From Patescibacteria group bacterium (GTDB lineage: Bacteria; Patescibacteriota; Patescibacteriia; SG8-24), in assembly GCA_028714475.1 (NCBI GenBank), contig JAQTNC010000011.1:5804-44857 (forward strand): DNA of 39,054 nt, read 5' to 3'. This document shows, in pieces, positions 1 through 39,054 of this stretch; position 1 is the stretch's first letter; the number at the start of each line of letters is the position of its first letter. Under the pieces are notes generated by a model, which was not told the origin of the DNA, did no database searches, and saw only the letters and a program-made list of their open reading frames with translations. Made by a program: the position numbers and the translations under genes.

Positions 1-1
1 T

Positions 2-30
2 TTGACGTCTAAATTCAGGTCAGATAAACT
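2..30 (+). promoter_or_regulatory. Sigma-70-type promoter of the small RNA
   Basis: TTGACG at 2-7 and TAAACT at 25-30 are separated by 17 bp, close to the housekeeping consensus. A start near 37 would feed the structured RNA that ends at the T-tract at 218-224. The assignment rests on sequence only. Confidence 0.55.
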
Positions 31-36
31 GCGGTC

Positions 37-224
37 AGCTCACTCCGAGCCCTGTTCCTTGTTTCTTAATGAAGGCGGCAGGCGCCCAAGTCTGGTGGAG
101 GCCGCAAGGCCGTCGAAACCCTTGGGCGTCGGTTGACGTATGACATCGTTTTCGCAAAGCAATGGCCGTTCGTTGAAGCGGCCAGGATGCGAAGGTCCCG
201 TCAACCCGCCGCCTTCGTTTTTTT
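37..224 (+). ncRNA. Structured small RNA of unknown family
   Basis: No convincing protein is encoded here. The sequence folds on paper as a three-way junction. The closing helix GAAGGCGGC (71-79) pairs with GCCGCCTTC (208-216). One arm is 81-90 with 121-130, capped by a GGCC-GCAA-GGCC hairpin (100-111). The other arm is GGTTGAC (131-137) with GTCAACC (200-206), extended by 151-156 with 188-193 and TGGCCG (163-168) with CGGCCA (179-184). Seven Ts (218-224) follow the closing helix, as in an intrinsic terminator, and a good promoter lies upstream. I do not see the SRP RNA tetraloop motif, RNase P P4 signatures, 5S rRNA consensus blocks or a tmRNA tRNA-like end. The 5' end (37) is inferred from the promoter. 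The family is unassigned. Confidence 0.55.
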
Positions 225-231
225 AATTGCT

Positions 232-261
232 TTGCCCAACCCGGGCATTTGGCGATATAAT
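232..261 (+). promoter_or_regulatory. Promoter of the tRNA region
   Basis: TTGCCC at 232-237 and a perfect TATAAT at 256-261 are 18 bp apart. Transcription would start near 268, just before the first tRNA-like segment at 271. It therefore probably drives the tRNA-like segments and tRNA-Val together. Confidence 0.6.
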
Positions 262-270
262 ACCAACGAC

Positions 271-332
271 GGACGATTAGCTCAGCTGGTCAGAGCATCC
301 CACACCTTTCATTTTCTGGTGGGCCCGAGTAA
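271..332 (+). pseudogene. tRNA-like 5' half, no matching 3' half
   Basis: The first 30 bases read as a tRNA 5' half: a 7-base acceptor strand (GGACGAT), TA, then a D-arm GCTC-AGCTGGTCA-GAGC. A CCCAC/GTGGG pairing follows around an oversized loop containing CAT. No complementary ATCGTCC acceptor strand, T-arm or CCA is found before the intact tRNA at 433. It looks like a remnant or a strongly divergent tRNA. An intron-split gene is possible, but I see no 3' exon here. Confidence 0.4.
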
Positions 333-432
333 GGGCACGTGGCTCAGTTGGTTATCCCCCTGCGCTGATGCTTCGGGGGACAAGGAGCATCTCGTGCGCG
401 TTTGCCCCCCAAATTGTCCCGGTGGGCGTTAT
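333..432 (+). pseudogene. Second tRNA-like segment with a hairpin inside the D-arm
   Basis: GGGCACG-TG-GCTC-AGTTGGTTA (333-354) resembles the start of the intact tRNA-Val, and GAGCATCTCG (385-394) is identical to its 455-464. Between them lies a 30-base insert with a TCCCCC/GGGGGA hairpin (355-360 with 375-380). No anticodon-stem partner, T-arm or CCA follows. A GGGACAA/TTGTCCC pairing spans 377-383 and 414-420. I read it as a broken partial duplicate of the tRNA, with a functional role in processing only a possibility. Confidence 0.4.
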
Positions 433-509
433 GGGCGCTTAGCTCAGTTGGTTAGAGCATCTCGTTTACACCGAGAAGGCCGGGGGTTCGACTCCCTCAG
501 CGCCCACCA
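433..509 (+). tRNA. tRNA-Val (anticodon UAC), CCA encoded
   Basis: This is a complete cloverleaf. The acceptor GGGCGCT (433-439) pairs with AGCGCCC (499-505). The D-arm is GCTC/GAGC, and the anticodon stem is TCTCG (460-464) with CGAGA (472-476). The loop TTTACAC places TAC (467-469) as the anticodon, so it reads GUA and probably other GUN valine codons. The T-loop GGTTCGACTCC is canonical. A discriminator A at 506 is followed by a genomically encoded CCA (507-509). Confidence 0.95.
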
Positions 510-547
510 GGGCAATGTGGATTTCGGGCAAAAGTATGTAGGGTGAG

Positions 548-590
548 AATCTCGGAGCGAAGCGGAGACCCCGCCGTATGGCGGGGCTTC
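548..590 (+). repeat. GC-rich hairpin downstream of tRNA-Val
   Basis: CCCCGCC (569-575) and GGCGGGG (580-586) form a 7-bp hairpin around GTAT. There is no T-run, so it is weak as an intrinsic terminator. The preceding GGAGCGAAGCGGAG motif also occurs in the GC-rich palindromic repeats near 10034 and 36924, so this is probably a fragment of that family. Confidence 0.45.
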
Positions 591-631
591 CGTGCCCACC
601 AGAGGATAACAAGGCGATTGCCTCAAGAGTC

Positions 632-898
632 ATGGGAGCCATCATCCTGCGGACAATCGGCGGCTTGGTCATGGCGGGGGTCGGCGTCCTGCTGGTCTTG
701 AAGTCCGAATGGTTCTACGAGAATTTCGGCGCCATCGAATGGGCGGAACAGAACCTCGGCAGTTCCGGCGGCTCACGGCTGTTCTACAAGCTCATTGGCA
801 TCGGCGTGATTTTCATCGGCTTCATCGTCGCCACGGGAATGTTCGGCGGATTCATCCAGGGAACGCTCGTCAAATGGCTCGTGCCCCAACCGCAATAA
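632..898 (+). CDS. Small membrane protein, unknown function
   Basis: This 88-residue protein has two hydrophobic stretches (about residues 4-21 and 50-70) separated by a polar segment rich in Glu, Gly and Ser. It is probably an inner-membrane protein with a short loop. The ATG at 632 was preferred over an in-frame ATG at 578, which would add 18 residues overlapping the GC-rich hairpin and lacking hydrophobic character. Neither has a convincing ribosome-binding site. It ends 6 bases before the methyltransferase gene, so the two are probably cotranscribed. I do not recognise the family. Confidence 0.6.
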   Translation: MGAIILRTIGGLVMAGVGVLLVLKSEWFYENFGAIEWAEQNLGSSGGSRLFYKLIGIGVIFIGFIVATGMFGGFIQGTLVKWLVPQPQ

Positions 899-904
899 AA
901 GAAT

Positions 905-1462
905 ATGTATTTACCAACCGGCAGGGAACTCATCGATCCGTTCAACCTTCTCAAGGAGGCGGACATCAGGAGCGGCATGAAAGTCGCTGATTTCGGTTGC
1001 GGCACGCTCGGGCACTACGTCTTCCCGGCATCCCAGCTTGTCGGGCCGGACGGGCGCGTTTACGCCGTGGACATCCTGAAGTCCGTCTTGAGCGGCATCG
1101 AGGGGCGCATCCGCTTCGACAGCGCCACGAATGTCGAACCGGTCTGGGGCGACATGGAGCGGCCGGGCGGCGTGGCGCTCGCGGACAACTCGCTCGACAT
1201 CGGGCTCCTCATCAACAACCTTTTCATGTCCAAACAGCGCGACACGATGATTAAGGAATGCGTCCGGATGATCAAGCCCGGCGGCCGGTTGGTTGTCGTT
1301 GACTGGCGTCCGACCGGCGTCAATTTCGGGCCGGACGTCGGCACGCGGCTTTCCGTGGACGAAGCGCGCCAGCTCGGTGAGAAAGCGGGACTGAAGCTCG
1401 AGAAGCTGTTCGAACCGGGACGATATCACTACGGGTTGATTTTCACCAAGCCGAAGGAGTAG
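905..1462 (+). CDS. Class I SAM-dependent methyltransferase
   Basis: This 185-residue protein has the class I methyltransferase fold signatures. Motif I is VADFGCGTLGHY (residues 27-38), an acidic strand end YAVDI follows (about 57), then a GDME segment (about 81-84) and the post-motif KPGGRLVVVDW near 124-134. It resembles the Methyltransf_31/UbiE-like group, but nothing in the sequence fixes the substrate. The soluble protein probably acts in the cytoplasm. The start is set by the ATG at 905, which has no clear ribosome-binding site. It follows a small membrane protein by 6 bases and ends before an intrinsic terminator at 1500-1524. Confidence 0.85.
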   Translation: MYLPTGRELIDPFNLLKEADIRSGMKVADFGCGTLGHYVFPASQLVGPDGRVYAVDILKSVLSGIEGRIRFDSATNVEPVWGDMERPGGVALADNSLDIGLLINNLFMSKQRDTMIKECVRMIKPGGRLVVVDWRPTGVNFGPDVGTRLSVDEARQLGEKAGLKLEKLFEPGRYHYGLIFTKPKE

Positions 1463-1469
1463 GTGCCAG

Positions 1470-1570
1470 GCTCTAGTTACTAGGTTCTAGGTTGCCATGA
1501 AAACCGTCTTAAAGACGGTTTTTTGCGTTAAATTCCCTAGAACCTACAGCCTAGAACCTAGAACCTAGTC
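1470..1570 (+). repeat. CTAGAAC heptamer array, inverted around a terminator
   Basis: Units of CTAGAAC (period 7) occur at 1535-1569, and the complementary form (CTAGGTTCTAGG) at about 1479-1491. The two arms flank a terminator hairpin, so the whole stretch can pair as a long imperfect stem. It belongs to the word-repeat class also found at 2488, 3295, 7278, 10394, 13763 and 36867. Confidence 0.75.
1500..1524 (+). terminator. Intrinsic terminator after the methyltransferase gene
   Basis: AACCGTCTT (1502-1510) pairs perfectly with AAGACGGTT (1512-1520) and runs into a T-tract (1519-1524). The A-run on the 5' side makes it potentially bidirectional. Confidence 0.85.
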
Positions 1571-1637
1571 AAGCTCTTGCCATTTTCCGCGCCATCGTTT
1601 AGCATTTCTATCGCTGACCCTGTCAGCCCCATCGCCT

Positions 1638-2072
1638 ATGCTGTCATTCCTGAAAGGCTTCGCGGCCTTCCTCGACTACCGTTATTGGTTCAATCCGAAT
1701 CCGGTTCCGCTCGGGCCGTCGCTCGTGAGCGGCATCCTGGCGTTCTTCGGTTGGTTCCTGTTTCTCGCGATCGTTTTGTATTTCGTCGCCCGCAGCCTGA
1801 AGAAACGTGATGGGCTCAAGGCCGAGGTGTTTCGGCGATTCGCCGGCTTGCTGTTCATGACCGGTTGCGCTGGCCTTGTCGCCTTGTTCCTGGCCTACGA
1901 GCAAATCCCGTTCCTGGGGATGAGGTTGTGGTTCCTCGCGACCTTCCTGTATTTCATCATCAAGCTAGGGTTCGTGACCGTTTACGCGGTGCGCGAGTAT
2001 CCGGCCCGGCGGTCGCAGGTTGTCGCTCGTGAACGGCTCGAGCGGTGGCTACCGCAGAAGCACAAGAAGTGA
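1638..2072 (+). CDS. Three-helix membrane protein, unknown function
   Basis: This 144-residue protein has three strongly hydrophobic segments: residues about 30-51 (the segment containing LAFFGWFLFLAIVLYFVA), 67-86 and 93-115. Basic tracts follow helix 1 (RSLKKRD) and the last helix (REYPARRSQ), consistent with cytoplasmic loops and tail. No enzymatic motif is visible. The ATG at 1638 has no Shine-Dalgarno motif. The gene ends one base before the YraN start, so translation of the two is probably coupled. The family is not recognised. Confidence 0.7.
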   Translation: MLSFLKGFAAFLDYRYWFNPNPVPLGPSLVSGILAFFGWFLFLAIVLYFVARSLKKRDGLKAEVFRRFAGLLFMTGCAGLVALFLAYEQIPFLGMRLWFLATFLYFIIKLGFVTVYAVREYPARRSQVVARERLERWLPQKHKK

Positions 2073-2073
2073 T

Positions 2074-2472
2074 ATGGCGCCTGCCCTGGCCAAAGATGAT
2101 CGTTCCGGCTTGGGCATGCGTGGCGAAGACGTGGCCACCGCGTATCTCGCCAACAAGGGTTATCGCATATTGGGACGCCGCTGGAAGAGCGGCGTTTTTG
2201 GTGCCAACGAGATCGACATCGTCGCCGAGGAGCGGGGCGAAATCGTCTTCGTCGAGGTGAAGACGCGGCGCGGCCTCGGGTTCGGCGCGCCGGAGGAGGC
2301 CGTGACGGCGGCGAAACGCGCGGCCTTGCGCCGGGCGGCTTGGACGTGGCTCGGAGCGCACTGCGCAATGAATCGCCCATATCGTATTGACGTCATCGGC
2401 GTGGTCATTCCTGCCGATGGCTCGCGTCCGCGCCTCTGTCATCTCGAGTCAGCGGTGGGGGAGGAGGGATAG
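2074..2472 (+). CDS. yraN: UPF0102 (YraN) family nuclease-fold protein
   Basis: This 132-residue protein shows the YraN/UPF0102 signature: GEDVATAYLANKGYRILGR near the N-terminus, then NEIDIVAEERGEIVFVEVKTR, the restriction-endonuclease-like E-x-D...ExK core. The family is widespread, and its physiological role (proposed in DNA processing or recombination) is unsettled. An upstream in-frame ATG at 2020 would overlap the preceding gene. The ATG at 2074, one base after that gene's stop, gives the normal family length and was chosen. The acidic and lysine residues of the core are intact, so the protein is likely active. Confidence 0.9.
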   Translation: MAPALAKDDRSGLGMRGEDVATAYLANKGYRILGRRWKSGVFGANEIDIVAEERGEIVFVEVKTRRGLGFGAPEEAVTAAKRAALRRAAWTWLGAHCAMNRPYRIDVIGVVIPADGSRPRLCHLESAVGEEG

Positions 2473-2487
2473 GGAGTGGTGGAGTTA

Positions 2488-2509
2488 TCAGTGGTCAGTG
2501 AACAGTGGG
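2488..2509 (+). repeat. CAGTGGT-type heptamer array
   Basis: Three 7-base units (CAGTGGT, CAGTGAA, CAGTGGG) lie in tandem in the spacer after yraN. The reverse complement of this word is the CCACTGA array that flanks the spacer at 36867-36995, so the two sites hold the same family in opposite orientations. Confidence 0.7.
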
Positions 2510-2553
2510 CTGTGTTTCTTGCTTTTTTGCCAGCCGCCAGGAATACCCGGGGG

Positions 2554-2581
2554 TTGACTTTCCGCCCGGAAACTGTACTGT
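2554..2581 (+). promoter_or_regulatory. Promoter for the 2619 gene
   Basis: TTGACT (2554-2559) and TACTGT (2576-2581) are 16 bp apart. Transcription would start near 2588, about 30 bases before the ATG at 2619, which has its own AGGAG ribosome-binding site. Confidence 0.5.
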
Positions 2582-2618
2582 AAGGGTTAGACGTTGCTCA
2601 TTCCGATAGGAGTCAGAG

Positions 2619-3176
2619 ATGCCGAACACCTTTTTTTGTCTTTTGTTGCTGGCCTCGGCCGTCGCTTGCGCCATCGCTGTTTTTTCGGTCGGTCGTGGTG
2701 ACACCCTTACCGCCTTGAGGGAGGTTGTTGCCGCGTTGCGCCGCCTGTACGAGATATGCCGTAGTCGGCGCGGTTCGAACCGGCGTGGGCAAGATGCGTT
2801 TCACGCCTACGAAATTCTGGTCGCGGGCATGACCTGCGCGCACACCGAAATGCTACGTGCGAAAAGGGATAACGCCCCTGACGACGGTGATAGCGAATAT
2901 CGCCGCGAGTGCAAGCGGGATCGGTGTCGCAAAGCCGCAGAAGAGTACCGGCTTTGGCTGCCCGTCGCTGGTGCCTACCTGGCCAAGCTCGGCGACGAGG
3001 ACATCGTCATCATCGCCGAGCATAAGAGCGAGGCCTATGGCGGGCGTGTTTCGCCGGATGAGATGGCCGCGTTCCTGCGCGACGAGCGGCAGATTTGCTC
3101 CCTGCGTGCCAGTTTGTCAGGAGGCCACCTACTCCGCGAGGCGAAGCGCTTCACGGGCCGGGTCGCGGGCGCTTAG
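2619..3176 (+). CDS. Membrane-anchored protein of unknown function
   Basis: This 185-residue protein starts with an uncharged hydrophobic segment (about residues 4-24) that looks like a membrane anchor or signal. A weak Ala-Val-Ala-Cys is present, but the basic n-region of a lipoprotein is absent. The rest is charged and helical, with several cysteines (CAHTE, CKRDRC, QICSL). No family is recognised. An AGGAG motif precedes the ATG, there is a private promoter at 2554, and a private terminator at 3231. This makes it a self-contained transcription unit, unlike its SD-less neighbours. Confidence 0.65.
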   Translation: MPNTFFCLLLLASAVACAIAVFSVGRGDTLTALREVVAALRRLYEICRSRRGSNRRGQDAFHAYEILVAGMTCAHTEMLRAKRDNAPDDGDSEYRRECKRDRCRKAAEEYRLWLPVAGAYLAKLGDEDIVIIAEHKSEAYGGRVSPDEMAAFLRDERQICSLRASLSGGHLLREAKRFTGRVAGA

Positions 3177-3230
3177 GCATGCCGCCTTGCCCCCTTGCCA
3201 AGCCCGTCGAAATCGGGTACACTCCGATAC

Positions 3231-3266
3231 GGAGACTGATTCTGGATAGGATCAGTCTCCTTTGTA
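3231..3266 (+). terminator. Intrinsic terminator after the 2619 gene
   Basis: GGAGACTGAT (3231-3240) pairs perfectly with ATCAGTCTCC (3251-3260) and is followed by TTTGT. The 10-bp stem has a 10-base loop. Confidence 0.8.
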
Positions 3267-3294
3267 TCTATACCTCAAAAACAGCCAATTAACG

Positions 3295-3330
3295 GCAACT
3301 ACAAACAACCAACTACGAACTACAAACTAG
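3295..3330 (+). repeat. AACTACA-type heptamer array upstream of nusA
   Basis: Five near-identical 7-base words (variants of AACTACA/AACAACC/AACTACG) run up to 2 bases before the nusA start codon. They occupy the position of the ribosome-binding site without supplying one. The same family is found inside the coding sequence at 7278-7309. Confidence 0.75.
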
Positions 3331-3332
3331 AT

Positions 3333-4676
3333 ATGTCATCGCCCATCGCCCAAGCCATCAAGCAGATTTGCGAGGAGAAGAACCTCCCCTATGAAGCCGT
3401 CATCGAGACCATCGAGTCGGCGCTCGCGGCCGCCTACCGCAAGGATTTCGGCAACCGCCTGCAGAACCTGAAGGTCAATTTCGAGCCGGAAACCGGAGAG
3501 TTCGAGGTCTTCGACGTGAAGACCGTTGTCGAGGATCAGGAACTGACCGAGGAGACCGCCGCGGAGATCAAGGCCGCCGAGGAGCAGGCCCGCGCCGAGC
3601 GTAACCGCCGTGAGGAGGGGCGCATCACGCCGGTCGAATCCGTCCAGCGCCTCACGGCGTACGTCTCCGAGGAGACGCCGGTCGAGGAGGCTCCCGAAGA
3701 GAAGAAATTCAACCCCAAGACGGAGGTCATGCTGACGGACGCCAAGGAAAAGAAAGAGGACGCGGAGGTCGGCGACGAGCTGCGCGTCAAGCTGGAGGTG
3801 CCGGCGGCGTTCGGCCGCATGGCCGCGCAGACCGCCAAGCAGGTCATCACCCAGAATTTGCGCGCCGCCGAGCGCAATGTCGTCTTCAACGAGTTCAAGG
3901 GCCGCGAACACGAGCTGCTGAACGCCACGGTCCAGCGCCGCGAAGGGCGCATGGTGCTCGTGGATCTCGGCCGCACCACGGCCGTCATGCCGCCGGAAGA
4001 GCAGGTGGCGTCCGAGCGTTACAACCCCGGCGACCGCATCAAGGTCTATGTCACCGACGTGCGCATGGGCGCCCGCGGCCCGGAGGTCATCGTTTCCCGC
4101 TCGCATCCGGAGATCGTCCGCCAGCTGTTTGCCACGGAAATCCCGGAGGTCGCTGCCGGCATCGTCCTCATCAAGGCCATCGCCCGCGAGGCCGGCTCGC
4201 GCTCCAAGGTGGCGGTCGCCTCGACCCAGGACAACGTCGATCCGATCGGCGCCTGCATCGGCCAGCGCGGCACGCGCATCCAGACCATCATCGGCGAGCT
4301 CGGCGGCGAGAAGGTGGACATCATTCTTTTTGACGAGGACGCGGTCCGTTTCATCACCAATTCGCTGTCGCCGGCCAAGGTCGTGGAAATTGCCTTGGAC
4401 GAGGATGCCCATGTCGCCGAAGTCATCGTGAACGAGGATCAGCTGTCGCTCGCCATCGGGCGTGGCGGACAGAATGTGCGCCTGGCGTCGCGGCTCACCG
4501 GCTGGCGGCTGAACATCAAGGAATTGAGCGAGGTGTCCGGTCAGGTTCTGGTTCCGACCGAGGAAGGGACCGAAGACGGCGCCGAGCCGTCCGGAGAAGC
4601 GACGGAAGAGGCGACCGAAGCCGAGACCGCTCACGAGCCGGAAGCCGCCGCCGAAGAGGCGGAGAAAGAGGAATAA
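3333..4676 (+). CDS. nusA: Transcription factor NusA
   Basis: This 447-residue protein is the NusA transcription elongation/termination factor, which binds RNA polymerase and nascent RNA. The order is: an N-terminal domain (AIKQICEEKNLPYEAVIETI, then GRMAAQTAKQVITQNLRAAER), an S1 domain (RMVLVDLGRTTAVMPPEEQ, about residues 205-260), and two KH domains, with IGACIGQRGTRIQ and the second-motif SLAIGRGGQNVRLAS. The protein ends in a low-complexity Glu/Ala tail of about 40 residues. A charged insert of about 65 residues (roughly 73-140, rich in Glu, Lys and Arg) interrupts the N-terminal domain compared with Bacillus-type NusA. The start follows a heptamer repeat without a ribosome-binding site. 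The neighbours (yidC, not rimP/infB) are unusual. Confidence 0.97.
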   Translation: MSSPIAQAIKQICEEKNLPYEAVIETIESALAAAYRKDFGNRLQNLKVNFEPETGEFEVFDVKTVVEDQELTEETAAEIKAAEEQARAERNRREEGRITPVESVQRLTAYVSEETPVEEAPEEKKFNPKTEVMLTDAKEKKEDAEVGDELRVKLEVPAAFGRMAAQTAKQVITQNLRAAERNVVFNEFKGREHELLNATVQRREGRMVLVDLGRTTAVMPPEEQVASERYNPGDRIKVYVTDVRMGARGPEVIVSRSHPEIVRQLFATEIPEVAAGIVLIKAIAREAGSRSKVAVASTQDNVDPIGACIGQRGTRIQTIIGELGGEKVDIILFDEDAVRFITNSLSPAKVVEIALDEDAHVAEVIVNEDQLSLAIGRGGQNVRLASRLTGWRLNIKELSEVSGQVLVPTEEGTEDGAEPSGEATEEATEAETAHEPEAAAEEAEKEE

Positions 4677-4696
4677 GCCTCGAAACGCCACGCCAT

Positions 4697-5431
4697 ATGG
4701 GGGAACTCTTCAATACAATCTTCTATCAGCCGATTTTCAACCTGCTCATCGGCATCTACAATGTCCTGCCGGGGAAGGACATCGGCTTGGCCATCATCGT
4801 CCTGACCATCATCGTCAAGGCCGTATTGTGGCCGCTCACGACCAAGGCCCTGAAATCGCAGAAGGAACTGCAGGAGCTCCAGCCGAAGATGGAGGCGCTC
4901 AAGAAGCAGTTCGCCAGCGACAAGGAGAAGCTCGGCAAGGAATTGATGGACCTGTATTCGCGCGAGAAGGTCTCACCGTTCTCGTCGTGCCTGCCGCTCC
5001 TGCTGCAATTGCCGGTTTTCATCGCGCTCTACAAGGCCCTGGCGAACGGCCTGAAGTCGAGCGGCTTCGACGTGCTGTACTCGTTCGTGCCGAACCCCGG
5101 CCAGATCGCGCCGATGCTGTTCAGCGTCATCGACCTCTCCAAGCCCAACATCCCGGTGACGATTCTCGCGGCCATCACCCAGTATTTCCAGGCCCGATCC
5201 ATGGTGTCTCGGCAGCAGCCGAAGGTGGCCGGGTCGGATGACGAGCGCATGATGGTCATGGTCAACAAGCAGATGACCATCATGATGCCCATCATGACGC
5301 TGATTATGGGTTGGACGCTGCCGGGCGGCCTGATTCTCTATTGGTTGGTCATGAACCTGCTCACCATCGCCCAGCAGGAATGGTTTTTCCGTCGCGGCAA
5401 GGCGGCCAAGCCGGAGACTGTTAAACTGTAG
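4697..5431 (+). CDS. yidC: Membrane protein insertase YidC/Oxa1
   Basis: This 244-residue protein is the short, Gram-positive-type YidC without a large periplasmic domain. It inserts and folds membrane proteins, with or without SecYEG. Signatures are IGLAIIVLTIIVKAVLWPLT (first core helix, with a lysine where the conserved groove-facing basic residue is expected), the coiled cytoplasmic hairpin with SQKELQELQPKMEALKKQF, and KVSPFSSCLPLLLQLPVFIALY. Later helices lie near residues 150, 195 and 215. It starts 20 bases after nusA at CATATG with no ribosome-binding site. In this organism it would be relevant to placing VirB6-like and PrgI proteins in the membrane. Confidence 0.95.
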   Translation: MGELFNTIFYQPIFNLLIGIYNVLPGKDIGLAIIVLTIIVKAVLWPLTTKALKSQKELQELQPKMEALKKQFASDKEKLGKELMDLYSREKVSPFSSCLPLLLQLPVFIALYKALANGLKSSGFDVLYSFVPNPGQIAPMLFSVIDLSKPNIPVTILAAITQYFQARSMVSRQQPKVAGSDDERMMVMVNKQMTIMMPIMTLIMGWTLPGGLILYWLVMNLLTIAQQEWFFRRGKAAKPETVKL

Positions 5432-5458
5432 CGGCGCGACCCCGTCGCACACCACCTT

Positions 5459-5785
5459 ATGCGCCTGCCTGACGAGATAATCCGCAAACTGCCGGTCTTC
5501 ACCGTTTCCGGCGAACGCCTCGGACGCGTCGCTGGCTTGGTTGTTGATACGGCCACGCATTCCATCGTGCAATATCTCGTTGACCAATCGCGTTTGCCCG
5601 TCGGCCTGCTGCCCAAGGAGCTCGTGATCCATTTTTCCCAGGTGGTGTCGCTCGACGACGAGAAGATGGTCGTCAAGGACGAGACACTCACCGAGATGGA
5701 GCTTGCGGAAGCGCTCAAGACCGTGCCGTCCGCCACGAACGAAGCGCCGGCCAGCATGGCGCGATTGGACTGTCGCGTGGAATAA
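5459..5785 (+). CDS. PRC-barrel domain protein
   Basis: This 108-residue protein consists of one PRC-barrel-like domain (residues about 8-80, beginning IIRKLPVFTVSGERLGRVAG and continuing VVDTATHSIVQYLV) followed by a short variable tail. PRC-barrels are small beta-barrel modules found in RimM and in many uncharacterised proteins, and they bind proteins or RNA. The partner is not evident. Its TAA stop (5783-5785) is also the left copy of the 3-bp duplication flanking the MITE-like element. The 27-base spacer after yidC closely resembles the spacer before the epimerase gene at 14997. Confidence 0.8.
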   Translation: MRLPDEIIRKLPVFTVSGERLGRVAGLVVDTATHSIVQYLVDQSRLPVGLLPKELVIHFSQVVSLDDEKMVVKDETLTEMELAEALKTVPSATNEAPASMARLDCRVE

Positions 5786-5945
5786 GAGCCCATCCCAGTA
5801 GGTCTTCCCGGCCCGCAATCGGCCCTTTTCCGCCAGGCGGCGCGAGAAACCTCGTCAAAATATCCCGATATTCCTCCTCGGTTTTCGCGCCGCCTGGCGG
5901 AAAATCATCCGATTCCGGCGCGGAAATCCCTACTGGGATAGGCTC
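5786..5945 (+). mobile_element. MITE-like 160-bp inverted-repeat element
   Basis: The two ends are near-perfect inverted copies for about 65 bases each. The tips differ at one base in 17 (GAGCC then C or T, then ATCCCAGTAGG), and the inner block TTTTCCGCCAGGCGGCGCGA matches across the axis. The middle 30 bases contain AATATC/GATATT. It is flanked on both sides by TAA (5783-5785 and 5946-5948), a likely 3-bp target duplication. It has no room for a transposase. GAG-starting ends and a TNA target fit IS5-family elements, so it could be trans-mobilised by one. That link is inference. Confidence 0.7.
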
Positions 5946-5959
5946 TAAATGATATTGAG

Positions 5960-5988
5960 ACGGAGCGGCCGAAACGCCGCTCCGTTTT
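5960..5988 (+). terminator. Intrinsic terminator after the MITE
   Basis: ACGGAGCGGC (5960-5969) pairs with GCCGCTCCGT (5976-5985) with a 6-base loop and a TTTT tail. It probably ended the nusA-yidC-PRC unit before the MITE inserted. Confidence 0.8.
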
Positions 5989-6009
5989 CGCTTGCCGCAG
6001 TAGGCGAAA

Positions 6010-6038
6010 TTGACACGGCGGGCGATAGGTGTTAGCGT
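6010..6038 (+). promoter_or_regulatory. Promoter for the 6080 gene
   Basis: A perfect TTGACA (6010-6015) is followed after 17 bp by TAGCGT (6033-6038). The predicted start near 6045 leaves a short leader to the AAGGAG ribosome-binding site before the ATG at 6080. Confidence 0.6.
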
Positions 6039-6079
6039 AGTCACGGACTGACTGATGCCTCTGCAACAAGGAGAAAACC

Positions 6080-6640
6080 ATGCTCTCATCGTCGCTGTTC
6101 ATTCGTTCCGTTTTCGCCCTGTCCATTCTGGTCGCAGGAACCGCCTCGGCAGAATCAGACGAGAGGAAGGTCATCGGCCTGACCGCCATACTGCCCGAAG
6201 ACACCGAGCTTCTCAACTCCGAGTCTCTCGGCCCCCTCGAGAGTCAGGTGATGACGCCCATCTCGGCCAGCACCCCCTCCCTCATAGCGGTCAACAACCT
6301 CGGCTTCTACATGTTCGCGGCGTACGACTCCAAGGACGGAAGCCCCGTCGAACTCTGTCGAAAGGTTCAAGCCAACATTGCCGAGTTGCCGTTCGAGGGT
6401 GGCCACAAGGGCTTGATCCGCGGGGCAACCGACGACAAGGGGCGCGTGACAACTGCGCCGGACGGCGTCGTCTACTTCAGCGCCTGGTTGCCCTCCGACA
6501 GCCAGATGATGGTCAGTTGCTTTTCGATGAAGGGCAGCCCTCACATCACCGTCGTCGGAGCGGTCATACACTACGACGTACTGCTTTCCGCCGAATCCTT
6601 CTGGTCTATCGGCACGACCCTGAAGCTGGTCATCGAGTGA
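6080..6640 (+). CDS. Exported protein of unknown function
   Basis: This 186-residue protein has a clear Sec signal peptide: Arg9, a hydrophobic core at 11-20, then GTASA with predicted cleavage after Ala24. The mature part is beta-rich, with PDGVVYFSAWL and HITVVGAVIHYDV stretches and two cysteines (LCRKV, VSCFS) that could form a disulfide. No family is recognised. AAGGAG precedes the ATG with good spacing. The gene has its own consensus-like promoter and a strong terminator, so it is a monocistronic, probably well-expressed unit. Confidence 0.75.
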   Translation: MLSSSLFIRSVFALSILVAGTASAESDERKVIGLTAILPEDTELLNSESLGPLESQVMTPISASTPSLIAVNNLGFYMFAAYDSKDGSPVELCRKVQANIAELPFEGGHKGLIRGATDDKGRVTTAPDGVVYFSAWLPSDSQMMVSCFSMKGSPHITVVGAVIHYDVLLSAESFWSIGTTLKLVIE

Positions 6641-6670
6641 CCGCTTGAGGAATCAACCCGATTCTCACCA

Positions 6671-6708
6671 AACCGTTATGGGCTTGCCCATAGCGGTTCT
6701 TGTTTTTT
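6671..6708 (+). terminator. Intrinsic terminator after the 6080 gene
   Basis: AACCGTTATGGG and CCCATAGCGGTT form a 12-bp stem with one G-T pair, followed by CTTG and a six-T run. Confidence 0.85.
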
Positions 6709-6728
6709 ATCCCAAACGCCGCTCAAAA

Positions 6729-6873
6729 TGTCCCTTTGGTGCCAGGCATGTTCATGGGTGTCCCTTTATGCCAGGCCCTTCTTCGTCGTTCTGGTATATT
6801 TAGGCAGCTGTGTCCCCTTGGTGCCAGGCACCGGAGGGACAGTCAGGCACTTCCCTGCCGTTCTGGTATATTT
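6729..6873 (+). repeat. TGTCCC...TGCCAGGCA repeat cluster
   Basis: Three direct copies of TGTCCC-(C/T)TT-GGTGCCAGGCA variants lie at 6729, 6758 and 6811. The last one reads through into its own complement as an almost perfect 31-base palindrome (6811-6841, centred on GGTGCCAGGCACC). The phrase CGTTCTGGTATATTT type is also duplicated at 6787-6801 and 6859-6873. TATATT could act as a -10 for the next gene, but no convincing -35 is seen. The cluster explains the 244-base gap before 6885. Confidence 0.65.
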
Positions 6874-6884
6874 TAGGGACACGT

Positions 6885-8012
6885 ATGGATTCCCCAATGG
6901 ATGCCAAGCCAAGCCGAATCGACCTCGAAAGTTCGCTTCTCGCCGCTTTCGCGTTTTTCGGGCTGTTCGGCCAGCCGCTCACGCCGCTTGAAGCGGCGAG
7001 GTTTAGGTATCGGAGATGCGGAGATGGGGACGAAGAGCTACGGCAAAATTCAACAACGTTCTGCCCCGAGCCTGTCGAGGGGCAGGCAGCCGGCCCTCGA
7101 CTTCCCCCGGCTCCCGGGCCGGGGCGGCGGCGTGGAATGGCATTATGGTGCGCCGGCTGCGCTCCGCTCGGGCCAGAGATTCCTCAATCAGACATTCTTG
7201 TTGCTTTACGCCAACTGCCCCTGCGCGAACAGGATGGCTATTTCTGGCTGGATGACAATGGCAAACATGCAGAAACCTTACAGACTACAAACTACAAACT
7301 ACCAACTAGTCTCCGCCATCGTCGCTTCCGCCTCGGCGAAACCCACTTCGAGCGCGCGCGGACATTCGCCCGCTGGACCAGGCACCTCTCTTCGGTGCGG
7401 CTCATCGCGGTCTGCAACAGCCTGGCGCTCGTCGGCGCGGACGAGGACAGCGACATTGATTTGTTCGTCGTCTGCCGTCCCGGCACGCTTTGGATAACGC
7501 GCCTCGTCGTCGTCGGCGCGTTGCATGTCCTTGGTCTGCGTCCGACCCCGCAACATCAGGCCGGCCGGCTCTGCTTGAGTTTTTTCCTTTCCGAGGAGAA
7601 TCTGGATTTGTCCCGCTTCGCGTTCGCGCCCGACGACATTTACCTGACTTACTGGCTGGCGACCCTCGTGACGGTCTATGACGCCGGCGGTGTTGAGGAA
7701 AAAATTTTCGCCGCCAACCCGTGGCTCAAGGAACAGCTGCCGGGTTTTCGTTTGCCCGTCTGGGGGCATCGGCGGAAAGTTGTCCGGCCGCGCGTGTCCG
7801 TTCCGCTCGCCGTCCTGCGTTGGTTGGAGCCTTGGGCCGAACGTTTTGAGACGCGCCGCCTGCCGAAAGCCATCACCGAACTGCAGAATCGCGATACGCG
7901 GGTCGTTGTCTCCAAGGACGCCTTGAAATTCCACGTGAACGACCGCCGTGAGGAGTATCGCGACCGCTTCCTTGAATGGATGCGCGCTTTGAAGGACAAT
8001 AAATACATATGA
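6885..8012 (+). CDS. Nucleotidyltransferase-fold protein with in-frame repeat insertions
   Basis: This 375-residue protein has a winged-helix-like N-terminus (AAFAFFGLFGQPLTPLEAARF) and a minimal nucleotidyltransferase core, CNSLALVGADEDSDIDLFVV, whose D-x-D (DIDL) would bind metal and NTP. The substrate is unknown. Similar proteins are common in CPR genomes. Residues about 43-105 look foreign to the fold: Pro/Gly/Arg-rich and overlapping a GC-rich palindromic repeat (7058-7086). Residues about 131-142 are encoded by an ACTACAA heptamer array (7278-7309). Both insertions keep the frame open. The ATG at 6885 was chosen over 6810, which would translate the upstream palindrome. It overlaps the next gene by 4 bases (ATGA). 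Confidence 0.75.
   Translation: MDSPMDAKPSRIDLESSLLAAFAFFGLFGQPLTPLEAARFRYRRCGDGDEELRQNSTTFCPEPVEGQAAGPRLPPAPGPGRRRGMALWCAGCAPLGPEIPQSDILVALRQLPLREQDGYFWLDDNGKHAETLQTTNYKLPTSLRHRRFRLGETHFERARTFARWTRHLSSVRLIAVCNSLALVGADEDSDIDLFVVCRPGTLWITRLVVVGALHVLGLRPTPQHQAGRLCLSFFLSEENLDLSRFAFAPDDIYLTYWLATLVTVYDAGGVEEKIFAANPWLKEQLPGFRLPVWGHRRKVVRPRVSVPLAVLRWLEPWAERFETRRLPKAITELQNRDTRVVVSKDALKFHVNDRREEYRDRFLEWMRALKDNKYI
7058..7086 (+). repeat. GC-rich palindromic repeat inside a coding sequence
   Basis: GTTCTGCCCCGAGCC...GTCGAGGGGCAGG here is identical over 29 bases to 18423-18451. Its first 26 bases are identical to the copy at 30978-31003. The core CCCCGAGCCTGTCGAGGGG is self-complementary. Here it is translated within the nucleotidyltransferase gene, adding a segment that reads FCPEPVEGQA. 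Confidence 0.85.
7278..7309 (+). repeat. ACTACAA heptamer array inside a coding sequence
   Basis: Four units of CAGACTA/CAAACTA/CCAACTA (period 7) lie in tandem, the same family as upstream of nusA (3295-3330). Translated in the nucleotidyltransferase frame they give LQTTNYKLPTS, with no stop. Confidence 0.85.
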
Positions 8013-9457
8013 AATGGCGCCCCAACCGTCGCTTGGTCGCTTTCCTTTTCTTCGTGCTGGTTGCGTTCGCGCCGAGCGGCACGCGCTGGATTTTGCGTAC
8101 CGGTTTCATTGACGGGCAGGCGGTCGAGCCGGGCACGGTCAGCGTTTTCGGGATGCAGTTGGCGGCGCTCGCTTTCGTGGTGGCCGCCTTCTGGAACGCC
8201 GGGCGAAAGCGCGTCGAAAAGCTGGCGCGGTTGCCGGTGGCGTGGTTGGCCGGCCTCGTGGCCGCTGTCGCTTTCGCTTCGGTTTCCCAATGGGACGACC
8301 TTTTGGCCGGACTCACCCAGGCTGGCTTCGTCCTGCTCGGCGTCGCGGTATTCTGGGCCATCCTGGTCTTCCGTCCTGATGCCCATGAGACGCTCGCCAC
8401 CCTGGTCGGCGGCGGGCTTTTCCAAACGACGTTCGGCGCCTGGCAGTTCTACACCCAATCCGCTTTCGCCTCCAAATGGCTCGGCATGGCGGCGCATTCG
8501 GCTGATCAGCTGGGTGCGGCGGTCGTGGAAACGGCCAGTGGCCGCTGGTTGCGCGCTTACGGGGCCTTGCCGCACCCCAACGTCTTTGGCCTGTATGTCG
8601 GCTTGAGCGTCATCGCCTGCGTTGGGGTCATCGCCTACCGCGGTCGAGCGGCGCCGGACGAGGCGCACGCGGCCACGGAACCGGAAGAAGTCCACCGTCC
8701 GCCGGGCGGCTGGTTCCGTTTCGTCGAAGGGGAGGCCGGTCATCGCCGTCACATCTGGTTCTACGCCTTCCTGCCGCTTGTCACCGCTGGGCTGGTTTTT
8801 TCGCTCTCGCGCGGCGCCGCACTCGCGACTGCCGTTGGCTTGGCTTGGCTCGCGGCCAGTTCGCTCCTGCGCGGAGCGGCTCCGACTTTCCGCACGGTCA
8901 TCATCCCGTCGCTCGGCATCATCGCCCTGACGTTCTTCACCCTTGGTTATTTTTACGCCGAGCCGATGCTCACCCGCGTTGGCGGCGAAGCTCGGCTGGA
9001 GGTGCAGTCGATGGAGGCGCGCCGCGGCCAATACAGCGACGCGGCGACCCTCCTGCTCCGTCATCCAATTACCGGCGTCGGCATCGGCCGCATGCCGCTC
9101 GTCATCCGGTCGGAAGTTGATAGCGAACGCTCTTGGTGGTTGGCGGATTACGTTCACAACGTGCCGTTGCTCGTCGCCGTCGAAACCGGCCTCATCGGCT
9201 TCTTCGCCTGGTTCGCCTTCATCGCCTACACGATCCGCGTCATGTTCCGGCGCCTCGCCATGCCGACGCTTCTCAAGCGCGGTGGACGGTTCACGTCCGG
9301 CGCGACCGCCTATGCCGCCTGCACCGCCGCCATGCTGGTTGCTTGCCTGTTCGATCATTTCCTCTGGACCTCCTGGTTCGGCCAGGTGTTCTTCTGGATC
9401 GTGGTCGGCCTGTTGCACGCTGCTTACTTGGACCTGAAAGAGGCCAGCGAGCTTTGA
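8009..9457 (+). CDS. O-antigen ligase/polymerase-like membrane protein
   Basis: This 482-residue polytopic protein has about ten to twelve hydrophobic helices and the hallmarks of the WaaL/Wzy_C superfamily: GALPHPNVFGLYVGLS, a large loop with RRGQYSDAATLLLRHPITG, then GVGIG and YVHNVPLLVAVETGLIG (the His/Glu-containing ligase signature). Such proteins polymerise or transfer lipid-linked glycans to an acceptor at the outer face of the membrane. A charged cytoplasmic loop (about residues 212-248) is longer than usual. The start codon overlaps the preceding stop (ATGA), so the two are translationally coupled. Whether the acceptor is lipid or protein cannot be told. Confidence 0.85.
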   Translation: MKWRPNRRLVAFLFFVLVAFAPSGTRWILRTGFIDGQAVEPGTVSVFGMQLAALAFVVAAFWNAGRKRVEKLARLPVAWLAGLVAAVAFASVSQWDDLLAGLTQAGFVLLGVAVFWAILVFRPDAHETLATLVGGGLFQTTFGAWQFYTQSAFASKWLGMAAHSADQLGAAVVETASGRWLRAYGALPHPNVFGLYVGLSVIACVGVIAYRGRAAPDEAHAATEPEEVHRPPGGWFRFVEGEAGHRRHIWFYAFLPLVTAGLVFSLSRGAALATAVGLAWLAASSLLRGAAPTFRTVIIPSLGIIALTFFTLGYFYAEPMLTRVGGEARLEVQSMEARRGQYSDAATLLLRHPITGVGIGRMPLVIRSEVDSERSWWLADYVHNVPLLVAVETGLIGFFAWFAFIAYTIRVMFRRLAMPTLLKRGGRFTSGATAYAACTAAMLVACLFDHFLWTSWFGQVFFWIVVGLLHAAYLDLKEASEL

Positions 9458-9533
9458 CGAACCGCCGCATTGTGGTTCAATGGTCTCAAGCCATCGCCGA
9501 TACGCTGGTCGGCGCAACAGAAGGAGATTGCCC

Positions 9534-9848
9534 ATGGACGACGAGCAGGAAGAGATGTTGCTCGAAGACATACCCGATGGTGCCGTGGAATTGGTCGTTA
9601 GGGGAGGCTATTCCCAGGAACAGCTCATCGAGGAGGGCCTAAACCCGATTCGGAGCCGAACCAAGGCCAGGCGCACCCAGTTGGTTGTCATTCCGCCCGA
9701 ACTTTCCGACGAGCAGTGGGAATGGATATTTGCCCGGTCTTACCCCACGTCCCTCGCTGATTTGGTGGAAAACACCGGCCTTTCTCATCGTGTGCGCGCC
9801 CTGGCTTCCCAGGCGCTCAAAGGTCGCTTCAACCGACCTGAGGACTAG
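9534..9848 (+). CDS. Small acidic protein, unknown function
   Basis: This 104-residue soluble protein has an acidic N-terminus (MDDEQEEMLLEDIPDGAVEL). A basic patch (RSRTKARR) is followed by a mostly helical C-terminal half containing a helix-turn-helix-like pattern (LADLVENTGLSHRVRALASQAL). It may bind nucleic acid, but I do not recognise the family. The ATG at 9534 has an AAGGAG motif 8 bases upstream and is preferred over the in-frame ATG at 9480. A terminator follows at 9853. Confidence 0.65.
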   Translation: MDDEQEEMLLEDIPDGAVELVVRGGYSQEQLIEEGLNPIRSRTKARRTQLVVIPPELSDEQWEWIFARSYPTSLADLVENTGLSHRVRALASQALKGRFNRPED

Positions 9849-9852
9849 AGAC

Positions 9853-9883
9853 GCCCCGGCCACTCTCGGTTTCCGGGGCTTTA
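9853..9883 (+). terminator. Intrinsic terminator after the 9534 gene
   Basis: GCCCCGG (9853-9859) pairs with CCGGGGC (9873-9879), then TTTA. It isolates the groESL promoter from upstream transcription. Confidence 0.75.
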
Positions 9884-9925
9884 TAGTTGATAAAATGGAG
9901 CTTTTTTGGCTCAGGCCGCGGCCAC

Positions 9926-9954
9926 TTGACATCTGCCTCTTAGCACTCCAAAAT
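9926..9954 (+). promoter_or_regulatory. groESL promoter
   Basis: A perfect TTGACA (9926-9931) is followed after 17 bp by CAAAAT (9949-9954), which lies in the spacer of the CIRCE operator. Repressor binding would block it directly. Confidence 0.75.
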
Positions 9955-9966
9955 GAGGAGTGCTAA
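9940..9966 (+). promoter_or_regulatory. CIRCE operator (HrcA site)
   Basis: TTAGCACTC (9940-9948), a 9-base spacer and GAGTGCTAA (9958-9966) match the CIRCE consensus perfectly. CIRCE is bound by the HrcA repressor, whose activity depends on GroESL, so heat shock derepresses the operon. hrcA itself is not in this window, so it must lie elsewhere. Confidence 0.97.
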
Positions 9967-10010
9967 CCGGCTTTGGCCGGATAGCTAAGCGAAATAATCA
10001 ATAATTGTAT

Positions 10011-10073
10011 ATCCCCCGAGCGAGCCCTGCACCGGAGCGAAGCGACTGGTGCGGGGCGGAGTCGAGGGGTATC
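10011..10073 (+). repeat. GC-rich palindromic repeat in the groES leader
   Basis: GCCCTGCACC (10024-10033) and GGTGCGGGGC (10048-10057) form a 10-bp stem. Outer CCCC and GGGG blocks (CCCCCGAG and GTCGAGGGG) extend the palindrome. It belongs to the same family as 12190, 18423, 30932 and 36911, and lies in the 5' leader of the heat-shock transcript. Confidence 0.7.
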
Positions 10074-10102
10074 CAACATTTATCATTTAATTGAGCCCGA
10101 CT

Positions 10103-10393
10103 ATGCAGCTCAAACCACTTTCCGATCACGTCGTGGTCAAGCCCCAGGCGAAGACCGAAACGACCAAGTCCGGCATCGTCATCCCTGACACCGTGGACAA
10201 GGAGCGGCCGGAGCGCGGCGAAGTGCTCGCCGTCGGCCCGGGCAAGATCCTCGAGAACGGCAATCGCTCGCCGATGTCCGTGAAACCCGGCGACAAGATC
10301 CTTTTCAAGAAGTACGGACCCGACGAGGTGAAGATTGACGGTGTCGAGTATCTCGTGCTCGACGAGTCGGACATCATCGCGCTCATTGAGTAA
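10103..10393 (+). CDS. groES: Co-chaperonin GroES
   Basis: This 96-residue GroES of normal length caps GroEL. Signatures are the N-terminal strand LKPLSDHVVVKPQAKTETT, the mobile loop KSGIVIPDTVDKERPERGEV, and the C-terminal KYGPDEVKIDGVEYLVLDESD, with the final hydrophobic IIALIE. The ATG at 10103 fits the family start better than the TTG at 10091. No Shine-Dalgarno motif is visible. It is controlled by the CIRCE operator upstream. The 128-base gap to groEL is filled by an inverted heptamer array. Confidence 0.97.
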   Translation: MQLKPLSDHVVVKPQAKTETTKSGIVIPDTVDKERPERGEVLAVGPGKILENGNRSPMSVKPGDKILFKKYGPDEVKIDGVEYLVLDESDIIALIE

Positions 10394-10508
10394 AGCCATA
10401 AGCCTTAAGCCGTAAGCTATAAGCATTCAATATTCAGCCATAAGCCATAAGCCGTAAGTCGTAGGGCGAGCAATTCGCTTACGGCTTAAAGCTTACGGCT
10501 TAAGGCTA
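10394..10508 (+). repeat. TAAGCCA heptamer array, inverted, between groES and groEL
   Basis: Words of TAAGCCA/TAAGCCT/TAAGCCG (period 7) occupy 10397-10465. Their reverse complement (CTTACGG, CTTAAAG, CTTACGG, CTTAAGG) occupies 10479-10508. The arms can pair over about 25-30 bases, so the transcript between the two chaperonin genes would carry a long hairpin. The same family is found at 13763-13854. Confidence 0.8.
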
Positions 10509-10521
10509 CTATCTATACCAT

Positions 10522-12156
10522 ATGGCCAAACAGATCCTATTCTCCGACGAAGCTCGCGCCCGCATCAAGAAGGGCGTGGACGCGCTCGCCGATGCGGTGA
10601 AGACCACGCTCGGTCCGGGCGGCAAGAACGTCGTGCTCGACAAGGGCTACGGCTCGCCGACCGTCACCAAGGACGGCGTCACCGTTGCCAAGGAAATCGA
10701 GTTGCCCGACAAGTTCGAGAACATCGGCGCGGAACTCGTGAAGGAAGTCGCCTCCAAGACGAACGACGTCGCGGGCGATGGCACCACTACCGCGACCGTG
10801 CTCGCGCAGTCCATCTACGCGGCCGGCCTCAAGAATCTTGCCGCTGGCGCGAATCCCATGGTCATCAAGCGCGGCATGGACAGGGCGGTCGAAGCCGTGG
10901 TCGCGGAACTCAAGAAGATGTCCAAGGACATTTCTGGGGATGACATCCAACGCGTCGCGGCCATCTCCGCGAATGACCCGGAAATCGGCAAAATCATTGC
11001 CGAGGCCATGAAGGCCGTCGGCCAGAACGGCGTCATCACCGTCGAGGACTCGCAGTCCTTCGGCATCACCACCGAGGTCGTGGACGGCATGCGCTTCGAC
11101 AAGGGATATGTCTCGGCGTACATGGTGACCAACCCGGAGCGCATGGAGGCCGAATACAGCGACCCGTACCTGCTCATCACCGACAAGAAGATTTCCAGCA
11201 TCCACGATATCCTGCCGCTCCTCGAGAAGATCGCGCAGACCGGCAAGAAGGAAATCGTCATTCTCGCCGAGGACGTGGACGGCGAGGCACTCGCGACGCT
11301 CGTCGTGAACAAGCTCCGCGGCACGTTCAACGCGCTCGCGGTCAAGGCGCCGGGCTTCGGCGACCGCCGCAAGGAGATGCTCAAGGATATCGCGGTCCTG
11401 ACCGGCGGCACGGTCGTGAGCGAGGAGGTTGGCCTGAAGCTTGAGGACGCCACGCTTGAACACCTCGGTCGCGCCCGTAAGATTACGGCCACCAAGGAAA
11501 TGACGACCATCGTGGACGGCGCCGGCGAGAAGAAAGCCGTTGACGACCGCATTGCCTCCATCAAGAAGGAACTCGAGAAGGCCGAATCGGAATTCGACAA
11601 GGAGAAGCTGCAGGAGCGCTTGGCCAAGCTCGCTGGCGGCGTCGCGGTCATCAAGGTTGGCGCGGCCACCGAGACGGAAATGAAGGAAATCAAACAGCGC
11701 ATCGAGGACGCCGTGCAGGCGACCAAGGCCGCGGTCGAGGAAGGCATCGTGCCCGGCGGCGGCGTGGCCTTGCTGCGCGCGAGCGCCGTGCTCGAGAAGC
11801 CGCGCGCTAACGAAGGGGCGGACGAGGCCGTCGGTCGCATCATCCTGCGTGCCGCGCTCGAGGAGCCGGTCATGCAGATCGCCAAGAATACCGGCGAGGA
11901 CGGCAAGGTCGTGCTCTCGAAGGTCAAGGAAGGCACGGGCGCGTTTGGCTTCAACGCCGCGACCGGCGAGTATGTGGACATGGTGACGGCTGGCATCGTT
12001 GATCCGACCAAGGTCGTGCGTTCCGCGCTCCAGAACGCCGCGTCCATCGCGTCGCTCCTCCTCACCACCGAGTGCGTCGTCACCGACATCCCGGAAGAGA
12101 AGAAGGATATGCCGCACGATCACGGCATGGGCGGCGGAATGGGGATGGGGTATTAG
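10522..12156 (+). CDS. groEL: Chaperonin GroEL
   Basis: This 544-residue chaperonin of canonical length folds substrate proteins in an ATP-driven double ring with GroES. ATP-site signatures are present: [15 protein letters not shown] (residues 30-44), the catalytic segment [13 protein letters not shown] (about 85-97), and [16 protein letters not shown] near 410. The C-terminus ends in a short Gly-Met tail (MGGGMGMGY), as in other bacteria. It starts at CATATG with no ribosome-binding site, 128 bases after groES. A terminator lies at 12229. Confidence 0.98.
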
Positions 12157-12189
12157 ATTTTATGAAATAACATCCCTACAACATAAATA

Positions 12190-12212
12190 TCCCCTGAGCT
12201 TGTCGAAGGGGT
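12190..12212 (+). repeat. GC-rich palindromic repeat after groEL
   Basis: CCCCTGAGC-TTGTCGAAGGGG is an imperfect palindrome related to the repeats at 10011 and 18423. The groESL operon thus carries a copy on each side. It sits in the 3' untranslated region before the terminator. Confidence 0.6.
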
Positions 12213-12228
12213 ACCGATATCGAAACGA

Positions 12229-12258
12229 AAGCGGTCGCCCTCACCGGCGACCGTTTTT
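12229..12258 (+). terminator. groESL terminator
   Basis: CGGTCGCC (12232-12239) pairs with CGGCGACCG region 12246-12253, and five Ts follow. This is a standard intrinsic terminator ending the chaperonin operon. Confidence 0.85.
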
Positions 12259-12275
12259 GACATGCCAGTCGCATG

Positions 12276-12303
12276 AAACAACAAAGGACACCGAGCGGTG
12301 TCC
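12276..12303 (-). terminator. Intrinsic terminator of the minus-strand zinc-ribbon gene
   Basis: GGACACC (12286-12292) and GGTGTCC (12297-12303) form a 7-bp hairpin. Read on the minus strand it is followed by TTTGTTGTTT. It lies 37 bases beyond the stop of the minus-strand gene. Confidence 0.75.
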
Positions 12304-12339
12304 GTTGGGTGGGCGAGTGTGCCCGAGAATCTTCTATTG

Positions 12340-12600
12340 TTAGCCGCCGACCGTCTTGGCGTTCAGCAGGACGACGAGCGCCCTCTCGGCCAAAGGTTTG
12401 TCCCTCGGCGACAGCTCTCGGTCCACGGGTAGGTTGCAGATGGCGCAATGCCCCGTATGCGGACGGCACTTCGCGCAGATTGAAACGCCAGCGAATTTGT
12501 TTGTGCCAGCCGCGCGGCCGCACTTGACGCAGCAACCGTTCGGCCTTTTCAGACCTTCAGCGCAGCAAACCGGGCAAAGGACGGGGGTAAAGGTGCTCAT
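12340..12600 (-). CDS. Small zinc-ribbon protein
   Basis: This 86-residue minus-strand protein has four Cys-pair knuckles: CPVCC (residues 9-13), CCVKC (23-27), CAKC (42-45) and CAIC (52-55). That is enough for two structural zinc sites of the double-zinc-ribbon type. The C-terminal third is charged and helical. Such proteins are usually nucleic-acid or protein adaptors, and no enzymatic function is visible. A purine-rich GGTGAGGG-like stretch precedes the ATG. It is the only minus-strand gene I could support in the window, and it is divergent from the 12696 gene, with its own terminator. Confidence 0.75.
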   Translation of the reverse strand: MSTFTPVLCPVCCAEGLKRPNGCCVKCGRAAGTNKFAGVSICAKCRPHTGHCAICNLPVDRELSPRDKPLAERALVVLLNAKTVGG

Positions 12601-12640
12601 GTTTTTCCCTCACCCCCACCTTTACTGAAAATTCGCGTTC

Positions 12641-12669
12641 TGGCAAGAGACGCGGCTTCGTAGTATGAT
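12641..12669 (+). promoter_or_regulatory. Probable promoter for the 12696 gene
   Basis: TATGAT (12664-12669) is a good -10. The -35 candidate TGGCAA (12641-12646) at 17 bp is weak. The region lies between divergent genes, which requires promoters in both directions. Confidence 0.4.
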
Positions 12670-12695
12670 ATGAGTACCTATTATTTCGCTAAAAT

Positions 12696-13028
12696 ATGAG
12701 TGAAAATACCCCAACCCCAGCCGCGCCCAAGACAACGAAACCCGAACCCGACCGGCTCATCCCCGCGCTTTCTTACGTCGGCGTCCTTTTCCTCATCCCG
12801 CTGCTCACCGCCAAGGATGATGAGTTCGCGCAGTTCCACGCCAAGCAGGGCTTGGTGCTGTTCGTGGTGGACGTGGCCGTAAGCATCGTCGCCTGGATTC
12901 CGCTCGTCGGCTGGTCGCTCGCCATCGCCTGCGTGATCGTTTCCGTCTACGGCTTCCTGCAGGCCATGGCCGGCGTCAAGTGGGAGATGCCCTACCTCGG
13001 CCAGTACGCGAAGCAGATCAAGATGTAG
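12696..13028 (+). CDS. DUF4870/Tic20-like small membrane protein
   Basis: This 110-residue protein has a Pro/Thr/Lys-rich N-terminal tail followed by ALSYVGVLFLIPLL, DEFAQFHAKQGLVLFVVDV and two further hydrophobic stretches. The FHAKQGL sequence between helices is typical of the DUF4870/Tic20-like family of four-helix membrane proteins. Function is not established for the bacterial family. The ATG has no ribosome-binding site. It is followed by an inverted 8-mer repeat that may serve as its terminator. Confidence 0.8.
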   Translation: MSENTPTPAAPKTTKPEPDRLIPALSYVGVLFLIPLLTAKDDEFAQFHAKQGLVLFVVDVAVSIVAWIPLVGWSLAIACVIVSVYGFLQAMAGVKWEMPYLGQYAKQIKM

Positions 13029-13030
13029 CG

Positions 13031-13104
13031 AATTTAGTGCTGGAGCACTGGAGTGCTGAAGTACTGAAGACTCCAGCACTCCAGCGCCCCAGCGCCCCAG
13101 CACT
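13031..13104 (+). repeat. CACTCCAG octamer array, inverted
   Basis: The left arm (AGTGCTGGAGCACTGGAG) is the reverse complement of the right arm units (CACTCCAG, CGCCCCAG, period 8). The right arm ends in CACTTTT directly before the marC start. The arms can form a long stem with a T-run, so this array may act as a terminator or attenuator. The same family is inside tsaC at 16234. Confidence 0.75.
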
Positions 13105-13107
13105 TTT

Positions 13108-13689
13108 ATGATTCCCACCAGCCTCCTCCAACCCTTCTTCGCCATCTTCGGCGCGGTTGACCCGGTCGGCAACGTGCCGTTTTTTCTGACGCTCACGGCC
13201 GGCAAGACGGAAAAGGAAAAACGCCACATCGCCTTCCACGCGACGGTACGCGCCGCCATCATCCTGGCCATCTTCACCTTGGCCGGCAGTTTCATCCTGG
13301 ATGTCTTCAGCGTCTCCTTGTCGAGTTTCCGCATTGCCGGCGGCGTCGTTTTCGTCATCCTCGGCCTTTCCATTCTCTTCGGTTTCAGCCTTGGCAGCAG
13401 CGAGGCCATTGAGGCGACCGAGGACGTGATCACCGTGCCGCTCGCCACGCCTACGGTGGCCGGCCCCGGAACCATTTCCATGGCTATCGTTCTAGTCAAG
13501 GAATACGGCTATCTGGTTACGCTCGCGACCATTCTAATAAATGTCTTTCTTCAATACTTGGCCTTCCGTTGGTCGTTCTTGGTGCTGAAGCTCTTGGGTC
13601 GCCACGGCACGTCGGCCTTCGCCAAGATCATGGGCCTCATCATCGTCGCCATCGGCATCGAATTCATCCGTCGCGGCCTCGCTGCCTGA
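13108..13689 (+). CDS. marC: MarC family (UPF0056) membrane protein
   Basis: This 193-residue protein has six predicted helices and clear MarC signatures: FFAIFGAVDPVGNVPFFLTL (helix 1), FRIAGGVVFVILGLSILFG, the loop PLATPTVAGPGTISMAIVL (helix 4 entry), and AKIMGLIIVAIGIEFI at the C-terminus. The family was once linked to multiple antibiotic resistance, but that role has been withdrawn and the transported substrate is unknown. The ATG lies right after the octamer array. No ribosome-binding site is visible. Confidence 0.92.
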   Translation: MIPTSLLQPFFAIFGAVDPVGNVPFFLTLTAGKTEKEKRHIAFHATVRAAIILAIFTLAGSFILDVFSVSLSSFRIAGGVVFVILGLSILFGFSLGSSEAIEATEDVITVPLATPTVAGPGTISMAIVLVKEYGYLVTLATILINVFLQYLAFRWSFLVLKLLGRHGTSAFAKIMGLIIVAIGIEFIRRGLAA

Positions 13690-13762
13690 AGTCCACGGTC
13701 GTTGCCAGTCCGCGTCTTTTGTCCTAATATTGACGCAGTTTTGAAGTAATGGTCGGCAGCCC

Positions 13763-13854
<92 letters not shown>

Positions 13855-13864
13855 CTATGTCGCC

Positions 13865-14968
13865 ATGCTGAAACAGCAGATTGAAGCGCTGGATGAACTG
13901 AACCGCCGCGTTACGGACGCCTGGCGGCTCTTGGATTTGGACAAGACCAAGGCGGACATTGACGCGACGGAATGGGAGACGCAGCAGCCGGATTTCTGGA
14001 AGGACACGGAGCGCGCCCAGCAGGCGAGTCGTCGTCTCGGCGAGCTCAAGGAATATCACGCGACGTGGGAGAAAATGGTGGCCGATGTTCGCGACCTGAC
14101 GGAATACGCCAAGCTGGCCGCGTCGGAAGGCGAGGACGCATCCGTCGAGGCGGAGGTGGGCGCGAAGCTGGCGGAACTTCAGGCCGCCTTCAGCAAGTTG
14201 GAATTCGCCACCCTCATGAGCGACAAGTACGATGACCGTGACGCCATCGTGGCGATTCACGCGGGCGCCGGCGGCACGGACGCGCAGGACTGGGCGGAGA
14301 TGCTGCTCCGCATGTACCTGCGTTACGCCGAACGAAAAGGCTGGCGCGTGAAGATGCTCGACGAGAGCCGCGGCCAGGAGGCCGGCATCAAGAGTGCCGT
14401 CTTCGCCGTCGAAGGGCGCTACGCCTATGGCCATCTCAAGTGCGAAGCCGGCGTGCATCGGCTCGTGCGCCTCTCGCCGTTCAATGCCGACCAGCTGCGC
14501 CAGACCTCGTTCGCGCTCCTGGAGGTCCTGCCCGAACTGGGCGACCTCGAGGAAGTGAAAATCGATCCCAAGGACATCCGCATCGACACGTTCCTCTCGT
14601 CCGGACACGGCGGCCAGAGCGTGCAGACGACCTACTCGGCCGTGCGCATCACCCACATCCCGACCGGCATCGTCGTCTCCTGCCAGAACGAGCGCTCCCA
14701 GACGCAGAACAAGGAAACGGCCATGCGCATCCTGCGCGCCAAGCTCCACGCCATCTACCTCAAGGAGCGCGAGGCCGAGAAGAAACAGCTGCGCGGCGAG
14801 TTCACGAGCGCCGAATGGGGGAGCCAGATTCGCAGCTACGTCATTCACCCCTACAAGATGGTCAAGGATCACCGGACCAAGCACGAGACCGCTGATACCG
14901 ATCGGGTGCTCGACGGCGATTTGGATGATTTTATTGAGGCATACCTGCGTCACGTTAAGCAGAAGTAG
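13865..14968 (+). CDS. prfB: Peptide chain release factor 2
   Basis: This 367-residue protein releases peptides at UAA and UGA stops. It has an N-terminal coiled coil and the core AGAGGTDAQDWAEMLLRMYL. The stop-codon tripeptide SPF lies in RLSPFNADQLRQTSFA. The catalytic GGQ lies in SSGHGGQSVQTT, where a His and a Ser-Val-Gln replace the usual Ala and His-Val-Asn neighbours. The reading frame is continuous from the ATG, with no in-frame UGA near codon 25, so the classic autoregulatory +1 frameshift is absent. A long heptamer hairpin precedes the start. Confidence 0.96.
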   Translation: MLKQQIEALDELNRRVTDAWRLLDLDKTKADIDATEWETQQPDFWKDTERAQQASRRLGELKEYHATWEKMVADVRDLTEYAKLAASEGEDASVEAEVGAKLAELQAAFSKLEFATLMSDKYDDRDAIVAIHAGAGGTDAQDWAEMLLRMYLRYAERKGWRVKMLDESRGQEAGIKSAVFAVEGRYAYGHLKCEAGVHRLVRLSPFNADQLRQTSFALLEVLPELGDLEEVKIDPKDIRIDTFLSSGHGGQSVQTTYSAVRITHIPTGIVVSCQNERSQTQNKETAMRILRAKLHAIYLKEREAEKKQLRGEFTSAEWGSQIRSYVIHPYKMVKDHRTKHETADTDRVLDGDLDDFIEAYLRHVKQK

Positions 14969-14996
14969 CGGCGCGGCTTGCCCGCGCACCACCCAT

Positions 14997-15914
14997 ATGA
15001 AAATCCTCGTCACCGGCGGCGCCGGTTTCATCGGTTCCCATGTCGTTGATCTTCTGGTCGAGGCCGGCCATGCCGTCACGGTGTTTGACAATCTTTCCGC
15101 TGGCGTCCGCGAGAACGTCCGGACGGAGGCAAATCTGCTGGAATTGGATGTGAATTCCGTCGAGGCGGCGCGAGCGGTCGTTGATTTCGCGCCCGAGGCC
15201 GTCATTCACTTGGCGGCGCAGATTGACCTACGCCGTTCGGTCGCGGATCCGGTGGCCGATGCCGAAATCAACATCCTCGGCGGCGTCCGGATGCTTCAGG
15301 CGGCCGCGCAAGCCCGCGCCCGCACGTTTGTCTTCGCCTCCTCGTCCGCCGTCTATGGCCAGTCGCCGGCCGTTCCCACCCCGGAATCGTATCCGACCGA
15401 TCCCGTTTCCCCATACGGGGCCGCCAAGCTGGCCATGGAGAATTACCTGAACGTTTTTCGCGTCACGCATGGCCTGCATTGCGCCGCTTTCCGCTTCTCC
15501 AACGTTTACGGCCCGCGTCAGGGCGGCAAAGGCGAGGGTGGCGTCGTTTCCGTTTTCGCGAACGATTTGGCGGTCGGCCGCCCCCCCCGAATCAACGGCG
15601 ACGGAGAGCAGACCCGCGACTTCCTTTTCGTCGAAGACGCGGCGCGGCTGCTCACCATGGCCGCCGAACGGGGCATGGACGGTGTCTTCAACGCCAGCGC
15701 TGGCCGAGAGACTTCCATTAACGATTTGTATGCGAAACTGTCGCGGCTGGCCGGAGTGACGACGGAGCCTGAACACGTGGCTGCCGTCCCTAATGAAACG
15801 AGACGGAGCTGTTTGAGCGCGGAAAAAGTCGCCCAGAGCGGTTGGCGGGCGGAGATGAAAATAGATGACGGCCTGCGGCAGGCTTGGGAATGGTTTAGCA
15901 CGCGTCCGCGTTGA
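14997..15914 (+). CDS. NAD-dependent sugar epimerase/dehydratase
   Basis: This 305-residue extended short-chain dehydrogenase resembles UDP-glucose 4-epimerase. It has the Rossmann motif TGGAGFIGSH (residues 7-16), the NAD-binding acidic FDN, a catalytic serine segment ASSSAVYG (about 117-124) and the catalytic Y-x-x-x-K in SPYGAAKLAMENY (about 140-152). FRFSNVYGPRQ follows. The precise sugar nucleotide cannot be read from the sequence. It probably supports glycan synthesis along with the O-antigen-ligase-like protein upstream. The ATG at 14997 (CATATG) was chosen since an ATG at 14925 would overlap prfB. The spacer mirrors the one at 5432. Confidence 0.9.
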   Translation: MKILVTGGAGFIGSHVVDLLVEAGHAVTVFDNLSAGVRENVRTEANLLELDVNSVEAARAVVDFAPEAVIHLAAQIDLRRSVADPVADAEINILGGVRMLQAAAQARARTFVFASSSAVYGQSPAVPTPESYPTDPVSPYGAAKLAMENYLNVFRVTHGLHCAAFRFSNVYGPRQGGKGEGGVVSVFANDLAVGRPPRINGDGEQTRDFLFVEDAARLLTMAAERGMDGVFNASAGRETSINDLYAKLSRLAGVTTEPEHVAAVPNETRRSCLSAEKVAQSGWRAEMKIDDGLRQAWEWFSTRPR

Positions 15915-15917
15915 ACT

Positions 15918-16553
15918 ATGCGGGTTCTTCGCGTCTCTCGCTCACATGTTTCGAACAGCGCCCTGCGCGAAGCCGTGACTGTTTTGCGGCGCGGGGGAGT
16001 CGTGGTGTTCCCGACGGAAACCGCGTATGGCCTTGCGGCCGACCCGGCGAACCGGCGCGCGGTCGCCAGGATTTATCGCATCAAGGGCCGGAACTCCGAA
16101 AAGAAGCTGCCGCTCGTCGCCTCGTCGGCGGAGCAAGTCCGGCGTGCCGTGGTTCTGCGCGGCCAATTGAAACAGCTTGCAGAAAAACATTGGCCCGGTC
16201 CTCTTACGGTCGTAGCTCCCGCCAAGCATCGCCCACTCCAGCACTCCAGCACCCCAGCACCCCAGCACTTCTTTACCATAGCCGTCCGCGTGCCGGGCTC
16301 CGCCTTGGTACGTCGTCTCTGCCGCGAATTCGGCACGCCGCTCACCGCGACGTCAGCCAATCTTGCCGGTCACCCTACGCTTTATTCCGGCGCCGCCGTA
16401 CGCAAGGAATTCGCCGGCCGTCGCCATCAGCCCGACCTGCTTCTTGACGCTGGCCGCTTGCCACGCCGTCCGCCATCAACGATTGTGGGCGTACGCAAAG
16501 GCCGTCTCGTTGTTCTTCGTCAAGGCGGGCTAAGAATCGGCACACCTAAATAA
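15918..16553 (+). CDS. tsaC: Threonylcarbamoyl-AMP synthase (TsaC/Sua5/YrdC)
   Basis: This 211-residue protein catalyses the first step of t6A synthesis on ANN-decoding tRNAs, making threonylcarbamoyl-AMP from Thr, bicarbonate and ATP. Signatures are VVVFPTETAYGLAADPAN, IYRIKGRNSEKKLPLVASS, WPGPLTVVAPAKH, TIAVRVPG, and PLTATSANLAG. Residues about 106-117 (LQHSSTPAPQHF) are translated from an octamer repeat array (16234-16269) inserted in frame between two core strands. All the conserved motifs on either side are intact, so the enzyme is probably still active with a surface loop. It starts 4 bases after the epimerase stop. Confidence 0.92.
   Translation: MRVLRVSRSHVSNSALREAVTVLRRGGVVVFPTETAYGLAADPANRRAVARIYRIKGRNSEKKLPLVASSAEQVRRAVVLRGQLKQLAEKHWPGPLTVVAPAKHRPLQHSSTPAPQHFFTIAVRVPGSALVRRLCREFGTPLTATSANLAGHPTLYSGAAVRKEFAGRRHQPDLLLDAGRLPRRPPSTIVGVRKGRLVVLRQGGLRIGTPK
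16234..16269 (+). repeat. CACTCCAG octamer array inside tsaC
   Basis: CACTCCAG (twice) and CACCCCAG (twice), then CACTT, match the family at 13031-13104. It is translated without a stop in tsaC. 8-base units shift frame at each copy, but the array totals 36 bases, so the frame is kept. Confidence 0.85.
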
Positions 16554-16578
16554 ATTCGAACGATGTAACGCGCGACCC

Positions 16579-17133
16579 ATGAGTTTCTACATCATCATCC
16601 GTGGCCCGTTAGGATGCGGGAAGTCAACCATCGCGGAAAAACTTCAAGGAATCATCCGGGCGACGGTCATTCCCATCGATCGGATTTTGGACGACCATCA
16701 CCTGACGAACGAACATGAGCAAGGCTACATTTCACAAAAAAGTTTTTTCAAGGCTAATGAAATTGCCGCCCAGGAGGCCGAGAAATTTCTTGTCATGGGT
16801 GCGCCGGTGATTTTTGACGGTAATTTCTACTGGCAATCGCAAATCGATGACCTGATTGCTCGGCTGGATTTTCCTCACGCCGTCTTTACGCTGAAAGCCC
16901 CATTGGGAACATGTATTCAAAGGGACGCCGATAGAGAAAAGAAACACGGCGAAGATGCCGCCGCCGCCGTTTACGAAAAATCCGTCGAATTCAGTTACGG
17001 AATCGAAATCGACGCGACCCAACCATTGGACAAATGCGTCAGGGATATCCTTGGCGAAATGAGTGACGCTCATTTATTGGACAACCGTCTTGAAATCAAA
17101 AAAGCGCCAGACACTTTTCCAACTAGTCTATGA
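16579..17133 (+). CDS. P-loop small-molecule or zeta-like kinase
   Basis: This 184-residue protein has a Walker A GPLGCGKST (residues 9-17), a Walker B-like VIFDGNFYW and a lid-like arginine-rich CIQRDADREKKHGED segment. It fits the AAA_33/zeta/gluconate-kinase-like group of P-loop kinases. The substrate is unknown, and it may be a metabolite or antibiotic kinase. By eye it is more A/T-rich than its neighbours, with lysine-rich AAA codons, so it may be a recent arrival. Its stop overlaps the start of the first MFS gene (ATGA), so the two are translationally coupled. Confidence 0.75.
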   Translation: MSFYIIIRGPLGCGKSTIAEKLQGIIRATVIPIDRILDDHHLTNEHEQGYISQKSFFKANEIAAQEAEKFLVMGAPVIFDGNFYWQSQIDDLIARLDFPHAVFTLKAPLGTCIQRDADREKKHGEDAAAAVYEKSVEFSYGIEIDATQPLDKCVRDILGEMSDAHLLDNRLEIKKAPDTFPTSL

Positions 17134-18320
17134 ATCACGGCGCCATCTTTCACCGGCTCGAGCACTATCTTGCCCTGCACCCCGAGCCGCAGGTCAAGAG
17201 CCTTTTCGCGGCAACGGCCATCCTGGATTTCGCGACGGCTCTCGTTTCCGTTTTTGAACCGCTTTACCTATACTCGCTCGGTTACTCGGTGCCGCAGATC
17301 ATCCTGTTTTTCGGCTTCTCCTACCTCGTGCAGTTTTTCATCATGCCGCTCGGCGGGCGAATCTGCCGGCGCGGCGGATACGAACACACCCTGCTTTACA
17401 GCTCGCCGTTCCTGGTCCTTTACTACCTGTTCTTCTACGCGATGAAGTTTGACCATGCGTTTCTGTTTGCGGCGCTCATCGTCGGCGCAATTTACCGGAC
17501 CCTTTATTGGTTAAGCCACCATTCGGTTTTCGCCAGCTGGTCGCACCGGGAATCATCCAGCCGCGAGTTCTCCAACCTTTGGGCGCTCGGGACGCTGGCT
17601 GCCTCCCTCGGACCAGTTTTTGGTGGCGCCGTGATTGAGTGGGTCGGCTACCCGACCTTGTTTGTCGTGGCGGTTTTGATCATCCTGGTTGCCAACCTGC
17701 CGCTCTTGCGCCTGCCGGATTGTTACGTCCCCCAGCCGTTGCCGTATTGGAAGACGTTCAGGCGCCTGCTGGAGAAAAAGGAGCGGCGCCGCGTCCTGGC
17801 GTTTTTCGGCGTCGGCGAGCGCATCGCTTTCATCGCGGTCTGGCCGCTCTTCGTCGTTTCGATACTTCAGGACACCATGGCGTTCGGCGCGCTCATCTCG
17901 CTGTCCCTCCTCGTGACCACGGCGGCCACGCTTTACATCGGCCGCGTGTGTGACACCGGCGGACGCAAGCTGGCGCTTCGCGGCGGCACGCTGCTCATCG
18001 CCGGCTCCTATTTTTTCCGCGCCATCGTGACCGGCGGCTTCGGGGCGTTTCTGTCCGATGCCTGGTATCGCATCGCCTTGCGTGGCACCAGCATCCCGCT
18101 CAACGCGATGATGTATGACGACCTGCGCGGCGGCGAGCCGGTCGAGCGGGTGCTTCTCTACGAAACCGCCTCGGCCATCGGTCGCTTCTTTTTCGCCGTC
18201 ATCGCCGCCGCCGTCTTCTGGTTGTGGCCGAACGCGTGGTCGGCCATCTTCATCATGGCCGCGCTTTTTTCCCTGCTGTACGCCCTGATGGAAGATAAAC
18301 GCGGCGATGACAGCTGCTGA
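17130..18320 (+). CDS. MFS transporter, first tandem paralogue
   Basis: This 396-residue protein has about twelve hydrophobic helices, with the MFS loop 2-3 motif weakly kept (GGRICRRGGYEH). The N-terminus (HRLEHYLALHPEPQVKSLFA) is close to that of the 18506 gene. Shared landmarks are ATAILDFATALV, FEPLYLYSLG and SSPFLVLYYLFF. The substrate is not readable from sequence. Coupling to the P-loop kinase (4-base overlap) raises the option that it exports or imports the kinase substrate or product. No strong promoter is seen upstream, so it is probably driven with the kinase. Confidence 0.85.
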   Translation: MNHGAIFHRLEHYLALHPEPQVKSLFAATAILDFATALVSVFEPLYLYSLGYSVPQIILFFGFSYLVQFFIMPLGGRICRRGGYEHTLLYSSPFLVLYYLFFYAMKFDHAFLFAALIVGAIYRTLYWLSHHSVFASWSHRESSSREFSNLWALGTLAASLGPVFGGAVIEWVGYPTLFVVAVLIILVANLPLLRLPDCYVPQPLPYWKTFRRLLEKKERRRVLAFFGVGERIAFIAVWPLFVVSILQDTMAFGALISLSLLVTTAATLYIGRVCDTGGRKLALRGGTLLIAGSYFFRAIVTGGFGAFLSDAWYRIALRGTSIPLNAMMYDDLRGGEPVERVLLYETASAIGRFFFAVIAAAVFWLWPNAWSAIFIMAALFSLLYALMEDKRGDDSC

Positions 18321-18341
18321 TTTTTCGCCAGTTTGCGTCGT

Positions 18342-18370
18342 TTGTGGTCGCCCGAAAAACATGATAAAAT
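18342..18370 (+). promoter_or_regulatory. Promoter for the second MFS gene
   Basis: TTGTGG (18342-18347) and TAAAAT (18365-18370) are 17 bp apart. The leader to the ATG at 18506 is about 130 bases and carries the palindromic repeat. Confidence 0.5.
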
Positions 18371-18422
18371 TAATCTAGGTTGAGAGTAAAAACAGTCAAA
18401 GAGATGAGATAAACCCAAGCTT

Positions 18423-18480
18423 GTTCTGCCCCGAGCCTGTCGAGGGGCAGGCATGGCCCTCCACAAGGTCGGGCCAGAAC
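18423..18480 (+). repeat. Full-length GC-rich palindromic repeat (58 bp)
   Basis: The outer arms GTTCTGCCCCGAGCC and GGTCGGGCCAGAAC pair with two mismatches around the inner CCCCGAGCC/GTCGAGGGG palindrome. Copies or halves lie at 7058, 30932-31003 and 36911-36972. With 58 bp and no coding capacity it resembles a REP- or MITE-type element. Confidence 0.8.
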
Positions 18481-18505
18481 AATCTTTCTGTCACGCCGAA
18501 CTCCC

Positions 18506-19684
18506 ATGCCCGTCGGCCACTTCCGTCACTACCTTGAGCACTACCTGGCCCCCCACCCATCGCATGAGGTGAAGGAGCTGTTTGTCGCGACCGCCATCCT
18601 CGACTTCGCGGTGGCGCTCGTGATGATTTTCGAACCGGTCTACCTTTACAGCCTTGGCTGGTCGCTCACGAAGATTCTGCTGTTCTACGCCGCCGTTTAC
18701 ATTCTGTATTTCCTGTTCCTGCCGATCGGCGGACGCATTTGCCGCAAGCACGGCTTTGAACACACCATCCTTTGGAGTTCGCCGTTCCTCATTCTCTACT
18801 ACCTCTCATTTTTCGCCATCGGTTACAACGCCGTCTTCATCGCCGTCGCCATCGTGGCCTTGGTCATCCAGAAGATCCTGTACTGGCCGAGCTACCATTC
18901 CAACTTCGCGGCTTGGAGCGACCGGACGGAAGTCGGGCGCGAGGTTTCCAACCTATCGGCACTGGTTTCGTTGGCCACGGCCGTGGCACCACTCGTCGGT
19001 GGCGTGATTATCATGTCCGGCGGGTACAAGGCGCTGTTTGTCCTGTCAGCCTCCCTTATCCTGTTTTCGAACGTGCCGCTCCTGCGGACGCCGGAGGTAT
19101 TTGAACCAAAAAGCTTCGGTTATTTTAGCGCAATAAAGAGAATAGCAGAACCCCGCAACCGTCGTTGCCTCTTGGCTGCCTTTGGTTTTGGCGAAGAATT
19201 GGTCACCATGGTGGTCTGGCCGGTATTCCTCATCGTCGCCCTGCCTGACCCGCTCGAAGTCGGTGCCCTGATTAGCTTCTCGATGATTGCCACCATTCTA
19301 ATCGCGCTTTACGTCGGGCGCATCGTGGACGAAGGCGGGCGGATCGCGGTTTTGCGGAACGGCGCGATGTTCGTGAGCGGCTCATGGGCCGTACGTCTGT
19401 TCCTTGGCAGCGGCGCGGTCGGGCTTTTCCTGATTGACGCCTTCTACCGCGTCGCGAAGAACATGGTTGGTTTGCCGATGACCGCCATCATCTATTCCGA
19501 CGGCGGCCGCGACGGCACCACCGAGGAGGTCGTTTTCTTTGAGATGGCACTGTCGCTCGGCAAGATCACCTGCGCTCTCGCGGCGGCCCTGATTTTCTGG
19601 TTGATGCCGAATTGGTGGAGCGGCGCGTTCGTCCTGGCGGCCGGCTTCGCCCTTCTTTACGCCGCCATGAACGAACGAAGTTGA
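18506..19684 (+). CDS. MFS transporter, second tandem paralogue
   Basis: This 392-residue transporter has about twelve helices and is a clear tandem duplicate of the 17130 gene. HFRHYLEHYLAPHPSHEVKE parallels the first copy's N-terminus, and FEPVYLYSLGWS, GGRICRKHGFEHT and SSPFLILYYLSFF align with it. Internal segments have diverged, which suggests an old duplication and possibly different substrates. It has its own promoter and a long leader. No ribosome-binding site is seen before the ATG at 18506. The function is otherwise unknown. Confidence 0.85.
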   Translation: MPVGHFRHYLEHYLAPHPSHEVKELFVATAILDFAVALVMIFEPVYLYSLGWSLTKILLFYAAVYILYFLFLPIGGRICRKHGFEHTILWSSPFLILYYLSFFAIGYNAVFIAVAIVALVIQKILYWPSYHSNFAAWSDRTEVGREVSNLSALVSLATAVAPLVGGVIIMSGGYKALFVLSASLILFSNVPLLRTPEVFEPKSFGYFSAIKRIAEPRNRRCLLAAFGFGEELVTMVVWPVFLIVALPDPLEVGALISFSMIATILIALYVGRIVDEGGRIAVLRNGAMFVSGSWAVRLFLGSGAVGLFLIDAFYRVAKNMVGLPMTAIIYSDGGRDGTTEEVVFFEMALSLGKITCALAAALIFWLMPNWWSGAFVLAAGFALLYAAMNERS

Positions 19685-19747
19685 TGTTCGGTCCGTTCAT
19701 GGTTAACGCCTCGTGGAACAAGCCCGTGAAACGTGCCTGACACCGAG

Positions 19748-20608
19748 ATGAAACCATCAGAAATTAGCGAAATCATGCGGAAAATTGGCGGCGGCCCCAT
19801 TCACGGCCGAGGCCAGAATTTTTTGCTTGATGAAAAGGTGACGGCCATGATGGCCGAGGCGGCTCGCATCACGGCTGACAGTCGCGTGTTGGAAATCGGA
19901 CCAGGCTTGGGCATCCTCACCGGCGAATTGCTGCGGCGTGGCGCGGAAGTGGTGGCGGTTGAACTCGATCGGCGATTCGCCAATTTCGTCGCCGAAAAAT
20001 TCGCTGGCCAAAAACTGCGCGTGGAAACCGGCGACATCCACGAATTTTCAAACCGTCGGATCGCGTCCCTCTTCGCCGCGCCGGGAGAGGCGTATTCCGT
20101 CGTCGCCAACCTGCCATACTCCGTCACGACGGCCGTGCTGGAAAAATTCATGTTCGAGGAACCGAAGCCGACCTCCGTCACGGTCATGGTTCAGCGCGAG
20201 GTCGCTGACCGCATCCTGGCGAAACCCGGCGACATGAGTTCGCTCGCGGTCATGGTTCAGGCGCTCGGCGAGCCGCGTCGCGTTATCAATGTCCCGGCCG
20301 ACAGTTTCTTCCCGGCCCCGAAGGTCAATTCGACGGTTATCCACATTCGGGTCAAAAACCCGACGGAATTGGCCGCGTTCTTCGGCGGATTATCGTCAGA
20401 GATATTCTTCAGGGTGGTCCGGGCGGCGTTTGCCGCCAAGCGCCAACAGTTGAGGAACTCGTTGTCTTCTTTGTCAAGAGATAAAAAACTTCTTGAAATA
20501 TCGCTTATTGAAGCCAAAATTAACCCGCACGCTAGGCCGGAGGAATTGACGCTTGGCCAGTGGGTCAGCCTGACCCTCGCTTTAGGCAAACCGCTGAAAA
20601 ATTTCTGA
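19748..20608 (+). CDS. rsmA: 16S rRNA adenine dimethyltransferase (RsmA/KsgA)
   Basis: This 286-residue enzyme dimethylates two adjacent adenines in 16S rRNA helix 45 during small-subunit assembly. Signatures are GGPIHGRGQNFLLDEKV, SAM motif I VLEIGPGLGILTGELL, the acidic VAVELD and the catalytic motif IV VVANLPYSVTTAVLEKF. PADSFFPAPKVNSTVIHI and FFRVVRAAFAAKRQQLRNSL follow, as expected for the family. The ATG at 19748 was preferred over a GTG at 19733. It lies between the transporters and the secretion operon, with no operon link to either. Confidence 0.93.
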   Translation: MKPSEISEIMRKIGGGPIHGRGQNFLLDEKVTAMMAEAARITADSRVLEIGPGLGILTGELLRRGAEVVAVELDRRFANFVAEKFAGQKLRVETGDIHEFSNRRIASLFAAPGEAYSVVANLPYSVTTAVLEKFMFEEPKPTSVTVMVQREVADRILAKPGDMSSLAVMVQALGEPRRVINVPADSFFPAPKVNSTVIHIRVKNPTELAAFFGGLSSEIFFRVVRAAFAAKRQQLRNSLSSLSRDKKLLEISLIEAKINPHARPEELTLGQWVSLTLALGKPLKNF

Positions 20609-20619
20609 CGTTTTTCGCA

Positions 20620-20648
20620 TAGACGCACGCCATGGTCGCTGATATAAT
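20620..20648 (+). promoter_or_regulatory. Extended -10 promoter of the secretion operon
   Basis: TAGACG (20620-20625), a 17-bp spacer and a perfect TATAAT (20643-20648), preceded by TG at 20640-20641, make a strong extended -10 promoter. Transcription would start around 20655, within the inverted repeat, giving a leader of under 20 bases. Confidence 0.75.
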
Positions 20649-20671
20649 GTGTATAGAGTCCATCTATACAC
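20649..20671 (+). promoter_or_regulatory. Perfect inverted repeat at the operon start (operator candidate)
   Basis: GTGTATAGA (20649-20657), spacer GTCCA and TCTATACAC (20663-20671) form a perfect 9+9 inverted repeat. It lies directly after the -10 and ends one base before the ATG at 20673. That is the position of a repressor operator. If transcription starts at its left edge, the RNA would instead form a hairpin abutting the start codon. Confidence 0.65.
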
Positions 20672-20672
20672 C

Positions 20673-21407
20673 ATGGCTTCTTCTCAGGCGCCAAACCCGC
20701 ACCAGAAGTTGACGCTGGCGATTGTTGCATTTTTCGCCACGTTGACTTTGATTTTCGCGTTTTTTAGCGTCAAGAACTCCATCGCCATCCCATTTTACCG
20801 GCAGGCGGGCGGGAAGGTCTTCAAGACGACGGAGCAACTGGAGAAGGAAAAGACCGAAGCGCTCAAGGCCAAGGATACGGATAGCGACACTTTGACTGAC
20901 TACGACGAGCTGTACCTGTACCGCACGAGCCCCTATTTGGCGGACTCGGATTCGGACGGGATTTCTGACGCCGAGGAGATCGCCCGCAACACCGACCCGA
21001 ACTGTCCGGAGGGGCAGACGTGCCGCGCGGCCAGGACCACGCCGGCCAGCGGTTCGGCTGAAGCGCCCGCGACGGGCGGCACCCAAACCAGTGGCGGCAC
21101 CGCCGCGCCCAGCCAGGACCAGACAGCCCAAGCCGCGCAAGCCGTGGCGGAAACGTTCGGCGACATCCGGTACATGACGGCTGACCAGGCGAAAACGAAG
21201 ATTGCCAGCATGTCCGAGCATGAGTTGCGTGATTTTTTCCTGAAACTCGGCCTGTCCAAGGAGACCATTGACCAGGCTGACGAACCGACCTTGCGTTCGG
21301 TCCTGACGCAGACGATTGAGCAGATGATCAGTGACGCCAACGCCGCGGCTGCCACCGACGCTTCGTCCGCTCAAGCGCCAGCCGTCTCGCCGACGCCTAA
21401 CGAGTGA
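20673..21407 (+). CDS. Membrane-anchored TSP3-repeat protein
   Basis: This 244-residue protein has one transmembrane helix (about residues 16-34) and is probably oriented with its C-terminal part outside. Thrombospondin type 3-like calcium repeats follow: DTDSDTLTDYDELYLYRTSP and DSDSDGISDAEEIARNTDP, with the D-x-D-x-D-G Ca-binding spacing. A Thr/Gly/Ala/Gln-rich linker leads to a helical C-terminal domain (MTADQAKTKIASMSEHELRD). Such Ca-binding repeats stiffen surface proteins. The start at 20673 was chosen since the promoter lies upstream; an ATG at 20649 lies inside the inverted repeat. It is the first gene of the secretion operon, 4 bases before the giant protein. Confidence 0.8.
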   Translation: MASSQAPNPHQKLTLAIVAFFATLTLIFAFFSVKNSIAIPFYRQAGGKVFKTTEQLEKEKTEALKAKDTDSDTLTDYDELYLYRTSPYLADSDSDGISDAEEIARNTDPNCPEGQTCRAARTTPASGSAEAPATGGTQTSGGTAAPSQDQTAQAAQAVAETFGDIRYMTADQAKTKIASMSEHELRDFFLKLGLSKETIDQADEPTLRSVLTQTIEQMISDANAAAATDASSAQAPAVSPTPNE

Positions 21408-21411
21408 CCAC

Positions 21412-24400
21412 ATGAAAACGCCACGCAAAATTGCCGGGTCCCTGCGCAAGGCCCTCACGGTCGGCCTGTTCGGCGTTTTCGCGTTCATGCTGACGTTTGG
21501 CACCCTGCTTGGCGCTCCGCGCCCGGTACACGCCCAGGCGGTCGTCAGCGACCCCGGACAAACCGCCGTCCACACTTACAACCAGGTGAAGAGCACCATC
21601 ACCGATCTTTTGGTGCAGGGCACGGTCGTCGCCCTCGCCAACTCCGTCAATTACTTTGCCTCCCAACTCGCTTACGAGCTGGCCGTCATGATCGTGGACG
21701 GCTGTCCCGGCCAGAAATCCTGTTGGAACGCCGATTCGCTCACCGGCGCCCTGGCCAACGCCGGCCTTGGGGCCATGGGTGAGTTCGTCGGCTCGATGAA
21801 CGAGGCCGGCTTCAAGGAGCTGGGCTTGGATCTTTGTGCGCCTTCCGCGGATTTCGGCCTGCGCATCCAGCTCGGCATGCTGCAGGAAAAGAAACCGCCG
21901 CCGCCGAAATGCGACATCAACCAGGTGGCCAAGAACTGGAAAGATGCCGTCGGCTCGATGACGCCGGATCAGATCGCCAAAACGGCATGGCAGGGATTCC
22001 AGCCGGGCACGGCGCCGGTCTCCATGGCCTTCAGCATCAACTCCAAGCTCAAGTGGGACATCATCAGCGGGGCGGAATCAAAGGCCCAATACGAGCGCCT
22101 GCTCGCTTACGCTGGCGGCGGCGGCTTCGGCGACATCAAGGATCCGGTTACCGGCAAGGTCCTGACCCCGGCTGGCGTGGTCTTCGAGGAATACAAGCAG
22201 GGCATGGCCAAGCGCAACAACGCCGACATGGCAAACCAGATGTACGTCGCCGGACAGATCGCCCGCGGCGCGGTTTGGGGCGCGATTCTCTCAAACGCCA
22301 CCTCGACTTTCGCGCAGACGCTCATCGCCCGCCTCTGGAACAAGGTCGTCAAAGGCCTGTTGTCGCCCGAGGAAGCCAACCGCATGGCGCAGGACGTCGT
22401 GTTGAGCGCGGAAGGCGTCGTGCATCCCGGCGAAGAGGAAGTCCGAGGCGCGATCGAGTCGCGTTTCGACGCGCCCAAGCTCCAGGAAGTCGGGGAGATC
22501 GATCCGCTGGCGCTGTTCTCCATCTGCCCGGACGACAACCGAACCGTGGACAACTGCATCGTGGATTCGATGCTCGCGAACGCGGTCCGTCTGGCCGGAG
22601 CCAAGCCGGTGACCGTGCGCGATGCCATCGAGAAGAACATGTTGCACGGCGAATGGCCGCTGGTTTCCTCGCTGGACGTGGCCCGGAACACCTCCAAGGA
22701 CTGCTACACGTCGGCTTATTGCGAGAGCAATCTCAAGAAACTGCGCGCGGCCCGCATCTTGCCGGCGGGCTGGGAAATCGCCGCCCACAAGAGCCCGGCC
22801 GCCCGGCCTTGGAAACTGAAGGACGTCGTGGCCGGCTTCAACGACTGCGACGACAGCGGCAACTGGAGCGCGGCGCACCCATATTGTCATCTGATCGATC
22901 CTGACTGGGTGCTCAAGCAGCCGCCGACCAAATGCATGGCACAGGGATACACGAGCACCTTGATTTCCTCGTCCTCCTCGACCCGCGCCCAGGTCTGCGT
23001 GGACAAGGTGTCCTGCCTGGCCGAGGACGATTTCGGGAACTGCCTCGGCGGATACGGCTACTGCACCCGCGAACGCAACGTCTGGCGCATGAACGGCGAC
23101 ATCTGCCCCGCCGAATATAACTCCTGCCGCGTTTACACCTCCCGATCCGGCGGACAGATCGCGCTTCTGGCCAACACCGTTGATCACGGTGCCTGCACGG
23201 CGAGCAACGTCGGTTGTGGCGCTTACGCCACGCGGCAGAACGCCTTCGAGTGTCGGCTCACGGCCAACCAGGGCGGCGCTGACGGCAGCGGCACCTGTTC
23301 GCTCGCCGGCGGGTGCGCCTGCAAAATCCAGCAGTCCTGCAGCGTGGCGACCGGCTTCCGCCGTTGCCTGCTTACGAACGGCGAAAGCTGCACCCTGCTT
23401 CAGGAATTCTGCGTGGCCGGCCCGTGCTCCTGCAGTCGGGATTATTCCTGTCTCGTCGGCAAGGACCAGAAGACCTGTCGGGTCGTGAGCGGCGACGCGA
23501 GCAACAAGGGTGACGACTGGCTCGTGACGCCCGCACTTTACCTAAATGCCCAAGCGAAAAGCTGTCCGGCGAGCGACGGCGGCTGTACGGCGCTTTACCG
23601 TATGGAGATCGGCCAATCGCTCAACCTCATCCGCAACGGCGGTTTCGAGGAATTGGAAGACGCCGACGGCGACGGCTCGACCGATCACGCCAAGTATTGG
23701 GCGCCTTACGGCAACGTTCCGGCTGGCGGTCGCGGCTCCATATCGACTGACGGGACCAGATCCACGAGCGGGAGCAATGCCGCCCGCGCCGGCGCGTATT
23801 CCAACTCGGCCGCGAGCAATGTCTGCAACGGTTCCTGTGACAGCGAGGCGGGCTGCCCCTGCCGCGACGGCGACTATTCCTGCCGCTTGGCCAAGGGAGA
23901 GACACGGTGCCGCACTTCCAACATGCTGTATCAGGATGGCATTTCGATTCGGAGCGGGGCGACTTACACCTTATCGTTGAAGGCGAGAGCCGAGACCGAT
24001 GTCACGTCATCGACCGTCAGCATCCAGTTCAGGAACAAGCGCGGCGAGACGGCTGTCGCTTTGGACATTTCCGCCTCGCCGGCCAATTATTGCGTGGGCC
24101 AGGGCGGTTCCGCCATGGTCGCGGACGTGGTGCCGGCCGAGGACCGAAAATCCGGATATGTTTACTGCACCTTTTCGGCGGTCGGCGATGTCGGCAGCGC
24201 CAGGTTGGTCATCGCCGACTCCGGCGACACCTATTTCGATGAAATAATGCTGGAGGAAGGCGGCGGAACGAACGGCTATCACGACGGCTATTCCGCCGGC
24301 GTCGAGACGGTTTACGCCAAGGTGCCGCCGCCGGAACTGGGTTGCACCGGTGGCGCGAACGACCGCGCGGAATGCCAGGATTACGCCGCCGTCTGCCGCG

Positions 24401-27400
24401 ACAACGAGGTCGGCTGCGATTCCTATTCGCCCCTGACCGGCGAACCGTCCATTCCGGCCGTCGCCGGTCCGCAGGATGCCTGTCCGGCCGAATGTTCGGG
24501 CTACGACATCTTCAAGCAGTCAGCCACGGATTTTGATCAGGAGAAATTCCCGACCTATTTCATCCCGTCCACGGCCCGCCAATGCACCGCCAGCGAGGTC
24601 GGCTGCAGCCAGTTCACCAACGTCAAGACCGAAGCCGTGGAATATTACGCCCGCCTGCGCCTCTGCCAGGCGCCGACGGCCGCCGACAACCAGGTTTTCT
24701 ACAGTTGGGAAGGGTCGGACACCACCGGTTACCAGCTGAAGGTCTGGAACCTCAAGCGGACGGCCGGCAAGGTCACCGACAAGTCAGCCGACGGCGATTT
24801 GGCGGACGACATCTGCGCCAACCGCGACCATGACTCCTGCGATTCCGCGAAACCCATCGGCGCCGCCGAAAGCAGCGCCACCAATGACGGGACGCGCGCC
24901 GGCACTGCGCCCTGCACGAGGGTCGTCTATGACGCTTCCGGCAACATGGTCTGCGATGACGCGGCTTCGGCGGAATTCGGCATTTGCAGCCGCAAGGACA
25001 TCGCGGCCGGCGATTTCGATTGTCGCGAACTGTACGACGAGTTCGGCAACCGCCATTTCCGTCAGCTCTCCCGCACCGTGCTCGCCACCGATACCTGCTT
25101 CCGCTTCCGCATCACCGCTTCCACCGAATCGGACTGCCTGTTCTCGAACGGCCAGTGGGATTCGGCCAAGCAGGAATGCCATTATGATGCCTCGGCCACC
25201 GAAAGTCTGACCTGCAGTTCGGCATCCAACGGCTGCCGCGCCTATCGCGGCAACGCGGCCACCAATGTCCGCACCCTCTTCACGGACACTTTCGAATCAG
25301 GCTTGGGTGATTGGGTGGATGGCAACAATGCCGTTGCCGGGGTCAGCCAATCGTCGGAGTCCGTGAACGTCGGCGGCCATTCCTTGAAAGTGGTGCCTGA
25401 CAACACCGCCGACCGTTACGTTCAGGCCATCGTCAGTCCGGAGCGGACTTACACGGTGGAGTTTTGGGCCAAGGGTTCGGGCGGTCTCGAAGTCAAATTC
25501 GACCAAGGCGGGTCAGCCAGCTGCGTCCTGCCCGACGCGTGCGGCCAGGATGAGGGCTGTTTCTGCAACGACGGAAAAATCGCCTGCTGGGTGCTCAAGG
25601 ACAGCAACAGCTGTGCGCCTTCCGGCACCGGCGACCTGACCTGCACGAGTTCGATGTGCAATAAGGCCGGGGGCTGTCCATGCTACGAGCCGACCAAGAA
25701 CATTTATCGTTGCCTGATTCGCCAAAACAACAGTTCCTGCACCGTCCCCGATCCTTTCAGTGCGCCTGACAATCGTTATGGAGGCGGTTTGCCGCAAATA
25801 AACCTGACGGCTGAATGGAGGCATTACAGCCTGGGTCCGGTCTCGAGCGGCTTGGCGGCCTGGACGAACTATCCGGTGCGCCTGCAGTTCCGGCAGCTCG
25901 GCGGATCGGGCGACAGCTACTTGGACAACATCACCCTTAAGGAAATCCAGGACAGCATTTACGTCGTGCGCGATTCCTGGAAGACGCCAACGAGCTGTGA
26001 TCAGACACTCGACGGCACGCCGTCGCCGCTCGAGATGGTGGGCTGTCGCGCTTACGTCAATTCGGCGGCCGAAACGAAGTACCTGCGTTCGTTCAGCCAG
26101 CTTTGCCGCGAGTCCTCGGTCGGCTGTCGCGCTTACGCCAACCTGCAGGGAACGACGGATTATCCGTTTGACCGTTCCTACAACGCCGTCTGCCGCCTGC
26201 CGGACGTCTGTTCGGCCTCGTCCGGTTCGATTTTCACCGGCGCCAACTGCACCTGCAGTTATGACTTCCCGGCCAGCTCCGCCGAATCCACCAAACCCAC
26301 CCTTTATGACGTCTGTCGCGTGGCCATCGGCGAAAAGGAATGCCGTTTCAACCTTGACGGCCAGGATAGCTACCAGTCGCGCGCCGAACATCCGGACATC
26401 GCCTACGTGCCGGCGGACGAGCGGGTCTATCTGGTCGTGAATCAGGACAACGTGTGCCCGGCCACTTCCGCTGGCTGCCGCGAGCTCGGCAAGTCCGATT
26501 TGGCTTACGATGGGCAGTGTTCTTACGCCACTTGCGCCAACAACACCGACCTCGTTTGCGGACGCGACGCCGATTGCGGCGCGGGCGGCTGGTGCACCAA
26601 ACGCGCGACCCAGTGCGTCGGCGGACCGAGGAGTGGCGACGTCTGCAACACGAACGCCTATTGCCAGCCGGCGAACGGCGGCTATTGTCTCGAGGTCGGC
26701 ACGCAGAAGCAGTGCAACAGCACGACCGGCCTCTGCGACTGCCGCGACAGCCAGTCCGGCGCGTTCCGCTGCAAAGTCGAGAAAGGCCAGTCGTCCTGCA
26801 CTTACGCCGCCCGCGACGGCTCGCCTTCGTCGTGGGGGAAGGTGACGCTGCTCGACAACCCGGATCAATATGCCGAACAGCTTTGCCTTGAGCCGGAAAT
26901 CGGCTGCGAGCAGTTCCAGACCAAGGCTGGCTCCGCCTACTTCAAGGATCCGGGCAACAAGAAATGCGTCTATAAAGAGAGGGTGACCTACCAGGGCAAG
27001 GAGCGTTCCGGCTGGTTCCGCCAGACCGCGAGCGGCCTCCTGCCGTGCTATGGCGAACTGCTGAAGGACGGGGACTTCTACGCGATGTACAAGAACGACG
27101 ACAGCCACTGTGCCCTGTCCCAGCTCTGCCCGAACGATGCCGGATGTTACTGCTACCCGCCGGGCATGGACGCGACCAACGCGGCGCCGGTCTGCAAGGT
27201 CCTGCGCGGTGACCGGACCTGCGGCTACGAGGGTTGGGCCGGCGTGTGCGAGGCCCGCTACGATTCCTGCGAGGAATTCGTTGATCCCGTGGCTTCCTCG
27301 TCCAACCATCCGGCGGGCCAACCGTATTACTACATCGTCAACAGCAAGCTGGACATGACCTCCTGCAACGGCCAAGCCAACCTCAAGAACGGCTGCGTCG

Positions 27401-30400
27401 TCTTCAAGAAGACGAGCGACACGCAGAATCTCTTCTCGGCTTCGGCCAGTTACCAGAAGAGCATAGCCGAATCCGGCGGCTCGGCCGTGAGCGTCACGCC
27501 GGTGAACTGCAACGTGCCCAACCGCAGTCCGCTCTGCGAGAAGCGGTGCTTCGTCTATAAGGATGGCCTGTGCGCCAGCAGTTTCAGCAACATCCATGCC
27601 GACAAGCCATGCGCGCAGGACAGCGACTGTTCGGTCGCCGGCGAGCGCTGCCTGGGCGCCGAGTCCTATTCGAACGGCTGTCTGGTTGACGGCGACTGCA
27701 AAGGTGCGTCCGAGAAATGTCTCGCTTACGACGAGACGACCGTCGCCGACTGGTTCGATGCCAAGGACACCTACGGCTTGCCGGGCGTGCATCGCACGAA
27801 CAACGACTTCACCCGCAACGACACCAACCTCGTCATCAAGGTCCGGCCGGATCGCGAGTGCGCCGAATGGCTGGCCTGCCGCGAGGCCGAAACCGTCTGG
27901 GATGAACAGCAGAACAAATGGACGTCTTCCTGCACGGACTTCGGCGTCTGTCAGGACAACGTCAAGGCGGGCGAGTCACTCGAGTGCACCAAGTGGGTCG
28001 AGCCGCCGCGAACCCGGCTGACGGAGACGGTCTACGCGAGCCGCGACGTCACGTGGAAGGGCTATGAGTTCGCCGGCTTCAGCGTGGTCGGCAGTTACCA
28101 TCCGCAGCTGCTCACGCCGGTCGCCATCGGCGACGCGGTCTGCGTCGGCGGCACCGACGACGGCAAGGCCTGCGACAACGGCTGTCCGGCCGGCGTCTGT
28201 TCGACGTCATCGCTCGCTAACCAGCGGTACGGCGTTGCCTTCGGCAAATGCAGCAACAACGCGAACAAGCTCTGCCGCGACGACGGCGACTGTCCCGACG
28301 GCAGCTGTGATCTCGGCTGCGATCCGGATGATGTTAACGCCTGCTTGACCGACGGCGTGGGTAAGGGCACGTGCCTCAATCGCCACTGCTACTACGCCTT
28401 CAGCGGCGGCCCGCTTGAGGTCGCCAACCAGTCGACCAAGGCGTCCTGTCGTGCCTATCCGGTCGGTGATGCGCCGTACAATTTCACCGTGCTTGACGGC
28501 GGCAACAACGGTTACGACGGCTACGGCAACGCCATGAACAGGACCTCCGCCTTTGCCGGCGCCAACGTCTGCGTCAAGGGCAATGACTGCGACTGTATCT
28601 TCACCCGTTACGGCTATGGCCGCGGCGGGTCGATAGCGCGTTTTCATGCAACCGATGCCGGCAGCGGCACCGAAGCGAATCAGATCTGGTCAGGCATCTG
28701 TTCAGGAGGGGAGAATGATGCCGCTCCGTGCAGCCTGAACAGCGACTGTCCGCAAGGCATGTGCAGCAAGATCACCAGCCGGTCCACGGCCATCGGCTGG
28801 CCGGGCTTCTGTCTCGACCGCGACGAGTCGCTCGCCGTGAACAACGACCCCAAGGATTTCGCCTGCGTCAACTGGCTGCCGGTCCAGGCGCTCTCCGGCA
28901 TGCCGGACCAGTATAACCAGTACGCCGAAGCGGGATACCAGAACGACAAGGACCTGCTGTACTGTCAGGATGCCAACGGCTACCGTTCCGTTGGCAACGG
29001 TTCCGAATACACACGGACGGCCGTGTCGCAAGCGACCATCTTCGATTCGGATTGCGACACCAACACTCAACTTTTCTCCTCGGATTTTTATCACACCGAC
29101 GCTGACTGTTACGACGACAACGGCGGTGGCGGTCGCTGGTACCGGAAATACACCGATACGGCAACCTACAAGGATCAGTTGGCCGGCATGAAGGTGTACG
29201 TGGAGCATGGCGACGGAGGCTATACTGACAGCAGTTTCACCTTTTACCTGGTTCCCTTCAAGAACACGGACGGAACGCTTAATGACAATCGTTGGGTCAA
29301 CGTCATTGATGCCGGCAAGGGCAACATTGGCAACTTCCCGACTGGAAATCAGGGGGTGGTCCAGAGTGGGGAGTGTTACACCAGGCTAACCACCTTCTCC
29401 AAATGCTCGGATAACCACGGCTGCATCGGCATTGAGGCGGATTTTGACCAGACCACCAGCGCCCTCGATCACTTCATGATCGCGATGTGCACCAACGAAG
29501 AGGAGGGTGCCAGTCACCGCGGCCGCATGACGGTTACGTTCTATTATCGTGAGACCTGCAACGAAATCGCTTGGGTCAGTCGTATCAGCGGCCAGGGCAA
29601 TGTCGCTTGGACCGACCGGTTGTGGAAGAGCGGCCAGTACTCGGCCTCCGGCTACGCCTATGACTGGACTTCGGAATTGGGTAACGACGGGGCCAACACG
29701 GACATGACCCCGTTCGGCATGATCAGCTTGGCACCGGAAGTCGGACCTAACGATAGCGCGGTCAAGTTCTCGGCGGGCAGCGGCAACATCCCTCCGGCCC
29801 TGTGGAATCGCCTGCCGCCGATCTATTCGTCAGAAGGCGGTTCAGGTTACACCTTCTTCTACCCGAATTCCGACGGGTCGGAGTTGGTGCAGGATTGGGG
29901 CACCGCCATCATGGGTCGGCCGTACGCATGCTCCGGCAACTGCGGCGGTGCAACGCCATCGGCTTGGCAGAACAAGGGCAGCAACGTCTCAAAGGCGGGC
30001 GCCGATAACTTGAGTCAGCTGTTCGCCGTGGCGTGGCGCATATACGGCATGAACCGCGATGCTCGGCAGTACGATGCCCAAGCGGCAGCGCTCGGCTACG
30101 CCGCCTGGGACAAGCGCGAGACTTTCGCCACGAACGGCAACCGGCCGGTTATCGTTTCCGTGGACACGGCCCAATGCACCGGCGACAACTCGTGTGTCGA
30201 GGGCGGCGAGGGCCTCACCGTGAATGGGCTCATGGGCGGCGACGTCGAGTCCAATGTCGGCGCGGGTCGCCTGCGCGTCAACCTCAAGTACTACGCCTAC
30301 GCCGACAAGGACCACCTGCCGATTCTCCGCAAGGCCGTGGATTATGGCGACGGTTCGCCGACCCGCTACCTGGAGGGCCAATACAAGAACCACCGCGGCG

Positions 30401-30909
30401 TGGTGAAGAACGGCGACAAGTTCGATCCGATCTGCAGTTCCGACGCGACGGAGTGGGGCAAACAGCCGGACGCCTGCGACGGCCGCTACTTTGAGGAAAT
30501 GAAAACCTACATCTGCAACCGGCAATTGCTCGCGAGCCTGTCGGCATGCTCCAACCCCGGCTCGCCGGACGAGACCTATCCGTGTCAGGAATCAGGCGCT
30601 TGCGTCTTCCGCCCGCGCGTCCAGGTCATGGACAACTGGGGCTACTGCAACGGCGTTTGCGCCGGCGGCACCGGCGGCCTGAACGACGCTTGCGTGAACT
30701 ACAATCTGACCGCGCCGATTTGGGACCCCGTGAACGGCTTCTTCGGTTCCGGCGCGGGGAACAACCGGGCCGGCAAGGTGATGGACGAGTGCCTGTCGAG
30801 CCAAACCAATTTCAGGGACGTGGATGAGTTCAACAAGGGCAACCAGTACAAGGCCATCCGTCCGTGGACCTGGGCCAATTCACGCATCAAGGTTTATCCG
30901 GCGGAATAA
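21412..30909 (+). CDS. Giant secreted Cys-rich modular protein (3165 aa)
   Basis: A Sec signal peptide (basic residues 2-13, hydrophobic core 15-34, then VHA cleaved before Gln42) leads to a helical N-terminal domain of about 500 residues. A region with roughly 170 cysteines (hand count) follows. Three module types recur: (a) eight copies of C...GC-x-C...C-x(2-4)-x-G-x(3)-C, between residues about 628 and 1937; (b) about a dozen short VGCRAY-type pairs (C-x(4-8)-GC-x-x-(Y/F)); (c) at least four D-x-D-C/GG-x-C segments such as SDCPQGMC. Two beta-sandwich-like domains (NLIRNGGFEELE, about 738-945; LFTDTFESGLGDW, about 1289-1510) are each interrupted by type-a modules. A PKD-like segment with VDYGDGSPT lies near 2977. 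No C-terminal anchor is visible. In the operon it is most likely a surface fibre or adhesin. The function is inference. Confidence 0.85.
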   Translation: MKTPRKIAGSLRKALTVGLFGVFAFMLTFGTLLGAPRPVHAQAVVSDPGQTAVHTYNQVKSTITDLLVQGTVVALANSVNYFASQLAYELAVMIVDGCPGQKSCWNADSLTGALANAGLGAMGEFVGSMNEAGFKELGLDLCAPSADFGLRIQLGMLQEKKPPPPKCDINQVAKNWKDAVGSMTPDQIAKTAWQGFQPGTAPVSMAFSINSKLKWDIISGAESKAQYERLLAYAGGGGFGDIKDPVTGKVLTPAGVVFEEYKQGMAKRNNADMANQMYVAGQIARGAVWGAILSNATSTFAQTLIARLWNKVVKGLLSPEEANRMAQDVVLSAEGVVHPGEEEVRGAIESRFDAPKLQEVGEIDPLALFSICPDDNRTVDNCIVDSMLANAVRLAGAKPVTVRDAIEKNMLHGEWPLVSSLDVARNTSKDCYTSAYCESNLKKLRAARILPAGWEIAAHKSPAARPWKLKDVVAGFNDCDDSGNWSAAHPYCHLIDPDWVLKQPPTKCMAQGYTSTLISSSSSTRAQVCVDKVSCLAEDDFGNCLGGYGYCTRERNVWRMNGDICPAEYNSCRVYTSRSGGQIALLANTVDHGACTASNVGCGAYATRQNAFECRLTANQGGADGSGTCSLAGGCACKIQQSCSVATGFRRCLLTNGESCTLLQEFCVAGPCSCSRDYSCLVGKDQKTCRVVSGDASNKGDDWLVTPALYLNAQAKSCPASDGGCTALYRMEIGQSLNLIRNGGFEELEDADGDGSTDHAKYWAPYGNVPAGGRGSISTDGTRSTSGSNAARAGAYSNSAASNVCNGSCDSEAGCPCRDGDYSCRLAKGETRCRTSNMLYQDGISIRSGATYTLSLKARAETDVTSSTVSIQFRNKRGETAVALDISASPANYCVGQGGSAMVADVVPAEDRKSGYVYCTFSAVGDVGSARLVIADSGDTYFDEIMLEEGGGTNGYHDGYSAGVETVYAKVPPPELGCTGGANDRAECQDYAAVCRDNEVGCDSYSPLTGEPSIPAVAGPQDACPAECSGYDIFKQSATDFDQEKFPTYFIPSTARQCTASEVGCSQFTNVKTEAVEYYARLRLCQAPTAADNQVFYSWEGSDTTGYQLKVWNLKRTAGKVTDKSADGDLADDICANRDHDSCDSAKPIGAAESSATNDGTRAGTAPCTRVVYDASGNMVCDDAASAEFGICSRKDIAAGDFDCRELYDEFGNRHFRQLSRTVLATDTCFRFRITASTESDCLFSNGQWDSAKQECHYDASATESLTCSSASNGCRAYRGNAATNVRTLFTDTFESGLGDWVDGNNAVAGVSQSSESVNVGGHSLKVVPDNTADRYVQAIVSPERTYTVEFWAKGSGGLEVKFDQGGSASCVLPDACGQDEGCFCNDGKIACWVLKDSNSCAPSGTGDLTCTSSMCNKAGGCPCYEPTKNIYRCLIRQNNSSCTVPDPFSAPDNRYGGGLPQINLTAEWRHYSLGPVSSGLAAWTNYPVRLQFRQLGGSGDSYLDNITLKEIQDSIYVVRDSWKTPTSCDQTLDGTPSPLEMVGCRAYVNSAAETKYLRSFSQLCRESSVGCRAYANLQGTTDYPFDRSYNAVCRLPDVCSASSGSIFTGANCTCSYDFPASSAESTKPTLYDVCRVAIGEKECRFNLDGQDSYQSRAEHPDIAYVPADERVYLVVNQDNVCPATSAGCRELGKSDLAYDGQCSYATCANNTDLVCGRDADCGAGGWCTKRATQCVGGPRSGDVCNTNAYCQPANGGYCLEVGTQKQCNSTTGLCDCRDSQSGAFRCKVEKGQSSCTYAARDGSPSSWGKVTLLDNPDQYAEQLCLEPEIGCEQFQTKAGSAYFKDPGNKKCVYKERVTYQGKERSGWFRQTASGLLPCYGELLKDGDFYAMYKNDDSHCALSQLCPNDAGCYCYPPGMDATNAAPVCKVLRGDRTCGYEGWAGVCEARYDSCEEFVDPVASSSNHPAGQPYYYIVNSKLDMTSCNGQANLKNGCVVFKKTSDTQNLFSASASYQKSIAESGGSAVSVTPVNCNVPNRSPLCEKRCFVYKDGLCASSFSNIHADKPCAQDSDCSVAGERCLGAESYSNGCLVDGDCKGASEKCLAYDETTVADWFDAKDTYGLPGVHRTNNDFTRNDTNLVIKVRPDRECAEWLACREAETVWDEQQNKWTSSCTDFGVCQDNVKAGESLECTKWVEPPRTRLTETVYASRDVTWKGYEFAGFSVVGSYHPQLLTPVAIGDAVCVGGTDDGKACDNGCPAGVCSTSSLANQRYGVAFGKCSNNANKLCRDDGDCPDGSCDLGCDPDDVNACLTDGVGKGTCLNRHCYYAFSGGPLEVANQSTKASCRAYPVGDAPYNFTVLDGGNNGYDGYGNAMNRTSAFAGANVCVKGNDCDCIFTRYGYGRGGSIARFHATDAGSGTEANQIWSGICSGGENDAAPCSLNSDCPQGMCSKITSRSTAIGWPGFCLDRDESLAVNNDPKDFACVNWLPVQALSGMPDQYNQYAEAGYQNDKDLLYCQDANGYRSVGNGSEYTRTAVSQATIFDSDCDTNTQLFSSDFYHTDADCYDDNGGGGRWYRKYTDTATYKDQLAGMKVYVEHGDGGYTDSSFTFYLVPFKNTDGTLNDNRWVNVIDAGKGNIGNFPTGNQGVVQSGECYTRLTTFSKCSDNHGCIGIEADFDQTTSALDHFMIAMCTNEEEGASHRGRMTVTFYYRETCNEIAWVSRISGQGNVAWTDRLWKSGQYSASGYAYDWTSELGNDGANTDMTPFGMISLAPEVGPNDSAVKFSAGSGNIPPALWNRLPPIYSSEGGSGYTFFYPNSDGSELVQDWGTAIMGRPYACSGNCGGATPSAWQNKGSNVSKAGADNLSQLFAVAWRIYGMNRDARQYDAQAAALGYAAWDKRETFATNGNRPVIVSVDTAQCTGDNSCVEGGEGLTVNGLMGGDVESNVGAGRLRVNLKYYAYADKDHLPILRKAVDYGDGSPTRYLEGQYKNHRGVVKNGDKFDPICSSDATEWGKQPDACDGRYFEEMKTYICNRQLLASLSACSNPGSPDETYPCQESGACVFRPRVQVMDNWGYCNGVCAGGTGGLNDACVNYNLTAPIWDPVNGFFGSGAGNNRAGKVMDECLSSQTNFRDVDEFNKGNQYKAIRPWTWANSRIKVYPAE

Positions 30910-30931
30910 CAGGGACTGACCAATAAGGCAC

Positions 30932-31003
30932 GGCCCTCGACTTCGCTCGGGCAAGAAAATAATCAAATTGGAAAGACGTTCTGCCCCGAGCCTGTCGAGG
31001 GGC
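30932..31003 (+). repeat. Palindromic repeat pair between the giant gene and virB6
   Basis: GCCCTCGACTTCGCTCGGGC (30934-30953) and the copy of GTTCTGCCCCGAGCC...GGGGC (30978-31003) lie in the only spacer over 100 bases within the first half of the operon. The second copy with its two upstream bases is identical to 7056-7083. The palindromes could form RNA hairpins and set the ratio of the giant protein to VirB6. Confidence 0.8.
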
Positions 31004-31012
31004 GAAAAGAAC

Positions 31013-34000
31013 ATGAAAAACCTTCCCGCCAAACTGACCGCTCTCAAGAACCGACTCGTCGCCGGCTGGCTTGGTGTGTCGCGGCAGCGCGGTTTCAAGA
31101 TCAGCGCGATCGTCTTGACCGTAGCCGCCGCCGTCCTCCTCGCCGCCCACCCGACGTTCGCGGCCGGGGATTTCATCAAGGACGCCACCATCACCATCAT
31201 CGGCTGGGTCGCCCAGGTCGTCGTGACCTTCTTCGGCTGGATCATCATCACCATCATCCCCAGCCTCATCGCCATCGCCAGCTACAACAATTTTGTGACC
31301 GCGCCGGCGGTCGGCGTCGGCTGGGTGCTCGTGCGCGACATCTGCAACATGTTTTTCGTGCTGATCCTGCTGGTGCTGGCTTTCGGCACGATTCTCGGCG
31401 CGGATTCCTACAGCATCAAGGGCGGGAACCTGACGAGGCTCCTCATCATGGCGATCCTCATCAATTTCTCGCGGACCATCTGCGGCCTGCTCATTGACCT
31501 CTCGCAGGTCATCACCCTCACTTTCGTGAGCGGCTTCAAGGAGGCGGCGGCCGGCAATTTCATCAGCGCCCTCAAGATTGACCAGGTCCTGCAGAGCGCC
31601 GCCAGCCAGTCAGAAGCGGCGGATTTCATCGCCGTCGTCACCTCGCTCATCCTGGCCATGGTCATGACCGGCATCGCGCTCTTCGTCATCATCATGATCA
31701 CGGTGGCGTTCGTCGTGCGCATTGTCTATCTTTGGCTGCTGGTCGTCCTGTCGCCGGCCGCCTTTTTTCTGCGCGCGGTGCCCGGCGGCGCGGGCAAGTT
31801 TTCCGACTGGTGGAACCGCTTCGTGAGTCAGCTCGTCGGCGGGCCGGTGTTGGCCTTCTTCCTGTGGCTCTCCTTGGTTTCCGTCCAGCAGGGCGACATC
31901 GCCGGCGGCCTGACCGTCCAAGGCACTGGTGAATCGTTCGGTTCCGTCGTTTCCGCGACCTTCGACAGCCAAGCACTCGCCCAATACATCATCGCGGTCG
32001 GCCTCCTGCTGACCGGACTTATGATTGCCAAGCAGGTCGGCGGCGAGTCCATGGCCGTCGGGAGTCAGGCCGCCACCTACGTCAAGGGCCAGGCCCAGCG
32101 GGCCGCGTCGTGGGCCGGACGCAAGGGTTGGGAGGCGACCAAGGCCACCGGCGGCGTTCTCGCGGACAACATCAAGATTCGTGGCGGCAAAGAGGTTTTC
32201 AACGAGAAGACCGGGCAATGGGAAAAGGAAAGGGTGTCGCTGCGGGCTTACGCCAAGACCGGGTACGAGAAGGGGAAGAAAGCCGTCGTCACCTCCGGCG
32301 TCGGCCGCGCCGTTGGTTTGGACAAGGAACACACGGAGCGCAGGCGGACCGAGGAACAGATCAAGGCTTACGAGGGCCGCGGCATGACCGTCCAGGCGAA
32401 CCAGCTCAAAAAGGAGGCTTACGGGAAAGAGGTGGAACATCTCAAGAAGATGGGCATCACGAGGGAATCCTTGTATCAGGAATACGAGAGAGAAAGCGCC
32501 GCCAATCCCGGTTCCATCAGGCAAAAGGCACTCACCATCATGATGGCCGGCGAAGGCCGGTTCAACGGGCAATACGGCAAGATGAAGGATCTGTCGGGCA
32601 ATGACTTGACCATGCTCGCGATGATGAAGGCGGCGTCCAAGGACAAGGGCGACGAGTTGGCCGAAATCGACCAGACGCAAAGCGACGAAGGCGTCCAGAA
32701 GCAGATTGCCGACATGCTCATCGGCAGCGACAAATCCAAGCGCGCTCGACTGATGACCCAGTTTGCCAACGGCGTGGCGGTGGGCGCCGACAACAAGCCC
32801 AAGAACGAGTTGGCCACCAAGGGCCTCGCGGCCATCGACGGCTCCATGTTCCGGGCGCAAGACAAACAGCTTCAGGAGCGCCTGTTGGGCGCTTTGGAGA
32901 TAGCGGTCAAAACCGGCCAGATGACCCAGGCCGAAGCCGATAAGCGCGCCAGTGGCTGGGGCACAACGCGGCTCACGGGTGCCAAGGCCCAGGAGGCTGT
33001 GGACAAGATGGATCGAGGCCGGTTGACGGACATGGGTCTTCTGCTCGGTTCCGGCCGGCTCAACCGCGCCTTCACGAGTTACGATGAGGCGACCGCCACC
33101 TTCAAGGACGACGAGGAACGGGACCTTTACGAGAGGTTCGTCGCCGCCAAGGAGGGCAACGGCCGGATGATCATCCAGAATACCAAGGCCGATGCCTTGG
33201 TGGAGAACGGCGGGGTTAATGACCTGGCCATCGGCGCTTTCAGCAACATTAAGGTCGGCGGCACGGACAAGGACGGCAAGGCATTGCCTAACGAGATACT
33301 CGAAATGGTCAAAGGCAAGAATGGCGCCGTGAGCCCCGATAACGTCTTCGCCACGCTTCAGGCCGCGCGGGGCTTGGCCAACGCAGGTGACACGGAACTG
33401 CAGGGCGTCGTCGACAAGCGTTGGGATGTCATCGAGAAGCGCTTCACTGATTTGCTTGACGCGGACATCGAGCGGGAAGTGGAAGAATATCGGAAGAAGT
33501 TCCCCAACGCGACAGACGATGATTTGCAGATTGTGCGTGACACCCATGTAACGAGCGGCGCGTACCAGAATCTCTTTACCGCAGAACGGCAGAAAGCCGA
33601 TCAGCAGAAGCAGGTAGTCCAACAGCGCGTCTTCGCTGCCCGCCAGAACGCCCGTGACATCGTTGATTCGCAGGATAACGGAACGCTCGGCATGGTGACC
33701 AAGGGCCTTACCTACAAGGCAAAAGCTTTCCGGGAAGCCAAGAGCGTTGGCGGCACGGTTTTGAAGGGGGCGGCTCTGACTTACGCCGCGCCTGCCGTCG
33801 CCGCCGCAGCCGTCGCGGCTCCGGTGACGGCGGCCGTGGTGGCCGGCGCGGCACTTATCGGCAAGTCGCTCAAGGACAAGGTGACGAAGGAGATGACTAG
33901 GCAAGCCGATGTCGCCGCCAAAGAGGCCGAGAAGGTCAAAAAGGCTGGCGGTACTCCAGAGCCGCCCAAGACCGGACTTAGTGCCGTCGCGTCGGCAGTC

Positions 34001-34084
34001 GGCGCCGTGGTCGCTCCAGGCGGCGCTGGTCGAACAATATCCAGGACAGGACGGCGGGCTCGTCGGTTTGTCTCCAAGATTTAA
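31013..34084 (+). CDS. VirB6/TrbL-like channel protein
   Basis: This 1023-residue protein belongs to the VirB6/TrbL-like inner-membrane channel family of type IV secretion. A first hydrophobic segment with FAAGD (about 28-47) may be a signal or helix. Further helices lie near residues 54-80, 98-122, 134-160, 200-250 (long hydrophobic pair), 270-285 and 315-332. The remaining 690 residues are soluble, charged and helical, apart from a low-complexity Ala/Val segment near 910-940 that may be another hairpin. It ends in a basic tail (TGRRARRFVSKI). VirB6 proteins form the inner-membrane core of the channel. The large cytoplasmic domain is far beyond the usual VirB6 length. ATG 31013 was chosen since an upstream ATG at 30968 would translate the palindrome. 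Confidence 0.85.
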   Translation: MKNLPAKLTALKNRLVAGWLGVSRQRGFKISAIVLTVAAAVLLAAHPTFAAGDFIKDATITIIGWVAQVVVTFFGWIIITIIPSLIAIASYNNFVTAPAVGVGWVLVRDICNMFFVLILLVLAFGTILGADSYSIKGGNLTRLLIMAILINFSRTICGLLIDLSQVITLTFVSGFKEAAAGNFISALKIDQVLQSAASQSEAADFIAVVTSLILAMVMTGIALFVIIMITVAFVVRIVYLWLLVVLSPAAFFLRAVPGGAGKFSDWWNRFVSQLVGGPVLAFFLWLSLVSVQQGDIAGGLTVQGTGESFGSVVSATFDSQALAQYIIAVGLLLTGLMIAKQVGGESMAVGSQAATYVKGQAQRAASWAGRKGWEATKATGGVLADNIKIRGGKEVFNEKTGQWEKERVSLRAYAKTGYEKGKKAVVTSGVGRAVGLDKEHTERRRTEEQIKAYEGRGMTVQANQLKKEAYGKEVEHLKKMGITRESLYQEYERESAANPGSIRQKALTIMMAGEGRFNGQYGKMKDLSGNDLTMLAMMKAASKDKGDELAEIDQTQSDEGVQKQIADMLIGSDKSKRARLMTQFANGVAVGADNKPKNELATKGLAAIDGSMFRAQDKQLQERLLGALEIAVKTGQMTQAEADKRASGWGTTRLTGAKAQEAVDKMDRGRLTDMGLLLGSGRLNRAFTSYDEATATFKDDEERDLYERFVAAKEGNGRMIIQNTKADALVENGGVNDLAIGAFSNIKVGGTDKDGKALPNEILEMVKGKNGAVSPDNVFATLQAARGLANAGDTELQGVVDKRWDVIEKRFTDLLDADIEREVEEYRKKFPNATDDDLQIVRDTHVTSGAYQNLFTAERQKADQQKQVVQQRVFAARQNARDIVDSQDNGTLGMVTKGLTYKAKAFREAKSVGGTVLKGAALTYAAPAVAAAAVAAPVTAAVVAGAALIGKSLKDKVTKEMTRQADVAAKEAEKVKKAGGTPEPPKTGLSAVASAVGAVVAPGGAGRTISRTGRRARRFVSKI

Positions 34085-34094
34085 TCCTTGAATT

Positions 34095-35390
34095 ATGGCT
34101 GAAGACAGCAACCAACCAAGCGTTTCCCCGACAGAACCGACCGTGCCGGTTGCTTCTGGTCAGCCGGCAGCAGTCGATTCGATGACTGATGAGGAAGAAC
34201 TATCGGTTTTGGAGCTGCTTGAGACGGTGCCACCGGCCGTCAAGGAATATTTGCTCGACCAGAAAACGACGAACCGCCGGACCGAGATCTACAAGGCCTT
34301 CAAGCTGACCGCCGAGGAGTCGGACATCGCCATTTACGTGGAGATGGCCGTGTTCTTCGGCATGGTGCCGCTGGCCGAATTCCCGGATACGCTGTATAGA
34401 AGCCTGCCGTGGCCGGATAGTGAGGAAGACAAGGCGGCGGAATTGGCCGCGGAAATCATGGGCCAGATGATGTTGCCGGCGGATCCCTATTTGGGCGACG
34501 TCAGCAAGGTCATCACCGGCCTTGGCTTCGATCCGGCGGAATATCCTGCTATCGAAAAAATCAAACTGGCTCGGCAGACTTACGCCCAGGCGGCGAGCGA
34601 CACCGTCGGCAAGGCAGCCATCGAAAATCTTGACCACGAGGCCAGACATCGGCTGGAAGGCGTGGTTGAATCCCTCCTGCGCGGCGTTCGGGTTCCGTCC
34701 GGGGCCATCGAAGCCATGACCAAGCCGCGCAAGATCGGCGGCGCGGGCCTTGATGACGCCAACGCCCAAGTGCTGGTCACTTTGGCCCAGGAAATCGTGG
34801 GCGGAACGGTGTTGGTTGACGAGGAGCCAAACGTCGAGGAAACCGCGTCGGCCCCGTCGGCCACGCCCCTGCCGCCGGACGCCGAGAAGATTCGCCAGAT
34901 TTACGCGGGGACGGAATCGGAACGCGGCCTCTTGGAACAGCGACGCCAGACGCTTCTGGCTGACGGCCAAAGCGACGCGCTGGCCATGCGGCGCAAGCTG
35001 AAAGAGGTTCTCCAACCGACGGACATCGTTGAACCGGAGATGTGGTTGGTCACGGCCGCCCTGTTCATGGTGGCCGAAAGCGGCGATCTCCTGGCCGCCG
35101 TCACCGAGGACAAGTGGTTTCAGGACATGATTCTGAAGGCACTCCACGAACAGGAACGGGGGACAGACGCGGAGCTATTCAAGGAAAAGCCGGAAGATCC
35201 GCGGTTCATGAACCTTTTCCTGCAGTTGGTGTTGCGGCGTTATGCCGGTCACTCGATGGCTGACTCCGCCCGTTTCGGCTTGCGCGTCATCAACCTCCTC
35301 AAGAAACAAGGCCACCCTGAATACGGCTCGCTCACGGCTTTCGACATGCGCGACATGCGTTTCCGCTGGCTGAAGCCGGAGATAATCTAA
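34095..35390 (+). CDS. Secretion-operon protein of unknown function (soluble, 431 aa)
   Basis: This 431-residue acidic protein has no signal peptide or helix long enough for a membrane segment. It has a Pro/Ser/Thr-rich N-terminal tail (about 30 residues), then a helical body. Segments such as LLETVPPAVKEYLLDQKTTN resemble VirB4-neighbouring, CPR-specific proteins only by context. A linker near residues 240-260 (EETASAPSATPLPPD) separates two helical halves. I do not recognise a family. It is 10 bases after virB6 and 5 bases before the next gene, so it is cotranscribed. It is probably a cytoplasmic component or chaperone of the system. Confidence 0.75.
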   Translation: MAEDSNQPSVSPTEPTVPVASGQPAAVDSMTDEEELSVLELLETVPPAVKEYLLDQKTTNRRTEIYKAFKLTAEESDIAIYVEMAVFFGMVPLAEFPDTLYRSLPWPDSEEDKAAELAAEIMGQMMLPADPYLGDVSKVITGLGFDPAEYPAIEKIKLARQTYAQAASDTVGKAAIENLDHEARHRLEGVVESLLRGVRVPSGAIEAMTKPRKIGGAGLDDANAQVLVTLAQEIVGGTVLVDEEPNVEETASAPSATPLPPDAEKIRQIYAGTESERGLLEQRRQTLLADGQSDALAMRRKLKEVLQPTDIVEPEMWLVTAALFMVAESGDLLAAVTEDKWFQDMILKALHEQERGTDAELFKEKPEDPRFMNLFLQLVLRRYAGHSMADSARFGLRVINLLKKQGHPEYGSLTAFDMRDMRFRWLKPEII

Positions 35391-35395
35391 CGGCT

Positions 35396-36796
35396 ATGGC
35401 GGACCAGTCCTGGCTTACGGATCTGCTGGATGAGGATATCCCGGTCATTGACCGGGCTGGTCAGACGCGCCAACTCAAGGATTTGGCCGCCGCGCCTTCC
35501 GCCCCAATCGCCAAACAGGCCGAACCGGCCGCGGCTCCGCCACCTCCGGCACCGGTTGTAGAAAAGCCGCCAGTTGAAGAAAAGACGCCGCCGGCACCGC
35601 CGGCCTCACCAGCGGTCAAGCCGCCGACCGTCATCAAGCCAGAATCCGAAGCCGAGAGCGATGATGCCACCTTGTTGGCCGGCGTGACCGCGGCGGTCGG
35701 TTCGGTTTTGGGCGATGAGGCCAGCCAGCGTCATTTTGTCACGGCGGCGCGGCTGTATTTTCGCGACCTGCGCGACGCCCTCGAAACCAAGTCCAAGTTC
35801 ACCATGCCCGTCGCGAGCGGCGGTTTGGGATTGTCCGACGAACAGGCGGAAAAAGTGATGGCGTTTTTGGTGGCCAAGGAGGGTGCCAAGCGAACCGGCG
35901 AGGAAACCAAGTCTAAGTTGGATAAACAGCGTTTTGTCGCTGAACAGACGGAAAAAATCGACCGACAGATGGTTGAGGAAGAGACCAAGGAACAGCAGAA
36001 GTTGGACGAGATGTTCGGTCGCCTGACGGCCAAAGTGACGGTCACGGCCAAGCCGACCAAACACGCCCCAGCCGCGGTTGTTGAGCCAGCCCCGCCGCGC
36101 TTGTCCTTACCGCCCCGCGTCATTCAGGTGGTGGCGGTCGAAAAGCCGGCGCCCAAGGCGGCGGAAAAAAAGGAAATGCCGCCCTCTCCAGCCCCAGCCG
36201 AAACGAAAAAGCCGGTTGCGCCCGCCCCCACGCCTTCCATTCGTCAGGAAGCCTCTGCCCCCGTCCTCCAACCAGTCATCCCCGCGGCAACGCCAGCCGC
36301 CAAGCCCATCCTTTATAAGGAAGAGGCGGCGGTGGCCCCGAAGCCGGCTCCAGCCGTGCCGCCTCCTCCGCCGACCGTCGCCCCGCCGCCACCGGTGGCC
36401 AAACCGACGCCGCTCATGTCCCCAACTTCGGCCGCCAAGAGCGTTATGACCGACGTCAAGGCGGCGCCGAAGCTCGTCGGCCCGATTGAGGAACTGCGCT
36501 CGCTCACGGTCAAGGATTTCCGCCGGCTTTCCCGCGATCCGCACGAAGCGACGCTCAAGATCCGCGACAAGATTGACCTGCTCGAGGACCAGTCCTTTGA
36601 GGCCCGCACGGCCGGCGTCAAGGCTTGGCAGGAAAGCGGCATCAACAAGCTGTACCTGGAGATTCTGCGGCAGAGCCTTGAAGGGAGACCGATTTCGGAG
36701 CTTATGGCCGAGCGCGAAGCCAAGGGCGAACTGATCCTGGAAAAGGCCGAATTTGATGCCATCATGGAGCTGAATCGGAAACTGCGGTTTGGCTAG
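35396..36796 (+). CDS. Secretion-operon protein with Pro/Ala-rich linkers and a coiled coil
   Basis: This 466-residue soluble protein is modular. The N-terminal motif WLTDLLDEDIPVIDRAGQTR is followed by a Pro/Ala linker (about 40-85) and a helical domain (about 90-150). Next come a coiled coil with EQTEKIDRQMVEEETKEQQK (about 170-205), a long Pro/Ala/Lys-rich stretch (about 220-350) and a C-terminal helical domain (GPIEELRSLTVKDFRRLSRD onwards). The N- and C-terminal motifs may be docking segments, with the Pro-rich parts acting as spacers. Nothing links it to a known family. It lies in the operon directly after the 34095 gene, with a 5-base gap. Confidence 0.75.
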   Translation: MADQSWLTDLLDEDIPVIDRAGQTRQLKDLAAAPSAPIAKQAEPAAAPPPPAPVVEKPPVEEKTPPAPPASPAVKPPTVIKPESEAESDDATLLAGVTAAVGSVLGDEASQRHFVTAARLYFRDLRDALETKSKFTMPVASGGLGLSDEQAEKVMAFLVAKEGAKRTGEETKSKLDKQRFVAEQTEKIDRQMVEEETKEQQKLDEMFGRLTAKVTVTAKPTKHAPAAVVEPAPPRLSLPPRVIQVVAVEKPAPKAAEKKEMPPSPAPAETKKPVAPAPTPSIRQEASAPVLQPVIPAATPAAKPILYKEEAAVAPKPAPAVPPPPPTVAPPPPVAKPTPLMSPTSAAKSVMTDVKAAPKLVGPIEELRSLTVKDFRRLSRDPHEATLKIRDKIDLLEDQSFEARTAGVKAWQESGINKLYLEILRQSLEGRPISELMAEREAKGELILEKAEFDAIMELNRKLRFG

Positions 36797-36823
36797 AAAC
36801 CCCGCCAATTCGAAGCCGGGTTG

Positions 36824-36832
36824 TGATATACT
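36824..36832 (+). promoter_or_regulatory. Possible internal extended -10 promoter before PrgI
   Basis: TGATATACT (36824-36832) is an extended -10, TG-A-TATACT. No good -35 is seen at 17 bp. It would give separate expression of the PrgI-VirB4 half of the operon, and lies in the 199-base spacer. Confidence 0.4.
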
Positions 36833-36866
36833 AGGAATGTCAGGAACAGTCGGTCAAGGGTTCTTA

Positions 36867-36995
36867 ACTGACCACTGACAATCTTTTCTCCCCCGAAGGC
36901 TCCACCCCTTTTCTCCCCCGAGCGGAGCGAAGCGGAGTCGAGGGGCAGGCCCTCCACAAGGTCGGGCCAGAAAAACGGCCACTGACCACTGACAA
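36867..36995 (+). repeat. CTGACCA heptamers flanking a palindromic repeat, upstream of PrgI
   Basis: ACTGACCACTGACAA occurs at 36867-36881 and again at 36981-36995, directly against the prgI ATG. Between them lies a palindromic repeat (CCCCCGAGC at 36915-36923 and GTCGAGGGG at 36937-36945, with GGTCGGGCCAGAA at 36960-36972). Two repeat families thus nest here and take the place of a ribosome-binding site. Confidence 0.8.
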
Positions 36996-37421
36996 ATGCG
37001 CTACGTTGTCCCCCAATTCATTGACGTCGAGGACAAGATTATCGGGCCAATCACGACCCGACAGTTTCTCATCCTGCTGGCGACTTCCTTCATCGGCTTT
37101 ATCACCTATAAGCTGGTGGATTTCACCCTTTTTCTCGTCCTGGGAATAATGGAGCTCATCATCGGCGGGGTCTTGGCGTTTTTCCGCGTCAACGGTCAGC
37201 CTTTCCACTTCTTCATGCTGAACGTCGTTCAGACGCTCCGCCGCCCCCAGTTGCGCCTGTGGGACAAGCAATACCTTGACGGCGAATTACGGGAAATCAT
37301 GAAAGCGCCACCGCCGCCGCCACCGCCGAAGCGCATTCGCAAGGAATCGCTGGCCGGCGCCAAGCTCGGTGAGCTGTCGCTCATCGTCAATACGGGCGGC
37401 GTCTATAATCCGGAGGAGTGA
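36996..37421 (+). CDS. PrgI family protein (VirB3-like)
   Basis: This 141-residue protein has PrgI/VirB3-like architecture: a short N-terminal IDVEDKIIGPITTRQFLIL segment, then two adjacent helices (about 24-43 and 47-70), and a soluble C-terminal part. PrgI-type proteins are the VirB3-like partners of VirB4 in minimal, Gram-positive-style type IV systems. The tail carries a run of seven prolines flanked by Lys and Arg, longer than in typical members. The gene starts flush with the heptamer repeat and has no ribosome-binding site. It ends 3 bases before the next gene, whose GGAGGAG ribosome-binding site lies in its last codons. Confidence 0.88.
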   Translation: MRYVVPQFIDVEDKIIGPITTRQFLILLATSFIGFITYKLVDFTLFLVLGIMELIIGGVLAFFRVNGQPFHFFMLNVVQTLRRPQLRLWDKQYLDGELREIMKAPPPPPPPKRIRKESLAGAKLGELSLIVNTGGVYNPEE

Positions 37422-37424
37422 CGT

Positions 37425-38120
37425 ATGCAATCAAAGCAATTGGCCGGCTCGAAGCCCGGCCCAGCCACCCAACGCTATCTGGACATCGCCGAAGTCAAGG
37501 AGGACGTCGTGGTCCTGAAGGACGGCACCTTGCGCGCCGTGCTGTTGGCGTCGAGCATCAATTTCGCCCTGAAGTCCGAGGACGAACAGCAGGCCATCAT
37601 CTCCCAATACATCCAGTTCCTGAATTCGCTGGAATACCCCCTGCAGATAGTCATCCAGTCGCGGCGGCTGAACATCGACAAGTACCTGGAGCGGCTCAAG
37701 GAATCGGAGCGCAACCAGCAGAACGAGCTGCTGCGCGTGCAGATCGCGGATTACCGCGCTTTCGTGGCGGAGCTGGTGGACCTCGGTTCCATCATGCAGA
37801 AGTATTTTTTCGTCGTGGTGCCGTACAACCCGCTGTCTAACAAGCGCAAGAACTTCTTCAGCCGGCTTTCGGAAGCCTTCTCGCCGGCCGTTTCGGTCCG
37901 GCTGGCCGAGCAGCGGTTCCAGCAGCGGCGCAACGACCTGCTGACGCGCGTTGACCACCTCAAGGCCGCCCTGTCGAGCATGGGCATCAAGTCGGCGCAA
38001 CTCGATACGCAGGGGCTGATTGAGCTCTATTACCGCGTTTACAACCCGGAAACCTACGATTCGGAAAAAATCGTCGATACGGACAAGCTGCGCGTTACTG
38101 ATAACGTGACCATCGTTTGA
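37425..38120 (+). CDS. Detached VirB4/TraC N-terminal-domain protein
   Basis: This 231-residue protein matches the N-terminal domain region of VirB4/TraC-type ATPases, with no Walker motifs. VLKDGTLRAVLLASSINFAL is followed by SEDEQQAIISQYIQFLNSLE and PLQIVIQSRRLNIDKYLERL, then the KYFFVVVPYNPL strand and a C-terminal coil. In canonical VirB4 this domain is fused to the ATPase. Here it is a separate gene followed within 2 bases by a VirB4 with its own N-terminal portion. GGAGGAG at 37409-37417 is a good ribosome-binding site, in contrast to the rest of the operon. It is likely a structural subunit at the base of the machine. Confidence 0.8.
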   Translation: MQSKQLAGSKPGPATQRYLDIAEVKEDVVVLKDGTLRAVLLASSINFALKSEDEQQAIISQYIQFLNSLEYPLQIVIQSRRLNIDKYLERLKESERNQQNELLRVQIADYRAFVAELVDLGSIMQKYFFVVVPYNPLSNKRKNFFSRLSEAFSPAVSVRLAEQRFQQRRNDLLTRVDHLKAALSSMGIKSAQLDTQGLIELYYRVYNPETYDSEKIVDTDKLRVTDNVTIV

Positions 38121-38122
38121 TT

Positions 38123-39054
38123 ATGGCCTTCCAACCCAGCCAAGCCGGAACCGCCCCGCCGCCATCCGCGCCCACGCCCGCCCGCGGCGCCAAGCAGGTT
38201 GAGGCCGCGAAAACGGCGGCCGAACGACAGGTCCTCGAAGAGGAGCGGATCTACCGCAAGGGCGTCGTGGCGGTTCGCGACGTCATCGCCCCGGCGGGCA
38301 TGAAGGTCGAGCCGACCTTCATCACGCTCGGCGAAACCTTCGTGCGGACCATTTTCGTCGTCACCTACCCGCGCTACATTTCCTTGGGCTGGTTCTCGCC
38401 CATCATCAACATGAACACCACGCTGGATGTGTCCATGTTCTTCTATCCGGTGCCGGCGCACATCATCCTCAAGCAGTTGCGCAAGAAAGTCGGCACGCTC
38501 GAGGCGCAGATCGTCTCGGACGCGGAAAAGGGCGCGCCGCGCGACCCCATCCGCGAGACGGCGCTCCGGGACATCGAGGACCTGCGCGACAGCCTGTCGC
38601 AGGGCACGGAACACTTCTTCCAGTTCGCGCTGTACGTCACCGTTTACGCCAAGGACAAGAAGGAACTGGACAAGCTGACCGAGGACGTCGAGACGCTGTT
38701 CGGCGGAAAACTCATCTATTCCAAGCGGGTTTTCTACCAGGCGGAGCAGGGCTTCAATTCGACCATTCCGCTCGGCAACGACGAGCTCATGATCACCTTC
38801 AACATGAACTCCAGCCCGGTGGCGTCGTCGTTCCCGTTCATCTCCGCCGACCTGACGTCCGACAACGGCATCCTCTTCGGCATCAACCGCCACAACAACT
38901 CGCTCATCCTCTTCGATCGCTTCTCGATGCAGAACGCGAACTACGTCGTATTCGCGACTTCCGGCGCCGGCAAATCCTACGCGGTCAAGCTGGAGATTTT
39001 GCGGTCGCTCATGCTCGGCACCGAGGTCATCGTCATTGACCCGGAAATGGAGTA
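38123..39054 (+). CDS. VirB4-like secretion ATPase (cut off by the window end)
   Basis: The first 310 residues of a VirB4/TraC-type ATPase lie here, and the gene runs off the window edge. After a disordered Pro/Ala-rich start come the coupling domain (GETFVRTIFVVTYPRYISLG, DVSMFFYPVPAHIILKQLRK), a helical section with EHFFQFALYVTVYAKDKKEL, and the ATPase domain. Its Walker A is ATSGAGKS (A for the first G, common in this group, then Y). EVIVIDPEMEY follows, as the partial Walker B-like strand. VirB4 powers assembly and transport in type IV secretion and conjugation. The start ATG is 2 bases after the preceding stop. Confidence 0.9.
   Translation, partial: MAFQPSQAGTAPPPSAPTPARGAKQVEAAKTAAERQVLEEERIYRKGVVAVRDVIAPAGMKVEPTFITLGETFVRTIFVVTYPRYISLGWFSPIINMNTTLDVSMFFYPVPAHIILKQLRKKVGTLEAQIVSDAEKGAPRDPIRETALRDIEDLRDSLSQGTEHFFQFALYVTVYAKDKKELDKLTEDVETLFGGKLIYSKRVFYQAEQGFNSTIPLGNDELMITFNMNSSPVASSFPFISADLTSDNGILFGINRHNNSLILFDRFSMQNANYVVFATSGAGKSYAVKLEILRSLMLGTEVIVIDPEME

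Follow-up and report, generated by a model that had tools for sequence, protein, structure and literature searches.

The 39,054-nucleotide stretch of DNA analysed here (the window) includes a gene for a giant, Cys-rich secreted protein that, judged by its sequence, looks like a component of a T4SS locus to which some 2,500 extracellular residues, rich in disulfides, have been added. Homologues are found across class ABY1, in which the giant is a core and usually single-copy protein whose whole architecture is conserved class-wide. A preliminary description had drawn attention to the Cys modules of this protein; the main point beyond it is that the gene lies beside those of a T4SS and that the architecture of the protein is kept throughout the class. 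The features of the window are listed in Table 1.

Table 1. Features of the giant and its neighbour genes in the window.
Feature	Coordinates	Strand	Residues	Basis or remarks
Single-TM protein with TSP3-like calcium repeat	20649..21407	+		directly upstream of the giant
Giant secreted Cys-rich protein	21412..30909	+		3165 aa, 172 Cys (5.4%)
Signal peptide of the giant	21412..21540	+		cleavage near ..PRPVHA-QA, residue ~43
N-terminal helical domain of the giant	21541..22446	+		HMM matches, alignment, phylum search
ABY1 core domain	22444..23271	+	345-620	many invariant Cys
Type-a Cys module 1	23290..23376	+	627-655	pattern, HMM
Type-a Cys module 2	23377..23481	+	656-690	pattern, HMM
CBM4/9-like beta-sandwich 1	23617..24336	+		Foldseek; split by module 3
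Type-a Cys module 3	23821..23916	+	804-835	within sandwich 1
Class-conserved block with VGCRAY-type pairs	24364..24771	+	985-1120	
CBM4/9-like beta-sandwich 2	25267..25971	+		PF02018; split by modules 4 and 5
Type-a Cys module 4	25522..25617	+	1371-1402	within sandwich 2
Type-a Cys module 5	25639..25746	+	1410-1445	within sandwich 2
Type-a Cys module 6	26191..26349	+	1594-1646	divergent, long loops
Type-a Cys module 7	26713..26802	+	1768-1797	pattern, family HMM
Type-a Cys module 8	27109..27228	+	1900-1939	pattern, family HMM
C-terminal beta-rich region	27814..30906	+		ends in Ig/PKD-resembling beta domain
VirB6/TrbL-like polytopic membrane protein	30968..34084	+		start probably 31013
Cytoplasmic protein, conserved in locus	34095..35390	+		no Pfam match
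Pro/Ala-rich cytoplasmic protein, conserved in locus	35396..36796	+		no Pfam match
PrgI (VirB3-type) T4SS protein	36996..37421	+		PF12666, E 3.1e-8
TrsD-like (VirB4 N-terminal-type) protein	37425..38120	+		PF11130 and NF041427, below cut-offs
VirB4-type ATPase	38117..39054	+		curated-model match below cut-off; contig end cuts gene

The gene order of the locus (rsmA, the TSP3 protein, the giant, virB6-like, two cytoplasmic genes, prgI, trsD, and virB4) is conserved and recurs over dozens of families. The remainder of the window's virB4 lies on another contig of the assembly, C41. At every one of the 49 loci that extend far enough upstream, the giant is immediately preceded by a homologue of the TSP3 protein. 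This protein, which is also found in the T4SS loci of other classes, is probably another undescribed component of the locus. Comparison of the VirB6-like gene product with MPF_T VirB6 using hhalign gave a probability of 76% (E 2.3e-5), its topology is polytopic, and its homologue in L185 has a weak match to PF04610. Among 43 giant loci having >5 kb downstream, the virB6-like gene was inside the fetched stretch at 36, less than 500 bp away in 21 of them, and was not found nearby at seven; in two of these seven, G033 and G073, virB4 is located on another contig. The T4SS loci of different classes share the cytoplasmic pair, which consists of separate genes in the window and apparently of one longer gene in many relatives. 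L037, L044, L048, and L079 have extra Cys-rich ORFs between the giant and virB6, that of L079 coding for 1376 amino acids with 38 Cys. In ABY1 a secreted or single-TM protein of ~190 amino acids encoded after virB4 (L206:11192-11755, L207:15567-16145, L208:9206-9769) is a candidate VirB8-like protein; an NCBIfam scan of the gene in this position for VirB8 gave no match. A functional tie between the giant and the T4SS locus seems quite likely to us; co-location with T4SS genes is by itself no proof of physical association.

In other classes of Patescibacteria, whose loci have the same gene order, this slot of the T4SS locus is taken by a small secreted protein of 280-560 amino acids, usually directly before virB6. 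An HMM of the N-terminal domain, built from ABY1 giants alone, matched the slot proteins of L185, L187, L188, and L190, the E-values in these four other-class genomes being 2.3e-15, 5e-7, 8e-7, and 6e-5. The slot proteins and the N-terminal domain of the giant have in common, in an alignment made without L190, the signal-peptide end PKPAxA and the motifs LCxP and PxC. When three slot proteins were added to the HMM, a search of the phylum detected further small ORFs with E-values down to 1e-18, and those of G176 and G150 are in the expected place, on the strand of virB4 and about 5-7 kb upstream of it. The link to other classes is clear in several genomes only. The structure model of the domain is of low to moderate confidence (pLDDT about 34-77), and its sequence gave chance-level matches only against the PDB. 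It is this homology to small proteins of the same slot that leads us to regard the giant as an apparent T4SS-locus component to which an extension has been added.

The motif PKPAxA marks the end of the signal peptide in an alignment of the giant's relatives. The hydropathy peak of the protein covers residues 15-33, and no second TM-like segment was found beyond the signal peptide over the rest of the ORF. The ABY1 core domain is the best-predicted portion of the structure model (pLDDT 83-97 over most of it). The C-terminal model has a pTM of 0.70, and the domain at its end (~30151-30693) was predicted with a pLDDT of ~85-95; Foldseek found no fold match in the PDB for the C-terminal model at E<=0.001. 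The sequence DYGDG...DNWG hinted at a PKD domain, yet there was no Pfam match in eight members, and the domain is therefore labelled only as Ig/PKD-resembling. CBM_4_9 was the sole match in a Pfam scan of the giant. The number of Cys is even in 38 of 50 complete giants (binomial P 1.5e-4, relatedness ignored), which supports the presence of disulfides, and the giant is probably held together by many of them.

An HMM of about residues 340-625 was used as the search profile for the giant, which was found in 256 of 287 genomes of class ABY1, including 232 of 256 near-complete ones; an HMM search of 380 genomes sampled across the phylum detected it nowhere outside this class. Named matches belong to Uhrbacteria, Magasanikbacteria, Falkowbacteria, Kuenenbacteria, Komeilibacteria, Kerfeldbacteria, and Buchananbacteria, groups that we take to be GTDB class ABY1. 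Nearly all ABY1 genomes have one conserved giant locus, usually single-copy, and most of the listed genomes among the ~10% of the class with no detected giant are multi-contig assemblies. Fifty complete giant ORFs code for 1635-3923 amino acids (median about 2995), mostly for about 2,100-3,900 with one shorter ORF, and Cys makes up about 4%. In L102, which has the shortest, another Cys-rich ORF comes next and the gene may be split; a 26,141-amino-acid "open frame" of G092 was rejected as an artefact from masked N. VGCRAY-type pairs are present in all 49 complete giants of >2,000 amino acids (4-12 each, against 0.56 expected), and the HMMs found sandwich 2 in 52 of 53 giants and sandwich 1 in 35 of 53. 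There are 2-8 type-a modules per giant within the window's family and usually 0, sporadically 1-4, elsewhere. The class-wide pairs and sandwich 2 can therefore be considered a scaffold, of which the family-level type-a modules are a later decoration.

The preliminary description had reported eight type-a modules, about a dozen VGCRAY-type pairs, and several DC-x-x-G-x-C units in the window's giant, and all three counts stood up to comparison with composition shuffles. The type-a pattern occurs 8 times, against a mean of 0.2 and a maximum of 2 in 500 shuffles; there are 11-12 VGCRAY-type pairs, against 0.96 expected, and 4 strict DC-x-x-G-x-C units, against 0.3 expected. The type-a module consists of ~30 residues and usually includes 6 Cys. 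The profile-HMM comparison that had been proposed indicates that the type-a copies are homologous to one another: in leave-one-out searches seven of the eight scored 11.6-25.9 bits, above every match in 200 shuffled giants, and an HMM trained on relatives found all eight. The copy missed by the leave-one-out HMM, module 6, scored 26.6 bits with the family-wide HMM. Over its own genome the module HMM gave seven matches, all inside the giant ORF.

Sandwich 2 matches PF02018 (CBM_4_9) with an E-value of 1.2e-10 and 42.3 bits, the curated cut-off being 25.9, and the best Foldseek matches of sandwich 1 are CBM16/CBM4 (probability 1.00, TM-score on target up to 0.70). Both are like the sandwiches of CBM families 4/9/16 (PF02018) in fold and sequence; unlike these, they are split by Cys modules, stand in a non-enzymatic context, and have a putative binding function only. 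When HMMs of the sandwiches were built with the inserts left out, each matched the window protein in two pieces (736-809/802-975 for sandwich 1 and 1286-1378/1448-1520 for sandwich 2) that break exactly at the type-a modules. These are the places where the inserts had originally been described, at 23824 (residue 805) and at 25519-25742 (residues 1370-1444), the latter holding two modules in tandem in the window. To compare the inserts, full-length proteins of the window's family (10 members) were aligned with seven members of other families. The sandwich 1 module is present as one copy in 8 of the 10 family members, being absent from L042 and L043 and from all seven members of other families. 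One module is found in sandwich 2 of L035-L038 and of L041, whereas L040, L042-L044, and others have none there; L039 has a degenerate-looking Cys insert with no HMM score, and the tandem second copy (module 4) occurs, among the genomes aligned, in the window only. In the relatives without modules the sandwiches are continuous at the same sites ("empty sites"), and the type-a modules are therefore insertions. In the AlphaFold model the first inserted module forms its own small beta-hairpin (model 791-802, pLDDT ~71-75), located between strands of the sandwich, outside the sandwich proper and not continuous with them. A module-like Cys insert at another loop of sandwich 2 in L113 suggests an independent insertion.

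The insert sites are kept across the genera of the window's family, which forms one group in a tree of block 345-620 (93/86, unstarred), and the inner branches of this tree are too weak to tell module gain from loss. The alignments and HMMs support the view that modules were acquired or lost whole in the course of evolution. The signal peptide, the split HMMs, and the empty sites together bear out the description of a secreted protein with modules inserted in two CBM-like beta-sandwiches, and make it a clear example of small disulfide modules set into beta-sandwiches of a bacterium, the sites being empty in relatives.

We propose that the ancestral part was a small Sec-secreted protein at the T4SS slot, represented by the N-terminal helical domain of the giant, and that this domain probably docks on the membrane channel VirB6/PrgI/VirB4. 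To this part ABY1 would have added ~2,500 extracellular residues including the VGCRAY-type scaffold, one or two CBM4/9-like sandwiches, and the C-terminal beta domain. The extension could be a rigid disulfide-braced stalk or adhesin projecting from the T4SS that would bind host-cell glycans, so that the host is held against the secretion channel, and the giant would fill the role of a mating-pair adhesin. The CBM-like fold points to putative glycan binding, of which a fold alone is no proof. The type-a modules in loops of the scaffold probably tune the binding surface or the stiffness, mainly in the window's family. TraN, the adhesin of the F plasmid, is Cys-rich; together with PrgB of Gram-positive bacteria it may offer an analogy in the way of working, as a T4SS-encoded surface protein that stabilises cell contact, while the giant had no match to F-type TraN/PrgB families up to E 10 (Pfam) or E 1 (NCBIfam). 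Taken as a whole, the chain from a core component of the T4SS locus, docked and carrying a disulfide-braced stalk or adhesin, to glycan binding and host contact is on balance probable, if only just. A further step, in which the small T4SS-locus protein has grown in ABY1 into a giant disulfide-braced extracellular spike, which takes the place of the pilus or adhesin in host contact and possibly extends the channel, is offered tentatively and seems rather doubtful.

The giant could instead be an ordinary secreted surface adhesin that lies beside the T4SS genes by chance and is independent of them. Large Cys-rich extracellular proteins with a signal peptide, for which a role in attachment was suggested, have been described in Peribacteria (PMC4736985), and large FhaB-type exoproteins in an ABY1 genus (PMC11809585); virB6 is also not adjacent at some giant loci. 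The Peribacteria proteins are likened to the giant by their description (large, signal peptide, Cys-rich), but they are varied products of a 14-gene cluster with strain variation whereas the giant is one T4SS-linked protein, and the exoproteins of both reports appear to differ from it. Since typical adhesins are patchy and variable while the giant is near-universal and mostly single-copy, and since its N-terminal domain is homologous to the small secreted proteins of the same slot in other classes, we regard a chance neighbour as unlikely. Less probable still is a reading in which the N-terminal domain belongs with the minor pilins of VirB5/TrbJ type, the giant being a tenfold enlarged pilus-tip adhesin. 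The helical, secreted nature of the domain and its slot just before virB6, where virB5 is found in R388 and related plasmids, would agree with this, but hhalign against MPF_T VirB5 gave a probability of 18%, due mainly to the signal peptide and the first helix (0.6% for the control against VirB6). PF13605 (DUF4141/TrbJ) matched weakly in 3 of 53 giants (best E 4.9e-5), and it also matched below the cut-off in 6 of 14 control genomes, for which reason this link was rejected.

To the preliminary description the inserts looked like a cassette system by which a surface protein is varied; in such a system modules would be reshuffled to change antigenicity or specificity. The copy number of 2-8 inside the family, the insertion in domain loops, the extra tandem copy of the window, and the different loop used in L113 are features that such a system could produce. 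This idea is not supported: the giant has no DNA-level repeats longer than ~31 nt, the module HMM found no second locus or silent copies in the genome, the sites are kept among genera, and nearly all ABY1 genomes have one conserved locus. These results indicate slow evolutionary gain and loss with no sign of programmed variation, making a cassette system highly improbable. That the giant is a secreted substrate (effector) of the T4SS and not a structural part is the least credible reading; the gene is inside the T4SS locus and no catalytic domain is known, but the Sec signal peptide, the size, and the disulfide-type Cys content argue against it, as do the Pfam and NCBIfam scans, in which neither an enzyme nor a toxin domain came up at the C-terminal end. 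The docked, disulfide-braced stalk or adhesin is the reading that we prefer.

A 2025 survey of Patescibacteria T4SSs (PMC12102498) describes, in the part available, VirB4, TrsD, PrgI, VirB6, and VirB2-like pilins, and states that an adhesin of the PrgB type was not found and that components of the outer core were hardly seen at all. The MPF_FATA-related systems covered there are likewise chromosomal and include PrgI, TrsD, VirB4, and a VirB6-like protein; that portion of the survey includes neither a giant protein nor a conserved secreted slot before virB6. No published description of the giant was found in the open-licence literature, which does not prove its absence elsewhere. The T4SS is essential in the one Patescibacterium given genome-wide mutagenesis, the role of Patescibacteria T4SSs has been described as entirely unknown, and a T4SS adhesin has yet to be found in them. 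The bacteria of class ABY1 are tiny and probably host-dependent. Host recognition has a direct candidate in a class-wide, mostly single-copy protein of ~3,000 residues in genomes of ~1 Mb, whose location in the T4SS locus and sugar-binding-like domains make the question testable. From the features of its sequence, the giant is a strong candidate for making the contact with the host cell; if the spike reading is true, the spike would serve the secretion system by which these ultrasmall bacteria exploit their hosts.
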